This document shows, in pieces, positions 1-64,000 of a DNA stretch of 64,000 nucleotides (position 1 is its first letter; each line of letters starts with the position of its first letter). The notes below the pieces were generated by a model. It was not told the origin of the DNA and searched no databases. It saw only the letters and a program-made list of their open reading frames with translations. The stretch covers positions 1 through 64,000 of the forward strand of contig NZ_SPMY01000017.1 in NCBI RefSeq assembly GCF_012939955.1, given 5' to 3'. The stretch is from Candidatus Accumulibacter phosphatis (lineage in GTDB: Bacteria; Pseudomonadota; Gammaproteobacteria; Burkholderiales; Rhodocyclaceae). The translations under genes were made by a program, and so were the position numbers.

Positions 1-3000
1 GGTTCAGCAAGTTGAAGCTGCCGCCAGCACTGATCGGGCCGTTGCCGCTGATTGTTGCGTTGAGTGCCGCTTGCGGCGCGCTCGTCGCCTGGTTGGTCAC
101 GCTGACCAGCGCGGTCGGCGAGCTGTCACCCACGCGGACGTTGCCGAGATTGATCGGGCTGTTGTTGATCACCGGGCTGGCGGTGTTGATCACGTTGGCC
201 TGGATCAGCCCCTGCACGCCGTAGTCGACCGAGCCGAGGTTGAACGTTCCGAGTCCGTTGCTGCTGCCAGCGACAGCGCCGGCGCTGGCAAAATTGACGG
301 CGATGGTGCCGTTGATGGTGGCCGCGGCGCTGGTGTCGACGTTGACCGTCATGCCACTGGCGTTGGTGGCGCCGGCGAGCAGGCCGCTGATGCTGCCGCT
401 GCCGGTGATCAGGCTGCTGCCGGTGCCGGAACTGGCGCCAAAGACGGCGTTGAGGTCTTCGACGAAGCCGGCGGCACCGCTGGCGGTGTTACTGATGCTC
501 AACACCTGGCTGACGGCCTGGCCGACCTGTACGGTGCCGAAGTTCAGCGGCAGGGTGTTGATCTGGCCGCTGGCGAGCTGGTAGACGTTGCCCGAGACGT
601 TGATCACTTGCGAGCCGGCGCTGGCCGCCGCCAGGCCGCTGCTACCGTTGCCGTCGGTCTGGTAGTTCAGGGTGACGCTGCCGGCCTTGGCGCCGGCAGT
701 CGTCGTGTCGACACCAGCCGACATCGCCGTACTGCCAGGATCACCGGCGGCGAGCAGGACGACCGCGCCGCCAGTGTTGGTGGCGTTGCCGGTATTGGCG
801 CCGAAGCTGGCATTGAGCTTCTCGGTGAAGCTGCCGGCAGCGGCGGTATTGGTGACGGTCAGGACCTGGTTTAGCATGCCGCCGACGCGCTGGTTGGCGA
901 GCACCACCGGGTCCGGTGTGGCGCTGCCGACGGCGGCGTTGTAGCCGGTGCCGCTGACATTGATGGTCGCGTCGGTCAGGGCCATGCTCGCCAGCCCGGA
1001 GGTGGTGCTGCCGTTGCTGGCGAGATTGATGGTCACGGTGCCGGTATTGACGCCGGCGCTGGCGGTGGCGTTGTCGATGCCGACGCTGATCACGCTGGAG
1101 TTGCCGCCCTGCGCGAGATTGCTGATCGGTCCGCCGCTGGCGCTGGCCTTGCCGGCGGTGCCGCCGATGCTGGCATCGAGGCCTTCCTGGAAGCCGGCCG
1201 GGGCGACATCGGTGTTGGCGATGTTGATCGCCTGGCTGCCGGCACTACCGAGACGGAAGTTGCCGAGGTCGACATTGGCCGGGAGGTTGGCCTGGGCGAT
1301 CTGGTAGACGTTGCCGGAAACGTTGACCACCTGCGAACCGACGCTGGCGGTACCCAGACCGCTGCTGCCGGTGCCGTCGGTCTGGTAGTTGAGCGTCACG
1401 CTGCCACTGCGCGCGCCGGCGGTGTCGGTGTTTACACGAACCGCCATGGCAGTGCTGGCGGGGGAACCGGCTACCTGCATGATGACCGAACCACCGTTGT
1501 TGATGGCGCTGCCGGTGTCGCTACCGAAGCTGGCATTGAGCTTCTCGGTGAAGCTGCCGGTGGCGGCAGTGTTGGTGACACTCAGGATCTGGCTCTGCAT
1601 GCCGCCGACGCGCTGGTTGGCAAACACCACCGGATCGGGCGCGGCACTGCCGACGGCGACGTTGTAGCCGGTGGCCTGCAGGTTGATGGTCTGCGCATTG
1701 ACGTTCTGGGTGACGAACAGTGGATCGATCAGTTGGCCGTTGGTGGTGTACTGGAGGGTGACGGCGCCGCTGTTGACGCCGGCGACGCCGTTGTTCACCG
1801 TGGCGGTGACGGCGGCGGACTGCTGGCCACCGGGGTCGATGAAGTTGCTGCCGAGGTTGTTCGTTGCCGCGAAGTTGCCGGTGGTAGCTGCCGAGCCGAT
1901 CCCGAGGCGTTCGGCACCGACGCCGCTGGTGAGGTTGACGACCTCGAAATTCTGCGTTGGCGCCGGCGGCGGGGTGAAGCCGACGCGGAAATTGCCGAGG
2001 TTGACGGGGTCGCTGTTCGGCGTCGCGCTGCCTTGCGCGAGCACCGAGGCGAAGCCGTCGATATTGATGGTCTGCGTGGCGACGTTATCGAAGTTGCTGG
2101 CGACGCCGGCTTTCTGGCCGACCAGCGCGCCGCCACTGCTGGCGCTGAAGCTGATGGTGTAGTCGCCGCTGTTGGCGCCGACGGCGAGCGGGCCGAAGTT
2201 GCCGGTGCTCACCGACAGCCGGCCGTCAGTGACGTTGCCGGTGCCGGTGCTCTGCACGGCGCCGCGGATATCGGCGCCGGTGCCGCTGTTCTGGACCTGG
2301 AAAGTCTTGTTGGCGGTGGTGCCGCCGCGCACGTTGCCGAAGTCGACGGTGAAGGTGTTGGCGCCGGCGCTGACGACCTGGCCGACGACGGTCTGGGCGG
2401 CGTTCTGGCCGATGATCCGGCCGGCGCCGCTGACGTTGCTGCGGCGGTCGAAGCTGTTGCCGGTACCGAAGTTGGCGTTGCTGTAGTCCTTGGAAACGAC
2501 GAGGTTCTGGCCGCCGAGATTGAGCGCGCCGTCCATGCTCAGGCGCTGCGCGCTGCTGGCACCGGCAGCGCTGCTCAGGTCGAGCGTCGCGCCACTGTCG
2601 ACCTGGATGTTGCCAGTGCCGTTCACACCGGCTTGCGCGATCAGCGTGCCACCGCTGGCGCGGACCAGGCCGGTGTTGACGATCGCCGGCGTGACCCTGC
2701 CGAAGCCGCGCAAGGTGCCGGCGTTGGCCAGGCTGGTAGAAGCAAAGGTGCCGCCACCGAGTTCGAGCGTCCCCTGGTTGTTGATCGCCTTGCTGGTCGT
2801 GTAATCGCGGTTGGCGAGCACATGCAGTGCACCCGCCGCGGTGATCGTGGTCAGGCTGTCGTCGAGTGCAACGTAGGTGTTGTAGGTGCCGGAAGCCGGA
2901 ACCGTGTCATAGGTGCGCAACTGCGAATCAGCACCGCTGAGCACGACGTCGGCGGCCAGAGTCGTCACCGGGGTGCTGGTCGACGACTGCAAGAGGATCT

Positions 3001-5659
3001 CGGAACCGGCATACGCCTGGTAGCTGCCGCCGGTCAGCGTGCCGGCGGCGAGGTTGGTCAAGGTCGTTGGCGCAACCAAAACGACTGAACCGTTCGACGA
3101 CGAAATTGAGCCGTTGTTGGTGAACTCGCTGGGGATGATGTTGTTGTTGCTGCTGCCGTTGCTGAAGGCAATGCTGCCGTTGTTGACAATCGGACCACCG
3201 TAAATCTGGCCATACGAGCTGGCGGCCCCGTCGGCGAGAATCTGCAGGTCGGCGCCCAGGGTCAGCGTGCCGCTTTCCGAATAGAGGTAAGCGGGACCCG
3301 AGCTGCCACCGAGGTGCACCGTCGCCTTGTCGAGCGTCTGCGTGCCCTGCGAATACAGGTAGGCGCCGAGACCCGTGACGTTGACCACGCCCGGATTGGT
3401 ACCGCTGCTGTCCTTGACGCTCAGACCATTGACGAAGTACGCCGTGGCATAGGTCCCGGTGACATCCAGGTCACCGTGCAGGGTGACGCCGTCGAGCCAG
3501 CCGCTGCTGCCGTCGCTGGCAAACAGGTTGGCGGCAGCGTTGCCGAGTACCGTGCCGCCGCGGATCGTGCCGCCGGCCATGCGCAATCCGTCGAGCGGCG
3601 AACTCGCGGTAATGTCCAGCGTCTGGCCGCTGTTCTCGAGGAAGCCGTTGAGCTTCACCGTGCCACCGCTGCGGTTGATCGTGCCGACGTCGGCCTGCGT
3701 GAAATAGCCGCCCAGCAACAGATCGGTGTCGGTGACGTTGATCGTGCCGGTGTTTTGCCACTGGTAGGTGGGGTTGTTGCCCGGGTTGCCGGCGTAGCCC
3801 ATCTGCAGCACGGTCGCGCCGCCGGCGCCGTTCATGGTGATCGTGCCGGCGTTGCTCGCTGCCGCCCCGCCGAACTGGATGAATGAACCGTCGTCGCCGG
3901 TGATGCTGCCGGCCGCGGTGTTGCTCAGCTTCGTCGGCGTAATGTACAGCGCCGTTGCCGGGGCGACGGTGATCGTGCCCTTGTTGGTGAACTCGCTCAG
4001 ATTGATGTAGTTGTTGTAGTGGCCGTTGGTGAAGGCAATGCTGCCTTCGTTGATGATCGAGGCACCGTAGAGCCGGCCATAGGAGCCGACGCCATCGGCG
4101 AGAACGTGCAGGTCGGCGCCCAGAGTCAGCGTGCCGCTTTCCGAATAGAGGTAACCGGGACCCGAGCTGCCACCGAGGTGCACCGTTGCGTTGTCCAGCG
4201 TCTGCGTGCCCTGCGAATGCAGGTAGGCGGCGAAACCCGTGACGTTGATCACGCCCGGATTGGTTCCGCTGCTGTCCTTGACGCTCAGGCCGTTGGTGAA
4301 GGCCGCGGAGGCATAGGTACCGGTGACATCCAGGTTGCCGTGCAGGGTGACGTTGTCCAGCGTGCCATAACTGGAGTCGGTGGCAAACAGGTTGGCGGCG
4401 GCGTTGCCGAGTACCGTGCCGCCGCGGATCGTGCCGCCGGCCATCTGCAGACCGTCGAGCGGCGAACTCGCCGCAATGTCCAGCGTCTGGCCAGTGTTCT
4501 CGAGGAAGCCGTTGAGCTTCACCGTGCCACCGATGCGGTTGATCGTGCCGACGTCGGCCTGCGTGAAATAGCCGCCCAAGCGCAACTCGGTATCGGTGAC
4601 GTTGATCGTGCCGGTGTTTTGCCACTGGTAGGTGGGGTTGTTGCCGAGGTTGCCGGCGTAGCCCATCTGCAGCACGGTCGCGCCGCCGGCGCCGTTCATG
4701 GTGATCGTGCCGGCGTTGCTCGCTGCCGCCCCGCCGAACTGGATGAATGAACCGTCGTCGCCAGTGATGCTGCCGGCCGCGGTGTTGCTCAGCGTCGTCG
4801 GCGTAATGTACAGCGCCGTTGCCGGGGCGACGGTGATCGTGCCCTTGTTGGTGAACTCGCTCGGGTTGATGGTGTTACTGGCCGAGCCGTTGCTGAAGGC
4901 GATGCTGCCTTCGTTTACGATCGGGCCACCGTAGATCTGGCCGTACGAGCCGGCACCGTCGGCGAGGACCTGCAGGTTGGCGCCAAGGGTCAGCGCTCCG
5001 CTGCCGGAATACAAGTAAGCCACACTCGAGCTGCCACCCAGGTGCAGCGTCGCGTTGTCCAGTGTCTGCGTGCCCTGAGATTGCAGCCATGCGCCCGCAC
5101 CGGTGACGTTGATCACGCCCGGGTTGCTGCCGCTAACGTCCCTCACCGCCAGGCCGTTGGCGAAGTACGCGACGCTACCCGAACCGGTGAGGTCCAGGTT
5201 GCCGTGCAGGATAACGTTATCCAGCGTGCCATAGGCGCCAGACACGACGGAAACAGCCGTTCCGCCGCTGCCGACGTAGGTGCCGCCGCGCAGCGTGCCA
5301 GCGTAACTGAGCGTCACCCCATCGCTGGTGGTCAGCATCGACGAATTGTTCAGCGTATTCTGGCTGATGGTCAGCGTGCCGATACTGACCGGCGAGTTCA
5401 GGTCGACCGTGAACGGTCCGGTGTTGATGTCGATCGTGGCGTCGAAGGTGTTGCCGCCGCCGTTGTTGGGGAAGGCGCCATTGCAACTGCTCCACAGGGC
5501 GCTGGTCAGCCACGAGCCGTTGGCGTTGGCATTCCAGTTGCAGGAGTAATTGGCGGCCTGGGTCTCGGGCGCCAGCCCGATCATCGCCAGAGCCATGGGC
5601 AGGACCAGCAGCCGCCCGAACGGCCGCACCGAAACGCACCGCGCGTTGTTCTTTTTCAT
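1..5659 (-). CDS. Giant secreted repeat adhesin, 5' part (runs off the left edge)
   Basis: An uninterrupted reading frame runs from an ATG at 5659 to the window edge, about 1886 codons without a stop. I checked the frame at several points (near 60, 1800, 2341, 2940, 3060 and 5659). Residues 1 to about 36 form a signal peptide (MKKNNARCV start, hydrophobic LLVLPMALAMIGLAP, cleavage near TQA). The first ~850 residues are Ser/Thr/Gly/Asn-rich beta-strand repeats of the autotransporter passenger type, including long near-identical tandem units. The later part carries FGNVRVG..NT-type repeats resembling choice-of-anchor D / Ig-like modules. No anchor is visible because the C-terminus lies outside the window. 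Secreted surface or matrix adhesin is inferred from composition. Long open frames on the opposite strand here are shadows of the repetitive codon use. Confidence 0.85.
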   Translation of the reverse strand, partial: MKKNNARCVSVRPFGRLLVLPMALAMIGLAPETQAANYSCNWNANANGSWLTSALWSSCNGAFPNNGGGNTFDATIDINTGPFTVDLNSPVSIGTLTISQNTLNNSSMLTTSDGVTLSYAGTLRGGTYVGSGGTAVSVVSGAYGTLDNVILHGNLDLTGSGSVAYFANGLAVRDVSGSNPGVINVTGAGAWLQSQGTQTLDNATLHLGGSSSVAYLYSGSGALTLGANLQVLADGAGSYGQIYGGPIVNEGSIAFSNGSASNTINPSEFTNKGTITVAPATALYITPTTLSNTAAGSITGDDGSFIQFGGAAASNAGTITMNGAGGATVLQMGYAGNLGNNPTYQWQNTGTINVTDTELRLGGYFTQADVGTINRIGGTVKLNGFLENTGQTLDIAASSPLDGLQMAGGTIRGGTVLGNAAANLFATDSSYGTLDNVTLHGNLDVTGTYASAAFTNGLSVKDSSGTNPGVINVTGFAAYLHSQGTQTLDNATVHLGGSSGPGYLYSESGTLTLGADLHVLADGVGSYGRLYGASIINEGSIAFTNGHYNNYINLSEFTNKGTITVAPATALYITPTKLSNTAAGSITGDDGSFIQFGGAAASNAGTITMNGAGGATVLQMGYAGNPGNNPTYQWQNTGTINVTDTDLLLGGYFTQADVGTINRSGGTVKLNGFLENSGQTLDITASSPLDGLRMAGGTIRGGTVLGNAAANLFASDGSSGWLDGVTLHGDLDVTGTYATAYFVNGLSVKDSSGTNPGVVNVTGLGAYLYSQGTQTLDKATVHLGGSSGPAYLYSESGTLTLGADLQILADGAASSYGQIYGGPIVNNGSIAFSNGSSNNNIIPSEFTNNGSISSSNGSVVLVAPTTLTNLAAGTLTGGSYQAYAGSEILLQSSTSTPVTTLAADVVLSGADSQLRTYDTVPASGTYNTYVALDDSLTTITAAGALHVLANRDYTTSKAINNQGTLELGGGTFASTSLANAGTLRGFGRVTPAIVNTGLVRASGGTLIAQAGVNGTGNIQVDSGATLDLSSAAGASSAQRLSMDGALNLGGQNLVVSKDYSNANFGTGNSFDRRSNVSGAGRIIGQNAAQTVVGQVVSAGANTFTVDFGNVRGGTTANKTFQVQNSGTGADIRGAVQSTGTGNVTDGRLSVSTGNFGPLAVGANSGDYTISFSASSGGALVGQKAGVASNFDNVATQTINIDGFASVLAQGSATPNSDPVNLGNFRVGFTPPPAPTQNFEVVNLTSGVGAERLGIGSAATTGNFAATNNLGSNFIDPGGQQSAAVTATVNNGVAGVNSGAVTLQYTTNGQLIDPLFVTQNVNAQTINLQATGYNVAVGSAAPDPVVFANQRVGGMQSQILSVTNTAATGSFTEKLNASFGSDTGSAINNGGSVIMQVAGSPASTAMAVRVNTDTAGARSGSVTLNYQTDGTGSSGLGTASVGSQVVNVSGNVYQIAQANLPANVDLGNFRLGSAGSQAINIANTDVAPAGFQEGLDASIGGTAGKASASGGPISNLAQGGNSSVISVGIDNATASAGVNTGTVTINLASNGSTTSGLASMALTDATINVSGTGYNAAVGSATPDPVVLANQRVGGMLNQVLTVTNTAAAGSFTEKLNASFGANTGNATNTGGAVVLLAAGDPGSTAMSAGVDTTTAGAKAGSVTLNYQTDGNGSSGLAAASAGSQVINVSGNVYQLASGQINTLPLNFGTVQVGQAVSQVLSISNTASGAAGFVEDLNAVFGASSGTGSSLITGSGSISGLLAGATNASGMTVNVDTSAAATINGTIAVNFASAGAVAGSSNGLGTFNLGSVDYGVQGLIQANVINTASPVINNSPINLGNVRVGDSSPTALVSVTNQATSAPQAALNATISGNGPISAGGSFNLLN
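578..1683 (-). repeat. Second repeat pair in the adhesin (723 bp period)
   Basis: Segment 578-960 is repeated at 1301-1683, offset by exactly 723 bases (241 residues). Markers are gtagacgttgcc at 581 and 1304, and gccgccgacgcgctggttgg at 878 and 1601. The encoded motif includes DPVV.ANQRVGGM. These are diverged copies of the Ig-like module in the distal part of the protein. Confidence 0.75.
3121..5310 (-). repeat. Long tandem repeats inside the adhesin (864-867 bp period)
   Basis: The marker tgaactcgct recurs at 3121, 3988 and 4852, and gccgttcatg at about 3827 and 4691. This gives periods of 867 and 864 bases, or 288-289 residues. Units two and one are near identical over hundreds of bases; the third diverges after about 5290. 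Every period is a multiple of three, so the unit count can change by recombination without breaking the frame. Confidence 0.85.
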
Positions 5660-6063
5660 TTGTCTACGCTCCGCCAACCGAAACCCTGTTCCAACTGACC
5701 CGTCGCGCTGCGGCGACGGAACCCGCTTCAACCATCTATCGACAGCAAACGGTAGAACGCGGACTTGCGCCTCCGGAGAGACCCGCGGCTACGATGTTTT
5801 GGCCTAAGCAAGAATTGCGCCTTGCTTACATGAAAAACAGACAATACCCAATAAACCAATAGATTCTATAGCCTATTAAATCCTCGCTGCGGGATCAAAG
5901 CGGCTCTGCTGGCAGGTCACTGTAAAATTTTTCGACACTTTATGAGCCTCCTTACGGAGGCAGGCCCAACCCGTGCGACCGCCCCGGACGCCAGCGTCGT
6001 TTGGCCTTGTTCTTCCCACGCCTGCGCGTAGAATCCGATGCTTCCCTCGCCTCCGAAACCGCC
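5660..6063. other. Gene-free interval: divergent promoter and leader region
   Basis: This 404-base interval separates the start of the adhesin (-) from the EamA gene (+). It is clearly more AT-rich around 5820-5880 than the surrounding DNA, as expected for promoters. Transcribed leftward, the leader of the adhesin could fold a 7-bp stem (AAGCAAG/CTTGCTT, about 5807-5828) followed by a CGCGG/CCGCG stem near 5757-5790. I see no convincing protein-coding gene here. Confidence 0.5.
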
Positions 6064-6927
6064 ATGCAATCGCTGTGGATGATCGTCGCCAGCCTCCTCT
6101 TCGCGTGCATGGGGGTCTGCGTCAAGCTGGCGGCGGAAAGCCATTCAGCCGTCGAAATCGTCTTCTACCGCAGCGCTCTCGCGCTCTTGCCGATGCTCGC
6201 CCTGGCCCGGTTGCGCGGCGTCGCGCTGCAAACGCCGCACTGGCGCTGGCAGCTCAGCCGTGCTGCCTTCGGCTTCGCGGCGGTGATTGCCTACTTTTCG
6301 GCAATCACCCTGCTGCCACTAGCCACGGCGGTGACTCTCAATTACACCTCGGCGATCTTTCTGGCCGGCTATCTGGCGCTGACCGGACTGCGCCTGACGG
6401 CTGGAATCATCGCCGCCCTGATTCTTGGGCTGAGCGGGGTCGCCCTGCTCCTCAAGCCGGCGCTGCACGCCGAGCAGATGCTCGGCGCACTGCTCGGGCT
6501 ACTCTCCGGCGCACTGGCCGCGATGGCTTATTTCAGCGTCCGCGAACTGGGCGCGCGCGGCGAGCCGGAAACGCGCACCGTCTTCTATTTCTCGCTGCTG
6601 TCGTCGCTCGGTGCCGGGCTATGGCTGCTGTTCTCCGAACTGCACGGGGTCGACTGGCGTAGCGGCACGCTGCTGCTCGGCGTCGCCACTTTTGCCACCG
6701 CCGCCCAACTGGCGATGACGCGCGCCTATGCTGCGGCCAGGACGCTGACCGCGGCAGCCCTGGCTTACAGCACGGTCGTTTTTGCCAGCCTGTTCGGAAT
6801 CTTCCTCTGGAACGAGACGTACGACGGCTGGTCGTGGCTGGCGATGGCGCTGATCGTCCTGTCGGGACTGGCGGCGACGCAGTTCGCTCCGATTCCCGAA
6901 GCGAAACCGGCGTCGCCGGCCAGATAG
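6064..6927 (+). CDS. EamA/DMT family transporter
   Basis: 287 residues made almost entirely of hydrophobic segments, about ten predicted helices in two EamA halves, as in drug/metabolite exporters. The start MQSLWMIVASLLFACMG places the first helix at the N-terminus. An upstream in-frame ATG at 6001 would only add a charged, non-conserved tail, so 6064 is preferred. It has no operon partner: the next gene is convergent. The substrate cannot be inferred. Inner-membrane metabolite or drug exporter is the family role. Confidence 0.85.
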   Translation: MQSLWMIVASLLFACMGVCVKLAAESHSAVEIVFYRSALALLPMLALARLRGVALQTPHWRWQLSRAAFGFAAVIAYFSAITLLPLATAVTLNYTSAIFLAGYLALTGLRLTAGIIAALILGLSGVALLLKPALHAEQMLGALLGLLSGALAAMAYFSVRELGARGEPETRTVFYFSLLSSLGAGLWLLFSELHGVDWRSGTLLLGVATFATAAQLAMTRAYAAARTLTAAALAYSTVVFASLFGIFLWNETYDGWSWLAMALIVLSGLAATQFAPIPEAKPASPAR

Positions 6928-7050
6928 AAAACATCGCCGCGCTGACCGACGCTTGAGCCACAAATCACCGAATTCATAGAACTCATCGGGCGATCGAACG
7001 ACCCACAGGCTGGCGTTGCATAGAAACCAATCCTTCGCGCCTTGCCAGCC

Positions 7051-8409
7051 TCAAAACACCTTCAGCCCATGCAGCAGCACCGCGGCGATCGACAGCGGCG
7101 CCACGAAGCGAACCAGGAAGAAAACCAGGCTCACCAGCCGCTTGTTGCGCAGCGCTCCAGCGTTGCTCAACTGCCGGGCCATTTCCGGCAATCCATAGAC
7201 CCAGCCGACGAAGAGACAGATCAGAATCCCGCCGAGCGGCAGGAGCACATTGGAACTGAGGAAGTCGAAGAGGTCGAAGGGATTCATGCCGAAGACCTTG
7301 AGCTCACTGGTCAGACTTGCCGACAGCGCTGCCGGCACTCCCAGGGCGGCAACCACACCGATGGTGCACAAGGAGGCGCGCTTGCGGCCCAGGCCATAGC
7401 GTTCGGAGAGAATCGCCACCGGCACCTCGAGCAACGAGAGCATCGCGCCAACGCTGGCGATCGCCGTCAGGATGAAGAACAAAGTCATGAACAGCGTGCC
7501 GCCGGGCATGGCCGTAAACACGGCGGGAATGGTCATGAAGACCAGCGATGGGCCGGCCGCGGGTTCAAAGCCGAAGGCAAACACGGCCGGAAAGATGGCC
7601 ATACCGGCCAGCAACGATACCGACAAATCGGCAAACATGACCCGCGTGGCGGTCACCGGGATGTTCTGGTTGTCGCGGAAATAACTGCCGTAGGTGAGCA
7701 TGCAGCCCATGCCGATGGAGAGCTTGAAGAAGGCCAGGCCGAGCGCCGTAAGCAGGACGGCCGGGGTGATTTTCGCCAGATCCGGGCTGAACAGGAAGCT
7801 CAGGCCGGCGCTCGCTCCGGGCAGGGTCAGGCTGCGCGCGCAGAGCACCAGCAGCAGGATGAAGAGCAGCGGCATCAGTTTGCGGGTCACCGCTTCAATG
7901 CCCTTGGCGACGCCGAACATGATGATGCTGCCGGTCACCGCCAACACCACCCACTGCCAGAACAGCGAGCTCAGCGGATTCGCCACCAACTCGGCAAATA
8001 TGGCGCCGGCCAGCTGCGGATCGGTGGTGGCGATCTGCCCGGCCATGGCTTTGAAGACGTAGGCATAGACCCAGCCGGCCACTTCCGAGTAGAAGGCGAG
8101 AATCAGCACTGCCGCCGCGAAGCCCATCCAGCCGATACTCTTCCACCACCACTGGCCGCGCGGCGCGACCCGGTCGAAAGCGCTCACCGCGTTGGCCCGC
8201 GCCGCACGCCCGAGCATGGTCTCGGCGATCATCACCGGCAGACCGACCAGCAGGGTGGCCAGCAGATAGACGAGCAGGAAACCGGCGCCGCCATTGGCGC
8301 CGGTCAGTGAAGGGAATTTCCAGATGTTGCCGAGTCCGACGGCCGAGCCGAGCGTCGCCACCAGGACGCCGAATGAGCTGGTGAAACCGTCGCGGGAAGA
8401 TTGATTCAT
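7051..8409 (-). CDS. Neurotransmitter:sodium symporter (NSS/SNF) family transporter
   Basis: 452 residues, the usual bacterial length, with about 11-12 hydrophobic helices. The N-terminus reads SSFGVLVATLGSAVGLGNIWKFP, matching the unwound TM1 Na+/substrate site of LeuT/MhsT-type symporters. A Na+-coupled amino-acid importer is therefore likely. It lies downstream of the amino-acid ABC genes on the same strand, separated by 165 bases, which fits a shared amino-acid uptake theme without proving cotranscription. Confidence 0.92.
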   Translation of the reverse strand: MNQSSRDGFTSSFGVLVATLGSAVGLGNIWKFPSLTGANGGAGFLLVYLLATLLVGLPVMIAETMLGRAARANAVSAFDRVAPRGQWWWKSIGWMGFAAAVLILAFYSEVAGWVYAYVFKAMAGQIATTDPQLAGAIFAELVANPLSSLFWQWVVLAVTGSIIMFGVAKGIEAVTRKLMPLLFILLLVLCARSLTLPGASAGLSFLFSPDLAKITPAVLLTALGLAFFKLSIGMGCMLTYGSYFRDNQNIPVTATRVMFADLSVSLLAGMAIFPAVFAFGFEPAAGPSLVFMTIPAVFTAMPGGTLFMTLFFILTAIASVGAMLSLLEVPVAILSERYGLGRKRASLCTIGVVAALGVPAALSASLTSELKVFGMNPFDLFDFLSSNVLLPLGGILICLFVGWVYGLPEMARQLSNAGALRNKRLVSLVFFLVRFVAPLSIAAVLLHGLKVF

Positions 8410-8574
8410 CGTGTCTCCGAATACTGAATTACTGAATGGGCAAAAGCACGCAACCGTTCCGCGGAGCGGCCGCTGGCGCTCTCTGACGGTCGAGGTGCAA
8501 GGAAGGGGGAAGACTGCCGGGCAAAGCGCTTTCGTGCTTGCGCCCTGCGCGCTCGGCGCAGGCAGTCCTCGGTC

Positions 8575-9331
<757 letters not shown>

Positions 9332-9339
<8 letters not shown>

Positions 9340-9985
9340 CGTACACCGCGTACTTCTTTTCCAGATGCTGGAAAGCGAGCGTCAGCACCAGCGTCATCAC
9401 CAGATAGAAAGCCGCGGCGACGATGAAAGGCGTGGTTGTGAAATCGCGCTGGACGATGCCGCGCGCGGCGCGCAGCAGGTCGTTCATGGCCAGCACGTAA
9501 ATCAGCGAAGTGTCCTTGACCAGGGTGATGGTCTCGTTGCTCAGCGGCGGCAGGATGCGCTTGAAGACCTGCGGCAGCACGATGCGGCGCATCGTTTGCG
9601 TGTAGCTCAAGCCAAGCACGCGCGCGCCCTCGTACTGACCGCGGTCGATCGACTGGATGCCGGCGCGAAAAATCTCGGCATAGTAGGCCGCATAGTTGAG
9701 AACGAAGGCGACGATCGCCGCCGTGAAGTCCGGCAGGCGAATGCCGATCACCGGCACGAAGGGCAGGGCGAAATAGATGAACAGCATCTGCAGCATCAAG
9801 GGCGTGCCGCGCATCAGCCAGATGTAGCCGTTGACCAGGCCGCTGACGGCAGCAAGCCGCGAAACGCGCAGCAGCGCCAGGCACAAGCCGAACGGTACCG
9901 CCAGAACGAAGGTAATGACAAAAACCTGCAAGGTGACCCCTGTGCCTTCGAGCAGGGGACCCATTATTTGCATCACATAATCCAT
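9332..9985 (-). CDS. Polar amino-acid ABC transporter, permease subunit (HisM/GlnP type)
   Basis: 217 residues with about five helices. The cytoplasmic EAA loop reads EGARVLGLSYTQTMRRIVLPQ, where it contacts the ATPase. The N-terminal MDYVMQIMGPLLEGTGVTLQVF segment is typical of HisM/GlnP permeases. It sits between the binding-protein gene upstream and the overlapping ATPase downstream. The 264-base gap to the binding protein holds an inverted repeat. Only one permease gene is present, so a homodimer is likely. Confidence 0.93.
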
Positions 9986-10042
9986 GCGCTATTTCTCAAC
10001 AGCCGATGTGGGGCGGCTAGCGGGCGACCATCCCCCGCCAAC

Positions 10043-10177
10043 CGTCATTGCGCGGAGGCACAGCCGACGCGGCAATCCAGTTCCATGCTCTCACTCTCTG
10101 GCGCCGCATTGGCAACGCGAACAGCCACACCGCAAACCTCTGGATTGCCGCGTCGGCTTTGCTTCCTCGCAATGACG
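10043..10177. repeat. Inverted intergenic repeat between binding-protein and permease genes
   Basis: A ~38-base arm at 10043-10080 (CGTCATTGCGCGGAGGC...GGCAATCCAG) is repeated in inverse at 10140-10177 (CTGGATTGCC...CTCGCAATGACG), with ~59 bases between. The arms match except for a few positions. The CGTCATTGCG...GCAATCC consensus resembles intergenic palindromic repeats widespread in proteobacteria. Inside this operon, the hairpin could uncouple expression of the binding protein from the membrane subunits. Confidence 0.75.
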
Positions 10178-10249
10178 TGCGCGCTGCGCCACGCCGCGAC
10201 AGTCCGGCGGCAGGCCCGTGTCTGTTCGCAGCGCGCGGGCCAGTCCGGG

Positions 10250-11052
10250 CTATTTCTTGATGATGTCCTTGCCGAACCATTTCGTCGAAATGGCGGCGGC
10301 GGAACCATCATTCTTCATTTCATCCATCGCCTTCTGCAGCCTGGCCATCAGCTCGGTGTCCTCCTTGCGAGTACCGACGCCGTAGTCTTCGGTCCCGAAG
10401 TTCTCCTCGAGCACGCGGTACTCACCGGGCTTCTTGGTGGTGTAGTAGCGCCCGACCACCTCGTCGACCACCAGCGCATCGAGTCGGCCAACGCTGAGAT
10501 CCATCAGCGCCGTCACGTTGTCACCAAACTTCTTCAGTTCCTGCAGCGACTTGGCCGTCGCAGCATCCTTCTCGACCGCTTCGATGGCGCTGCTGCCGTC
10601 CTGAACGCCGACCACCTTGCCGGCCAGGTCGGCTTTGCTGTTCACCGGCGACCCTTCGGTGACAATGATGATCTGGCGGTTTTCGAGATACGGCGTGGTG
10701 AACAGGATCTTTTCCTTGCGCGCTCGGTGATCGTCAAGCCGTTCCACAGGACGTCCACCCGCTTGCTGCTCAACTCGGCTTCCTTGGCATTCCAGTCGAT
10801 CGGTTTGAAGCTCACCTCGGCGCCCAGGCGCTTGCCGGCTTCGCTGGCCAGATCGATATCGAAACCGACCAGGGTATTGCTTTCGTCACGAAAGCCCATC
10901 GGCGGAAAATTGTCGTCCAGTCCGACGACGATCATTGCCGCCGGTGCCGGTGCCGCTGCGGCGTTTTGCGGCGTGGCTTCTTTCTTGCCACAGGCGGCGA
11001 GCAGTGTTACGGCCAGAAGGGCGACGATCATTAGCGAGGTCTGTTTTTTCAT
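10250..11052 (-). pseudogene. Amino-acid ABC transporter substrate-binding lipoprotein, single frameshift
   Basis: The 5' part (ATG at 11052) encodes a lipoprotein signal with lipobox LLAACG and an SBP_bac_3 domain beginning MIVVGLDDNFPPMGF. Near 10716-10726 the frame changes: the first frame reads ITERARKRS and the second resumes as KEKILFTTPYLENRQ and continues to the stop at 10250. Together they give one full-length protein of about 267 residues, so one base appears to be missing in the GAGCGCGCAAGG stretch. It may be true inactivation or a sequencing error. Its neighbours make it the periplasmic receptor of the ABC importer. Confidence 0.85.
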
Positions 11053-11114
11053 GTCTTTTCTTCAAGAATGCGTGGAAAGGGCGGCATGATAACAGGGTCT
11101 GGCGCTGGCTTCGC

Positions 11115-13841
11115 TCAGACTCCCCGCTGCAGGAGCGTCCGCGCGCCGTCATCCTCGTCTTCGGCCTCGCTGCTCCCGGCAAAACTCAGCCCACGCGCCT
11201 CGCGCAACAGCACCTCGAACTCCTCGCTCGGCAGCGGCCCGCTGAAGTAAAAACCCTGCAGTTCGTCGCAACCGCGCTCGCGCAGAAATGCCAGCTGCGC
11301 CTCGGTCTCGACGCCTTCGGCGATGACCTTCACCCCCAGGCTCTTGGCCATGGCGATCACCGCCAGCGCGACGGCCGCCGCGGTCCGGTCGCTGAGAATG
11401 TCGCGCACGAAGCAGCGGTCGATCTTGATCCGGTCGACGGTGATGCGCAGCAGATGGGCCAGCGACGAGAAGCCGGTACCGAAGTCGTCCATGGCCATCG
11501 TCACCCCGGCCTGGCGAATCTTCTGCAAGATCGCGGTCACCCGGCCGATATCCTGCAGAGCGAGGCTTTCCGTCAGTTCAACTTCGAGGGCCCCGCCGTC
11601 CAGCCCGGCGCGGGCGAGCGCGGCGGCCAGCTGTTCGGCCAGATCGTCACTCTGGAACTGTCGCGCCGACAGATTGATCGCCAGCCGGGGCGTCGCCAGG
11701 CCAGCGTCCCGCCAGGCGCGCACTTGCTGGCAGGCGGTTTCGATGACCCATTGACCAATCGGCACGATCAGGCCGCTGTCCTCGGCAAGGGTGATGAAAT
11801 CCTTGGGGGCAATCATCCCGCGCGCGGGATGCCGCCAGCGCAACAGCGCTTCCGCGCCGACGATTTTGCCGCTGAGCAGATCGACCTGCGGCTGGTAGTG
11901 GAGCTCGAGCTCGCCACGCTCGAGCGCGCGCCCGAGATCCGCTTCCATGGCCAATTGCCCGGCGACCCGCTCGTTCATCTCGGCCTGGTAGAAATGGAAG
12001 GAGCCGCGGCCTCTGGCCTTGGCGCGATGCATCGCCGCGTCGGCGTTCTTCAACAGGGTTTCCGGATCGCGACCGTCACGCGGGAAAAGACTGGCGCCGA
12101 TACTGCAACTGATCGCCAACGCATGCCCGTCGAGGTCTATCGGCTGTGCCACTTTTTCCAGGATGCGCGCGATGACGCGCGCCACTTCTTCCTCACCGAG
12201 CGGATCGGCCAGGATCATCACGAACTCATCGCCGCCAAGGCGGGCGACAGTGTCCCCGTCGCGCACACTGTCGGCGAGCCGCTCGGCGACGATACGCAGC
12301 AACTGGTCGCCATAGCCGTGCCCGTGGCTGTTATTGACCCGTTTGAACTGGTCGATATCGACAGCCAGCAGAGCCAGGCTCGAATCGTGCCGTTCGGCAT
12401 AGGCAATCGCCTGCTGCTGACGGTCGCGCAGCAGGTTGCGGTTGGGCAAACCGGTCAGCGAGTCATGGTTGGCCTGGTGTTCGAGCTCTTCTTCGTAACG
12501 CCGACGCTCACTGATATCGTGGAAGACACTGACGAAGTGGCCGAGCGTGCCATCGGCCGAGCCCACCGGCGAGACGTTCAGTTCGACCCACAACGGCGAC
12601 CCGTCCTTGCGCAAACAACGCAGCGTCACCTGCGTAGCGCGGCGCTCGCGCAGCGCCTGACTCAACTCGTTGAGCGCCAACTGATCGTGGTCGCCAGCGA
12701 GCAGAAAGCGGCCGCTGTTGCCGAGCACTGCGCCGGCGCCATAACCAGTGATCGCTTCAAAGCCAGGATTGACGTAGGTAATCGGGTGATCGTGCTTGAG
12801 CGCATCGGTGATCATGACGCCGTTCGCTGACGCTTCGACAGCACGCTTGAGGAGCCGCATGCCAGCTTCGGCGCGCTGCGCGAAAATCCCGTAGGCCAGG
12901 TCGTCGGCGAGATCTTCGAGTACCTCGCAGGCGGCTTCATCGAAGCCTTGTGGCTCCGGCGTCAACAAGTTGAGCACTCCGATCGCCACGCCGCGGCCGA
13001 ACAGTGGCAGGGCAATCGCCGCGCGCTGCCCGCGGTCGGCGAGGTCACCACTCCAATCGGCGAGGCCGCCAGCCGACCCAAACAGACAGGTCAGTGCCTG
13101 AGCCTGCTCAAGGGCAGGGAGCGTGAGCTGCTCGCGAAAGCCGCGCCGCCACAGATCGCCGTCCAGGGAAGACGCAACGACCAGCGCTGCCGGTTCAGCC
13201 GCAAGTCGAGCATCGCTGCTGCTACGATCGACAAGCTCGACCCACACCGCCGAATAGCCGCCTTGTCGATGCAGGCGGTCAACGATCCCGGCGATCATCT
13301 CGCTCTCGCTGCCGGCGCGCACCAGCGCCGCGTTGCAATCGTGGATCAGACGCAGCGAGGCATTCAGCCGCCGCAGTGCCAGCGCCTGGCGGTCGCGTTC
13401 GCTGACGTCACGAACGGCGCAGGTGACGATCGTTCCGGAGGCTTCGATGATGTAGCTCAGGCTGATCTCGGCGGGAAAGACGCTGCCATCGCGACGCTGT
13501 CCGGCGAGATGCGTGAGGCGCCTGCTGCCGTGGCGCGGCTGCGCGTCAAAGTGGGCGCGGTGCTCACCATGCGCCGCACGCTTTGACTCCGGAACCAGCA
13601 GGTCGATGCATAGTCCGCTCAGGGAACCCGGACGATAGCCGAACATCCGTTCGGCGCTGCTGTTGGCGAGCAGGATGCTGCCGGCCGCATCGACCAGAAA
13701 AATGGCGTCCGCGGCCGCTTCGAGTACGCCACGGTAGCGCGCCTCGGCGGCCGCCAGAGCAACCAGGCTGCGCGTTCCCTCAGCAGCCTCCGGCGGCTCG
13801 GCAAGAGGCGCCGGTGAGCCAGGCGAGACGTCAGCTTTCAT
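11115..13841 (-). CDS. PAS-GAF-PAS diguanylate cyclase/phosphodiesterase (GGDEF-EAL)
   Basis: 908 residues, no membrane segment. Domains in order: PAS (~30-150), GAF-like (~165-325), PAS (~330-450), GGDEF (~455-620) and EAL (~635-890). The cyclase motif GGDEF is intact at 536-540, and an RDGD inhibitory I-site lies five residues upstream (527-530). The EAL motif (AEALLRW, 664-666), DDFGTG and EGVET are also intact. Both c-di-GMP synthesis and hydrolysis are therefore possible. It overlaps the preceding lone receiver gene by 4 bases, which suggests this receiver feeds the sensory output. Confidence 0.95.
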   Translation of the reverse strand: MKADVSPGSPAPLAEPPEAAEGTRSLVALAAAEARYRGVLEAAADAIFLVDAAGSILLANSSAERMFGYRPGSLSGLCIDLLVPESKRAAHGEHRAHFDAQPRHGSRRLTHLAGQRRDGSVFPAEISLSYIIEASGTIVTCAVRDVSERDRQALALRRLNASLRLIHDCNAALVRAGSESEMIAGIVDRLHRQGGYSAVWVELVDRSSSDARLAAEPAALVVASSLDGDLWRRGFREQLTLPALEQAQALTCLFGSAGGLADWSGDLADRGQRAAIALPLFGRGVAIGVLNLLTPEPQGFDEAACEVLEDLADDLAYGIFAQRAEAGMRLLKRAVEASANGVMITDALKHDHPITYVNPGFEAITGYGAGAVLGNSGRFLLAGDHDQLALNELSQALRERRATQVTLRCLRKDGSPLWVELNVSPVGSADGTLGHFVSVFHDISERRRYEEELEHQANHDSLTGLPNRNLLRDRQQQAIAYAERHDSSLALLAVDIDQFKRVNNSHGHGYGDQLLRIVAERLADSVRDGDTVARLGGDEFVMILADPLGEEEVARVIARILEKVAQPIDLDGHALAISCSIGASLFPRDGRDPETLLKNADAAMHRAKARGRGSFHFYQAEMNERVAGQLAMEADLGRALERGELELHYQPQVDLLSGKIVGAEALLRWRHPARGMIAPKDFITLAEDSGLIVPIGQWVIETACQQVRAWRDAGLATPRLAINLSARQFQSDDLAEQLAAALARAGLDGGALEVELTESLALQDIGRVTAILQKIRQAGVTMAMDDFGTGFSSLAHLLRITVDRIKIDRCFVRDILSDRTAAAVALAVIAMAKSLGVKVIAEGVETEAQLAFLRERGCDELQGFYFSGPLPSEEFEVLLREARGLSFAGSSEAEDEDDGARTLLQRGV

Positions 13842-14203
13842 GCGCTCAGCTCAGCCAGCACGCGCGGCAATTCAGGCACCAGATTGGACTTGCAAACGTA
13901 GGCGTCGACGCCGATCGCCGCCGCCGCTTGCCGATACTCAGGCGTCGCGTGCAGAGAAAGAATCAGCAACTTGACGTCCGCGCATCGCGCGCGAATCCGC
14001 TGCGCGGTCTCAAGACCATTGAGGCCAGGCATCGCGATGTCGAGAATGACGACATCGGGGTGCTCGCTGGCGAGAAACTGCAGCGCTTCTTCCCCGGAGC
14101 CGACGCTCGCGGCTATCTCGAAACCCAGCCCGCGCAGCAGGCGGCCCAGCAACTTGCGAAATTCGGGAGAGTCATCAACCAACAACACCTTGATCACGCG
14201 CAT
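13838..14203 (-). CDS. Single-domain response regulator (REC only)
   Basis: About 121 residues forming one receiver: acidic pair in VLLVDDSPEF, phospho-acceptor Asp in VVILDIAMPG, and conserved Lys in YVCKSN. No output domain follows, so it must act through partner proteins, most simply the GGDEF-EAL enzyme encoded with a 4-base overlap. The start could be the ATG at 14203, 14212 or 14221; 14203 begins directly before the receiver. All three lie in or at a strong hairpin. Confidence 0.88.
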   Translation of the reverse strand: MRVIKVLLVDDSPEFRKLLGRLLRGLGFEIAASVGSGEEALQFLASEHPDVVILDIAMPGLNGLETAQRIRARCADVKLLILSLHATPEYRQAAAAIGVDAYVCKSNLVPELPRVLAELSA

Positions 14204-14236
14204 GACAGCCATCCACAGCATTGAAGATGGCTGTCA
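14203..14236. promoter_or_regulatory. Perfect 11-bp hairpin over the start region of the lone receiver
   Basis: TGACAGCCATC at 14203-14213 is exactly complementary to GATGGCTGTCA at 14226-14236, with a 12-base loop. On the minus-strand mRNA the 3' arm ends in the ATG at 14203 and the alternative ATG at 14221 lies in the loop. There is no T-tract, so it does not look like an intrinsic terminator. Sequestration of initiation is an inference. Confidence 0.6.
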
Positions 14237-14329
14237 GTCTGGCGGCTGCGACGGCCCGGCGCCATCGGGCAATCCCCCAGACTCGACCAGAAAAATCCCG
14301 GTCGGCAATCGCCCCAGGCGCGGACAAGC

Positions 14330-14986
14330 CTAAGCGGAGGCGGAAACCAGTCCGTTGCGAATGGCGTAGCGGGTCAGGCCAGCGACCTCGTGTATTCCCA
14401 GTCGCTCCATGATCTGGGCGCGGTGCGACTCGACGGTCTTGGTGCTGATACCGAGATCAAAAGCGATCTCCTTGACCCCGCTGCCGGCAGCGATACGGCA
14501 AAGGATCTCGCGTTGGCGCGGCGTCAGGGCATCGGCGGCCGGCGGGTCACCGTTGAGACGGGCAAGATAGCCGTCGACCACCTGCCGCGAAATGCGTGGC
14601 GATAGCCAGCTTTCGCCACGCATTACCGCGCGCAGCGCGAGTTCCAGTTCGATCGGCGCCGCGTCCTTGATCAGGTAGCCGGTGGCACCGGCCTGTAGCG
14701 CCTGCAGCACGTACTCGGCATCGCTGTGCATCGACAATACGATCACCCGTACCGCCGGATAGTGGCGATGGATTTCGGCGGTCGCCAGCAGCCCGTTCAT
14801 GTCCTTCATGGCGATGTCGATCAGCAGCACGTCCGGCAGACACTCACCGACGCGCGCGATGGCGCCACCGCCGTCGTCCGCTTCGCCGACGACTTCGACG
14901 CCGTTGACGCCGCCCAGCAGCGAACGAATGCCGGCGCGCACCAGGCCGTGGTCGTCGGCGAGAACGACGCGGATGCACGCACTCAT
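14330..14986 (-). CDS. NarL/FixJ-type response regulator with LuxR HTH
   Basis: 218 residues: a receiver (VVLADDHGLVRAGI; acceptor Asp in VLLIDIAMKD; Lys in YLIKDAA) followed by a LuxR-type helix-turn-helix (LTPRQREILCRIAAG, GISTKTVESHRAQIM). This is the normal architecture of a DNA-binding regulator paired with a HisKA_3 kinase. Its ATG overlaps the TGA of the upstream kinase by 4 bases, making that kinase the obvious cognate partner. Targets are unknown. Confidence 0.95.
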   Translation of the reverse strand: MSACIRVVLADDHGLVRAGIRSLLGGVNGVEVVGEADDGGGAIARVGECLPDVLLIDIAMKDMNGLLATAEIHRHYPAVRVIVLSMHSDAEYVLQALQAGATGYLIKDAAPIELELALRAVMRGESWLSPRISRQVVDGYLARLNGDPPAADALTPRQREILCRIAAGSGVKEIAFDLGISTKTVESHRAQIMERLGIHEVAGLTRYAIRNGLVSASA

Positions 14987-17022
14987 TGACGCGCTCCGGA
15001 CAGTGGCAGCGGCAGCGTCACGCGCAGCTCGCTGCCGGCGCGTCGCGCAGGCTCCGAAAGCAGCTCCAGCTGCCCGCCGACAAGCGCCGCGCGTTCCTGC
15101 ATCGAGAGCAGACCGAGGCTCTTGCCGCGCGCCGCACCGGCAAGAGCCGCTGCGGCATCAAAGCCACGGCCGTCGTCGCGCACGGACAGCACCAGCAAGC
15201 CTTTTGCAAGCCGCAGTTCGAGCGCCAGCGCACTCGCCCCAGCGTGGCGGACGGCATTGTTCAGCGCCTCCTGGGCGATGCGGAAGCAGGCGATGGCAAT
15301 CTCCTCCGGCGGCTGCGGCATGCCTTCATCGGCAATAAAGCGTGCCTTCAGTCCGGCCTGGCGGCAGGTGCTGTCGAGATGCGCGCGCAGCGCCGGCAGC
15401 AGACCCAGGTCGTCGAGCTGCGGCGGGCGTAGCTCGACCGACAGGGCGCGTACACGCTGCAGGGTGCGATCGGCGATGTCGGCGGCTTCTTGAACTTCGT
15501 CCCGGTCGCCGCCCGCAGGCCAGGGTCGCATGCCTAGCAGCACGATTTTTATCATCGTCAGGTTCTGCCCGATGTCGTCGTGCAGATCGCGGGCCAGGCG
15601 CCGCCGTTCCTCTTCCTGCACGCCGATCAGCCGTGCCGAGACCTCGTGCAGGCGATCGAGAGCGCTACGCAACTCGGCCTCGGCACGCTGTCGACGCTCA
15701 TCGGCGCTGAATTTATCGAGCGCAAAGGAGATGTCGCTGGCCAACTCGCCGAGCAGTTCGATCAATTCCTCGTCGAAATAAGCGACTTCGCCGGCGTAGA
15801 GGCTGAAGACGCCGACCACTGCACCAGCGCGGCGGATCGGAAACACCGCCGCAGCGGCGATGCCCGCCGCCCTGGCACGTTCCTGCCAGGGGCCCGTACG
15901 CGGGTCGTTCAGGAAGTCGTTGCAGATCGCCGGGCGACCATCGCGCATGGCAGCGCCGTCAGGGCCGTGCCCCTCCGCCGGCTGCGCGTCGATCGCAATG
16001 CGCAGCCCGCGCAGGTATTCGCCGGCCATGCCGGAATCGGCGACGACCTCGATCCAGCCGTCGGCGTCGAGCAGGCCGACCCAGGCACCGTCGACTTCGC
16101 CGTGGCGGACGACGATTTCGCAGGCGCTGACCAGCAAGGCCGCGGCCGATTCGGCGTGCATGATCGCCTGATTGATCTGCGCAACGGCGTTGAAAAAACC
16201 ACTCAGCCGGCGCAGGCGCCGCTCGGCCTCCTTGCGCCCACTGATGTCGCGGGCAATGGCGAAGACGCCCACCGTCTCGCCGGCAATGCGCAGACAGCCC
16301 TTGGTCGTCAGATAGGTGCGCTCGCCGCCGCCAGCGCCGCTGATTTCCTCCTCGCAGGTCTCGGTCGCCGCCGCCGACATCAGGCGCCGGTCGTCGGCGC
16401 GCAGGCGGGCAGCCATCCGGGCCGGGAAGAGCTCCTCGTCACGATGGCCGAGAATGTCCTGGCGCTGCCGCCCGAGCAAACGTTCCACGGCACCGTTGCA
16501 GAGGATGTAGCGGCCGTCGGAACCCTTGGCGGAGATGCAGTCGGTCGAACCCTCGACGAGCGCCGCCAGCGTTGTCGCCAATTCGTCGATACGGCGCTCC
16601 TGGTGCTCGGCTTCGAGAAGCAACAAGGCCTCGTGCTGGTGCCGCTGCAGTGCCAGCTCAATCGCCAATTGCAGCTCGCGGTCGCTATAGGGTTTGATGA
16701 GATAAGCATGCGGCGCGGTGATGCGCGCACGCGCGAAGCGCTCCTCGTCGGCGTAGGCGGTCAGATAGAGCAGTGGCACACGTTGCTCGTCGATAATCAC
16801 CCGCGCCGCGTCGATGCCGTCTACGGCACCAGGTAGAACGATGTCCATCAACACCAGGTCGGGCCGCTCACGCGCCGCCGCAGCCACCGCCTCCTCGCCA
16901 GAGGCCACCGGCCCGGCGACAGTGAAACCGAGCGCGGCCAAGCGCAGCGCCAGGGCCCGGGCAATGAGTGCATCGTCCTCGACGACCAGGATGCGTTTGC
17001 CCGCCGGCATGCTGTCGTTCAT
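14983..17022 (-). CDS. REC-PAS-GAF-HisKA_3 sensor kinase
   Basis: 679 residues without transmembrane segments. An N-terminal receiver (ILVVEDDALIARAL; LVLMDIVLPG; YLIKPYS), then PAS (~150-275), GAF (~285-440), a HisKA_3 dimerisation helix with phospho-His in RRLARDLHDDIGQN, and a HATPase with EALNNAVRHA and DDGRGFD. The N-terminal receiver means its activity can itself be tuned by phosphorylation, probably from the upstream hybrid kinase/Hpt system. It is coupled by 4-base overlaps to the small ORF before it and the LuxR regulator after it. Confidence 0.93.
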   Translation of the reverse strand: MNDSMPAGKRILVVEDDALIARALALRLAALGFTVAGPVASGEEAVAAAARERPDLVLMDIVLPGAVDGIDAARVIIDEQRVPLLYLTAYADEERFARARITAPHAYLIKPYSDRELQLAIELALQRHQHEALLLLEAEHQERRIDELATTLAALVEGSTDCISAKGSDGRYILCNGAVERLLGRQRQDILGHRDEELFPARMAARLRADDRRLMSAAATETCEEEISGAGGGERTYLTTKGCLRIAGETVGVFAIARDISGRKEAERRLRRLSGFFNAVAQINQAIMHAESAAALLVSACEIVVRHGEVDGAWVGLLDADGWIEVVADSGMAGEYLRGLRIAIDAQPAEGHGPDGAAMRDGRPAICNDFLNDPRTGPWQERARAAGIAAAAVFPIRRAGAVVGVFSLYAGEVAYFDEELIELLGELASDISFALDKFSADERRQRAEAELRSALDRLHEVSARLIGVQEEERRRLARDLHDDIGQNLTMIKIVLLGMRPWPAGGDRDEVQEAADIADRTLQRVRALSVELRPPQLDDLGLLPALRAHLDSTCRQAGLKARFIADEGMPQPPEEIAIACFRIAQEALNNAVRHAGASALALELRLAKGLLVLSVRDDGRGFDAAAALAGAARGKSLGLLSMQERAALVGGQLELLSEPARRAGSELRVTLPLPLSGARQ

Positions 17023-17102
17023 GCTCTGTCTCCGGGGAGTGCGCCGCCAAGCTCGAGGCGATTGCAGCCCAGGCGCTTGGCGAGCAAGGCGCTGGCGCTC
17101 AT
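17019..17102 (-). CDS. 27-codon ORF bridging Hpt and kinase genes; possible receiver remnant
   Basis: The Hpt protein ends ...VLVVGDDE-stop; the stop TGA is overlapped by an ATG that opens a 27-residue frame (MSASALLAKRLGC..., ending GDRA), whose own TGA overlaps the ATG of the kinase at 17022. VLVVGDDE followed by ALLAKRLG reads like the first ~30 residues of a receiver domain interrupted by a shift of frame. It is either a degenerate Hpt-REC fusion or a coupling mini-cistron. No function can be assigned. Confidence 0.4.
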   Translation of the reverse strand: MSASALLAKRLGCNRLELGGALPGDRA

Positions 17103-17590
17103 TCGTCGTCGCCGACGACCAGCACAGGCGCCGGCCGTAGCGCCGGAGCAGCCGCCAAACCGCCCACGCTTTCGGCGCCCACTGTCGTGCTGATCAGCAA
17201 GGGCGCCGCGTCCACCGCCGCCTTCAGCGTCGCCAGAAGGCGAGCGAAGGTCTCCCTGGCACTGGCACTGCCCACCACTCGTGCTGCCGGCTCGGCCTGC
17301 AGCTGGCGCGCCAGCGCCTCCATCTGGAGGGCCGTTGCGCCGAGCGCGGGGTGATCGAAAGTTCCGGCGGCGCCAGCGAGACGATGCGCGGCGGCAGACA
17401 GTTCGCGCAGCGCCGCTTCCCAACCCTCCCTGCCCGCCACATCCGCGCAATCCGTCCAGCTCGCGCCGAGAGCCTTCACCGCAGCCTCGATCTGGCCCAC
17501 TCGCGCCGGCAGCGAGCGCTGGAATTCCTCGCCCAGCTCGGCCAGTTGCGCCGCCAGTTGGGCGGCAGCAGCGGCGGGCAATTCAGGCAT
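17099..17590 (-). CDS. Histidine phosphotransfer (Hpt) domain protein
   Basis: 163 residues. The central helix carries the Hpt motif LSAAAHRLAGAAGTFDHPALG, where the His in AHRLAG is the phospho-acceptor. It would relay phosphate from the double-receiver hybrid kinase to lone receivers of this cluster. The last ~12 residues (APVLVVGDDE) look like the beta-1 strand of a receiver that then stops. Its start overlaps the upstream receiver gene by 8 bases. Hpt assignment is firm; the tail is odd. Confidence 0.82.
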   Translation of the reverse strand: MPELPAAAAAQLAAQLAELGEEFQRSLPARVGQIEAAVKALGASWTDCADVAGREGWEAALRELSAAAHRLAGAAGTFDHPALGATALQMEALARQLQAEPAARVVGSASARETFARLLATLKAAVDAAPLLISTTVGAESVGGLAAAPALRPAPVLVVGDDE

Positions 17591-17972
17591 CGCGAGCCTC
17601 CCAGAACATGCGCACCTGATCGGCCAGCGCCATCGGATCGAAAGGCTTGGTAATCACGCCCAAGGCGCCCTCTGCCTTGAGCGCCGCGACCTCGCCGGGC
17701 AGCGCGCGCGCGGTCATGAAGATCGCCGGCACGAACTCCGTTTGCGACTGCGCACGCAAAGCGCGCAAGGTCGCCGGCCCGTCCATGCCCGGCATCATGA
17801 CGTCGAGCAGCAGCAGATCGGGCGCGAAGTCGCGCACACGCAGCAGCGCCTCGTCTCCGGAAGCGGCGACCTCGACCTCGAAACCGCCGACGGCCTCCAG
17901 CGCCAACTTGGCGACCGTGCGAATATCGACTTCGTCCTCGACATAAAGTATCCGTTGCAAGCTAGCGCTCAT
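17583..17972 (-). CDS. Single-domain response regulator (CheY-like)
   Basis: 129 residues: RILYVEDEVDIR, acceptor Asp in LLLLDVMMPGMDG, Lys in VITKPFDP, and the Thr in IFMTARA. The ATG at 17972 is preferred over 17993 because AAGGAG lies eight bases upstream. It overlaps the end of the hybrid kinase gene by 11 bases, so it is likely a direct recipient of phosphate from that kinase or the Hpt protein. No output domain. Confidence 0.92.
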   Translation of the reverse strand: MSASLQRILYVEDEVDIRTVAKLALEAVGGFEVEVAASGDEALLRVRDFAPDLLLLDVMMPGMDGPATLRALRAQSQTEFVPAIFMTARALPGEVAALKAEGALGVITKPFDPMALADQVRMFWEARDA

Positions 17973-20970
17973 CGTCGTTCTCCTTATTGTCATGCTTCTC
18001 CTGCTCTTCCCCGTCGACCGTCACCGGCCGCCGCCGGACTCCGGCTGCTGCAGCCGATTCCTCTGCTCGAGCCGCGTGCGCCGGCTGCGTCAACTCACGG
18101 ACGATCTGTAGCAGCCGCTCGTTGGAGGTACGCGACTTGACGAGGCTGGCGGCGACCGCCTGCTGCACATCGACTCGAGTCGCGGTGTCGCTGGCAGAAA
18201 AGACGACCACCGGTGGCGGATGCTCCAGTCCCTGGATCACTGGCAGAAGTTCCAGCCCCGAGCCGTCCGGCAAGCCAAGATCGAGAATGACCACATCGAA
18301 AGTCCGCGTCGCCAGTTCGTCCTTGGCAGTGGACAGCGTACGCGCCTCATTGATTTCTGCCAGGCTGCCGAACTGGGCGGCAACGATGTGCACCAGATCG
18401 GCGTCGTCCTCGACATGCAGGATGCGCGCGCACCGCGACGCCGGCGCGTGAATCGCCCGCTTCAGCGCGGCAGTAAGTCGCTGCACATCGACCGGCTTGT
18501 CGAGCCAGTCGACCACCGCCAGGGCGCCACCGAGCGCTGGCGTCGCCAGATCGTGCGATCCTGAGACGACCACTACCGGCACCACGAAACCGCCCTTGGC
18601 GGCACGCAGGCTGCTCAGCAGGTCGCTACCGGTCTCGTCGGGCAGAGCCATGTCGAGCGTCATCGCCGCGTACTGACGGCTGCCGAGATACTCTCTAGCC
18701 TGCGCCGCACTTGCTGCCAGATCGACCTCGTATCCGGCACGCTTCAACACCGTCGCCAGGAGCTGCGCGACGGCAGCATCGTCTTCGCAAACGAGTACCC
18801 GTGGTGCGTCGGCGCTCGCCAGCGGCACGATCATTGACGGGCTCTCGGCCATGACCTCCGGCAACTCGAACCAGAAACGAGCGCCCTGACCCGGCTCGCT
18901 GCTGAAGCCGATGGCACCGCCCATGCGCTCGACCAGCGCCTTCGAGATCGACAGGCCAAGACCCGAACCGCCCTTGGCGCGCGTCGTCGACCCGTCGGCC
19001 TGCGAAAACTTCTCAAAAATCCGCGCCCGAAAGGCCTCCGGGATGCCTGGGCCATGATCGGCAACTTCTATGCGCAGGCAATCGCCGCGGCGCAGCAAGG
19101 AGACCTCGACCGCCTTGCCAGGCGGCGAAAACTTGGCCGCGTTCGAGAGCAGATTGGCAAGCACCTGCAGAAAACGATCGGCGTCGATGCGCGCCCTGGC
19201 CCCGGCAAGGCGAGCGACGAGTTCGAGGCGCACCTCATGCTGTACGGCAAAGCCCTGGTTCGCCACCAGCGCCTGCTCGATCAAGGGCAACAGCGGCTGC
19301 GTCGCGAACTGGAAGCTCATCCTGCCCGAGGCAATTCTTTCAATATCGAGAATATCGTTGATCAGGTCGACCAGGCGATCGCAGTTGTTGGCGGCGATAC
19401 CGATCAGCGCTTTCGCCGGCGCCGGCAGTTGGCCGCCGACGCCGCCTTCGAGCAGGCCCAGCGAACCACGAATCGACGTCAGCGGCGTGCGCAGCTCATG
19501 GCTGACCGTGGACACGAACTCATTCTTGAGTTGCTCCATTTTCTTGCGCTCGGTAATGTCACGCGCCAGCCCGATAAAACGGCGGCGGTCGTTCACGACC
19601 ACTTCGGTCACCGCCAACTCCATCGGAAAACAACTGCCGTCGGCACTCTGGCCAAGGACTTCGCGGCCCAGACCAATGATCTTGCGCACCCCGCTTTGCC
19701 GATAAGCACGGAGATAACCGTCATGAGCATTGGCGTAAGGCGCGGGCATCAGCATCTTGACATTGTGCCCGAGCACATCCTTGGTGGCGTAGCCGAAGAG
19801 CTTCTCGGCGGCGAGGTTGAAGCTTTCGATCAGCCCCCGCTCGTCGATGGTGATGATCGCATCGAGAGTGTTGTCGAGCACGGCCCGGGTATGGGCCTCC
19901 GATTCGCGCAGTTCGTGGGTCATGGCGTCGGCCAGTTCGAGCGCGCGCGCGCGCGATCCGGCGAAGGTCTGCAGGAGGGCGAACAGCAGGATGCTGACCA
20001 GCGCACCGCCAGCGAGAACCACCGTCGCAGTACGCTGGACTGCGGCCGGCGCGGCGTTGGCAGCAATGCGCAGTCGCCACTGTCGACCGGCGAAATTGAG
20101 CAGCATTTCGCTGCTGTAAGGCGCGCCCTCGACCTTGCTCGCCGAGGGCGACAAGCGCAGCAGGGGCTGCGCGTCAGCAACGCCGCCCGCGGCTGTGCCA
20201 ACGAGGCCGACATCGTCGACCGCCAGGTCGAGGCGCTGCGCATCGTCGCCGAAAATGCCGCGGGCCAGGTCCTCCATGCGAAAGGCCGCGTAAACGACAC
20301 CAAGGAAAGCTTCCTGTCGTTCGTCCATCGTCGCTATCGGCGCCGCATTACGGTAGATCGGCAAGATCAACAGAAAGCTGGCCTGCCGGCCGGTTTCCTG
20401 GGCCAGGATCAGCGGCGCCGTGGCCGCCGCTGCGCCAGTCGCGCGCGCGCGCTCGGCGGCGCCTCGACGCGCGCTTTCGCTGAGCATGTCAAGGCCCATA
20501 GCGGCTTCGTTACCCTGCGCCGGTTCGGTGTACTCGATGGCCAGGTACTCCGGCCGCGCACCTGGTGGGCGGAGCGCAAATGCCGGATATCCCTCGGCAA
20601 CGAGGTGGCGATCAGCACGAACAGCCGCGAGGAACGCAGCACGCTCGGCGAGCGCAACGCGGCGCGCAAAACCGACCACCTGAAAGCCGGGGAGACGCTC
20701 GGTGAGTTCGAGACGGGCGACATAGCGATGGAACTCGCTACGGTCGACTTCGGCAGAGCCGGCGAAAAAGCCCTGCAGCCCGCGCAACACCCCTTCGTAA
20801 GCATCGAGTCGTTTGTCTAGCTGCAGCACACGTATCGCCGAAGCCTGTTCGAACTCCTGCCGGGCTTCGCTTTCCGCGATGCCGGTGGCCCACTGCGCCG
20901 CCCAGGCGGTCAAGGCCAGACCAGCGAAGAGAGAAAGCACTGCGCTACGTTGCATGCTGAACCATGCCAT
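17962..20970 (-). CDS. CHASE-PAS hybrid histidine kinase with two receivers
   Basis: 1002 residues. A first helix (~10-28) and a second (~308-330) bracket a periplasmic CHASE domain (~45-270; ...[15 protein letters not shown]). Then PAS (~350-465), HisKA with phospho-His in [13 protein letters not shown], HATPase ([26 protein letters not shown]) and two receivers: [24 protein letters not shown] and [24 protein letters not shown]. The tail is lysine/glutamate-rich ([11 protein letters not shown]). It senses an external signal, probably a small organic ligand, and is the top gene of the cluster. Confidence 0.94.
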
Positions 20971-21249
20971 TTACGACCTCCGCCGCCAGCCCCCGTCCAC
21001 GCGCCGCACGAAGCAGCCACCTGCGCGGCACATAGCACCCTCCCGGGCACGACCATTCAATAGCCGTATGACGAGTATAGGGGCGGCAGTAAACAGCGGT
21101 CAATCAAGGTTTTTCTGACGGCGTGGCGATGTCGCCAGCGGCAGCCCGTTGCACTCCCGGCACTGCCGGTCGGCCACCCACTAATCGATCGGCAACTTGT
21201 TCGAGCCGCGCCTTTCGCGCACACTGGCGACCTTCAAGGGAGCCCGCGC
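20971..21249. promoter_or_regulatory. Divergent upstream region of the kinase cluster and yaeQ
   Basis: 279 bases between two divergently transcribed genes. It must contain the promoters of both the signalling operon (leftward) and yaeQ (rightward). I see no ORF, no clear consensus -35/-10 pair and no strong operator symmetry. Confidence 0.5.
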
Positions 21250-21804
21250 ATGGCACTGAAAGCCACCATTTTCAAAGCTGAACTGACCATTTCCGATACC
21301 GATCGCGGCTACTACGCCACGCACGCACTGACCCTCGCCCGCCATCCCTCCGAAACCGACGAACGCATGATGGTGCGCCTCCTGGCCTTTGCCGTGCATG
21401 CCAGCGACAGCCTGCAGTTCACCACCGGGCTGTCCACCGAAGGTGAACCCGATCTCTGGCAAAAATCGCCGACCGATGAAATTGATTTATGGATTGACGT
21501 CGGCCTGCCCGATGAAAAACACCTGCGCAAGGCCTGCGGGCGAGCGCGGCAGGTGGTCGTCTATGCCTATGGTGGCCACAAAGCCGGCATCTGGTGGGCG
21601 AAAATCAGCAATGCACTCGCCCGCTGCGAGAACCTGAGCATTTTCCAGCTACCGCGCGAAGCGACGAGCGAACTCGCGGCGCTGGCCGAACGCGGCATGA
21701 ACATCGCCTGCATGATCAGTGATGGCCAGATGTGGCTGAGCGACGCAAGGAAAAACGTCGCTGTCGAGCCGACGGCGTGGATGCACGCCGGCGCCGACAA
21801 GTGA
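21250..21804 (+). CDS. yaeQ: YaeQ family protein
   Basis: 184 residues, the full family length. The start MALKATIFKAELTISDTDRGYY and the later EGEPDLWQKSPTDEIDLWIDVG and YGGHKAGIWW are hallmark YaeQ segments (PD-(D/E)XK-like fold; DLW.K and IDLWIDVG carry the nuclease-like core). The biochemical function is unresolved; an early link to RfaH antitermination has been questioned in the literature. It is monocistronic, with a convergent repeat element downstream. Confidence 0.93.
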   Translation: MALKATIFKAELTISDTDRGYYATHALTLARHPSETDERMMVRLLAFAVHASDSLQFTTGLSTEGEPDLWQKSPTDEIDLWIDVGLPDEKHLRKACGRARQVVVYAYGGHKAGIWWAKISNALARCENLSIFQLPREATSELAALAERGMNIACMISDGQMWLSDARKNVAVEPTAWMHAGADK

Positions 21805-21817
21805 TGGCGCCACGCAC

Positions 21818-21923
21818 TCAGGACGGCGACTGCAGCTCGCCAATCACCGCCTCGATCTCGGCCAGCGGCAGATCGGAGAAGCCGGCTATTTCACCGGCGC
21901 CCTGCCCCTGCGCCAGACGCTAA
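21818..21923 (-). pseudogene. Possible 3' remnant of an unknown gene
   Basis: On the minus strand a short open stretch (LAQGQGAGEIAGFSDLPLAE, then a further ~13 residues to a TGA at 21818) has the look of a real protein C-terminus. Its 5' side ends at a stop about 25 bases from palindromic element A. It might be the tail of a gene lost when that element or a rearrangement arrived. No family was recognised. Confidence 0.3.
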
Positions 21924-21947
21924 CGTAGGTCTGCTTTCCGGCCATTA

Positions 21948-22106
21948 AGGCGATTGCCGGAAAAGAACGTACCAGATTGCGCCGGATTTTCGGTCGTCTT
22001 CAAGGCGCGACAACAGGCGCATAGTCGAACTATGTAACTGTTGTTGTAACACAGAAGACGGGCGAAAAGACAAGCAAGATGGTATGCTATTTGACAGAAA
22101 TCGCCT
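21948..22106 (-). repeat. 159-bp palindromic element, copy A (inverted relative to B and C)
   Basis: It begins AGGCGATT and ends AATCGCCT, an 8-bp terminal inverted repeat. Read leftward it matches copies B and C almost base for base. Nested inverted repeats fold the whole unit: GTCTTC/GAAGAC, CGACAACAG/CTGTTGTtG-type arms, and a CATAGT-TCG-ACTATG tip. It starts 16 bases past the DUF2917 stop, between convergent genes. It has no coding capacity. It could serve as a bidirectional terminator or be a MITE-like mobile repeat. Confidence 0.85.
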
Positions 22107-22121
22107 AAGCCCCCGGCCTTC

Positions 22122-22469
22122 CTAGCCGGCAAGAGGCGACTCGGGGTGAAGCAGGCGGCGGTCGAGCTGTGGCGAAGGCTGACGCCGCTGCCAGATCTCC
22201 TGCAGCGGAGCGAGCAGCAGCCGCTGCCAGGGCTTCACCGCCGGCTCGAAGCGGACGCGCCCGTCGCCGATCGCCTCCAGCAAGGCGAGACCATGACCCT
22301 CTACCAGATGGCTCTCACCCGCGGCGAGCAGGAAATCCCCGGCTTCGCCTTCGACCGTCAGCCAGACCCGGCCAGCGGTGCAGCGGATACGCACGCCCTT
22401 GGCAGACATCAGTCTGACCGGTGCGTTGTGGGCGAGATACAGCTCGCTGTTGTACAAATCAAAGTCCAT
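22122..22469 (-). CDS. DUF2917 domain protein
   Basis: 115 residues from the ATG at 22469 (MDFDLYNSELYLAHNAPVRL). The longer frame from 22562 would run into the divergent promoter and is rejected. The beta-rich core IRCTAGRVWLTVEGEAGDFLLAAGE is the DUF2917 signature, with a cupin-like look and the usual GRVWLT motif. Function is unknown. It is divergent from the MocR regulator 153 bases away, so it is a plausible target of that regulator. Confidence 0.8.
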   Translation of the reverse strand: MDFDLYNSELYLAHNAPVRLMSAKGVRIRCTAGRVWLTVEGEAGDFLLAAGESHLVEGHGLALLEAIGDGRVRFEPAVKPWQRLLLAPLQEIWQRRQPSPQLDRRLLHPESPLAG

Positions 22470-22622
22470 GGCCAACTCCCGTGTTTCTGTTCTGATGAGA
22501 CACAGTGTAGGGCAGCGGGCCTTGATAAAACAGTGACAACTTGGCAGAATTGTGACCAGCACAGTTCGCCTGATTACGAATTGTACCGATCAAGATTCGC
22601 AACAACTGTATTGGTGAAACCC

Positions 22623-24041
22623 ATGCAACATGAACTCATGCGCTACGAACGACTGGCCGAGGATCTGAGCAGCATCATCGCCGGCGGCAATCTGCGCCCG
22701 GGCGAACGCCTGCCCTCGGTGCGGCGTCTGTCGCGCGAGCGGCAGCTGTCGGTGTCGACGGTGCTGCAGGCACTGCATCAGCTTGAAGATCGCGGACTCG
22801 TCGAGGCCCGCCCACAGTCCGGCTATTTTGTCCGCCATGCACCTGCGCCCCACGAACAGCCGAACGCGCGCTCGACCCCCGAGGAAGCAGTACCGGTAGA
22901 TGTCAGCCAGCGCCTGATGCGGGCTCTGCAGACCGGCAACAAGCCGGGCGTCGCGCCGCTGGGCGCCGCCCTGCCCGCGTCCACCCTGCTGCCACTGGCA
23001 GCGTTGCAGCGGCTCTACGGCAGCGTCGCGCGGCGTCACCCGCGCCTACTCGAAGGCGCCAGCCACATCAACATGGACGAGGCGGCGCTGATCCGTCAGC
23101 TGGTGCTGCGCTCGGTCGGCTGGGCCGGGCCGCTGGCGGCCGAAGAGTTCGTGATCACCAACTCCTGCACCGAAGCCCTGGGACTCTGCCTGCGCGCGGT
23201 AACCGATCGTGGCGACACGGTGGTCGTCGAATCCCCGAGTTATCACCTGATGCTGCAGTTGCTCGAAACGCTGGGGCTGAAAGCCCTGGAGATCCCAACC
23301 GATCCGCGCACCGGCCTGTCGATCGAGGCGCTCGATCTGGCCACCCGAGACGGCCAGGTAAAGGCCTGCCTGCTGGTGCCCAACGCCAGCAACCCGCTCG
23401 GCAGCATGATGCCTGACGAGAACAAGCGCCGACTGGCAAAGCTGACCGCCGAACGCGGCGTAGCGGTGATAGAAGATGACATCTACGGCGATCTGTACTT
23501 CGGTAATAAACCGCCGCGACCGATCAAAGCTTTCGACAAGGCGGGAAATGTGCTGCTCTGCTCGTCCTTTTCGAAGTCGCTGTCACCTTCGCTGCGCCTC
23601 GGTTTCGTCGCCGCCGGCCGCTACCGGCGGCAGGTCGCGCTGCACAAGACGGTGAGTAGCGGCGGCACCAATCCGATCACCCAGATGGTCGTCGCCGAGT
23701 ACCTCGAATCGGGCTCCTACGATCGTCACCTGCGTGGCCTGCGACGTACCTACGAGCGCCAGGTCGACGCCATGCGCGCGGCGGTGGGCCGACACTTCCC
23801 GCCAGCGACGCGCATGACGCAACCGCTGGGCGGCTTCGTGCTGTGGGTCGAACTGCCCGACAAAGTGGACACCACCGCACTCTACGACCGCGCCATCGCG
23901 GCCGGCGTCGCCTACGTGCCCGGAGAACTGTTCTCGGCCAGCGGCATGTACCGCAACTGCCTGCGACTCAACTGCGGCAACCCGCATACGCCCGAGATCG
24001 AGAACGCCGTTCGCCGCCTCGGCGAACTGATGGCGGCGTGA
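22623..24041 (+). CDS. MocR/PdxR-type GntR regulator with aminotransferase domain
   Basis: 472 residues. An N-terminal GntR winged helix (LAEDLSSIIAGGNLRPGERL, PSVRRLSRERQLSVSTV) precedes a fold-type I aminotransferase domain. The PLP lysine is in SSFSKSLSPSLRLG, and NPLGSMMPDENK and DDIYGD contact PLP. Such regulators sense PLP or amino-acid derivatives instead of catalysing transamination. The ATG at 22623 was chosen because the winged helix begins ~10 residues later. Divergent DUF2917 is the likely first target. The pair is enclosed by palindromic elements A and B. Confidence 0.92.
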   Translation: MQHELMRYERLAEDLSSIIAGGNLRPGERLPSVRRLSRERQLSVSTVLQALHQLEDRGLVEARPQSGYFVRHAPAPHEQPNARSTPEEAVPVDVSQRLMRALQTGNKPGVAPLGAALPASTLLPLAALQRLYGSVARRHPRLLEGASHINMDEAALIRQLVLRSVGWAGPLAAEEFVITNSCTEALGLCLRAVTDRGDTVVVESPSYHLMLQLLETLGLKALEIPTDPRTGLSIEALDLATRDGQVKACLLVPNASNPLGSMMPDENKRRLAKLTAERGVAVIEDDIYGDLYFGNKPPRPIKAFDKAGNVLLCSSFSKSLSPSLRLGFVAAGRYRRQVALHKTVSSGGTNPITQMVVAEYLESGSYDRHLRGLRRTYERQVDAMRAAVGRHFPPATRMTQPLGGFVLWVELPDKVDTTALYDRAIAAGVAYVPGELFSASGMYRNCLRLNCGNPHTPEIENAVRRLGELMAA

Positions 24042-24702
24042 ACTCTGGCGCCGCTGCACTGCCGACTCCAGGCCGCAAGTCGCGCAAAATCGCGGCAAAA
24101 AAACATGCCGATGCGGCTTTCGCAGCACCGGCACCCAATGGCGCCAGCAACAAGACGAAAACACAGCCTCTTGCGCGGCCCACACCCTCCTCCTTTGCTA
24201 TCGACAACGGCCAGGTCAGACGCATCCTGCCAGGCAGCCAGCGCCCATCCCGATTGCTTAGGCGATTTCTGTCAAAGAACATACCATCTTGCTTGTCTTT
24301 TCGCCCGTCTTCTGTGTTACGACAACAGTTACATAGTTCGACTATGCGCCTGTTGTCGCGCCTTGAAGACGACCGAAAATCCGGCGCAATCTGGTACGTT
24401 CTTTTCCGGCAATCGCCTTATTGTTTTCAGGTGCACGGAATGAGCGGCCGAGCTTCTTTAAGCAAACTTCATACCACAACGACAAGCGACTGCTTTATTG
24501 CTTATTCCCGTGCGCGCCAGGGACACGGCTGTAAAATTTCTCGACAGTGCTTTCCCCGCTCGCCGCTTCTTGCCGTCAAAGCCGGTGCCGCCAGACTCAC
24601 GGCCACCGCGAGCGCAGCGCTCGGCCAGCAAAAGGGGCAATCCGTAGTGCTAAGATGCTGCCCAGTCCAAACTCCGAAAAAACCCACCCAGAGAGGAAGC
24701 GC
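24042..24702. other. Intergenic interval upstream of metY
   Basis: 661 bases without a credible gene. It contains palindromic element B (24260-24418). The stretch before it holds no recognised sequence. The stretch after it must hold the metY promoter. I did not recognise a SAM or SAH riboswitch in front of metY. Confidence 0.5.
24260..24418 (+). repeat. 159-bp palindromic element, copy B
   Basis: AGGCGATT (24260-24267) to AATCGCCT (24411-24418). Internal symmetry in order: CGTCTTC, CGACAACAG, CATAGT, loop TCG, ACTATG, CTGTTGTCG, GAAGACG. The outer arms TTTTCG/CGAAAA and ATACCAT/ATCTGGTA-like also pair. It differs from copy C at only a few positions. With copy A it brackets the DUF2917-MocR pair in inverted orientation. 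Flanks of A and B share GCTT before and TA after the element; no clear target duplication is seen. Confidence 0.88.
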
Positions 24703-25986
<1,284 letters not shown>

Positions 25987-26075
25987 CCAGGCCACGCCAT
26001 CCGGCCATGCGCGCCTGATATTAGGGCGTTTTCTCGCGCGCATCGGCCAGAATTCTGGAGTAGGATAGGAGCATC

Positions 26076-27011
26076 TTGTTGCACGCACACCGCCCGCTGA
26101 TGCCCGATAGCCCGTTCCGCCTGCCACTTGTCGATCTCTGCGCCGATGACGCGGAGATCGGACGCTATGCGGCACTGCTCGACAACCTGGGGATCGGGCT
26201 GCTGGTTTTCAACGCCGACGGCGGCTTGCAACTACGTAATCCGCAGGCCAGCAGCTTGCTCGGCGATGCGGAAACACGGTGGGAAGACGAGAACGGCACT
26301 GCGCTGAGCACCGACCAGCGTCTCGAAATGCGGGTCTTGCGCACCCGGAAAGCCATCTGGCAACAGACCCTCGGAATCAAACTGGAGGCCTCGGCAGCCG
26401 CCATTTGCTGCAACGCCAGTGCCTTCCCGGTGTTGGCAGAAGATGGCAGCCTGCGCTGCGTTCTGCTGACGCTGAGCGAGCTCACCGAGCATCCGAAGCA
26501 AACCAACGAAGCCCCGCAACGCGCAGCACACAACCCACTCACGGGAGTTTACCCGCAGGCTGATATCCTGCACTTGCTCGCCGACGAGGGCCGCCGCGCG
26601 ACGCGTTATGGGACGCCGTTCTCACTCGCCCTGATCGGCATCGACCACTTCCCGGAGTTGTGCAGGGCGCGCGGCGCGCAAGCCGGCGAGCGCGCGCTGG
26701 CCGACATCGGCCAGCTATGTGGTGAAAGTCTGCGTGATGCCGATATGGTCGGGCGCTTCCGCGCCGACAAGTTCTTGCTGATCCTGCCTAATGTGCGCGT
26801 CAACGACGCCACCATCGGCCTCGAACGCCTGCGTGAACTGTTCGAAACGCGGCATGCGAGTGCTGACGCCGAGCCCTTGACGATCAGCGGAGGCGTCAGC
26901 GAATTTACCGGCGAGGACTCCGCGGCGCTGATCGAACGCGTCCGCTCGCTGCTCGCCGCAGCCCGTGACGCCGGTGGCAACCGGCTCTGCGTCAACCTCG
27001 ATTTCTTTTAG
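26076..27011 (+). CDS. PAS protein with degenerate (non-catalytic) GGDEF domain
   Basis: Up to 311 residues: a PAS-like N-terminal half (LLDNLGIGLLVFNADGGLQL) and a C-terminal GGDEF fold (NPLTGVYPQADILHLL; FSLALIGIDHF). The catalytic motif is replaced by RADKF at 229-233, so cyclase activity is not expected. Such domains can bind nucleotide or interact with partners instead. TTG at 26076 or 26079 lies 4-7 bases after AGGAG; an ATG at 26100 is the alternative. Transcription ends near a double hairpin shared with convergent zapE. Confidence 0.78.
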   Translation: MLHAHRPLMPDSPFRLPLVDLCADDAEIGRYAALLDNLGIGLLVFNADGGLQLRNPQASSLLGDAETRWEDENGTALSTDQRLEMRVLRTRKAIWQQTLGIKLEASAAAICCNASAFPVLAEDGSLRCVLLTLSELTEHPKQTNEAPQRAAHNPLTGVYPQADILHLLADEGRRATRYGTPFSLALIGIDHFPELCRARGAQAGERALADIGQLCGESLRDADMVGRFRADKFLLILPNVRVNDATIGLERLRELFETRHASADAEPLTISGGVSEFTGEDSAALIERVRSLLAAARDAGGNRLCVNLDFF

Positions 27012-27016
27012 AGAGC

Positions 27017-27105
27017 CGGGGAGTTCAGGGAGCAGCATGCTCCCTGCCCGGCGAACGATTCCGGCGCGCAAGCCGGAATGTGCACTGCAAGAGGAGGGGT
27101 GGTCA
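27017..27105. repeat. Double-hairpin intergenic repeat, inverted copy of 28468-28545
   Basis: Two neighbouring palindromes, CAGGGAGCA-gca-TGCTCCCTG and ATTCCGGC-gcgca-GCCGGAAT, lie between the convergent 3' ends of the GGDEF-like gene and zapE. The same pair recurs in inverse order at about 28475-28542, beyond the 5' end of zapE. No T-tract follows, so terminator function is only possible. Confidence 0.7.
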
Positions 27106-28215
27106 GGACAGATGCGGCAGGCCGAGATATTCGCGGGAGCGCATTTCGGTCAGTCGGCTGGCGGTGCGGAAGAACTCGCTGGCCTGCGTACCCTCGGTAT
27201 AGAGTTCATCCGGCCCGCAGTCGGCAGTGGCGATCAGCTTGACCTTGTGATCGTAAAAAATATCCACCAGCCAGGTAAAGCGCCGCGCCTCGGAGGCCAT
27301 GCTCGACGACATCCGGGGAATCGCCGACATCAGCACCGTGTGGTAGCTGAGCGCCAGTTCGAGGTAATCGTTCTGCGAACGCGGCCCGCCGCACAGTGAC
27401 TTGAAGTCAAACCAGATGACGCCGTTGCCACGCCGCACGGTCGGGATGTCGCGACCAAGAATCTCGACGCTGCCGCCAGCCGCCCCCGCCCCGGCCGCGA
27501 TGCTGGTGAAATACTCGGCCATCTTCGACTCGGCGGCGGCATCGGCCGGGCAGTGGAAAATTTCCACTTGCTCAAGCGTCCGCAGCCGGTAGTCGACACC
27601 GGAATCAATCTCCAGCACGTCCATGCGCGAGTTGATCAGGGCAATGGTCGGCAGAAAATTCTCGCGCTGCAGGCCATTCGGATAGAGCCGGTCGGGCGGG
27701 TAGTTGGAGGTCATCACGAAAACCACACCGCGTTCGAAAAGAGCTTCGAGCAAACGCCTGAGGATCATCGCATCGGCGATATCGGAAACGTGGAACTCGT
27801 CAAAACAGAGCAGCCGCAGCTCGGTGGCAATGCCTTCGGCCAGCCTGGCCAGCGGATCTTTTTCACCCTTCAATTGCTTGAGCTGGCGATGGACGTCGTG
27901 CATGAAAGCGTGGAAATGTACCCGCCGCTTGCGGCGATAAGGGACTGCATCGTAAAAGCAGTCCATCATGAAGCTCTTGCCGCGACCGACACCGCCCCAG
28001 AAATACACGCCCCTCGGCACTGGCGGTGGCGCAAGGAAACGTCGCAGCTTGTTGCTGCGCCCGACCTTGAACGACAGCAGCTCGTAGTACAGGCGCTGCA
28101 AGCGCTCGGCAGCCGTGCGTTGGGCGACATCGGCGATGAACTTGCGCGACGACAGCACGCGCTCGTAAGCGTCGAGCATGCCACGTTCGGGAACCTTGAG
28201 AATTCTGTGAGGCAT
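27103..28215 (-). CDS. zapE: ZapE (AFG1-like cell-division ATPase)
   Basis: 370 residues from the ATG at 28215 (MPHRILKVPERGMLDAYERV). P-loop: YFWGGVGRGKSFMMD; Walker B: LLCFDEFHVSDIADAMIL; sensor: VVFVMTSNYPPDRLYPNGLQR. These are the ZapE/AFG1 signatures. The family acts on the Z-ring late in division and in some cases on membrane-protein turnover. The longer frame to 28260 adds a non-conserved stretch. It is flanked on both sides by inverted copies of the double-hairpin repeat. Confidence 0.95.
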   Translation of the reverse strand: MPHRILKVPERGMLDAYERVLSSRKFIADVAQRTAAERLQRLYYELLSFKVGRSNKLRRFLAPPPVPRGVYFWGGVGRGKSFMMDCFYDAVPYRRKRRVHFHAFMHDVHRQLKQLKGEKDPLARLAEGIATELRLLCFDEFHVSDIADAMILRRLLEALFERGVVFVMTSNYPPDRLYPNGLQRENFLPTIALINSRMDVLEIDSGVDYRLRTLEQVEIFHCPADAAAESKMAEYFTSIAAGAGAAGGSVEILGRDIPTVRRGNGVIWFDFKSLCGGPRSQNDYLELALSYHTVLMSAIPRMSSSMASEARRFTWLVDIFYDHKVKLIATADCGPDELYTEGTQASEFFRTASRLTEMRSREYLGLPHLS

Positions 28216-28423
28216 CAGCGCCTTTCCGGTACGCACAGGCCAGCAGGCCAGCCCTGGCACCTGACTCGTTGGGCGGCGAGGCAGTGGTCAGCTCGGGCTG
28301 CTCAACTCTTCTGCGCCGCACGCCGCCCACTGCGGCGATGCCGATATTCTAAAGCATCAACGGCGATACGTCAGAATCGAGCACCAGCCGAAGCGCTTCG
28401 GGAAGCGCTGGTTCACTAGCGGT
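28216..28423. other. Intergenic upstream of zapE
   Basis: About 200 bases that should include the zapE promoter (leftward). No ORF or RNA gene was recognised. It runs into the composite repeat that begins near 28424. Confidence 0.4.
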
Positions 28424-28620
28424 CATGACACGGCGAGATACCTCGGATCATGAAAGTCATGACCGCCCCCCCTCCACTTGCAGTGCGCATTCCGGCTTGC
28501 ACGCCGGAATCGTTCGACGAGCAGGGAGCATGCTCCCTGAATTCCCCCGCCTCACCCCCGGCCCTTCTCCCGCAAGGGAGAAGGGAGGTTCGTGAGTCGC
28601 TTGCGCGACTTTCACATTAA
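28424..28620 (+). repeat. Composite intergenic repeat (family R2 copy 1 plus inverted double hairpin)
   Basis: Left part: GATCATGAAAGTCATGACCG, shared with 35047-35085 and 45043-45085. The middle is the inverted copy of the 27017 double hairpin. The right part has CTTCTCCC...GGGAGAAGG followed by GTGAGTCGC-ttgc-GCGACT-TTCACATTAA. The last TTA (28617-28619) supplies the stop codon of queD, so the repeat sits exactly on its 3' end. Confidence 0.8.
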
Positions 28621-29060
28621 CCGCGCACCGCCTCCGCCCAGCAGTTGGGCGTCTCGTAGAGGCGCACGCGCTCGAGGCGCAACTGATTGCCGTAGCTGTC
28701 GCGATAGACCGCGTCGAGAATCGTAAACGCTTGCTGGGCAAGGTTCTCGGCCGTCGGCACGCAATCGAGCAGTACGGTCTTGTGGTCGGGTAAGGAGTGC
28801 AGGAAGTCGACCACCACTTGGTCGTCTGCCCAGGCGAGAAAGGCATGATCCCAGAGGTCAACCAGATGCCGCATGGCCAGCGCCTTCACTTCGGAAAAAT
28901 CCATCACCATGCCGTTGGCCGGATCACCCGTCTGCTGAATGATCGCACCGCCAAGCGTGATCTCGAGCGCGTAGCGGTGACCGTGCAGGTGACGACACTG
29001 GCTCTTGTGGTCGGGAATGCGGTGGCCTGCGTCGAACTCCAGGCGGCGGGTGATAAGCAT
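28617..29060 (-). CDS. queD: 6-carboxytetrahydropterin synthase family protein (QueD)
   Basis: 147 residues. Zinc ligands and catalytic Cys are visible in FDAGHRI and CRHLHGHRY; the conserved PTAENLA and the Glu in LYETPNCWAE complete the active site. It would turn dihydroneopterin triphosphate into 6-carboxytetrahydropterin, the second step toward queuosine/7-deazaguanine. No other que gene is in the window. The stop codon lies within a repeat. A PTPS-like pterin enzyme of other role is less likely because the CxxxHGH motif is present. Confidence 0.93.
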   Translation of the reverse strand: MLITRRLEFDAGHRIPDHKSQCRHLHGHRYALEITLGGAIIQQTGDPANGMVMDFSEVKALAMRHLVDLWDHAFLAWADDQVVVDFLHSLPDHKTVLLDCVPTAENLAQQAFTILDAVYRDSYGNQLRLERVRLYETPNCWAEAVRG

Positions 29061-29182
29061 CTAAAAAAACGCGAAGAAAAGAGCCGCGATTATAGCACCG
29101 GCGAGCTCGCCCTCCGGGCATGAGAGCACCACCACGGTCGGCGTAAAACGTCCGCACCCGCGCCGCCAGCTGGCGCCGCCAC

Positions 29183-29620
29183 TCACTCGTGAACAGTGAT
29201 CGGCAGCGCTGCCATTTCCTTGTACAGCAGCGCCAGCGGCGGCTTGCGTGAAATGGTGATGATCCGCGTCCCCGGCGGGTAAATCAGATGATAAGTGAGG
29301 AACATGTAGGCATCACCAGGACCGAGCAGCAACTCGCGCAAGGCGGCGTAACCGGGATGCCCGAGAACATTCATCTCGGCGTATGTCCGCTGGTTGAGCC
29401 GTACGCAGCGTTCGCCAAGCTCGAGCTGGGGCTGCTGCGCGCTGAGCAGTTCGTGGGTCAGAAGGCGCCGAATGTCGGGCAGGACGACAACGCCGACACT
29501 GTCGGCGCCAAGCAGCCATTCGACCGCCCGGCCTTCGCCGCCGGGATCAGGCGCATGGTCACCAAAAGCCTGGCACCAGCGGGGAATAAAGGCCGAATAG
29601 CGGCGAATGCTTTTTTCCAT
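29183..29620 (-). CDS. Uncharacterised protein downstream of the CBS gene
   Basis: 145 residues from the ATG at 29620 (MEKSIRRYSAFIPRWCQAFG). Soluble, no signal peptide or helix long enough for membrane insertion; features include GPGDAYMFLTYHLIYPPGTR. I do not recognise the family. Its start lies 12 bases after the stop of the CBS gene, so it is likely the last gene of the DUF1538/PII-like/CBS operon and may take part in the same process. Confidence 0.65.
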   Translation of the reverse strand: MEKSIRRYSAFIPRWCQAFGDHAPDPGGEGRAVEWLLGADSVGVVVLPDIRRLLTHELLSAQQPQLELGERCVRLNQRTYAEMNVLGHPGYAALRELLLGPGDAYMFLTYHLIYPPGTRIITISRKPPLALLYKEMAALPITVHE

Positions 29621-29632
29621 GACTGGCAAACT

Positions 29633-30028
29633 CTAGGTTTCTTTTGCGGCCCGTTCGATGAGACTGCCGACGACATCGGTATCCGAGACGAAGCCCTGCA
29701 GATCATTGTTGTCGATGACCAGCACGCTCTTCACCGCGTACTGGATCATCAGCCGCGCCAGGTAGCGCACTTCCAGGTGTTGCGAAACCTGTAGCGCCGG
29801 CTTCTGCGCGATGTCATAGACGTTGAGCAGGTCGATGTCGCCATCGTCGGCAATGACCGCTCTGGCGACGTCGCGATAGGCGATCAAACCATAAGCATCA
29901 CCCGAGTGACGCTTCTCGACAACCAGCGATTTGACTCCGCGCTCCTTCATCATCATCAGCGCCTCGCGGACGGTAGCCAGCGGGTTGATGGTGATGACGC
30001 TTCTTTTCATGATTCCGGCAACCAGCAT
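29633..30028 (-). CDS. Tandem CBS-domain protein
   Basis: 131 residues consisting of two CBS motifs: IMKRSVITINPLATVREAL..MMKERGVKSLVV and KPALQVSQHLEVRYLARLM..AVKSVLVIDNNDLQGFVSDTDVV. Such pairs bind adenine nucleotides and report energy state. It lies 70 bases after the PII-like gene in the same direction as the DUF1538 membrane protein. A role in gating or sensing for that transporter is an inference from position. Confidence 0.9.
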   Translation of the reverse strand: MLVAGIMKRSVITINPLATVREALMMMKERGVKSLVVEKRHSGDAYGLIAYRDVARAVIADDGDIDLLNVYDIAQKPALQVSQHLEVRYLARLMIQYAVKSVLVIDNNDLQGFVSDTDVVGSLIERAAKET

Positions 30029-30098
30029 TGCTAGAACTCCTTCACTTGATGACCAGGGTCAGAAATCGAAAAACACCGGGGCCACGAGGCACAGCGAC

Positions 30099-30446
30099 TC
30101 ACAAGCCCTCTTCGACCTCACGGCGAAACAGCTTCATCTGCTCCAGCCCGATTCCGACGACGCTACCCAGCGCTATCGAAAAAGCCAGGCCGCCGCCGGG
30201 AAGATCGAGCTTCATCTGCAACTTGACCGCCCGCAGGATACGCATCGCCAGTTGCTGTTCAGTGACGCACAGCAGCAGGGACTCCTTGCGCTCCAGACCG
30301 AGGCCGAGAAAGGTCTTGCGTTCATTGTGCCGCAAGCCCTTGCCCTTGATGATCGTAAAGCCGGTCGCTCCGGCCTGCTGGAGCAGTTCAACCGCTCTGT
30401 TTTCGTCCTCGTCGGGAACGATCAACACGACAGCAGAGAATTTCAT
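30099..30446 (-). CDS. PII-like (GlnB-fold) small regulatory protein
   Basis: 115 residues from the ATG at 30446 (MKFSAVVLIVPDEDENRAVEL). The ferredoxin-like pattern with AVELLQQAGATGFTIIKGKGL and RKESLLLCV fits the PII superfamily, but the T-loop lacks the canonical uridylylated Tyr region and the sequence is not GlnB or GlnK. Its ATG overlaps the DUF1538 gene stop by 4 bases, as AmtB-GlnK pairs are coupled. It probably binds a nucleotide and regulates the membrane partner. Confidence 0.8.
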   Translation of the reverse strand: MKFSAVVLIVPDEDENRAVELLQQAGATGFTIIKGKGLRHNERKTFLGLGLERKESLLLCVTEQQLAMRILRAVKLQMKLDLPGGGLAFSIALGSVVGIGLEQMKLFRREVEEGL

Positions 30447-31945
30447 GAAGTTTGCTCCTTGACGGGTTTTCTTGACTTCTGCAGCAAGGTGGCGATGATG
30501 CCGTAGGACATGACAATAATCATCGGTGTTAATGAGGCGAAGGCAATCAGACCGAAGCCGTCGATCATCGGGTCCCGCCCCGGGGTGCGCTCGGCCAGCC
30601 CGACACCGAGTGCGGTGACCAGGGGCACGGTCACCGTCGACGTCGTCACGCCCCCGCAATCGAAGGCGATCGGAATGATAAAACGCGGCGCGAGCTTGGT
30701 CATGGCGATCACCAGCAGGTAACCGGGGATCAGCCAATAGGCAATCGGGGTCCCGTCTACGATGCGCGCACAGCCGACGACCAGGCCGAAGCCGACACCG
30801 ATGGAAACCAGAGAGCGCAGCCAAAAGCCCTTCAACTGGCCCAGGCTGACTTCGTCGGCCTTGATCGACAGCGCAATCAACGCCGGCTCGGCCATGGTCG
30901 TCGCGAAACCGATCAGAAAGCCGTAGAGATAGAGCACCCACATCGCCGCGCCGTCCTGCATCAGGCCACGGGTCATTTCGTCACCAAGCGGGAAGAGACC
31001 GATTTGCAGGCCTTCGTCGAACAGGTACAGGCCGACGGCGACGAAGAGCATGCCGACTGCCAGACCCTTGGGGTCGGCAAGCGGCCGCCGCAGAACGACA
31101 AAGCTCGCAAACAGGACCACGGCGATGATCGGCAAGAGGTTCTTGACCATGTTCAGAAAGCTGAGGAGCATCTCCACGGGGCCGAAGTGATGCCCGTCCA
31201 TGGTGGGCATGATCAACACTGCGGTGCCGGCTGTAGCAGGGACAAAAAAGAGGATGCCGTAGAGCTGAATGATGATCATCGGCGCCAGCGCACCGAAAGC
31301 GATCAGACCGAAGCCATCGAGCATTGGATTGCGGCCACGAATGGTCGCCGCCAGGCCCACACCCATGGCAGTCAGCAGCGGCGCAGTGACCGTGGAAGCG
31401 ACGACGCCGCCCGAATCGAAGGCCAGGCCGACCAGCTCCGGAGGCGAAAGCGCAGTCAGGCCAACGACGATCAGATAGCCCGGAATCAGGTAGAGAGCGA
31501 TCGGATGGCCGAGCACGATGCGCCAGACGCCAACCATGATCGCCAGGCCGACGGCGAGGGCAGCCACCATGCGCAGGGTCGTTGCCCCCATGCTCCCGCC
31601 GGAAACTGCCTCAGCTTTGTAGGCCACGGCCATCAGTGCCGGCTCGGCGGCGACCGAAGCAAAGCTGATGCAAAAGGCAAAAGCCATTAGCCACAGAAAG
31701 GAGCCGCGGCGGGCAAAATCGAATGCCATCGTCTCACCGGCCGGAAAAATCGCGGCGTCCAGCCCTTTGACAAACAGTGCCAGTCCGATGAGGACCGCGG
31801 CAAATCCACCGACCAGAGCACCCAGGCTGTCGGGCATGCGCTGGATGAAAAACCACTGGAAGATGGCGACAACGATCAGCGTCGGCGCCAGGTCTCGCGC
31901 AGCTTCTTGCAGGAGTTCCCGGATCAGGCGTAGCAGCGACCCCAT
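30443..31945 (-). CDS. DUF1538 membrane protein (duplicated, probable transporter)
   Basis: 500 residues with about 12-14 helices arranged as two homologous halves: GLIAFGALAPMIIIQLYGI and GLIAFASLTPMIIVMSYGI, LAFDSGGVVASTVTAPLLTA and IAFDCGGVTTSTVTVPLVTA, and AEPALMAVAYKA and AEPALIALSIKA. The pseudo-twofold repeat and conserved small/polar residues suggest a transport path. The family is a DUF with no established substrate. It heads an operon with PII-like and CBS regulators, so a nucleotide-controlled ion or metabolite transporter is a reasonable inference. Confidence 0.85.
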   Translation of the reverse strand: MGSLLRLIRELLQEAARDLAPTLIVVAIFQWFFIQRMPDSLGALVGGFAAVLIGLALFVKGLDAAIFPAGETMAFDFARRGSFLWLMAFAFCISFASVAAEPALMAVAYKAEAVSGGSMGATTLRMVAALAVGLAIMVGVWRIVLGHPIALYLIPGYLIVVGLTALSPPELVGLAFDSGGVVASTVTAPLLTAMGVGLAATIRGRNPMLDGFGLIAFGALAPMIIIQLYGILFFVPATAGTAVLIMPTMDGHHFGPVEMLLSFLNMVKNLLPIIAVVLFASFVVLRRPLADPKGLAVGMLFVAVGLYLFDEGLQIGLFPLGDEMTRGLMQDGAAMWVLYLYGFLIGFATTMAEPALIALSIKADEVSLGQLKGFWLRSLVSIGVGFGLVVGCARIVDGTPIAYWLIPGYLLVIAMTKLAPRFIIPIAFDCGGVTTSTVTVPLVTALGVGLAERTPGRDPMIDGFGLIAFASLTPMIIVMSYGIIATLLQKSRKPVKEQTS

Positions 31946-32346
31946 GCGCGCTAGGTCGCCGCAACCGCCGGCAGCGGGCGGCTCGGCAGTGGCGAGAGGG
32001 GACGACGTGCTTGGCTCATCGGCTCAAAATAAAAGAAAAAAAAAGCTGTGCGGGCTATCGTCGTCATAGAGGCAGATGATGCCGCAGATCGCTCCACACG
32101 GCAAGGCTGTCGGCATGAAAAGACGAACGCGGAGGCCGAGTTCATGGGTGCGAACGCAAAACGGCTGTGCCACCAAGCTCAATGCAAAGGACATGCAGCC
32201 GCGCAGCGCGGCGAAGCGCAGTACAGCGAAGCCCGTGCGGCGGCAAATCGCCTGCGCAAGCGGAGCGCAGGCCGACCCCAAAGGCGAGCCGGCCAGCAGA
32301 GAAGAAGCTCGGCAGCCCGCCGCCTCACCTCGTCAGGCCGACCAAC
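31946..32346. other. Gene-free interval between CoA-transferase 3' end and DUF1538 operon
   Basis: 401 bases. It must contain the promoter of the leftward DUF1538 operon, probably in the AT-richer stretch around 32030-32045 (a run of A with a single break). The rest is GC-rich, with several GCGAAGCGCAG-like partial repeats, and holds no convincing ORF. Confidence 0.4.
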
Positions 32347-34351
32347 TCATGGCCCGCGGAAATGCCCTTGTGCCTCGGCCTCACTGGCGAAGACCTGCGC
32401 TGCCACTTGCCGCTTCTCGAACTCCTCGGCCAGTTTCATGCGCAGGAAAGTGCTCGAGGTGTAGCGGGTGACATCGTGGTAGTGACGATCCATCAGATCC
32501 TTGACCATAGCGATGTAGGGGTCGACCAGTTCCGGCAAAATCGAGAAGCGGTCGTAATTGACGATCGTCTTGACCTTGTGAGCGAGCGGTGCCAACTGCT
32601 TTTCGACAGCTTGCCGAATCTCCTCGATCTCCGCTGCGCTGCGTACGCTCAAGCCGGAAAAATCGATGAAAAACAGGTTCTTGTTGGCGTCATACGAGAG
32701 GCGCTCGCTCATCGGCATGGCCAGCAATTCCTGGCGCAGCTGCATCGGGTCGTCGCTGAAAATGCGCGCCTCCATCAGCGCCGGAGCCCCGCGCATCACC
32801 GGCGTGAAGTCCATCCGGTCGAGAATGTCCTTCTGCAAGTCCACCCCCGGCGCGATCTCGACCAGTTCGAGTCCTTCGGCACAGAGGCGAAAAAACGCAA
32901 CGCTCGGTGATGTAGAGCACTGGCTTGTTCCACTTGACAGCCTGCTCGCCGCTGAAAGTGCGGTGTTCGACGGCAGCGACGAATTTCTTCGCCTTGCCGT
33001 CTTCGAGAATGCGCAGTTTGCCGTCTTCGACCATCACGTCCAGTGTACCCGCCGTAAAGGTGCCGACGAAAACCACTTTCTTGGCGTTCTGCGAGATGTC
33101 GATGAAGCCACCGGCGCCGGCCAGACGTGGACCAAACTTGGAAACATTAAGGTTGCCTTCGCGGTCAGCCTGGGCCAGGCCCAGGAAAGCGATATCAATG
33201 CCACCGCCATTATAGAAATCGAACTGGCTGGGCTGATCGATAATCGCCTGGGCATTGACGGCCGCACCGAAGCTGAGCCCACCGGCCGGGATGCCGCCGA
33301 TAACACCGGGCTCGGCGGTCAACGTCAGCAGGTCGATGACCTGCTCCTCGGCGGCAACATTGGCCACCCCCTCGGGCATGCCAATACCCAGGTTCACCAC
33401 CGCGTTGGTGCGCAGTTCGAGCGCTGCGCGCCGGGCAATGATCTTGCGCTCGCTCATCGGCATGGTCTCTATGGCCGACATCGGCACTTTGATCTCGCCA
33501 GCGAAAGCCGCACTGTACTGCTCGACAAAGGTCTGCATGTGGTACTCGGGCTTTTCGGCGACCACCACGCAGTCAACCAGAATACCGGGGATCTTCACCT
33601 GACGCGGGTTCAAGGTGCCGCGCTCGGCAATACGCTCGACCTGCACGATGACAATGCCGCCCGAGTTCCTGGCGGCCATGGCAATGGCCTGCGCTTCCAG
33701 CGTCAGCGCCTCACGTTCCATGGTGACGTTGCCGTCAGGGTCGGCAGTGGTGCCGCGAATGATTCCGACGTGGATCGGAAAGCACTTGTAAAACAGGTAT
33801 TCCTCGCCATCGATCTCCATCAGGCGGACGATGTCAACAACCGTCTTCTCGTTCAGCTTGCCGCCGCCAAAACGCGGGTCGACAAAAGTGCCGAGTCCGA
33901 CACGGGTGATCGTTCCCGGCTTGCCTGCCGCGATGTCGCGGAACATGTGCGTAATCACACCCTGTGGCAGGTTATAGGCCTCAATACTATTGGAGACCGC
34001 AAGTCGCTGCATTTTGGGAACCAGGCCCCAGTGACCACCGACAACACGCTTCAGCAAGCCATGATGGCCGAAGTGATTGAGGCCGCGCTCCTTACCGTCG
34101 CCCTGCCCGGCGGCATAGAACAGCGTCAGATCACGTGGGCTGCCGAGGCCGGAAGCGTCGCTTTCGGCCGCCTCGAGAAAGCGCTGCTCGAGAGCCACGG
34201 CAATGTTCTCGGCAAAACCGATGCCGACGAAGCCGCCGGTGGCGACGGTATCGCCGTCATTGATGAGACCCACCGCGGCGCGGGCCGAAACAACCTTGCC
34301 GGTATCGGAAACGCGCAGCGAGGCGGCCATGGGGTGACGATCAAGCGACAT
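32347..34351 (-). pseudogene. Propionate/acetate CoA-transferase (Pct/YdiF type), frameshifted
   Basis: The first frame (34351 to about 32896) and a second frame (about 32889 to 32347) together make one ~667-residue CoA-transferase. It has [45 protein letters not shown] and the catalytic Glu in [12 protein letters not shown]. The first frame ends ...YITERCVFS and the second resumes [15 protein letters not shown]. The shift falls in six A at 32890-32895; five would restore the frame. It would swap CoA among short acyl acids. True loss, sequencing slip or slippage cannot be told apart here. Confidence 0.88.
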
Positions 34352-34449
34352 GCGCTTCTCCTATGCTGGATGAGGTTGGCCGGCGATTGCAGCAAAGCCG
34401 GCGAGGAAAATGGTGATAGTACGACACGTTGCGGCCCACATCGGGTCGC

Positions 34450-35049
34450 TCAGAAAGGCATTTCGGGAACAAGCGGGCCAAGATCATCTTCTCGCCCGAC
34501 GTCACGTACCAGCCTGGCGGCGAGTTTGGCGTCAAAATTGACCAGACGTTCGACGACCTCCGCGACCTGTTGCGGACACGCCGCGTGATGACAGGCCATT
34601 CCCCACAGGTAGTAAGCCTCGGCATGCATCGGTTGCAGTTCGACCGCGTGCGCAAACGCTTCGGCCGCTGCGGCGTGTTCGCCGAGACGAGCATGCGCCA
34701 GCCCGCTTCCGTACCACGCACGATCGAGCGCCGGCTTGCGGCGCAGCGCCGCGGAGAACGCAGCAATTGCCGCGCGCGAAGAGCCCGCCTGCTCAAGGAC
34801 GAAACCATGGTTGTAATGCAGCTCAGCATCGTCAGGCGCCAGGCGCAGACATTCGACAAACCATTTGTCGGCCGCCGCGTAACGCTTGCTCTCGGCCGCG
34901 ATAAACGCCAGATGACGTGCCGACGGCAGGTCGTCGGGCTGCAAACGATGGGCGACCAGATACTGGGCAAAGGCTTTTTCGTCGCGCCCGCAGAGGCGCC
35001 ACAGCCAGGCCCGGGCATAATGTCGCCGATACTCAAAATTAACGCTCAT
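34450..35049 (-). CDS. TPR-repeat protein
   Basis: 199 residues from the ATG at 35049. TPR units are visible at DAELHYNHGFVLEQAGSSRA, DRAWYGSGLAHARLGEHAAA and AEAYYLWGMACHHA. The N-terminus (YRRHYARAWLWRLCGRDEKA) also looks TPR-like. No catalytic domain. Its start codon lies in the first bases of an R2 repeat copy, so its 5' signals are repeat-derived. It lies 98 bases upstream of the CoA-transferase in the same direction. Confidence 0.8.
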   Translation of the reverse strand: MSVNFEYRRHYARAWLWRLCGRDEKAFAQYLVAHRLQPDDLPSARHLAFIAAESKRYAAADKWFVECLRLAPDDAELHYNHGFVLEQAGSSRAAIAAFSAALRRKPALDRAWYGSGLAHARLGEHAAAAEAFAHAVELQPMHAEAYYLWGMACHHAACPQQVAEVVERLVNFDAKLAARLVRDVGREDDLGPLVPEMPF

Positions 35050-35175
35050 GACAGTCGAGATCCCTGGACCATGAAAGTCATGATCGTCCCCCTCTTCACT
35101 TGCCGTACGCCGTCCCTTCTCCCGCAGGGTGGAGAGGGGGAATTCGTGAGTCGCTTGCGCGACTTTCACATTAAT
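35047..35175 (+). repeat. Intergenic repeat R2, copy 2
   Basis: Contains GTCGAGATCCCTGGACCATG and AAAGTCATGAtCG at the left, CCCTTCTCCCGCAGGG in the middle and GTGAGTCGC-ttgc-GCGACT-TTCACATTAA at the right. This is the same order as at 28424 and 45043. It separates the TPR gene (-) from the small membrane protein (+), so it fills the divergent promoter interval. Confidence 0.8.
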
Positions 35176-35222
35176 CTGCAGACACCACCGCAGCAAGACC
35201 GAGTGGATAGCGCGAAATTACC

Positions 35223-35528
35223 ATGAGCCACCCCGATCTGTTTGTCGTCTCCATCTTGCGTGCCCTGGTCGAGGTCGCCCTGCTCTCGCTGCTCGGGCAA
35301 GGTGCAGTCGCACTTCTCGCTGGCGCCAGACGTGCCAGCAACCCGATCTATCGGCTGTTCGAGGTCGTCACCCGACCGGTTCTTGGCGTCTGCCGCCGGC
35401 TAACACCGAAAGTGGTCATCGACCGGCACCTCCCCTTCGTTGCCTTTTTCCTGAGCTTCTGGCTGTGGATCGTGCTCGCCTACGTCAAGCGCATGCTCTG
35501 CGAGCTGCACGGCCTGAGTGCTTGCTGA
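35223..35528 (+). CDS. Small membrane protein, unknown
   Basis: 101 residues with two hydrophobic stretches, ALVEVALLSLLGQGAVALLAG near the N-terminus and LPFVAFFLSFWLWIVLAYV near the C-terminus. A basic linker (RLFEVVTRPVLGVCRRLTPK) lies between. I do not recognise a named family with confidence; it is only loosely YggT-like. Palindromic element C follows 15 bases after its stop. Confidence 0.7.
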   Translation: MSHPDLFVVSILRALVEVALLSLLGQGAVALLAGARRASNPIYRLFEVVTRPVLGVCRRLTPKVVIDRHLPFVAFFLSFWLWIVLAYVKRMLCELHGLSAC

Positions 35529-35542
35529 AGTGCCAAAGACCA

Positions 35543-35701
35543 AGGCGATTTCTGTCAAATAACATACCATCTTGCTTGTCTTTGCGCCCGTCTTCTGTGT
35601 TACGACAACAGTTACATAGTGCGACTATGCGCCTGTTGTCACGCCTTGAAACCGACCGAAAATCCGGCGCAATCTGGTACGTTCTTTTCCGGCAATCGCC
35701 T
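35543..35701 (+). repeat. 159-bp palindromic element, copy C
   Basis: AGGCGATT (35543-35550) to AATCGCCT (35694-35701), the same length and internal order as copies A and B. Several differences fall at unpaired or edge positions (for example CATAGT-gcg-ACTATG at the tip). It fills the gap between two convergent genes, 15 bases after one stop and 32 before the other. Confidence 0.88.
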
Positions 35702-35732
35702 GAAGAGTCGCGTGCCAGGAGTCAAAACCGCC

Positions 35733-36560
35733 TCAGTTGGTCCACACCGGCTGGCTCAAACGCCGCCGCAGGTCATCGGGTATCGGCTCGATCTTCAGAC
35801 GGTTGTATTGGTCGGCAATGCGCTGATAGGTGCCGTCCGCCTTCACTTCCTCAAGGGCCTTTTGCCATTTCTGCACTTCCGCGTCGGGCAGGTCTTTCGA
35901 GCCGGCGAGGTAGATCCCGCTCTCGCGCACGATCTCGCCGAAGTTGAGCGCGTCGAGGTTGCCGCCGACCTCGCGCATGCCGTAGATGATCATCAGCCGC
36001 GGTGCGAGCCAGGCGTCGATTCGCCGTTGCTGCATCTGGCGCGCGTTCATCCACTCCTCATGATGGGGCCGGATACGCTTGAAGCCGCGCTCTTCGAGCA
36101 GCGCTTCGGCGCCAGAGTTGCTGAGCACGCCGATTGGGCGATCCTTGACCTTGTCGAGGCTAGCCACGTCGATGCCGGCGCCGCCGACGACAACCAGATC
36201 GTCGGTGTAGAGCTTTGCCAGCCAGCTGTACTTGTCTTCCCGCTCGGGACTGCGGGTCAGGGCCAGGATGCCGATGTTCGGCTGCGTCTGAGCGATGCGC
36301 TGCGCTGCGTCCCAGGGCATGAACTCGATGACGCCGCTGTGGCCGGCGCGCTTGGCCATCTCGCTCACCAGCTCATAAACGAAGCCTTGCTTGACGCCAG
36401 GCGTCTCGGTAACGCTGACTGGCGGGATCTGAAAAGTGTAGGGCGGAAGCTCTGCAGCCAGCAAACGCAGCTCGTCCGCCCTCGCCACCGCCTGCGCTTG
36501 CACGCCGGAGTGCGGCGCCAGGGCAAACAGGGCGGCAAGGAAAACGAAAAGAATGCGCAC
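35733..36560 (-). CDS. SBP_bac_3 periplasmic binding protein linked to a GntP-like permease
   Basis: 275 residues from a GTG at 36560; AGGAG seven bases upstream decides this start over the longer ATG frame. Signal peptide: ILFVFLAALFALAPHSGVQA. The mature part follows the amino-acid-binding fold (ELPPYTFQIPP, VYELVSEMAKRAG, IGVLSNSGAEALLEERGF). It starts 11 bases after the end of the GntP-like gene. No ABC permease or ATPase is nearby, so its partner is unclear. It could serve as a sensor or as an auxiliary binding protein. Confidence 0.88.
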   Translation of the reverse strand: MRILFVFLAALFALAPHSGVQAQAVARADELRLLAAELPPYTFQIPPVSVTETPGVKQGFVYELVSEMAKRAGHSGVIEFMPWDAAQRIAQTQPNIGILALTRSPEREDKYSWLAKLYTDDLVVVGGAGIDVASLDKVKDRPIGVLSNSGAEALLEERGFKRIRPHHEEWMNARQMQQRRIDAWLAPRLMIIYGMREVGGNLDALNFGEIVRESGIYLAGSKDLPDAEVQKWQKALEEVKADGTYQRIADQYNRLKIEPIPDDLRRRLSQPVWTN

Positions 36561-36571
36561 GTGCGTTCTCC

Positions 36572-37986
36572 TCAAAAAGTGCCGAACATGCCGTCGAGAA
36601 TGATCACCAGAATCATCGCGATCAGCGGGAAAGCAACGGCGACCATGAAGATGTCGAAATACGACTGCTTGTGGTTCAGCCTGCAAATGGCCAGCAGGGT
36701 GATCACCGCGCCGTTGTGCGCGGCAACGCGTCGAGGCCTCCGGAAGCGAGCGCGGCAACGCGGTGCAGGATTTGCGGGGAGATGCCGGCCGCCTGCGCCA
36801 GCTCAAGGTAGGTCTGCCCGACCGCCTGCAGCGCGATGCTCATGCCACCGGAAGCCGATCCGGTAATGCCGGCGAGCACGTTGACCACGATCGCCAGCCC
36901 GATTATCGGATTGTCGGTGAGCGACATCAGCCAGTCCCTGATGATCAGGAACGACGCCAGGCTGGCGATCACCCCGCCGTAGGCGACCTCGGAACCGACG
37001 TTGAGAATCGGCAGCATCGAACCGAGCGCGCCATCGGTCAGCGATTGGCGAACGTTGCTGAAACGCTTCCAGGTCAAGGCAATCAGCACCATGCACGCGA
37101 TCAGCATTGCGAGAATGATCGCCCAGGTGCCGCCGACAGCGGAAACCGTCGTCTTGCCGTACTTCGGCAGCGCCAGGTAGTCGGTGTCCATGGCCGGGAT
37201 AACGTACTTGCTGAAAATGAAGTTGAGTACCAAGACCAGAATAACCGGGATGATCGCCACGCCGAACGACGGCATGTCACCGGCGGGTGTCGACGTTGGC
37301 TCACCCGCGACGGCCGCCGGCTCGTCTTCACCGTAGCCTTCGCCGGCATTGCGCGCGCGCCGCGCACGCATCATCAGCCAGGCGCTGCCGCAGCCGAACA
37401 TTAGCAGCCCGGCGATGACACCCAATCCCGGCGCGGCGAAGGCGTCGGTATGAAAATACGGCATCGGGATGGCGTTCTGGATCGCCGGCGAACCGGGCAA
37501 TGCCGACATCGTAAAGGTGAATGAGCCAAGGGCGATGGCCGCCGGGATCAGTCGCTTGGGCAGGTTGCCTTCACGGAACATCTGAATGGCGACCGGGAAC
37601 ACCGCGAAAGCAACGACGAAAAGCGAGACGCCGCCATAGGTGAGGACGCCGCAGGCGAGGATGATGGCGATGATCGCCCGTTCCTTGCCGGTCCACTCGA
37701 CGATCTTGTGGGCGATGGTCCGTGCGCAACCGGAGTCATCCATCAGCTTGCCGAAGACCGCGCCGAGCAGGAACAGCGGGAAGAACTTGATCAGGTAATT
37801 GCCCAGTGCGGGCATGAAGACCTGCGTGTAGGTGGCGATGATCGGCGCATCAAGCCCGCCGAAGAGCAGCCCGACCATGGCACAGATCGGCGCAATGATG
37901 ATCACGTTCCAGCCGCGATAGGCGAGAACGATCAGCAGCACCAGCGATAGTACAATCCCCAGGATACCGAACACAGGCACCTCCAT
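36572..37986 (-). pseudogene. GntP-family permease, frameshift near the 3' end
   Basis: The first frame gives 427 residues of a gluconate/citrate-type permease (GNYLIKFFPLFLLGAVFGKLM, TYGGVSLFVVAFAVFPVA, ALPGSPAIQNAIPMPYF, GITGSASGGMSIAL) and ends GGLDALPRTTAR. Shifting frame near 36716-36724 restores HNGAVITLLAICRLNHKQ and a final helix ending at a stop at 36572. Two extra bases in CCGCGCACAACGG, or one missing, explain it. It imports a carboxylate or sugar acid by H+ symport if functional. Loss of the last helix would probably inactivate it. Confidence 0.85.
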
Positions 37987-38329
37987 TGTTTATTTAGTTA
38001 GACGCCCCAGCGCTGCGAGGCGCAGTATCTACCCGTTTTGCGTGGCCAGTCAATTACAATCAATTACAAATCTACAAAAAAAAAATCTTGAACTTTAATG
38101 TTCGTGACATGTCTCGGAAAGCCATGCGCCGGAACAACGCCGGGACCGATCACAATACTTGCAGTGTCGTATTGAGCCTTCCGCTCACCAAGCCGGAAGC
38201 TTCCAGGCTCACGGCCGGCCCAGCCCGTTGCGTTGCGCCAGGGCTTGCGACAACATAGCCACCTACTGCTTCTGCAACACGACCCGCGGCACCGCGCCGA
38301 TCGCTTTGCCAAAATGCTTTTCCTCCGCC
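37987..38329. promoter_or_regulatory. Divergent interval with CAATTACAA direct repeat and A10 tract
   Basis: 343 bases between the GntP gene (-) and the DOMON-like gene (+). CAATTACAAT and CAATTACAAA are adjacent at 38051-38070, followed by ten A at 38076-38085. The AT content stands out from the surrounding high-GC DNA. A regulator-binding direct repeat is possible. No gene recognised. Confidence 0.45.
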
Positions 38330-38914
38330 ATGTTTCCGACTAAATTCACACACAGCTTGCGTCCGCACCCCGCCACTCCGGCACCTGTCGTGCGCAGCAT
38401 CGAAGGGTGCGCAACATGGCGCACGGACGGCCATCTCGAACTGGCCTGGTGCCTGCGCGGCGACATGGCGCGCTTGCGGATACCCGAGCCACGCACACCG
38501 GACTGCACCGACGGCCTATGGCAACACACCTGCTTCGAGGCCTTCGTCGGCGTCGCCGGCGATGCGGCTTACCGCGAGTTCAACTTCTCGCCGTCCGGGC
38601 AATGGGCCAGCTATGCGTTCTCCGGCTACCGCCAGCGAGAGACAGCGATCATCGCCTTCACGCCGCCGCAAATCGTCGCCAGGCTGTTTGCCGGCCGCCT
38701 GGAAATCGAGGCCATCATTGCGCCGCTCGACCTGCCGCCGATGGCCGCCACGGCAAGGCTGCAGATCGCTCTGGCAGCGGTTGTCGAAGCCGCCGATACG
38801 ATCGACGGCTGCCACAGCTACTGGGCCTTGCAGCATCCGGCGGCGCTGCCGGATTTTCATCACCGCGATGGCTTCACGCTCGAACTGTCGCCATCGCCGC
38901 CCTCTCCTGACTGA
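38330..38914 (+). CDS. DOMON-like domain protein
   Basis: 194 residues from the ATG at 38330. It has the beta-sandwich pattern of bacterial DOMON-like proteins, with DGLWQHTCFEAFVG, YREFNFSPSGQWASYAFSGYR and CHSYWALQHP. There is no signal peptide. Function unknown; possibly binds a sugar or heme-like ligand by analogy with DOMON. The next gene, a NamZ-type muramidase, starts 11 bases after its stop, so the two are probably cotranscribed. Confidence 0.82.
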   Translation: MFPTKFTHSLRPHPATPAPVVRSIEGCATWRTDGHLELAWCLRGDMARLRIPEPRTPDCTDGLWQHTCFEAFVGVAGDAAYREFNFSPSGQWASYAFSGYRQRETAIIAFTPPQIVARLFAGRLEIEAIIAPLDLPPMAATARLQIALAAVVEAADTIDGCHSYWALQHPAALPDFHHRDGFTLELSPSPPSPD

Positions 38915-38925
38915 CGGAAAACCAC

Positions 38926-40137
38926 ATGCCCGCTATCGAGTTCGGACTCGACCGCCTGCTCAAGGACCCGCAACTGCGCAAGCCGCTACTCGGCCGCCGA
39001 CTGGCACTGGTCGCCCACCCGGCGTCGGTCAGCGCCGACCTGAGACACGCGCTCGACGCCCTTGGCGCGCTGCCCGAGCTACGCCTGAGCGCTGCCTTCG
39101 GGCCGCAGCACGGGCTGCGCGGCGACAAGCAGGACAACATGGTCGAGTCGCCCGACTTCGTCGACCCGGCGCATGGCATCCCGATATTCAGCCTGTACGG
39201 CGAAGTACGTCGTCCGACGTCGGCGATGATGGACAGTTTCGACGTCCTGCTGATCGACCTGCAAGACCTCGGCTGCCGCATCTACACCTTCATCACCACC
39301 CTGCGCTACCTGCTCGAAGCCGCGGCCGAGCACGGCAAGGAGGTGTGGATTCTCGACCGCCCAAACCCGGCTGGCCGCCCGCTCGAAGGATTGCTGCTGC
39401 GCCCGGGCTGGGAAAGCTTCGTCGGCGCCGGGCCGCTGCCGATGCGTCACGGCCTGACGATGGGCGAACTCGCCGGCTGGTTCGTCACCACGCTGGACCT
39501 CGACATCGAGTGCACAGTCATCACCATGCACGACTGGGCGCCGACAACCGCACCCGGCTACGGCTGGCCGAGCGAGCAGCGCAGCTGGATCAACCCCAGC
39601 CCGAACGCGCCGAACCTGTCGATGGCGCGCTGCTACGCCGGCACGGTCATGCTCGAAGGCACGACGCTCTCCGAAGGACGTGGCACGACGCGTCCCCTGG
39701 AGCTTTTCGGCGCACCCGACATCGACGCCGAGCAACTGCTAAAAACCATGCACGCCCTGGCACCGGACTGGCTACTCGGCTGCCGGCTGCGCGCCTGCTG
39801 CTTCGAGCCGACTTTCCACAAGCATGCCGGCAAGCTCTGCCAGGGAATACAGATCCACGTCGACGACGCCCACTACCAACACTCCCGGTTTCGTCCGTGG
39901 CGGCTGCAGAGCCTGGCTTTCAAGGCGCTGCGGCAAGTGCAGGCAGACTACCCGCTATGGCGCGATTTCCCCTACGAATACGAGCACGAGCGACTGGCCA
40001 TCGACCTGATCAACGGTTCGCCCCTGCTGCGCGAATGGGTCGACGATCCAGCGGCAACACCGGCCGACCTCGACGCCCTGAGCCGCGCCGACGAAGAGCT
40101 CTGGGAAGAAGAACGCCAGGCATACCTGCTCTACTGA
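38926..40137 (+). CDS. NamZ-type exo-beta-N-acetylmuramidase family (DUF1343)
   Basis: 403 residues. Conserved blocks are LALVAHPASVSADLRHALDAL, FGPQHGLRGDKQDNM, IFSLYGEVRRPT, IDLQDLGCRIYTFITTL, ILDRPNPAGRP, ERGTTRP-like SEGRGTTRPLELFGAP, and FEPTFHKHAGKLCQG. All match DUF1343. Members release terminal MurNAc from peptidoglycan fragments during cell-wall turnover. No signal peptide is evident, so it may act in the cytoplasm on recycled muropeptides. Its stop shares a base with the dinB start (TGATG). Confidence 0.92.
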   Translation: MPAIEFGLDRLLKDPQLRKPLLGRRLALVAHPASVSADLRHALDALGALPELRLSAAFGPQHGLRGDKQDNMVESPDFVDPAHGIPIFSLYGEVRRPTSAMMDSFDVLLIDLQDLGCRIYTFITTLRYLLEAAAEHGKEVWILDRPNPAGRPLEGLLLRPGWESFVGAGPLPMRHGLTMGELAGWFVTTLDLDIECTVITMHDWAPTTAPGYGWPSEQRSWINPSPNAPNLSMARCYAGTVMLEGTTLSEGRGTTRPLELFGAPDIDAEQLLKTMHALAPDWLLGCRLRACCFEPTFHKHAGKLCQGIQIHVDDAHYQHSRFRPWRLQSLAFKALRQVQADYPLWRDFPYEYEHERLAIDLINGSPLLREWVDDPAATPADLDALSRADEELWEEERQAYLLY

Positions 40138-41411
40138 TGCCGGTCACTGACGCACAGCCCGATACGCCGCCAGCGCGCCGAATCGCCCATCTCGACATGG
40201 ACGCTTTCTATGCCTCGGTGGAGTTGCTGCGCTACCCGGAGTTGCGCGGCCTGCCGGTGGTGATCGGCGGCAGTCGTACGCAGCAGCCGCTGCAGCTCGC
40301 CGACGGCGGGCGCCGTTTCGCGCGCCTGCGCGACTACGCCGGCCGCGGCGTGATCACCACCGCCACCTACGAAGCGCGCGCCCTCGGCGTCTTTTCGGCG
40401 ATGGGCATCATGAAAGCCGCCAAGCTGGCACCGGAGGCGATTCTCCTGCCGGTCGATTTTCCCGCCTACCGGCACTACTCGCGCCTCTTCAAAGCCGCCG
40501 TGGCGCAGCTCGCGCCACAGATCGAAGACCGCGGCATCGACGAGATCTACATCGACCTCAGCACGCTCGCCGAAGACAGCCGGCTACTCGCGCAGCGCAT
40601 CAAGGACGCGGTACGCGCGGCGACCGGGCTGTCGTGCTCGATCTGCATCGCAGCCAACAAGCTGCTGGCAAAAATCGGTTCCGACCTCGACAAACCGGAT
40701 GGCCTGACACTGCTGAACGCGGAGGACCTCACCCAGCGCATCTGGCCACTGGCGGCGCGCAAAATCAACGGCATCGGCCCCAAGGCCAGCGAGCGGCTGG
40801 CCGCGCTCGGCATCCACAGCATCGGCGAACTGGCGCAAGCCGAAGCCGGTTTCCTACAACATCACTTCGGCCGCAGCTATGGCCGCTGGCTGCTCGCCGC
40901 CGCGCACGGTATCGACGAACGAGCGCTGAGCACCTCGTCCGAGCCGAAATCGATCAGCCGCGAAACGACTTTCGAGCGCGACCTGCATCCACGCGACGAT
41001 CGCCCGGAACTGAGCGCAATTTTCACGGCACTGTGCACGCGCGTCGCCGAAGACCTGCGCCGCAAGGACTACCAGGGCCGGACGATAGGCATCAAGCTGC
41101 GCTTCGCCGACTTCCAGACCGTCACCCGCGACCTGACCCTGCCGGCCGCCATCGACGATGCGCAGGCCATCCGCCGCGCCGCCGGCGAATGCCTGCGGCG
41201 CGTGCCACTCGATCGCAAGCTGCGCCTGCTCGGGGTACGCGTCAGCGCGCTGTCGGCACGCGGCGCGGCAGAAGATGAGGCGCCACCGCGCCAACAAGAG
41301 CTGGTGTTTGGCGGCTCGGTCGATAGGCCGAGCTACTCAATCAGGAGAGAGCGGACGGGCGATGGCTCGCCAGCCACTTGCGCAGGAGATCATGAAGCGC
41401 GCGAGCGGTAG
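40137..41411 (+). CDS. dinB: DNA polymerase IV (Y family)
   Basis: 424 residues. Catalytic carboxylates are in HLDMDAFYASVE and GIDEIYIDLS, with the conserved TATYEARALGV and a little-finger domain including RRKDYQGRTIGIKLRF. Between VVIGG and YEAR there is a ~30-residue insert (QQPLQLADGGRRFARLRDYA). The last ~30 residues after QQELVF look unconserved and overlap the HEPN gene on the other strand by 71 bases. It does error-prone lesion bypass. It is translationally coupled to the DUF1343 gene. Confidence 0.94.
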   Translation: MPVTDAQPDTPPARRIAHLDMDAFYASVELLRYPELRGLPVVIGGSRTQQPLQLADGGRRFARLRDYAGRGVITTATYEARALGVFSAMGIMKAAKLAPEAILLPVDFPAYRHYSRLFKAAVAQLAPQIEDRGIDEIYIDLSTLAEDSRLLAQRIKDAVRAATGLSCSICIAANKLLAKIGSDLDKPDGLTLLNAEDLTQRIWPLAARKINGIGPKASERLAALGIHSIGELAQAEAGFLQHHFGRSYGRWLLAAAHGIDERALSTSSEPKSISRETTFERDLHPRDDRPELSAIFTALCTRVAEDLRRKDYQGRTIGIKLRFADFQTVTRDLTLPAAIDDAQAIRRAAGECLRRVPLDRKLRLLGVRVSALSARGAAEDEAPPRQQELVFGGSVDRPSYSIRRERTGDGSPATCAGDHEARER

Positions 41412-41787
41412 CCAGCAGGTCATCGGCCTCGCCAGCACTGGCTTCGACCATGCCACCGTAGGCGGATGCGTTGCGCCGGGTATGGTAGCGATCGAGGGTG
41501 ATCCAGACTTGCGGCGGAGCATCAACGGTGATTGCCAGGGCCTGGAAAACCACGGCCCGGTGACCACGGCCGCTATCCGGGCGGTAACCGTTGGCGCGCA
41601 AGGCAGCAAAAGCCAGGGCGTGTGCGGCATCGTAGGCAAGCATGAAACGGCCAGGCGGACTTAGCGAGGGAATGGCGGCGTCGGCCAGAAAAATGGCAGC
41701 CTTGCGCAGGGCTGTGGCGATTTCGTCATCGGCAGGCGGTTCCGCTTTGAGCTGGCCAATACGCACCAGGTTTTCAAGAGCGCTCAC
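41341..41787 (-). CDS. HEPN-domain protein (probable toxin partner)
   Basis: 148 all-helical residues. YDAAHALAFAALRANGYRP, GHRAVVFQAL and LDRYHTRRNASAYGGM follow the HEPN layout. In the last segment the usual Rx4-6H RNase motif is represented by RRNASAYG, with Tyr in place of His. It is encoded just after, and overlapping by 4 bases, a nucleotidyltransferase of the MNT type. That arrangement is classic for HEPN/MNT toxin-antitoxin modules. Confidence 0.78.
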   Translation of the reverse strand: MSALENLVRIGQLKAEPPADDEIATALRKAAIFLADAAIPSLSPPGRFMLAYDAAHALAFAALRANGYRPDSGRGHRAVVFQALAITVDAPPQVWITLDRYHTRRNASAYGGMVEASAGEADDLLATARALHDLLRKWLASHRPSALS

Positions 41788-42386
41788 GACGCCACCGTCG
41801 GTTCAAGGGAGCCCCAAAGCGTAATTAGTTCGCCAGTCAGAACATTCTTCAAGAAGTAGTCGTCATTCTGACGCCTGAGCTTGTACTCCTCGGCACTCAT
41901 CAGCGTCGGAGATATATGCATGCCAAGCGCTTCCTCCGCCTCGTGCAAGGGAACGGCCAGTTCGGAGAGACGAATTTCGCCGATAAGCAGCAAGTCAACG
42001 TCACTGTCGGCGCGCTGCTCTCCTCTGGCTACCGAACCAAAAATGATCGCACACCGAATGCGGCTGACGACCGGCTCGAGACAATGCCGAAGCTGGTCGG
42101 CAATTCCGAAGGACTTCCCGACCAGGCCGACGAGTTCCGGATATACCGCCGCGTCGGGGTTGGCGCGATAGAAAACGAGATTTCCTCGCGGCTCCCGGAG
42201 AATCAGTCCGGCAGCGGTAAGGCGCTCCAAGTCCTTGTGGACCTGGCTACCGCCCGTCCCCACGCGCCTGACGATTTCGCGAGTGTAGAAAGAGCTTCCC
42301 GGCTGCCCGAAGAGCAGCGCCAGCACGCCGCTCAGCGTTCTGCTGAACAAAGCATTGGCAATCCCCTTGCTGGCGGCGTTTGACAT
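41784..42386 (-). CDS. Winged-HTH + minimal nucleotidyltransferase (MNT) protein
   Basis: 200 residues: an N-terminal wHTH (GQPGSSFYTREIVRRVGTGGSQVHKDL..LTAAGLI) and a nucleotidyltransferase core with GSVARGEQRADSDVDLLLIG, the GSxxxG and DxD metal site intact. MNT antitoxins AMPylate or otherwise block HEPN RNases. The fused wHTH probably makes it the autoregulator of the operon. It is upstream of, and overlaps, the HEPN gene. Confidence 0.85.
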   Translation of the reverse strand: MSNAASKGIANALFSRTLSGVLALLFGQPGSSFYTREIVRRVGTGGSQVHKDLERLTAAGLILREPRGNLVFYRANPDAAVYPELVGLVGKSFGIADQLRHCLEPVVSRIRCAIIFGSVARGEQRADSDVDLLLIGEIRLSELAVPLHEAEEALGMHISPTLMSAEEYKLRRQNDDYFLKNVLTGELITLWGSLEPTVAS

Positions 42387-42542
42387 GGGCGACTCGGACC
42401 TGAAAACAGATCAATCGTACCTCATTCAGGTTCACCACGAAATACTCGCAGCGCCAGCCTGCCAAGGCCACAAAACATCATCGGCATCGGCTGCAAGGCC
42501 AGCGAGCTTCCCGCAACAGGCCGCAACTCGTCGGAGCGACCC

Positions 42543-43532
<990 letters not shown>

Positions 43533-43892
43533 CGAAGTCTCCGGGACAATAAAAGCATAGGCTAGCACGTGTCACTCAGCCGTCAAGCGATGGTTTTGGA
43601 GCTGCGGCGGCAGAAATGTTCGCCGTTTGCCGCGCGGCACCGCCACAGCCGACCGAGAAACGCCTCTGATCAGCGGCCTATTCGCCGCTTGTTTCAGCGC
43701 TGACGCTGCCATACTGACAACACCCATGTCGGTGAGGCCGAGCGGCTGCACGCTCACGGCATCCCCTATGACACGACGGTCAGCGACGACCCCTACAGCT
43801 CCCTGCCCGGCTCGCTGCACCCGCGCTGATCCCGTACCGCTTCAAGAAAACGCCGGTCCGACGACGCAGCCGGGAGAATGCGAGGAATTGCG
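43533..43892. other. Intergenic with a short orphan coding fragment
   Basis: 360 bases. On the plus strand 43704-43829 is open and reads like protein (THVGEAERLHAHGIPYDTTV, then SDDPYSSLPGSLHPR and a stop). It lacks a start and I cannot place it in a family, so it may be the 3' relic of a lost gene. The rest should include the promoter of the dehydrogenase gene that follows. Confidence 0.4.
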
Positions 43893-45020
<1,128 letters not shown>

Positions 45021-45042
45021 ACTGCCGGCCATGCGCCTAAAG

Positions 45043-45163
45043 GTCATGACAATCGAGACACCCCAGATCATGAAAATCATGACCGTTTTCCCCTCTTCCC
45101 CGACCCTTCTCCCGCGAGGAAGAAGGAAGATTCGTGAGTCGCTTGCGCGACTTTCACATTCAA
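45043..45163 (+). repeat. Intergenic repeat R2, copy 3
   Basis: GTCATGACAATCGAGACACC and GATCATGAAAATCATGACCG at left, CCCTTCTCCCGCGAGGAAGAAGG in the middle and GTGAGTCGC-ttgc-GCGACT-TTCACATT at right. It begins 22 bases after the stop of the sorbosone dehydrogenase-like gene. Confidence 0.8.
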
Positions 45164-45211
45164 GGTCAAGCGTCAAGGCCGCCGACTTTGCCCGCGAGAC
45201 GCAAATGCACA

Positions 45212-45534
45212 TCAGTCCGGCGCGTGCGCGGGCGCGTGGAAGCGCTCGCAGCGCAGCCAATCGGCGGCAACGCCGTGTGTCGCTGCGGCGTCGCGCGCGG
45301 CATCGAGCAGTCGCGCCGGGCCGCAGACGTAGAACAGCGCGTCGGCGGGCGCGGCGGCAATCAGGCCTGGCACGTCCAGGCGTTCGCCGCGAAAATCAGA
45401 GTAACCGAGGGTGCGATGATCTAGCACCCGCAGGAAGCCGGCCGGCCCGCCGCGAAGTTTCGCCGACTGCCCATGCGGGTTTGGAAGGCGCGCACGCCGG
45501 GGGTGAACGCGATCTCGCTGTAGGCACGAGCCAT
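45212..45534 (-). pseudogene. Deleted remnant of a PNPOx/flavoreductase fusion gene
   Basis: GGAG precedes an ATG at 45534 that opens ARAYSEIAFTPGVRAFQTRM, a PNPOx-family N-terminus, but the frame soon breaks. The adjacent frame continues GGPAGFLRVLDHRTLGYSDF, a PNPOx core motif, and then jumps to ADALFYVCGPARLLDAARDA ... ERFHAP, the NAD-binding end of a ferredoxin-reductase domain, stopping at 45212. A parent of many hundred residues is reduced to about 110, so this is an internally deleted gene. Confidence 0.65.
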
Positions 45535-45675
45535 GGTCATCTCCTTTCTTGAATTCATGGACTTCGCTGCACCGAAGTTGGCGGCGGGGGCTCGGCGAGC
45601 CGGCTTGATCCAGGATTTCGCGAAAGACAGCACCCTGTGCGCCAAGCCCGTGCAAGGAGTCATGCAAGGTTTTCG

Positions 45676-46206
45676 TCATCGACTGCAAGGGGGCTGCACA
45701 CCACTTAGCCCCGCCAGATTCGGGTGCTGCCCCGTTGAGTGCACAATGCCGGTGCTAGCGTCGAACATGACGTCAAAAAACTCCTGGGCATTCCAATCGT
45801 TGCAGAACAACCATGACCAGGCGAGTTGATTGCTCCGCGAGTAGAACTGTGTCCATTGCGATCCTGAAGGACCAAGAATGCGCAACACCTGATCCTGGCT
45901 CATTCCCGCCTGGACACGTGCAAAATTCTCGACGTTCAGCACCTTTTCGATGCGCTGAAGTTTGCCGTCCGGCCCAACATCCACCATGAAGGTCTGCGTG
46001 CCGGCCGGTCCACGCGGGTAGGCCAGTTGCTCGCTGCCATCCGGATTCTTCCAGACCATCGCCGGCGACCCCATCGAGGCCATGACCTCCGGCAATGTCG
46101 ACACCCCCGGCTTGAGATTACTGCCGCTGTAACCGGCGCACCCGGCAACAAGCAGTACACTTAAAACCAGCACGCCACGTAGCCATCCTGAAGAGTTACG
46201 ATCCAT
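45676..46206 (-). CDS. BamE-like outer-membrane lipoprotein
   Basis: 176 residues from the ATG at 46206. Lipoprotein signal with lipobox LLVAGC. Two SmpA/BamE-like stretches follow: LKPGVSTLPEVMASMGSPAMVW and VQAGMSQDQVLRILGPSG, each the LxxGmsxxxVxxxLGxP pattern. It is not BamE itself, being longer and with a doubled motif. Probable periplasm-facing lipoprotein of unknown partner. Confidence 0.8.
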   Translation of the reverse strand: MDRNSSGWLRGVLVLSVLLVAGCAGYSGSNLKPGVSTLPEVMASMGSPAMVWKNPDGSEQLAYPRGPAGTQTFMVDVGPDGKLQRIEKVLNVENFARVQAGMSQDQVLRILGPSGSQWTQFYSRSNQLAWSWLFCNDWNAQEFFDVMFDASTGIVHSTGQHPNLAGLSGVQPPCSR

Positions 46207-46591
46207 CTCGCCTCCATGCGCGAAAAAAGTTGAGTTCAATTGACCCGCTCAGGGCACCCGTCAACAATAAGAAATCCGGGCGGCCTTTGGAAAGGATTTT
46301 TCACGCTGGTGGCGCCCCCAACATGGCCAAACTGTCGCCGCTCCCGCTTTTCGACCTAAACCACGCCGCCCTGCCCCGGCGGTTCCTCAACAAGACCGGG
46401 CAGAAGGTGCTGCTCAAGCCGACATAGCCAGGGCATTCGCGCTGTGCCGGCGATAGTCTGCAAGCGTCGCCACCTGGTGAGCGGAGCACAAGGGGTGGAG
46501 AACGACACGCGCATCCTGGAACCATTGTCCAAAATCCAGCAGAACCCGAACCCCGGGCTTGTCCCGAACATGAAAGGAAGAAATCAACATC
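46207..46591. other. Gene-free interval upstream of yghU
   Basis: 385 bases. Short frames exist on both strands (for example 46414-46605 minus) but have no start signal or recognisable homology. AAAGGAAGAAAT before 46592 is the yghU ribosome site. Confidence 0.4.
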
Positions 46592-47467
46592 ATGTCTGAC
46601 AGCAATAATTACCAAGCACCCAAAGTGTGGACCTGGGACGCCGAAAATGGCGGGAAATGGGCCAAGATCAACCGACCCATCGCCGGGCCCACCCACGCGG
46701 CCACGCTGCCGCGCGGAAAGCATCCTTTGCAGCTCTATTCGATGGGCACGCCCAATGGCCAGAAGGTCACCATCCTGCTCGAAGAGTTGCTCGCGCTCGG
46801 CGAGCCGGGCGCGGAATATGACGCCCACCTGATCCGGATTGGCGAGGGCGAGCAGTTCTCGACAGGCTTCGTCGAGGTCAATCCAAACTCCAAAATCCCG
46901 GCACTCTTTGATACCGGGAGCGGCAGTCGTGTTTTTGAAAGCGGCGCGATCCTTCTCTACTTGGCCGAGAAGTTCGGTCACTTCCTGCCCAGGAAAGCCG
47001 CGGCACGCACGGAGGTCATGAACTGGCTCTTCTGGCTGCAAGGCTCGGCACCCTACCTGGGTGGTGGCTTCGGGCATTTCTATGCCTACGCGCCCGAGAA
47101 ATTCGAATACTCGATCAACCGTTTCACCATGGAGGTGAAACGCCAGATGGACGTGCTGGACCGCGAATTGGCCGAGCACCCTTATCTGGGCGGTGACGAG
47201 TACTCCATCGCCGACATCGCCACCTGGCCCTGGTACGGCAATCTGGTGCTGGGTGAGGCCTATGACGCGGGCGAGTTTCTGCAGGTTGAAAGCTACAAGA
47301 ACCTGTGCCGCTGGAGCGCGGAGATCCTTGAGCGCCCCGCCGTCCAGCGTGGACGCAAGGTTAACCGCACTTGGGGCGAGCCGTCAGAACAGCTGCACGA
47401 ACGCCACGAGGCCTCGGATTTCGATCTGAAAACCCAAGACAAACTGGCGCCTGCAAGCGCCGTTTGA
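46592..47467 (+). CDS. yghU: Glutathione-dependent disulfide-bond oxidoreductase (GST family)
   Basis: 291 residues, YghU length. The N-terminal NYQAPKVWTWDAENGGKWAKI extension, GTPNGQKVTILLEELLALGE thioredoxin fold and NPNSKIPALFD glutathione-binding loop are typical, followed by the helical GST domain with DEYSIADIATWPWYGNL. It acts as a cytoplasmic disulfide reductase/peroxidase with two glutathiones. AAGGAAG lies upstream of the ATG. Confidence 0.95.
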   Translation: MSDSNNYQAPKVWTWDAENGGKWAKINRPIAGPTHAATLPRGKHPLQLYSMGTPNGQKVTILLEELLALGEPGAEYDAHLIRIGEGEQFSTGFVEVNPNSKIPALFDTGSGSRVFESGAILLYLAEKFGHFLPRKAAARTEVMNWLFWLQGSAPYLGGGFGHFYAYAPEKFEYSINRFTMEVKRQMDVLDRELAEHPYLGGDEYSIADIATWPWYGNLVLGEAYDAGEFLQVESYKNLCRWSAEILERPAVQRGRKVNRTWGEPSEQLHERHEASDFDLKTQDKLAPASAV

Positions 47468-47690
47468 GGCGCTTATCCAAACAGGAAAAAGGCACGCTGA
47501 AGTGTAACGACCACCCAACCCCGAAGCCGATGAAGCTTGCCCTGCCCGGCGAAGAGAGCGAGCCGCTGAATTGCCGGGCAGCCTCACTCGCGCGAGCATC
47601 GGATGAACACCTCCGGGGCCAGAAAAGCCGCTCACAGGCAAGAATGTGGCCCCGTTACAATCGCCGCCAGCTACCCAATCGGGGACCCCG

Positions 47691-47945
47691 ATGAGCGACC
47701 GCGACAACGCTGCCATCCTTCAGACCGTGGCCATCAGCCTGGCCACCTGCGCTGTCGACCGCCTGCCGAACAACGCCAGGGCGCCCGGCTGCTAGCTGGT
47801 CGATGCTGAGCAGCGGCTGGCGATCTTCGTCCGCAGCAGCCAGTCGCAGGCGCTGCTCGCCAACATCCGCGAATGCTTCGACGGCGTCATCCCGGGGCTG
47901 ATCGCCATTTGCGACGCCGACGGCGTCCCGAACATGGAGGGGTGA
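47691..47945 (+). pseudogene. PNPOx-like gene remnant with in-frame stop
   Basis: Frame from ATG 47691 reads MSDRDNAAILQTVAISLATC, ends at a TAG at 47793, then continues LVDAEQRLAIFVRSSQSQAL LANIRE and FDGVIPGLIAICDADGVPN to a TGA at 47943. These segments resemble flavin/pyridoxamine-oxidase-like proteins, the last from the start of a second such domain. With an internal stop and only ~85 codons, it is a relic. Confidence 0.55.
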
Positions 47946-48033
47946 TCAGCTGAGGCAAGCAAGACAATAATTCCGAACAGTTAAATAAACAGCATAAAAT
48001 GAAGTTCAGAATTCGTGATGTGGATATAAGTCA

Positions 48034-48936
48034 ATGGATACCGAAAGCGTTCGCCTATTTGTCCTCGCGGCCGAAAGGCTCAATATCAGCGCAGCCGGTC
48101 GCGAAATGGGCATGGCACCGGCGGTAGCCAGCGTCAAACTGGCGAAACTGGAAAAACCCTTGGGGGCGGATTTGTTACGTCGCTCGACACGGAAAGTCGC
48201 CCTGTCGCTGGAAGGAGCTGAATTCCTGCCCTACGCCAGGGAAATCCTCGCGCAGGAAAGTGCCGCACGCGCAGCCTTGGGACTGGGGCGCCCGATAGCG
48301 GTCGGCACCTTGCGCTTCGCCGCGTCCAGCACCTTTGCCCAACTCCACATCGCGCCGCTCGTGCCGGAATTCCTGCGACGAAACCCCGGCATCAAGCTCG
48401 ACCTGCGGCTGTCCGATACGCCCTTCGATCTGATCGAGGGCAGCTTCGACCTTGCCCTGCGCAGCGCTGCGCTCGACAACAGTAGCCTCAAGTGCCGAAA
48501 ACTGGCCGATGATCGGCGAGTCCTGTGTGCCTCACCCAGCTACCTCGAAGAGCATGGCATGCCCCGCCATGTGGAGGAATTGGCTGGGCATCAGTTGATC
48601 GGGTTCAGGGACTCTTCGCCGAAAGAGCTCACCGGTCGTGATGGGCAAAGAGGGCTGTTTGATCCGCGGCAGGCAGGGGGGCGACTGGTGTTGGATGACG
48701 GCTTGAGTCAGAAGGTCGCCACGCTCGCGGGAGCAGGAATTTCGATGAACTCGCTATGGAGCATTCACCGCGAGCTTGCCGATGGCACACTGCTTCGTGT
48801 CCTTCCGGAATATGAAATCAAGGACCAGTCGGCCCTGTGGCTCGTCTATCCGAAATCAAAACTGCTGACCGCAAAAGTCAGAATTTTTATTGACTTTTTG
48901 TCGGAGAAGATCGCCGCATCGCCAGCCTGGGCCTAG
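48034..48936 (+). CDS. LysR-family transcriptional regulator
   Basis: 300 residues. The HTH at the N-terminus (VRLFVLAAERLNISAAGREM, APAVASVKLAKLEKPLGADLL) is LysR-type, and the substrate-binding domain includes GTLRFAASSTFAQLHIAPLV and GAGISMNSLWSI. It belongs to the group close to CrgA-like regulators, with a short HTH. The ~90 bases upstream are AT-rich, as for a promoter. It stands next to remnants, so its original target may be gone. Confidence 0.93.
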   Translation: MDTESVRLFVLAAERLNISAAGREMGMAPAVASVKLAKLEKPLGADLLRRSTRKVALSLEGAEFLPYAREILAQESAARAALGLGRPIAVGTLRFAASSTFAQLHIAPLVPEFLRRNPGIKLDLRLSDTPFDLIEGSFDLALRSAALDNSSLKCRKLADDRRVLCASPSYLEEHGMPRHVEELAGHQLIGFRDSSPKELTGRDGQRGLFDPRQAGGRLVLDDGLSQKVATLAGAGISMNSLWSIHRELADGTLLRVLPEYEIKDQSALWLVYPKSKLLTAKVRIFIDFLSEKIAASPAWA

Positions 48937-49020
48937 TCGCCAAATCTCCTCGCCGAGCATCTTGCTGCTTCTCCGGGGCGGCCTAGACTCCCGTCACCAC
49001 TATCAAAACGGGAGTCGCGA

Positions 49021-49370
49021 TGAACCCAGAAACCCAGCCTGTCGACGAAACCGCACTGCTCGAATAGATGTTGCTGGTGCGCGCCTACGAGGAAGCGATG
49101 GTCGCCGGCAAGGTGCCGGGAACCTGCACCTTGCCGGCCAGGAGGCCGCCGGTGGCGGTTGGGGCGTCGGCGCGCAGCACAAGCACAAGCACAAGCACAG
49201 CAACGAAGCCTGGTTCATGCATCGCCCCAGTCTCAAGGTCGTCATGCGAAATCGCCGCCCAGGTCGCGGAAAAGGCCTTCGCGCCCGACGCAGCGACAAT
49301 CTTCGCTGCGGCACGAAGCATCCGCGGCCAAGCCTCCCCCCCTCCAGGCGTCACCCCGGAAGTGGGCCGT
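49021..49370 (+). pseudogene. Remnant of acetoin/pyruvate dehydrogenase E1 genes
   Basis: ATG at 49021 opens MNPETQPVDETALLE, followed at once by TAG; past it MLLVRAYEEAMVAGKVPGTC matches an E1-alpha start. The adjacent frame continues HLAGQEAAGGGWGVG and then HSNEAWFMHRPSLKVVM, which belongs to E1-beta. Alpha and beta are thus fused by a large deletion and carry stops and shifts. A (CACAAG)n-like tract sits at 49179-49204. Confidence 0.6.
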
Positions 49371-50373
49371 AACCGACTGCCGTACCTTTTAGCTCACGCC
49401 ATAGCTCGCTGATTGGCACGCGGTTCTTGATCGTCCGGTCGACCCATTCGGTGGGACTTGCCGTACCGGGGTGGAAACGGACGCCCCAGATCGGCTCGAA
49501 ACTGTCTGTACGCAGCGAGTAGCGCGCGTCGCCGATAACGCTCGGGTCGGCCGTGGCACGCGCCACCCAGCCGGCCGAAAAATAGTTGAAGCGCGCATAG
49601 TCGCGGCGAACGCGTTCATCGGCCAGCGCCTGCGGCGGCAGGTCTTCCTCCAGCAGCAACGCGACCGTGCTGCCTTGCTTCCAGCTCGTCGCCGCGTTAC
49701 TCACGACGCGCAAGCGGTCGGTGTAGAGAGTGTCGCCCGATTGATAGACCGATCGCCAGAGCAGCGGATTGCCGACCGTCGGAAACATCTCGGCACGATC
49801 GAGCGGATGGCCGCGGGCGGCAGCGATGCGGACTTGCATGTCGAGCGCGCGCTCGCGCTGCCAGGCCGCCGTCCCGACGTAGGCGACGCTGAGTGCCAGC
49901 GCCACAGCCGCCGGAAATCGCGAGCCACGGCGAACGGCGACGACCAGGCCGATCAGCAGCATCAAGGTCAGCAGCGGGCCGATGGTCGTGACCCAATGCC
50001 AGGCGACGCGCAGCGGCGAAAATGGCCACAGCAGGTGCGTTCCGTAGTTGGTACAGGCATCGAGCACGGCATGGGTTGCGTAACCGATGGTCGTGGCCGC
50101 CACAATCGGCCGCCAGTTCGGACGATGCCGCGCTCGTGCCAGCCAGGGCAAGGCGGCGGCGACGCCACCCACCGGAATGAAGGCCAGCGCGTGCGTGAAA
50201 TGACGATGGTACTGAATCGCCAGCAAGGGGTCGTCGGAACTGCGGATCAGGATGTCGGCGTCGGGCAACACGCCACCGACGGCGCCGAGCAGCCACGCTT
50301 GGCGACCGAGGCGCGGGCCAAGGGCAAGTTGCGCGGCCGTAGCGCCGAGCAGGGCATGAGTCAAGGGATCCAT
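49351..50373 (-). CDS. DUF457/YdjM-type membrane-bound metal-dependent hydrolase
   Basis: 340 residues. The metal-site pattern is complete: MDPLTHALLGAT, GGVLPDADIL, HRHFTHALAF and ATHAVLDACTNYGTHLLWPFSP, with several helices (LLTLMLLIGLVVAV). The C-terminal half (DRAEMFPTVGNPLLWRSVYQ) is soluble. Members are poorly understood inner-membrane hydrolases, SOS-linked in enterics. Its 3' end slightly overlaps the E1 remnant region. Confidence 0.9.
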   Translation of the reverse strand: MDPLTHALLGATAAQLALGPRLGRQAWLLGAVGGVLPDADILIRSSDDPLLAIQYHRHFTHALAFIPVGGVAAALPWLARARHRPNWRPIVAATTIGYATHAVLDACTNYGTHLLWPFSPLRVAWHWVTTIGPLLTLMLLIGLVVAVRRGSRFPAAVALALSVAYVGTAAWQRERALDMQVRIAAARGHPLDRAEMFPTVGNPLLWRSVYQSGDTLYTDRLRVVSNAATSWKQGSTVALLLEEDLPPQALADERVRRDYARFNYFSAGWVARATADPSVIGDARYSLRTDSFEPIWGVRFHPGTASPTEWVDRTIKNRVPISELWRELKGTAVGYGPLPG

Positions 50374-50649
50374 CGGGCTTCCAGGGGGTGGTCAGGTTTT
50401 GGCGCAGAAGCCGGGACAGACCCGGCAGGAGAGAATCGGTTTCAGCCAGCGGCGTGCTTGGCGCACGCCAACCCACCCCTGACCATTCAAAATTCAGTGC
50501 TTCGGATTGCGGGCGACGCGCTGGCAAGCCGCCATTATCGCGCGAAGCAGCCAACGCATCCGAGTCCCCCGCCCGATCGACAGCGCATGGTCTTTTCTTG
50601 CCTGCCTCGAAGCAGCAGCATTCCCTACACTTTTCAAGCGACCATGGCA
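50374..50649. other. Intergenic upstream of tRNA-Lys
   Basis: 276 bases between the start of the DUF457 gene (-) and the tRNA promoter. No ORF or RNA recognised; the leftward gene promoter must lie here. Confidence 0.4.
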
Positions 50650-50678
50650 TTGACAGGCATCTGACCCTTGCCTATAAT
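50650..50678 (+). promoter_or_regulatory. Consensus sigma-70 promoter of tRNA-Lys
   Basis: TTGACA at 50650-50655 and TATAAT at 50673-50678 with a 17-base spacer, both perfect consensus. GC-rich CGGCCCTCC follows, resembling a stringent discriminator. The -10 lies 14 bases before the mature tRNA 5' end. Confidence 0.92.
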
Positions 50679-50692
50679 TCGGCCCTCCTCGG

Positions 50693-50768
50693 GGGTCGGT
50701 AGCTCAGTCGGTAGAGCACTGGACTTTTAATCCATTGGTCGTGAGTTCGAGCCTCACCCGACCCACCA
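50693..50768 (+). tRNA. tRNA-Lys (UUU)
   Basis: 76 nt with encoded CCA. Acceptor stem GGGTCGG/CCGACCC pairs fully; D-loop AGCTCAGTCGGTAGAGC; anticodon loop CTTTTAA with anticodon TTT; T-arm GAGTTCGAGCCTC. Discriminator A. It is a single gene with its own promoter and terminator. Confidence 0.97.
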
Positions 50769-50784
50769 AAGAAATCAGGCAGAT

Positions 50785-50811
50785 AGCCCGGCTCACAAGG
50801 TCGGGCTTTTT
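50785..50811 (+). terminator. Intrinsic terminator after tRNA-Lys
   Basis: AGCCCG (50785-50790) pairs with CGGGCT (50802-50807) around an 11-base loop, followed by a T-run. It lies 16 bases after the CCA end. Confidence 0.85.
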
Positions 50812-50970
50812 GTCGTCTGCGCGATCGTCGTCGTTCGTCGTCGATCGCCATCGAAAAGGCATGCGAGTCATTTGGTCGCGGCTGCGAATTGCCGGGCAAT
50901 GCCGCTTTCCCCCGGATTGCCCTCGCCATGCTCTCGATCGCCCCCTCCGAAAAAAGACGCCGCCTCCACC

Positions 50971-51022
50971 TAATGTGAAAGTCGCGTACGCGACTCACGA
51001 ATCTCCCTTGTTTCACATTAAA
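50971..51022 (-). repeat. Intergenic repeat R2, copy 4 (partial, inverted)
   Basis: TAATGTGAAAGTCGCGTACG and CGACTCACGAATCTCCC, i.e. the right end of R2 in reverse, followed by a second TTTCACATTAAA. The left part of the unit is absent. Confidence 0.7.
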
Positions 51023-51025
51023 CTG

Positions 51026-51193
51026 GCGGCAGAAGGAGCGGCACGCTCAAAGCTGAAGCTGACCATCGAAGACACCCTCGACTCCGGTCTGCCGCGCGCC
51101 TATGGCCCAGATCGGTACCGGCAGAAATGCGCGGCGGTCTTCGAACATGTATATGAGAGCTACCCGGAGAGAAATGCCGGGGTGTATGCCTGA
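51026..51193 (+). pseudogene. C-terminal remnant, probably type I restriction subunit R
   Basis: An open stretch without a start ends in DTLDSGLPRAYGPDRYRQKC and FEHVYESYPERNAGVYA, then TGA at 51191. I recall this ending in type I restriction endonuclease R subunits, but cannot confirm it. No hsdM or hsdS is near. A partial R2 repeat immediately precedes it, suggesting deletion of the rest. Confidence 0.45.
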
Positions 51194-51293
51194 GTTATTG
51201 CTGCAGCAGGAGATGTTTCCGAAAGTCTCATCAAGAATCCAGCACCACACCAGTGTGTGCAGCCCGCAGCGGCTCGCCGTCAATCCCGCCTGA

Positions 51294-52340
51294 TCAATGC
51301 TCGTGCCGATGATGGATGTCGGGGAAGTGGTGATGGCTGTGCGCCATCGGCAGATGCCGGTGCTGATGACTGTGCGGCTCGTCGCCGGCCCAGCCGGCAT
51401 CGTGCGGGTGCTGGTGATGCGCGTCGTGGCGGTGGCTGTGGGCGTGTTCCAGGTCGTTGTGAGTGTGCTGATGGCCGTGCTGCTCGGTGAGATGCAGCCA
51501 GACGCCGATGCCCATCATGGCGGCAGCAGCCCAGAATAGCGACGATGTCGACTCCGACTCGCCGAGAAGGAGCAACGCGACGGCAGCGCCAATGAAGGGT
51601 GCGGTTGAAAAATAAGCGCCGGTTCGCGCAGCACCGAGTCCGCGCAGGGCGAGCACGAACATCACCAGGCTCACCCCGTAGCCAAGCAGGCCAAGCGTCA
51701 TGGCCGGGAGCAGTATCGCCACACCGGGCAGCGTCATTCCCAAAGCCAGCGCTAGCAGGGTATTGACGCCACCGGCGACCAGCCCCTTGCTGCCGGCAAT
51801 GAACAGGGCGTCCGACGCCGAAACATGGCGTGTGAGATTGTTGTCGATTGCCCAGCACAGGCAGGCAACGCTGATCGCCAGCGGGCCGAGCCAACTGTCC
51901 TGCTGCGCTTCGCCAGTCGGCCAGGCGAGCAGCACGCCGCCGGCAACGATGGCCAGCATGCCGAGAACGATGCGCCGGTCGGCGTTCTCCTTGAACACCA
52001 CCCAGGCCAGCAGCGCCGTGAGCACGGCTTCAAGGTTCAACAGCAGCGAAGCCGTCGCAGCGCTGCTATGCACCAGGCCGTAGAGCAGGGCGACCGGTCC
52101 GAGCACGCCACCGAAGAGCATGGCGCCGAGCAGCCAGGGCCATTCCGCCGGCGCCAGGCCTGACGGCTGCCAGCACCGATCGCGAATCAGCCGCGCCGTA
52201 CTCAGCCCGACACCACTGCCGAGGTAGAGCAGACCGGCAAGCAGGATCGGTGGCACGTCGCCAAGCAGTAGCTTGGCCAGCGGTGTGCTGGCTCCAAAAA
52301 GAAGGGCCGCCAGCAAGGCGTAGACGACAGAGAGATTCAT
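51294..52340 (-). CDS. EamA/DMT transporter with long histidine-rich C-terminal tail
   Basis: 348 residues from the ATG at 52340. Ten hydrophobic helices in two EamA halves (YALLAALLFGASTPLAKLLL; LLLNLEAVLTALLAWVVFKE; GAYFSTAPFIGAAVALLLLG). After LHLTEQ the last 61 residues hold 24 His (HGHQHTH, HAHSHRH, HSHHH, HHRHEH). Such tails bind Zn, Ni or Co in metal transporters, so a metal-related role or a metal-sensing tail is inferred. The start was chosen at the first helix. Confidence 0.88.
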   Translation of the reverse strand: MNLSVVYALLAALLFGASTPLAKLLLGDVPPILLAGLLYLGSGVGLSTARLIRDRCWQPSGLAPAEWPWLLGAMLFGGVLGPVALLYGLVHSSAATASLLLNLEAVLTALLAWVVFKENADRRIVLGMLAIVAGGVLLAWPTGEAQQDSWLGPLAISVACLCWAIDNNLTRHVSASDALFIAGSKGLVAGGVNTLLALALGMTLPGVAILLPAMTLGLLGYGVSLVMFVLALRGLGAARTGAYFSTAPFIGAAVALLLLGESESTSSLFWAAAAMMGIGVWLHLTEQHGHQHTHNDLEHAHSHRHDAHHQHPHDAGWAGDEPHSHQHRHLPMAHSHHHFPDIHHRHEH

Positions 52341-52793
52341 CGGAGCACACACGCAAGAGGGATGCGAGACGAGGGATGACGGACGAGGTTTACAGGCTTT
52401 ACAGAGTCTACATCTCGCCGCAAAGTAGCCACGGCCAGAGCGATGGTAGCGTATTGGCCGCCGTCCGAGCGAACTGTGTGGACACCGATCAGCGGCTCGG
52501 AAAGACGGGACGAGACGCCGCTTCCCCAGCTTGGCATCAGCCTCCCAGGTCAAGCCGCTCAGGCGGCGGCACAGACGGCATCCGCACGCGGCGCAGGGCA
52601 ACAAGTCCTCGCCGGCGCGACGAATTATCTCGGCCCACGCATGACGAAACTGTAATCCTGCTGTCAGCTTGCAGTACCCTTCCCTTTTGCAGAATGATCG
52701 TTCGTCGGGAATTGTCGAGCATTCAAAGGCAGGCCAACGCTGCCCGCCTTCTCTTTCTTTCCCTCCCTCCCTGCCACTTAACGAGATCCTGCC
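52341..52793. other. Gene-free interval between EamA and DUF411 genes
   Basis: 453 bases between divergent genes. Short frames on both strands have arginine-rich, compositionally biased products and no start signal. Both promoters must lie here; no clear consensus or metal-regulator operator was seen. Confidence 0.4.
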
Positions 52794-53231
52794 ATGATGC
52801 TGATCCGCCTCTTCTTCGCCCTTGTTCTCCTCTCCACCGCCGGTGGCGCGTTCGCGCAAAGCGCCCCGCGTGTGGAGGTTTACAAGAATGCTTCCTGTAG
52901 CTGTTGCGGTGGCTGGGTCGAGCATCTGCGCGACAATGGCTTCGCGGTAAGTACGCATGATGTCGACGATGTGCCCGCCAATCGCAAGAAGCTGGGCATG
53001 CCCGAGGATCTAGGCTCGTGCCACACCGCGACGGTCAACGGCTACCTGATCGAAGGCCATGTCCCCGCGGCCGATATCAAGCGCCTGCTCAAGGAAAAAC
53101 CGAAGGCGCTGGGACTCGCGGTGCCGGCGATGCCGGCTGGATCACCAGGAATGGAAAGCTCCAGCCCGGTCCCCTACGACACCCTGCTGGTCGACCCCAA
53201 GGGCTCGACCAGCGTCTACGCCCGCCACTGA
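52794..53231 (+). CDS. DUF411 periplasmic metal-binding protein
   Basis: 145 residues. Signal peptide (MMLIRLFFALVLLSTAGGAFAQ), then VEVYKNASCSCCGGWVEHLR, GSCHTATVNGYLIEGHVPA and PKALGLAVPAMPAGSPGME, the DUF411 signature. The Cys-x-Cys-Cys and C/H/M residues suggest copper or other soft-metal binding. It lies divergent from the His-rich EamA transporter, a combination pointing to metal handling by context only. Confidence 0.92.
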   Translation: MMLIRLFFALVLLSTAGGAFAQSAPRVEVYKNASCSCCGGWVEHLRDNGFAVSTHDVDDVPANRKKLGMPEDLGSCHTATVNGYLIEGHVPAADIKRLLKEKPKALGLAVPAMPAGSPGMESSSPVPYDTLLVDPKGSTSVYARH

Positions 53232-53508
53232 GTCGCCGACATCCGCAGCAAAGCCTTATCCGTCGACCTCGCGATGAACGCCTTGGGCGTGGCCGCCGCG
53301 AGCGAACATGTGAGGAACGTCAAAGCAGTCCGCGCGAGCAATTCGTCCAGAAAAAAAGGTCTAGTATGAGGTCACGCGCATTACCTCGCCGCGCAAGTTG
53401 CGGATCACAAGGACGTGCGCCCGGCAGGAAAAATTTGTCGGTCCAAGGCCAGGATTCAGGAGCCCGCCACAAAGCCCCTGCCTCTGCCAACAAGAGGAGA
53501 GCAAGAAA
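53232..53508. other. Intergenic between DUF411 and DUF6155-like genes
   Basis: 277 bases. A short open stretch without a start (LAMNALGVAAASEHVRNVKA, ending GLV-stop near 53370) could be a relic but was not recognised. AGAGGAGA near 53498 is the ribosome site of the next gene. Confidence 0.35.
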
Positions 53509-54060
53509 ATGGTGACCAGGAAATCAGCCCCCACATGGAGCGACGTCAAAGCCGCCCTGGAGGACTTCGACCGGGCAGACCTGCTTGGCCTGCTTGAAGA
53601 TCTGTACGCCGCGCGCAAGGACAATAAGACCTTCCTGCACGCCCGCTTCGGGCTCGGTGGTGATGCCCTCAAACCGTACAAGGCAATCATCGATCGCTGG
53701 CTGTGGCCGGACGTCTTCAGCAACCAGAGCTATTCGGTGGCCAACGCCCGGAAACCGATTGCCGACTACCAGAAAGACGTCGGCGACGCCGAGGGCCTGG
53801 CCGAGCTGATGGTCTTCTACTGCCGACACGCCGTCGGCTTCAGCAGCGAAATCGGCGTCGCTGACAAGGACTATTTCGACGCGCTGCTGCACATGTTCGA
53901 GCAAGCGCTGACAACCGTCATGACTTTGCCGGAAGCGAAGCGTGAGCACTTCATCAGCGAGTTGGGCGACATCCGCGCCACCGGCCGCAACCTGGGCTGG
54001 GGAGTGGGCAGCGGTTTTAACGATGCCTGGTCACTGATTGGCCAGAAATTCGGCGACTAA
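53509..54060 (+). CDS. DUF6155-like protein
   Basis: 183 residues from the ATG at 53509, preceded by AGAGGAGAGC. Helical and soluble: LEDFDRADLLGLLEDLYAAR, YKAIIDRWLWPDVFSNQ, ARKPIADYQKDVGDAEGLAE, LMVFYCRHAVGFSSEIG and RATGRNLGWGVGSGFNDAW. This layout fits my memory of DUF6155, whose function is unknown. No neighbours suggest a role. Confidence 0.65.
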   Translation: MVTRKSAPTWSDVKAALEDFDRADLLGLLEDLYAARKDNKTFLHARFGLGGDALKPYKAIIDRWLWPDVFSNQSYSVANARKPIADYQKDVGDAEGLAELMVFYCRHAVGFSSEIGVADKDYFDALLHMFEQALTTVMTLPEAKREHFISELGDIRATGRNLGWGVGSGFNDAWSLIGQKFGD

Positions 54061-54277
54061 TGACGATTCCGAGTGGATGATTCGGAGCGTCACCGCCGCT
54101 CATCGCTCAGCCGGCCGGCTAGGGAAAGAGCCCGGACAGCGTCGCTTTCGCTGCTGTGCTTGATACCAGCGGAGGCGCTAGGCGCAGGATCCTGGCGAGG
54201 CTTTTGCCATCCCATTCGCCACCCCCACAACCAGGAGCGAAAGGCGCTGGGCGCCGGGCAGCTGCTTCTGGCTCGGC

Positions 54278-55051
54278 CTAACCGGCTGTCTGTTGCTCGA
54301 TCCGCTTGCTGTGCCGGCTCAGGCTGACACTCAGTTGGCCAACGATCTCCGAAGCCGCGTTGATGATCTGGCTTGAGCCGAAACCGGCACGAGTCATTTC
54401 CTTGTAGAACGACTTGGCGAGGATCCTGGCCACTTGATCAGGATTGGCCACGGCGCATTCCAGCGCGCCGCCAATGTCTTTTTCAGCGAACTGCATCAGC
54501 GCCATTTGCGTAAAGCGCGACCTCAGGATGTTCTGCAGTTGCACCACCTGAATGGCTTTGCCAACGAATAGCGCGACGACCTCGAGCAGACTCAGGTCGT
54601 CCTTGGTGAAGCTGCGCGCCTGCCGATGTCCGCTGATGTTGATCACGCCGATGGTTTTGCCATTGATGGCAATCGGCGAGGAAAGCAGGCTCTTGCGGGG
54701 ATCATTGGCACGCCGCGCCCACTGCGCAAACTCGGACCTTTCGATGTCCTCGATGAACAAGGCTTTACCGGTGGCAACCACTCGCCCGGCAATGCCTTCG
54801 CCGGTGCGAGTGTTTTCCTTGTATGCCGCGGCGGGCAGCGAACCGCAGCTGCCACAGACGCGCAGGCACATGTCGTCGCCTCCAGCCGCCTCGTCTTCGC
54901 TCTCGGTCAGCAACATCAGCGAACAGTTTTCGGCGTTGAGTACTCGTGCCGAAATTGCTGCGAGTTGCTGCATGTTGTCGTCGAAGCTGCCTTCGTCCAG
55001 GAAGCTGGCGAGATCCTGCAGCTTGATCAGCGAATTCTCTCTGTCACCCAT
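54278..55051 (-). CDS. GAF-domain protein
   Basis: 257 residues from the ATG at 55051 (an ATG at 55060 is equally possible). A GAF domain spans ~20-175 (ARVLNAENCSLMLLTE, GIAGRVVATGKALFIEDI, LLSSPIAINGKTIGVINISG). Cys pairs in MCLRVCGSCGS could bind a metal or be redox-active. The C-terminal ~80 residues are helical and carry no output domain, so it probably works by interaction. Confidence 0.85.
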   Translation of the reverse strand: MGDRENSLIKLQDLASFLDEGSFDDNMQQLAAISARVLNAENCSLMLLTESEDEAAGGDDMCLRVCGSCGSLPAAAYKENTRTGEGIAGRVVATGKALFIEDIERSEFAQWARRANDPRKSLLSSPIAINGKTIGVINISGHRQARSFTKDDLSLLEVVALFVGKAIQVVQLQNILRSRFTQMALMQFAEKDIGGALECAVANPDQVARILAKSFYKEMTRAGFGSSQIINAASEIVGQLSVSLSRHSKRIEQQTAG

Positions 55052-55295
55052 GACGTTCACCTGCGAATGGCCCGGTGATTCGATTATAGGCGCGCAAGCG
55101 GTGCGCGGAGCAAGCTTTCCGGCACGCCCACCAGAGCGCTGCAGCTACCGCCAGGGGGGCCACGATCTGCGCCAAGGTGAAGCCCCATCATCTGGGCGCA
55201 GCCGTTGGCCTTACCATTGGCCTTCGCGCAGTTCCGCCAGCGCCCGGACCCTCGGGTCCGGGTCGTTGCACATCACAATCCCGGAGTCAAATCGC

Positions 55296-55508
55296 GTGCA
55301 AACCAGCTCAGTTCTGATCACTTTGGCACTTCCCGCCCTGGCACTGACGAGCGCCGCCTGTACCACCGAGGCCTGGTATGAAGGCATGAAATACAGCGCC
55401 GAGAGCCGATGCCGACAACAGCCGCCAAGCGAGTTGCAGGCCTGTCGGGACCGGCTCAACAAGGAAAACCACGCGACCTATGAACGGCAACGCGCAGACC
55501 TGAAATAG
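55296..55508 (+). CDS. Small lipoprotein, unknown
   Basis: 70 residues from a GTG at 55296 with GGAG about eleven bases upstream. Signal with lipobox LTSAAC, then a charged mature part (WYEGMKYSAESRCRQQPPSE, LQACRDRLNKENHATYERQR) with two Cys able to form a disulfide. Probable outer-membrane lipoprotein, perhaps cotranscribed with the acyltransferase that follows 109 bases later. Confidence 0.65.
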   Translation: MQTSSVLITLALPALALTSAACTTEAWYEGMKYSAESRCRQQPPSELQACRDRLNKENHATYERQRADLK

Positions 55509-55617
55509 CCACCGCCAACCGCTTGTCAGCGCGCTGTCGCCCCGAAACGCCAAGGTTGCGCGATCGTCACCTGCCTGTCACAACGGCTATCGAGAATGGG
55601 CGCTCCTCAAGTCACGA

Positions 55618-56385
55618 ATGGAGCGCCTCATGGATCAGGAGCTGCGGGAACGCCCCCGCACCACCCCGGCGAACGACTACCCGGACTACTGCGTCAGCCT
55701 CGCCCAGGGCACGGACGAAGTTCGCGAAACTCAGCGCCTGCGCTACCAGGTCTTGGCCAGGGAACTCGACGCCCGTGTGCGAGGCCGGATTCCTGGCCAT
55801 GACAGCGATTTCTATGATCCCTACTGCCGACACCTGATGGCCCGGGAGGAGGCATCGAACACTCTCGACGGCTCCCTGCGCTTTCTTTCGGCCGGAGCCG
55901 CAAAGCGCGTCGACAGCTACCATGGCGAGAACGTTTTCGACATCCACCGCCTGCGAAAACTGCTTCCGCGCATGGCCGAAGTCGGCCGCTGCTGTATCCA
56001 TCCCGATTACCGCAGCGGCAAGGTCAGTTCTCTGCTCTGGGAAAGCCTGATCGACCACCCGCTGATCCACGACCAGCAGATCCTGATCGGTTGCGTGTCG
56101 ATCGGCATCACCGACGGCGGTGAGCATGCGGCCAGCCTCTTCCGGCAATTCCGCCCGCAACAGGTGGCACCGATCGACGACCGCGTCTTCCCGCTACATC
56201 GTCTGCCTGTCGAAGAGTTGGCCAACCCACGCGCGCTCGTGATGCCGCCCTTGCTCGAGGACTATCTGCGGGTTGGCGCCTGGGTGTGCGGCGAACCCGC
56301 GTGGAATCCCGACTTCAATACCGCCGACCTGATGCTGATGCTGCCGCTGTCCCGCTTTACCCGACGCCACGACCGGCGCCGATGA
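55618..56385 (+). CDS. OlsB-like GNAT acyltransferase
   Basis: 255 residues (ATG at 55630 is an alternative). The sequence EVRETQRLRYQVLARELDAR, DFYDPYCRHLMAREE, FDIHRLRKLLPRMAEVGRCC and IHPDYRSGKVSSLLWESL follows L-ornithine N-acyltransferase (OlsB) and hemolysin-like GNAT proteins. It would transfer an acyl chain from ACP to an amino group, as in ornithine-lipid synthesis. No OlsA is adjacent. Its TGA overlaps the ATG of the phosphatase gene by 4 bases. Confidence 0.82.
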   Translation: MERLMDQELRERPRTTPANDYPDYCVSLAQGTDEVRETQRLRYQVLARELDARVRGRIPGHDSDFYDPYCRHLMAREEASNTLDGSLRFLSAGAAKRVDSYHGENVFDIHRLRKLLPRMAEVGRCCIHPDYRSGKVSSLLWESLIDHPLIHDQQILIGCVSIGITDGGEHAASLFRQFRPQQVAPIDDRVFPLHRLPVEELANPRALVMPPLLEDYLRVGAWVCGEPAWNPDFNTADLMLMLPLSRFTRRHDRRR

Positions 56386-57254
56386 AAGTCCGCGCCATCT
56401 TCGTTTCGGACGTCCATCTCGGAACGCGCGGCTGTCAGGCCGAACGCCTGCTCGACTTCCTGCGCGAGCATGAGGCCGAATACCTTTACCTGCTCGGCGA
56501 CATCATCGACTTCTGGGCGATGAAACGCGGCGTCCACTGGACGCCGGCCCAGAACACCCTGGTGCAGAAAATCCTGCGCCGCGCGCGACGTGGCGAACGA
56601 GTGATGCTGATTCCCGGCAACCACGACGAAGGCTTGCGCGACTACGACGGCGTATCCTTCGGCGACATCCTGGTGCGCCGCGAACATATCCACGTCACTG
56701 CCGAGGGTCGCCGTTTCCTGCTGCTGCATGGTGACCAGTTCGACCAGGTGACGCGCTATCACCGCTGGCTGGCAGTCGTCGGCGACGTCGGCTACGACGC
56801 TCTGGTGCGCATCAATGGACTGCTGACCTGGCTGCGTCGGCTGTTGCGGCGGCAAGGCTACTGGTCGCTCGCCGGCTATGCCAAGGGCCGCGTGAAACGT
56901 GCCGTGTCCTTCATTTTCGACTTCGAGGAGTCGGTGATCCACGCGGTGCGCGGACGCCATCTCGATGGCGTCATCTGTGGGCATATCCACAGTGCGACGA
57001 TCAAGACCAAGGCCGGTATGACCTACGCCAACTGTGGCGACTGGGTCGACAGCTGCACGGCGATCGTCGAGCATCTCGACGGACGACTCGAACTGATCGC
57101 TGCCTGCGAGACGGCCCATGCCGAGGCCGCAGCCGGAACTGCCGCGCCGCCGCCCCGAGCGCAACAAATACCTGCGCGACCGCCACGATCGCCGGCGCCT
57201 GGCGTCCGCGCGGCAGAGCAGCTTGCGGCCGCGCCAGCGTCTCGTCGCGGCTGA
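56382..57254 (+). CDS. UDP-2,3-diacylglucosamine diphosphatase-like metallophosphatase
   Basis: 290 residues from ATG at 56382. Calcineurin-type motifs: FVSDVHLGTRGCQAE, LLGDIIDFWAM, LIPGNHDEGLRDYDG, LLLHGDQFDQVT, VICGHIHSATIK and YANCGDWVDS. It matches the LpxH-like group of lipid A enzymes. The Ala/Pro-rich C-terminal ~50 residues look unstructured. Coupling to the OlsB-like gene suggests joint action in envelope lipid metabolism. Confidence 0.88.
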   Translation: MKVRAIFVSDVHLGTRGCQAERLLDFLREHEAEYLYLLGDIIDFWAMKRGVHWTPAQNTLVQKILRRARRGERVMLIPGNHDEGLRDYDGVSFGDILVRREHIHVTAEGRRFLLLHGDQFDQVTRYHRWLAVVGDVGYDALVRINGLLTWLRRLLRRQGYWSLAGYAKGRVKRAVSFIFDFEESVIHAVRGRHLDGVICGHIHSATIKTKAGMTYANCGDWVDSCTAIVEHLDGRLELIAACETAHAEAAAGTAAPPPRAQQIPARPPRSPAPGVRAAEQLAAAPASRRG

Positions 57255-57321
57255 GTGGTTCATCATCCCGAAACAAACGGCGGCCATGCTGCTTGTCTTT
57301 CAGTCGGGAAAGCGAACGGAC

Positions 57322-57774
57322 ATGGATCTGATTTTGTGGCGCAATGCGGAAGCCGAAGCGGCAACGGACAAGATCGCGGACAATCGACGCAAGCTTTCTG
57401 GACGTGGCGAGAAGCATGCGGAGCGCATGGCCGAGTGGCTGAAGAAGCAGCCGCTGCGCAAGGTTCAGGTCCTTTCCAGCCCGGCGCGACGGGCCCGACA
57501 AACCGCGCAGGCCCTGGGCCTGCCCTACGACGTCAAATCGCAGCTTGCGGTCGGCGCCGACGCCGCCGACCTGCTGGCCATCGCCGGCTGGCCAGACTAC
57601 CATGGCACCGTCATCCTGGTCAGTCATCAGCCGGCGCTGGGCCGTCTGGCAGCACTGCTGCTGTCGGGACAGGAAGCCGACTGGACGATCAAGCGCAGCG
57701 GCGTGTGGTGGTTCAGCAATCGCGTCCGCCGCGACGAAACACAGACTGTGCTGCGGGCGGTGGCCAATCTTTGA
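57322..57774 (+). CDS. SixA-like histidine phosphatase family protein, catalytic His replaced by Asn
   Basis: 150 residues from the ATG at 57322. The fold follows SixA: MDLILWRNAEAEA, VLSSPARRARQTAQALG, and the second His in VILVSHQPALGRLA. The catalytic RH motif reads Arg-Asn (codons CGC AAT), so the phospho-His nucleophile is absent. It is either inactive, a binding protein, or a sequence error. Its stop lies 12 bases from the convergent pilin gene. Confidence 0.85.
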   Translation: MDLILWRNAEAEAATDKIADNRRKLSGRGEKHAERMAEWLKKQPLRKVQVLSSPARRARQTAQALGLPYDVKSQLAVGADAADLLAIAGWPDYHGTVILVSHQPALGRLAALLLSGQEADWTIKRSGVWWFSNRVRRDETQTVLRAVANL

Positions 57775-57786
57775 GCCAGGGTCGGC

Positions 57787-58437
57787 TCAGCGCGCTGGCA
57801 AGTTCTCCAAGGGGATCGGCGCTGGCGGCGGAGCGGCTGCGGGAGCGTCGTTCTGCGGGAAGAATATCGGCGCTGCTGGCAAGGACGGCAGCGCCGGGAT
57901 AGCGGCCGGTGGCAGGCCGCCCTGGGCCGGGATCGCGCCGCTTGCCGGGGCCAGCGACCGGGTGATAAACACCCATTCTGAATAGTGCGCAGCCTCCTCG
58001 AAAGACTCGTTCTCCAGTTCGAACTCGGCGATCTTGATGGGTTTCGCGTTCGAGAGACTGTGCACACCCATGATTCCGCCGCCCGGCGCGCCGACCAGGC
58101 CCCACTCGTTCTTGCCGGTAATCGGGTCCGGATAGAGTTGCCGCAAGTGCCGGCGCACGCCTGGATAGCGCGGGTCCTTGAGCAGTTCGGCGAGGGCGCC
58201 CGGGTAGCGGCGGTCGCCAGCCGGGCTGCTGTTCAGATAACTGGCAAGCGCCTGCCGATACGCAGCCCCCACTTCGAGCAGCCGCTGCTCGGCCTCACGC
58301 CGCTGCACGATGCTGCCGAGGGTCAAGGTGGCGCTCGTCGCCAGCGCCAGGATGGCGACCAGAATCAGCAGCCCGAGGTAAGTGAAGCCGGCCTCGCAGC
58401 GGCCGGCGCAAGCGCGGCAAAAACGATCGCCGCGCAT
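57787..58437 (-). CDS. Type II/IV pseudopilin with proline/alanine-rich tail
   Basis: 216 residues. Prepilin processing site in CEAG-FTYLGLLILVAILALA: the residue after Gly is Phe but Glu+5 is missing (Gly there). PDPITGKNEWGLV is the GspG-like end motif. The C-terminal ~55 residues are Pro/Ala-rich. It is the last of the operon. It may be a minor pilin of a MSHA-like or type II secretion machine. Confidence 0.85.
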   Translation of the reverse strand: MRGDRFCRACAGRCEAGFTYLGLLILVAILALATSATLTLGSIVQRREAEQRLLEVGAAYRQALASYLNSSPAGDRRYPGALAELLKDPRYPGVRRHLRQLYPDPITGKNEWGLVGAPGGGIMGVHSLSNAKPIKIAEFELENESFEEAAHYSEWVFITRSLAPASGAIPAQGGLPPAAIPALPSLPAAPIFFPQNDAPAAAPPPAPIPLENLPAR

Positions 58438-58439
58438 GG

Positions 58440-58838
58440 CTACAGTTCGGTAAACGGCTGGCCGTCCCGGGTGGCGCCGTCGGCGCCGCTCTTGAGGTCA
58501 TAGACACGGCCTCCGACGCCAGCCGAATCGGGCGCAATCAGCAGCCAGGTAGTCGAACTACCGGTAATCGGATCGTAGGGCAGCGCGCGTAGATATTTTT
58601 CGCTGACCAGCTCGTCGAGGCTTTCGGGATAGCGCCCCTTGTCAGCGTAGAACTTGTCGATCGTCTCGCGCACCAGGTGCAGATTCTCGCGCAGCACCGC
58701 TTCTTTCGCGACATCGATGCTGTTGAAGTATCTCGGCACGGCCAGGGTGAGCAGCAGGGCGATGATCGACAGCACGACCAGCAGCTCGATAAGCGTAAAA
58801 CCCTGCCCGCGCAGGCGAGGCCTGGCGCGATTCACCAT
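58440..58838 (-). CDS. GspG-like pseudopilin
   Basis: 132 residues. Canonical prepilin signal RGQG-FTLIELLVVLSIIALL with Glu+5. The short, GspG-type C-terminus ends in LPYDPITGSSTTW and VYDLKSGADG. This is probably the major pseudopilin of the apparatus. It overlaps the upstream pilin gene by 7 bases. Confidence 0.93.
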   Translation of the reverse strand: MVNRARPRLRGQGFTLIELLVVLSIIALLLTLAVPRYFNSIDVAKEAVLRENLHLVRETIDKFYADKGRYPESLDELVSEKYLRALPYDPITGSSTTWLLIAPDSAGVGGRVYDLKSGADGATRDGQPFTEL

Positions 58839-59383
58839 TGCCGGTAGGGCACGCCGTTCAAACCGACGCCTTTTGATCTGGAGTACACGTCGTACACGTC
58901 GTCGCCCTCGCTCGGGTTATCGGGTTCGCTGGTGTAAGCGCGTTTGGCCCAGGTATCGGCTGGCTGCGCCCGGCTATCCGGATGCAGCGGATCGCGCGGA
59001 ATCCGCCGCAGGAAGTAAATTTTCCGCTGCTTGGGGTCGCGCAAATCCACTTCTCCCGCGAGCAAAACCTGCAGATTCGCCGGATAACCGCTGTCGCTCA
59101 CCGCCGTCCTGATACGACCTTCGTCACCGGCCTTCTTGTACTGATCGATGGCAGAGCGCAGTTCACGCAGTGCGAGTCTGAGCTCCTGCTCCTTGGCGCG
59201 CTGAACGGCAGTCTGCGCCACCGGCACGACGACCCCTGCCAGCACGGCAACAATGGCCAGGGTGATCAGCAGTTCTAGCAGCGAGAAACCATCGCCACGA
59301 CCCACTGCACCCACGCCACCGCCGGTGGCACCGATCCTACGCCAGGAAATCGTCGCCCGAGGTCGGGCCAATCCGCTCATCAT
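58832..59383 (-). CDS. GspG/H-like pseudopilin
   Basis: 183 residues. Prepilin site RGDG-FSLLELLITLAIVAVLA with Glu+5; a 33-residue pre-sequence is long for the class. C-terminus has IPRDPLHPDSRAQPADTW and DDVYDVYSRSKG, the GspG Ca-site type region. It starts 3 bases after the secretin gene stop. Confidence 0.92.
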   Translation of the reverse strand: MMSGLARPRATISWRRIGATGGGVGAVGRGDGFSLLELLITLAIVAVLAGVVVPVAQTAVQRAKEQELRLALRELRSAIDQYKKAGDEGRIRTAVSDSGYPANLQVLLAGEVDLRDPKQRKIYFLRRIPRDPLHPDSRAQPADTWAKRAYTSEPDNPSEGDDVYDVYSRSKGVGLNGVPYRQW

Positions 59384-59386
59384 TGC

Positions 59387-61816
59387 TCACTGGACAACGG
59401 TCAACGGGTGCGCCGGCGGCAGCTTGGCCTTGATCGCCGAGCCGCCTGAGCCAACCGGGGCGATGGTAATCAGCTCGATCTTCGCGTCACCGGGCGCCAC
59501 GGCACGGAAATTGAGCGTCGCCACCACGTCCTGCAAGGTCGCGCCGCCGGCACCCGAACGGGTCCCGGTAATCAGCACCTGTCCACCGGGATCGACGCGA
59601 TAGGTGAAGCTGGTCTCGCCGCCATTCTGGCGGAGGAAGCCCCCCTCGCTGACGTCGGCGACCTGCACCACGCGCGGATCGAAAGCGATCGCCAGCGGCA
59701 GGCTGACCACCGGCTGATCTGCCTGCATGACCAGCTGCAAGGAAAAGCTGTCACCGGTGCCGAGCTGCGTCGGGCCCTGCCAGAGCAGCTGCGCTCCAGC
59801 ACCCGAGGCGACCGCCGCCTGGGCGGTCTCCGCGGTCTGGGCATCCTGAGCCGTCAGGACGCCTGCGGAATTGGCCGCCGACACCGGCTGAGCGCCGCTG
59901 GAAGCCGCCGTCTCGGCCGGGTAATTGCCTGGCGCTCGGCTCCTGGCACCGCTGGCACCCGCCGACAGGCCCACCAGGCTCAACGGCGAACCGCTAGGGG
60001 CGGCCACGCCCGAGGCACTGGCCAATGCCGCTCCCCGAGCAGCCGGCCGGCTGCGGAAGTTGCTCTCGGTGCCGCCATCGAACTCGGCAAGATAGGCCTC
60101 CGGGCGCTGGATGTTGCGCAGCACCCGGGGAGTGATGGAGAGCACGATCTCGGTCTTGATTCCCTCCTCGCGATGCCCTCCGAACAATCGACCGAGCACC
60201 GGAATATCCCCCAGGAAGGGCACCTTGTCGGCAGTCCGGCGGTCTTCGTCGCTGATCAAACCGGCGAGCAACTGGTTCTCGCCGTCTTTGAGACGCAGGA
60301 CGCTGGTCGCCGTGCGCGTGCCGATGCGATAGGCAACAGTCCCCGATTTGGTCTCCACCTGATCAATGATGTTGCTGACCTCGAGGGTCACTTTGATGGC
60401 CACTTCGTTGTCCAGGTAAATCGTTGGTTCGATGTCCAGCTTGAGCCCGACATCGATGTAAGTAATCGACTCGGAGACAAAGCCTGTCGAAGTAGCCGTC
60501 GAGGTGATGTTGGGCACGCGTTCGCCAATCAGAATCTTGGCTTTCTCGCGGTTGCGCGCGCGAATCCGCGGGTTGGCCAGCAGGTTGACGTCGGAATCGG
60601 CCTGGTTGGCGCTAATAATGACCGGGCCGACGGTAGCCCCAATGGTCGACGAGTTGAGATTGCGCAGATCGTTCAGGGTCAGCTGGCCACCATCGGCCGA
60701 CGGCAGCGGGGTCAGCGCCAGGTTGTTCGGCCAGTTGACCCCCAGGTCGCGAAGACGGGAGCGTTTGACCTCAAGGATCTCCACTTCGAGCATCACCTCG
60801 GGCTCCGGCACGTCCTGCAAGGCAACCAGTTTCTCGGCGACGCGAACCGCTTCCGGGCTGTCACGAATCATCAGCAGATTCAGTTTCTCGTCGACCACGA
60901 TATCCCGGCTCTTGAGGATCGTCTTCAAGGTAGTGGCGACGGTCTTGGCGTCCGAATTCGCCAGATAGAAGGTCCTCACCGTCAAGGCCTGGTAGTCGCG
61001 CTGTTTGAGCGGGGTGTTCGGATAGATCAGGATGGAGTTGCCATCGAGGACGCGCTGCTCGAGCTGGTTGGTCAGCAGCACCAGGTTGATCGCTGCCTCG
61101 ATGGTACTGTTGCGCAGGAAGATGGTGACCTTCTGATCGGCGCGCAAATCCTTGTCGAAAACGAAGTTCAGCCCCGAGGTACGCGAAATCACTTCGAAAA
61201 CAGTTTTTAGCGGCGTGTCCTTGAACTCGATGCTGATCGGCTTGCGGTAGGCCACCGCCAGCACCGATTCCTTGACGACGCGCGCAGCGCTGGCTTCCAT
61301 AATGCGCTGCAAATCCAGCGCACGCGGGTGCTGCGGGTTGGCCGCGAGAATCGTGCGCAGACTGGCCAGCGCCGCTTCGCCGTCGGCCCGGCTCCAGGCG
61401 GCCAGCGCTTCGCTGTAGAGAATGTCATGCCGACGCGCAGCAGCCACCAACTGCAGCCCGGTGAGCGCCCGCTCATTACCCGCTTGCAGCACCAGTGCAC
61501 GCCGAAAAGCGCCATCGGCGGCCTCGTAACGGGCCTCCGCCAGGGCGCGTTCGCCGACCTCCAGGCTGGCCTTGACGTAGCGTTCCTGCGCCCGTGCGTA
61601 GGCGATGCGATACTCCGCAGAACCCGGTTCAAGCTTGATCGCCTCCTGAATTCTGGCCAGCCCGGCGTCGACCTGTTCAGCGGCCAACAGCTCCTGCCCC
61701 TCGGTATACGCCGTCTGCGCAGCGCAACCGGCCAGCATCAGGGCCGCGGCGACGCTCAGGCAGCAATGCCGCCAGCCTGCCGGTACAGCGCGCATACCCG
61801 GCCTCTCCTTGCTCAC
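59387..61816 (-). CDS. Secretin lipoprotein (GspD/MshL type) with C-terminal cohesin-like domain
   Basis: 809 residues from a GTG at 61816. Lipobox ALMLAGC, then TPR-like helices (~35-185), an STN/secretin-N region (SIEFKDTPLKTVFEVISRTS, VDEKLNLLMIRDSPEAVRVA) and the secretin barrel (VPNITSTATSTG, GLISDEDRRTADKVPFLGDI, PVLGRLFGG, EIVLSITPRVL). After a Ser/Ala linker (~590-690), the last ~110 residues form a beta-sandwich with FSLQLVMQADQPVVSLPLAI, AFDPRVVQV and FRAVAPGDAKIELI, like cohesin-type domains. It is the outer-membrane channel. Confidence 0.93.
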   Translation of the reverse strand: MSKERPGMRAVPAGWRHCCLSVAAALMLAGCAAQTAYTEGQELLAAEQVDAGLARIQEAIKLEPGSAEYRIAYARAQERYVKASLEVGERALAEARYEAADGAFRRALVLQAGNERALTGLQLVAAARRHDILYSEALAAWSRADGEAALASLRTILAANPQHPRALDLQRIMEASAARVVKESVLAVAYRKPISIEFKDTPLKTVFEVISRTSGLNFVFDKDLRADQKVTIFLRNSTIEAAINLVLLTNQLEQRVLDGNSILIYPNTPLKQRDYQALTVRTFYLANSDAKTVATTLKTILKSRDIVVDEKLNLLMIRDSPEAVRVAEKLVALQDVPEPEVMLEVEILEVKRSRLRDLGVNWPNNLALTPLPSADGGQLTLNDLRNLNSSTIGATVGPVIISANQADSDVNLLANPRIRARNREKAKILIGERVPNITSTATSTGFVSESITYIDVGLKLDIEPTIYLDNEVAIKVTLEVSNIIDQVETKSGTVAYRIGTRTATSVLRLKDGENQLLAGLISDEDRRTADKVPFLGDIPVLGRLFGGHREEGIKTEIVLSITPRVLRNIQRPEAYLAEFDGGTESNFRSRPAARGAALASASGVAAPSGSPLSLVGLSAGASGARSRAPGNYPAETAASSGAQPVSAANSAGVLTAQDAQTAETAQAAVASGAGAQLLWQGPTQLGTGDSFSLQLVMQADQPVVSLPLAIAFDPRVVQVADVSEGGFLRQNGGETSFTYRVDPGGQVLITGTRSGAGGATLQDVVATLNFRAVAPGDAKIELITIAPVGSGGSAIKAKLPPAHPLTVVQ

Positions 61817-62409
61817 TATGGCGATCCTCCGATCGATATGCTCTGTGCCTGCTTCAGCGGCAGGTAGATCAAGGTCAGTGTGGACGGGGCAATCGCCTTG
61901 ACCTGGTAGTCTCGTTCAAGCCTCGTCCCCTCGTGAACAATGAACACCTGTTCGCCGCGTGCGAGGTAAGCCTCCCAGCGCCCCGCTTCGAATTTGTTGC
62001 CAAGGTACAGGAAGGGGGGCGGCGGTGCCATTGGTGCGAGTGTTCTTGCGGATGTTGCCGAGGTCACGGGCATCGCCGGGGGCAGCGGCGCCCAGCTTAG
62101 CGACGGAAACAGATCGCGACTTGCACGCTCATCAGTGGCACCGGGAATCAGTTGCGCGCGCGGAATCAGGGCCGCGATTTCCAACGTCGCGGCGGCATTG
62201 CCGGCGCGCGTCGGTGACAGCGCCGAGCGACTGTCGACCGGCCTGCGGGCGGCAAGCCTGCTGTCGGCATTCGGCGCGGACGCTGCGCGCGGCGAAGTCG
62301 GCGCAACGACTTCGCCGCGCGAGCTGTCCGACGGCGTCTTGTCGCCAAACAGCGCCAGCCAGGCAGCAAGCAGCAACAGGGCAAGGAGCAGCAAGCGACG
62401 CCGGTTCAT
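61816..62409 (-). CDS. PilP/GspC-like inner-membrane protein
   Basis: 197 residues. One N-terminal helix (RRLLLLALLLLAAWLALFGD), a long low-complexity stretch, and a small C-terminal domain (PPPFLYLGNKFEAGRWEAYL, ARGEQVFIVHEGTRLERDY) resembling the beta domains of PilP/GspC that contact secretins. Its stop shares one base with the secretin GTG. Assignment rests on position and shape. Confidence 0.75.
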   Translation of the reverse strand: MNRRRLLLLALLLLAAWLALFGDKTPSDSSRGEVVAPTSPRAASAPNADSRLAARRPVDSRSALSPTRAGNAAATLEIAALIPRAQLIPGATDERASRDLFPSLSWAPLPPAMPVTSATSARTLAPMAPPPPFLYLGNKFEAGRWEAYLARGEQVFIVHEGTRLERDYQVKAIAPSTLTLIYLPLKQAQSISIGGSP

Positions 62410-63041
62410 CGAGGCACCTCATCGGCGCGCTCCGCCGCGTCCGCACCGAGCACGCCAACGCCCTCTGTCGGCCGCGCCCGATGATGCCAGATGGTCAGGC
62501 TGACCCTGGCCTCGACCTCGTTGCGAGCAATTTCATCGCGCTTGAATCCCAGTTCATCGACCGCAATGAAGGCCTGCGTGGCCAGGATCTCTTCAATCCA
62601 GCGGCGAATATCGGCGTAGCGCCCACGCACCGGCACGATCATCTGCAGGGTGTCAGCTTGCGCCTGCAGGTCACGGCCACGCTGATACTCGGCGCGCGTG
62701 CTCAGCAACTGATGACTGGCCACCAGGTCGAGCACCGCCTGGATACTGGCGAGAACCTGACTTTCTTCGGCGAGAACCTCCTGAAACGCCTGGTAGTGGC
62801 GTTCGGAGGCCGATTCCGGCGCTCCCGGCGGCGGCTCGCCGTTCGCCGCGCGCGCCTGCAAGGCGCGCAGACTGCCCTGCGCCGCCGCCAGCTCGGCGTG
62901 CAGCGCCGGCAGGAGTGTTGCGGCCAGTACAAGCAGCAAGCAGAAGCTCAGCGCCAGAAGCAGCCACCACGGTCCATGCCGGTGCAAGCCAATCTCGGCG
63001 CTCAGGCGCAAGCGGTCGACCAGCAGCGAGATGCGCTTCAC
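62406..63041 (-). CDS. PilO/GspM-like assembly protein
   Basis: 211 residues from a GTG at 63041. A basic N-terminus, one helix (WWLLLALSFCLLLVLAATLL), a coiled-coil (LHAELAAAQGSLRALQARAA) and a ferredoxin-like C-terminus (IRRWIEEILATQAFIAVDEL) fit PilO/GspM. It overlaps both neighbours by 4 bases and should pair with the PilN-like protein. Confidence 0.78.
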   Translation of the reverse strand: MKRISLLVDRLRLSAEIGLHRHGPWWLLLALSFCLLLVLAATLLPALHAELAAAQGSLRALQARAANGEPPPGAPESASERHYQAFQEVLAEESQVLASIQAVLDLVASHQLLSTRAEYQRGRDLQAQADTLQMIVPVRGRYADIRRWIEEILATQAFIAVDELGFKRDEIARNEVEARVSLTIWHHRARPTEGVGVLGADAAERADEVPR

Positions 63042-63643
63042 CGGAGCTCCCGGGGACGCGCCTGCGGCGTCGCGCGGTCGCTGGCCGGGCCCTTGCCTGG
63101 CGTATCGTCGAACAGCGCCTCGAAGCTGAAGCGCAGCGGCCGGTTGGGGTCCTTGTCGTTGATTTCCTGTTTGCTCACCAGCGCCCGGGAAAAAGGTGCG
63201 GCCGCCCCCAACGCGGCCAGGTAGTCGAGCATCGTCTGGTGATCCATCGCTTCGGCGACCCCCTTGACCAGGCGCCGCTGGTTATCCGGCTCGATCTGCA
63301 GCAACGCGATGTCGGCGCGGGCCACGCTCTCGAAAGCGTCGAGCAGCGCCGGCCACGGCGTATTCAGTTGCCCGATGGCGCCGTTGACGGCCAGTACCTG
63401 CGCGGCGGACAAGAACAGCGGCGGTCGCGGCGGCGGCGTATGGGCGGCAATTTCCCGGCCGGCCCGAACGATCGCCTGCGCACTTTCAGCGCGCTGCCGT
63501 TCGAGCTGTAGCACTTGCCAGGCCAGCGCTGCGGCAGCCAGCACCGCCACCCCGCCAAGGGCAATCAGAATCGCCCGACTGCGCGTGGCCAGGGGCTGCT
63601 GCCAGGGCGGACGAACGACGAAATCGATGTTCAGGGGCTTCAT
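63038..63643 (-). CDS. PilN-like assembly protein
   Basis: 201 residues from the ATG at 63643 (MKPLNIDFVVRPPWQQP), which carries the N-terminal peptide expected to bind a PilM-like ATPase. One helix (AILIALGGVAVLAAAALAWQ) then coiled-coil and a ferredoxin-like domain (LDAFESVARADIALLQIEPD). The longer frame reading to 63976 is not coding. Overlaps neighbours by 4 bases on both sides. Confidence 0.82.
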   Translation of the reverse strand: MKPLNIDFVVRPPWQQPLATRSRAILIALGGVAVLAAAALAWQVLQLERQRAESAQAIVRAGREIAAHTPPPRPPLFLSAAQVLAVNGAIGQLNTPWPALLDAFESVARADIALLQIEPDNQRRLVKGVAEAMDHQTMLDYLAALGAAAPFSRALVSKQEINDKDPNRPLRFSFEALFDDTPGKGPASDRATPQARPRELR

Positions 63644-64000
63644 GACCGCCTCCCGGCAAGCGCCAGCTGTGTGGCTGCCGAGCCTCCGCCGCCAGGCAGG
63701 CGAATCGTCCGCGACTCGAGGCCGGCCATGCGGCTTGCTAGTGGCAGCCAGTCGGCCGCGCCCGCCCACAACAGCGACTGCTGTTTGCCGCTCGCACCCT
63801 GATCCGGGCTGCGCAGGCGTTCCTGGGCCAACAGGGTTTCCAGGGCGGCGAAATCCGGGACGCTGGGCAAGAGCACGCTGCGCGTACTTGCCACCTGGTC
63901 GTTGCAGATATAGAGCAAACTCAGCCTCTGCCCGAAGCCGACCAGCAAGCAGCCGTCGCTCGGAATCGATGCGCACAGGCGATTGCAGACGCGGACCAGG
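63640..64000 (-). CDS. PilM/MshI-like protein, 3' end (runs off the right edge)
   Basis: At least 119 C-terminal residues, reading LVRVCNRLCASIPSDGCLLV, GFGQRLSLLYICNDQVAST and LLWAGAADWLPLASRMAGLE. The hydrophobic strand pattern and position before a PilN-like gene suggest the actin-like PilM/MshI subunit, but no nucleotide motif is within view. The start lies outside the window. Confidence 0.6.
   Translation of the reverse strand, partial: LVRVCNRLCASIPSDGCLLVGFGQRLSLLYICNDQVASTRSVLLPSVPDFAALETLLAQERLRSPDQGASGKQQSLLWAGAADWLPLASRMAGLESRTIRLPGGGGSAATQLALAGRRS

What the first reader, a model, noticed from the sequence alone, without database searches (positions are those of the whole stretch)
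21948..35701. Family of three 159-bp palindromic elements at gene 3' ends
Copies at 21948-22106, 24260-24418 and 35543-35701 are exactly 159 bp, nearly identical, begin AGGCGATT and end AATCGCCT. The whole unit folds as nested stems: CGTCTTC/GAAGACG, CGACAACAG/CTGTTGTCG, CATAGT/ACTATG around a 3-base loop. Two copies start 15-16 bases after a stop and lie between convergent genes. Precise length plus terminal inverted repeats suggest a non-autonomous mobile element; placement suggests use as a bidirectional terminator or mRNA-end stabiliser. I do not recognise the sequence.
Basis: partly seen in the sequence, partly recalled or inferred. Interest (0 to 1): 0.7.

Follow-up and report, generated by a model that had tools for sequence, protein, structure and literature searches.

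The report
Stop-codon-friendly hairpin mini-transposon
The three 159-bp repeats are copies of a tiny jumping DNA element that carries no transposase gene, is probably moved by transposases of the ISAzo13 type, and contains a hairpin core whose folded shape has been kept across many kinds of bacteria although its sequence has changed.

Summary
The true unit is 157 bp (GGCGATT...AATCGCC); the outer A and T belong to a 3-bp target duplication, TNA. The window's genome, a Candidatus Accumulibacter relative, holds 31 full copies; 24 of 31 have an exact TNA duplication, and one has a clean empty site in a relative. This is a MITE. Its probable partner is an ISAzo13-family insertion sequence: bounded copies are about 1.3 kb with TNA duplications, and in G011 and G712 their ends resemble the MITE's. 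In G675 they do not.

The less expected part is the core. A 58-pair structure shows strong covariation (183 two-sided cells against 53.3 +/- 6.3 shuffled), while two small internal loops stay nearly constant. A covariance model matches 35 of 369 gammaproteobacterial species genomes, with differing ends around one core.

Individual copies decay rather than being preserved, so the fold looks selected on the element, not on each host locus. Ten of 31 copies sit exactly in a stop codon, which the TNA duplication rebuilds. No terminator was found at the two copies scanned. What the core does remains unproven.

The parts
21949..22105 (+). MITE copy 1, 157 bp
   Evidence: R1 model 180.3 bits on + and 65.1 on -; 31-copy family
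21946..21948 (.). left target duplication TAA of copy 1
22106..22108 (.). right target duplication TAA of copy 1
22004..22008 (+). 5' side of lower conserved internal loop (G-GCG-C) of copy 1; 3' side at 22046-22050 (G-UAA-C in the family consensus)
   Evidence: loop columns conserved in A2 and A4
22016..22020 (+). 5' side of upper conserved internal loop, same motif, 12 nt further; 3' side at 22034-22038
24261..24417 (-). MITE copy 2, 157 bp
   Evidence: R1 189.1 bits on -
24258..24260 (.). target duplication of copy 2 (TTA on +, TAA in element orientation)
24418..24420 (.). target duplication of copy 2 (TTA on +, TAA in element orientation)
35544..35700 (-). MITE copy 3, 157 bp; flanking triplets TCA/TTG no longer match
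   Evidence: R1 172.1 bits
21250..21804 (+). yaeQ-like gene upstream of copy 1
   Evidence: PF07152, E=2e-76
22122..22562 (-). DUF2917 gene, convergent with yaeQ, ends 16 nt from copy 1
   Evidence: PF11142, E=1.9e-13
35223..35528 (+). YggT-like gene (below Pfam cut-off), ends 15 nt before copy 3
   Evidence: PF02325, E=4.4e-4, 21.1 bits against cut-off 27
35733..36806 (-). solute-binding protein gene, convergent, ends 32 nt after copy 3
   Evidence: PF00497, E=8.7e-10

Best explanation
The repeats are copies of a 157-bp MITE, most likely mobilised in trans by ISAzo13-family DDE transposases. The transposase would recognise terminal inverted repeats of about 25 bp (here GGCGATT...CATACCA), insert the element into TNA and duplicate those 3 bp. 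TAA and TGA are both stop codons and TNA sites, so insertion into a stop codon rebuilds it and leaves the protein intact; this explains the gene-end position. Between the ends lies a structured hairpin core found across Gammaproteobacteria, with covarying helices and nearly constant small internal loops (5'-GGCGC/5'-GYAAC twice, 12 nt apart), while the ends differ between genomes. Shown here by sequence: copies, target duplication, one empty site, similar IS ends in two genomes, covariation. Inferred: mobilisation in trans, and selection of the fold on the element rather than on each host locus. My best guess for the fold is a transcribed hairpin that makes insertions into 3' untranslated regions tolerable or processable, as proposed for NEMIS; this last step is weakly supported. 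The confidence below is for the MITE/ISAzo13 part; I lowered it slightly (from 0.82) after finding that the G675 elements do not share their genome's ISAzo13 ends.
For: 31 full copies, 24 of 31 with exact TNA duplication (14 TTA, 9 TAA, 1 TGA). Empty site: the copy in the TGA stop of a transglycosylase gene next to ffh is absent in relative G022, where the flanks join with one TGA. ISAzo13-family IS in Thiothrix: perfect 24-bp ends, TAA/TAA. ISAzo13 IS in Accumulibacter G011: TAA/TAA, ends GGCGATCTC/GGTGATTTCT...CATACC, 13 to 16 of 26 positions equal to the G011 MITE ends; of 116 TNAGG sites in 5 IS loci two score 16, next best 14. G712: IS and MITE share GGGCCRCGGAAA ends, 16 to 21 of 26 for the first copy, and the same start in all three further copies fetched. 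Model hits and PF07592 co-occur in 6 of 369 genomes (35 and 23 positive), Fisher p=0.014, p=1.6e-4 for hits of 60 bits or more, relatedness not corrected. Covariation: 38 of 58 pairs two-sided, 183 cells against 53.3 +/- 6.3; across 16 genomes 46 of 58, 187 against 62.2 +/- 6.3. 10 of 31 copies sit exactly in a stop codon, against 98 of 1463 (6.7%) non-coding-plus-stop TNA sites, p=2e-5.
Against: No intact ISAzo13 element was found in the window's own genome: one degenerate transposase with 3 in-frame stops and no end in the scan. Five of the ten genomes searched (G426, G427, G503, G630, G645) showed no PF07592 match. In G675, which has four ISAzo13 copies, none of the 8 elements fetched has their ends (4 to 8 of 24 positions; most begin TATACTTCGCGCGG or nearly so), so the core also travels with another type of ends, and one of the six co-occurrences does not support partnership. 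Only 8 of the 19 loci first taken from other genomes have equal TNA triplets at the model's borders. The stop-codon enrichment rests on a home-made gene caller; a cruder open-frame control over five genomes plus one copy elsewhere gave 29, 19 and 12 of 69 for offsets 0, 1 and 2, with 7, 7 and 2 in G428. No orientation bias toward the gene whose stop is used (8 same, 6 opposite, counted). G.U over A.C asymmetry is modest (30 against 14 pairs, p=0.023, not corrected for relatedness). Copies decay.
Confidence: 0.8

Rival explanations
1. The hairpin is a host-used bidirectional terminator or mRNA 3'-end stabiliser, retained because of that use.
For: Strong hairpin on both strands; position at gene ends.
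Against: No terminator-like site at copies 1 and 2 in the scan of 21700-24700. In the one shared insertion compared the element is 89.2% identical between two species, flanks 93-99%. Within the genome 52 changes break pairs and 51 keep them (28 of 31 copies). Only 4 of 28 genomes of the genus have a match.
Confidence: 0.15
2. The covariation comes from DNA processes: long palindromes are corrected arm to arm by template switching, so both arms change together without selection on any folded molecule.
For: Quasi-palindrome correction is known for bacterial inverted repeats (recalled). Both strands fold, and G.U over A.C asymmetry is modest.
Against: The mismatched columns of the two internal loops (G.A and C.A) are kept: majority base 0.83 to 0.96 per column in 48 copies and 0.93 to 1.0 in 15 rows from many genomes; correction should erase them.
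Confidence: 0.15
3. The core is recognised as single-stranded DNA hairpin or cruciform by the transposition machinery or a host DNA-binding protein, and the repeated loop motif 12 nt apart is the binding site.
For: Constant loops and spacing while ends differ; selection appears to act on the element.
Against: 59-bp end-only elements with TTA duplications exist in G503 (L184, L191), so the core may not be needed for transposition, though loss of the core after insertion is possible. The core model finds nothing in 8 ISAzo13 loci.
Confidence: 0.25

Closest known systems
ERIC/IRU, RUP and Correia/NEMIS small mobile sequences (PMC2229807, passages read)
   Same: 100-200 bp, terminal inverted repeats, target duplications, transcripts predicted to form long stem-loops; RUP shares ends with a resident IS (IS630-Spn1).
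   Different: Those are listed with a TA motif at their ends; here the duplication is TNA, the likely partner is ISAzo13, and one structured core is shared by elements with different ends in many families of a class.
MITEAba12 (PMC6382973, abstract and passages read)
   Same: A MITE matched to resident IS elements by its ends and target duplications; found in Acinetobacter and one Moraxella.
   Different: 9-bp duplications, partner ISAba12, weak predicted structure.
MITEs of Candidatus Thiomargarita nelsonii (PMC4853749, passages read)
   Same: Abundant palindromic repeats in a gammaproteobacterium that also encodes PF07592 transposases.
   Different: Its hupL MITE has 10-bp direct repeats, its dsrA MITE ends in TATAG; the name ISAzo13 does not occur in its main text. 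Its RepeatModeler families (supplement) were not seen.
CIR repeats of Caulobacter and Brucella (PMC2229807, passage read)
   Same: Phylogenetically conserved RNA secondary structure in an intergenic repeat.
   Different: Two arms with a linker, no terminal inverted repeats, GANTC motif.
REP/BIME with RAYT transposases (recalled)
   Same: Dispersed extragenic palindromes moved in trans.
   Different: Short hairpins with a GTAG-type foot and no TNA duplication; here DDE-type ends and duplications.

Membership tests
MITE (non-autonomous DDE-type element) | short, without a transposase gene, terminal inverted repeats | tested here: met
   157 bp, too short for a transposase; GGCGATT/AATCGCC ends. 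Coding potential was not scored separately
MITE (non-autonomous DDE-type element) | constant-length target site duplication | tested here: met
   3 bp TNA exact in 24 of 31
MITE (non-autonomous DDE-type element) | multiple dispersed copies and an empty site | tested here: met
   31 copies; empty site in G022 for the one insertion tested
ISAzo13-mobilised | ends and duplication shared with an autonomous ISAzo13 element of the same genome | tested here: inconclusive
   similar in G011 (15, 13, 16, 16 of 26) and G712 (16 to 21 of 26); different in G675; no intact partner found in the window's own genome
ISAzo13-mobilised | transposition in trans by that transposase | not testable with these tools
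   needs an assay
ISAzo13-derived by internal deletion | internal sequence derived from the IS | tested here: not met
   core model finds 0 hits in 8 transposase loci at E up to 1
ERIC / TA-type MITEs | 2-bp TA duplication | tested here: not met
   3-bp TNA in the window's family; the G675 elements look TA-type
known Rfam RNA family | match above gathering score | tested here: not met
   none at the elements (window 21000-36500; six loci: at the element of L162 only sub-threshold miRNA hairpin matches)
intrinsic terminator | GC-rich hairpin followed by a T-run | tested here: not met
   no site at copies 1 and 2; copy 3 not scanned
structured RNA element | covariation beyond shuffles on an alignment not built from the structure | tested here: met
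   A2 (48 rows found by BLAST, exact end pattern or sequence profile, aligned by MAFFT): 0 of 500 shuffles reach any measure. The shuffles do not correct for relatedness
structured RNA element | transcription and folding in the cell | not testable with these tools
   no RNA data here

The most novel reading that the evidence does not exclude
The core is an unrecognised structured RNA family of Gammaproteobacteria that has become a passenger of transposons: it keeps its fold and two identical, evenly spaced internal-loop binding sites while its terminal repeats come from whichever transposon moves it, ISAzo13 lineages with TNA targets in the window's genome and its kin, another, apparently TA-type, transposon in G675. 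It binds a conserved host or transposon protein in a way that promotes spread of the element. Stop-codon regeneration by TNA insertion gives it a safe landing site. (Probability raised from 0.35 to 0.4 because the G675 check, showed the core with a second type of ends.)
Probability: 0.4. Interest if true: 0.82.

Novelty: new variant of a known kind. Interest (0 to 1): 0.62.

Why it matters
Bacterial MITEs are usually seen as lineage-specific debris of one insertion sequence. Here one folded core recurs with different ends in many genera of a class, so something about the fold seems to have been worth keeping for the element. That makes a testable case of selection on RNA or single-stranded DNA structure in a transposon without a transposase gene. 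The stop-codon effect is a simple rule by which a transposon can insert into genes without harm.

Tried and rejected
IS5/IS1031 as partner (recalled TNA duplication): set aside, without a search, once ISAzo13 transposases were found between similar ends. An IS-sized pair of exact ends in G000, G011 and G022: none seen. Viral collection: 0 for three exact patterns; plasmids: 0 for the element. The plasmid hits that led to ISAzo13 were themselves chance-level (E=5); their value came from reading the place; the second such hit (Desulfosarcina) showed no transposase. Order-wide DNA search: 2 of 399, the window's own genome and a 27-base match taken as chance; only two candidates per genome were scored. 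Orientation bias to genes: none (8 against 6). A first G.U against A.C count (225 against 75) was biased, because the pair list left out conserved C.A positions; replaced by the test on Watson-Crick-consensus pairs (144 against 74 cells; 30 against 14 pairs). The stop-codon p-values (2e-9, 3e-9) counted four copies that only abut a TAG made at the junction; replaced by 10 of 31. Loops as a class are not more conserved than stems in A2 (0.83 against 0.86); only a set of loop positions chosen afterwards is (0.92 against 0.70 for one helix, with 3 of 18 rows dropped). Paper searches (listings, with passages of four papers read) showed nothing that I recognised as this element. L181 gene beside an end: caspase-like by my reading, not a transposase.
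Full report
Observation. The three repeats are real and in the stated places. Aligned in one orientation they stop abruptly at GGCGATT and AATCGCC, and flanks are unrelated. In the window's own genome (5.04 Mb, 149 contigs) the search lists 40 matches (40 of 52 candidates scored), of which 31 are full length; identity to copy 1 is 91-100%. In 24 of 31 the three bases just outside each end are identical: TTA 14, TAA 9, TGA 1; of the other 7, six differ at one base and copy 3 (TCA/TTG) at two.

Where it occurs. Named hits point to Candidatus Accumulibacter; that the window belongs there is inferred. In the genus 4 of 28 genomes have matches, with 31, 18, 16 and 1 listed. In 399 genomes of the order only two match, the window's genome and a 27-base match in another (two candidates per genome scored, so weak copies may be missed). 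In the Sedimenticola MAG most matches cover only the middle of the query; of nine copies aligned, four are readable at both ends, have other ends (GGGACTTGG...), and three of the four have equal TNA triplets.

Mobility. At the copy that lies in the TGA stop of a transglycosylase gene next to ffh, relative G022 has the two flanks joined with a single TGA. This was the one insertion tested for an empty site. A different insertion is shared by G000 and G022 (L029 and L047).

Partner. A 30-base end of a related element (G503) gave five plasmid hits at chance level (E=5); one, on a plasmid of Thiothrix fructosivorans, proved on reading to lie beside a PF07592 (ISAzo13) transposase in a 1.3-kb element with perfect 24-bp ends GGAACTGTCCCGAAATAACTTCCC and TAA duplications. 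In Accumulibacter G011 a PF07592 element (L199:935-2256, transposase in two frames) has TAA duplications and ends GGCGATCTC.../GGTGATTTCT...CATACC. Compared with the MITE ends of G011 these match at 13 to 16 of 26 positions; of 116 TNAGG sites in five IS loci two reach 16, the next is 14. Single ends of the same kind lie beside transposase fragments in G022 and G623 (18 and 19 of 26). In G712 the IS and one MITE share 16 to 21 of 26, and three further copies begin alike. A script over 30 transposase loci, asking for inverted ends beside TNAG, gave good pairs with equal TNA triplets in Thiothrix, G011, G563, G601, G533, G660, G753, G675 (two loci) and G712 (two overlapping loci), a weaker one in G673, and one G563 pair with unequal triplets; the remaining loci, many of them fragments, gave none or unconvincing pairs. 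PF07592 was found in 3 of 3 element-bearing Accumulibacter genomes tested, but was not sought in the rest of the genus; the window's genome has only a degenerate copy with 3 in-frame stops; 5 of 10 genomes tested lacked it. In one sample of 369 species of the class, 35 have model hits, 23 have PF07592, 6 have both (Fisher p=0.014; for the 16 genomes with hits of 60 bits or more p=1.6e-4; relatedness not corrected). Against: in G675, one of the six, none of 8 elements fetched has the ends of its ISAzo13 copies; most begin TATACTTCGCGCGG or nearly so. G606 has elements with both GGGNCTGTAAA- and GGCGATT-like ends. So ISAzo13 is the best-supported partner for the window's family, not for every element with this core.

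The core. I aligned 48 copies, chosen by me from the 74 non-redundant copies and 4 variants and found by BLAST, an exact end pattern or a sequence profile, and tested one structure of 58 pairs drawn from the window copy's fold: 90.5% of cells pair, 38 pairs have two-sided changes, 183 such cells against 53.3 +/- 6.3 in shuffles; sliding the partner by 1-3 columns leaves 40 to 70 such cells and 37 to 45% paired. RNAalifold on the same alignment predicted 37 pairs, 27 with two-sided changes. A model from this alignment hits 35 of 369 genomes of the class at E 1e-4 or better (only 8 candidates per genome scored; the weaker hits, many covering only part of the model, may include chance hairpins). 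A MAFFT alignment of 18 sequences from 16 genomes gives 46 of 58 pairs with two-sided changes, 187 cells against 62.2 +/- 6.3; 12 of these rows were found with the model, which favours pairing, and I left out 7 of the 19 other-genome loci (L158, L169, L171, L173-L176). The middle helix pairs at 9 of 9 positions in 13 of the 15 rows that align cleanly, with 13 different sequences, and at 6 or 7 of 9 in the 3 rows set aside. Beside it the motif 5'-GGCGC/5'-GYAAC occurs twice, 12 nt apart; its G.A and C.A columns keep their majority base at 0.83 to 0.96 in the 48 copies and 0.93 to 1.0 in the 15 rows. Arm-to-arm correction of the palindrome would erase such mismatches. Of the 19 other-genome loci, 8 have equal TNA triplets at the model's borders, allowing a shift of one base. 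No Rfam family covers the elements searched.

Which strand, which level. Among pairs with a Watson-Crick consensus G.U exceeds A.C at 30 pairs and the reverse holds at 14 (p=0.023), pointing weakly to the strand that reads GGCGATTGCC first (window: +, -, - for copies 1 to 3). Yet single copies do not look protected: within the genome 52 changes break a pair, 51 keep one, 16 fall outside pairs (28 of 31 copies, those of equal length), and the shared insertion differs by 10.8% between G000 and G022 while its flanks differ by 1-7%. I infer that selection acts on the element's spread or tolerance, not on each inserted copy. The second comparison rests on one shared insertion.

Why gene ends. With a codon-usage gene caller written for this purpose, 14 of 31 copies touch the end of a gene within 1 bp; in 10 the duplication is the stop codon itself (in two of these the other copy of the duplication has decayed), in 4 the TA of the duplication plus the G of the element makes TAG. 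Among non-coding-plus-stop TNA sites in the same DNA 98 of 1463 (6.7%) are stop codons; 10 of 31 against that gives p=2e-5. Because the duplication copies the target, an in-frame TAA or TGA there was the gene's stop before insertion. The cruder open-frame control over five genomes plus one copy elsewhere points the same way but weakly (29, 19 and 12 of 69 copy ends; 7, 7 and 2 in G428). Orientation to the gene is even (8 and 6). The caller's window genes are imperfect: it missed the DUF2917 gene beside copy 1, which Pfam supports.

Function. No terminator-like site was found at copies 1 and 2 (copy 3 not scanned). End-only elements of 59 bp with TTA duplications exist in G503 (L184, L191), so the core may be dispensable for transposition, or was lost later. 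Hairpins of NEMIS are proposed to be processed by RNase III in mRNAs (PMC2229807, passages read); a like role for inserted copies is my leading but weak guess. In closing: ordinary in being a MITE, less ordinary in its partner, its stop-codon landing and its class-wide folded core.

Noticed in passing
window 28592, 35146, 45134 (+) and 50975 (-): Another repeat, core GTGAGTCGCnnnnGCGACTTTCACATT, mostly after a CTCCCGC..GGGAGAAGGGAG stretch: 17 matches in 214 kb of this genome, which would extrapolate to hundreds per genome. Two MITE copies (L013, L021) are inserted at its ACATTA end.
   Followed up: partly
window 27034-27102 and 28466-28534: 69-nt inverted repeat pair, 91% complementary, 1363 nt apart; not identified.
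   Followed up: no
window 572-1691 and 3105-5250: Long tandem repeats with periods of 723 and about 864 bp, perhaps repeated protein domains; not tested.
   Followed up: no
L191:915-979, L184:484-548 (G503): Elements of 59 bp made of little more than the terminal repeats, with TTA duplications: end-only derivatives.
   Followed up: partly
L167, L248-L254 (G675); L169 (G791); L176 (G699): Model hits with quite different ends (TATACTTCGCGCGG.. in G675..ACTTCTCGCG.. or similar in the others), so the core also travels with another transposon type, not identified.
   Followed up: partly
L082:1253-1486 (Chromatiaceae MAG): A copy with an insert of about 80 bp in one arm.
   Followed up: no
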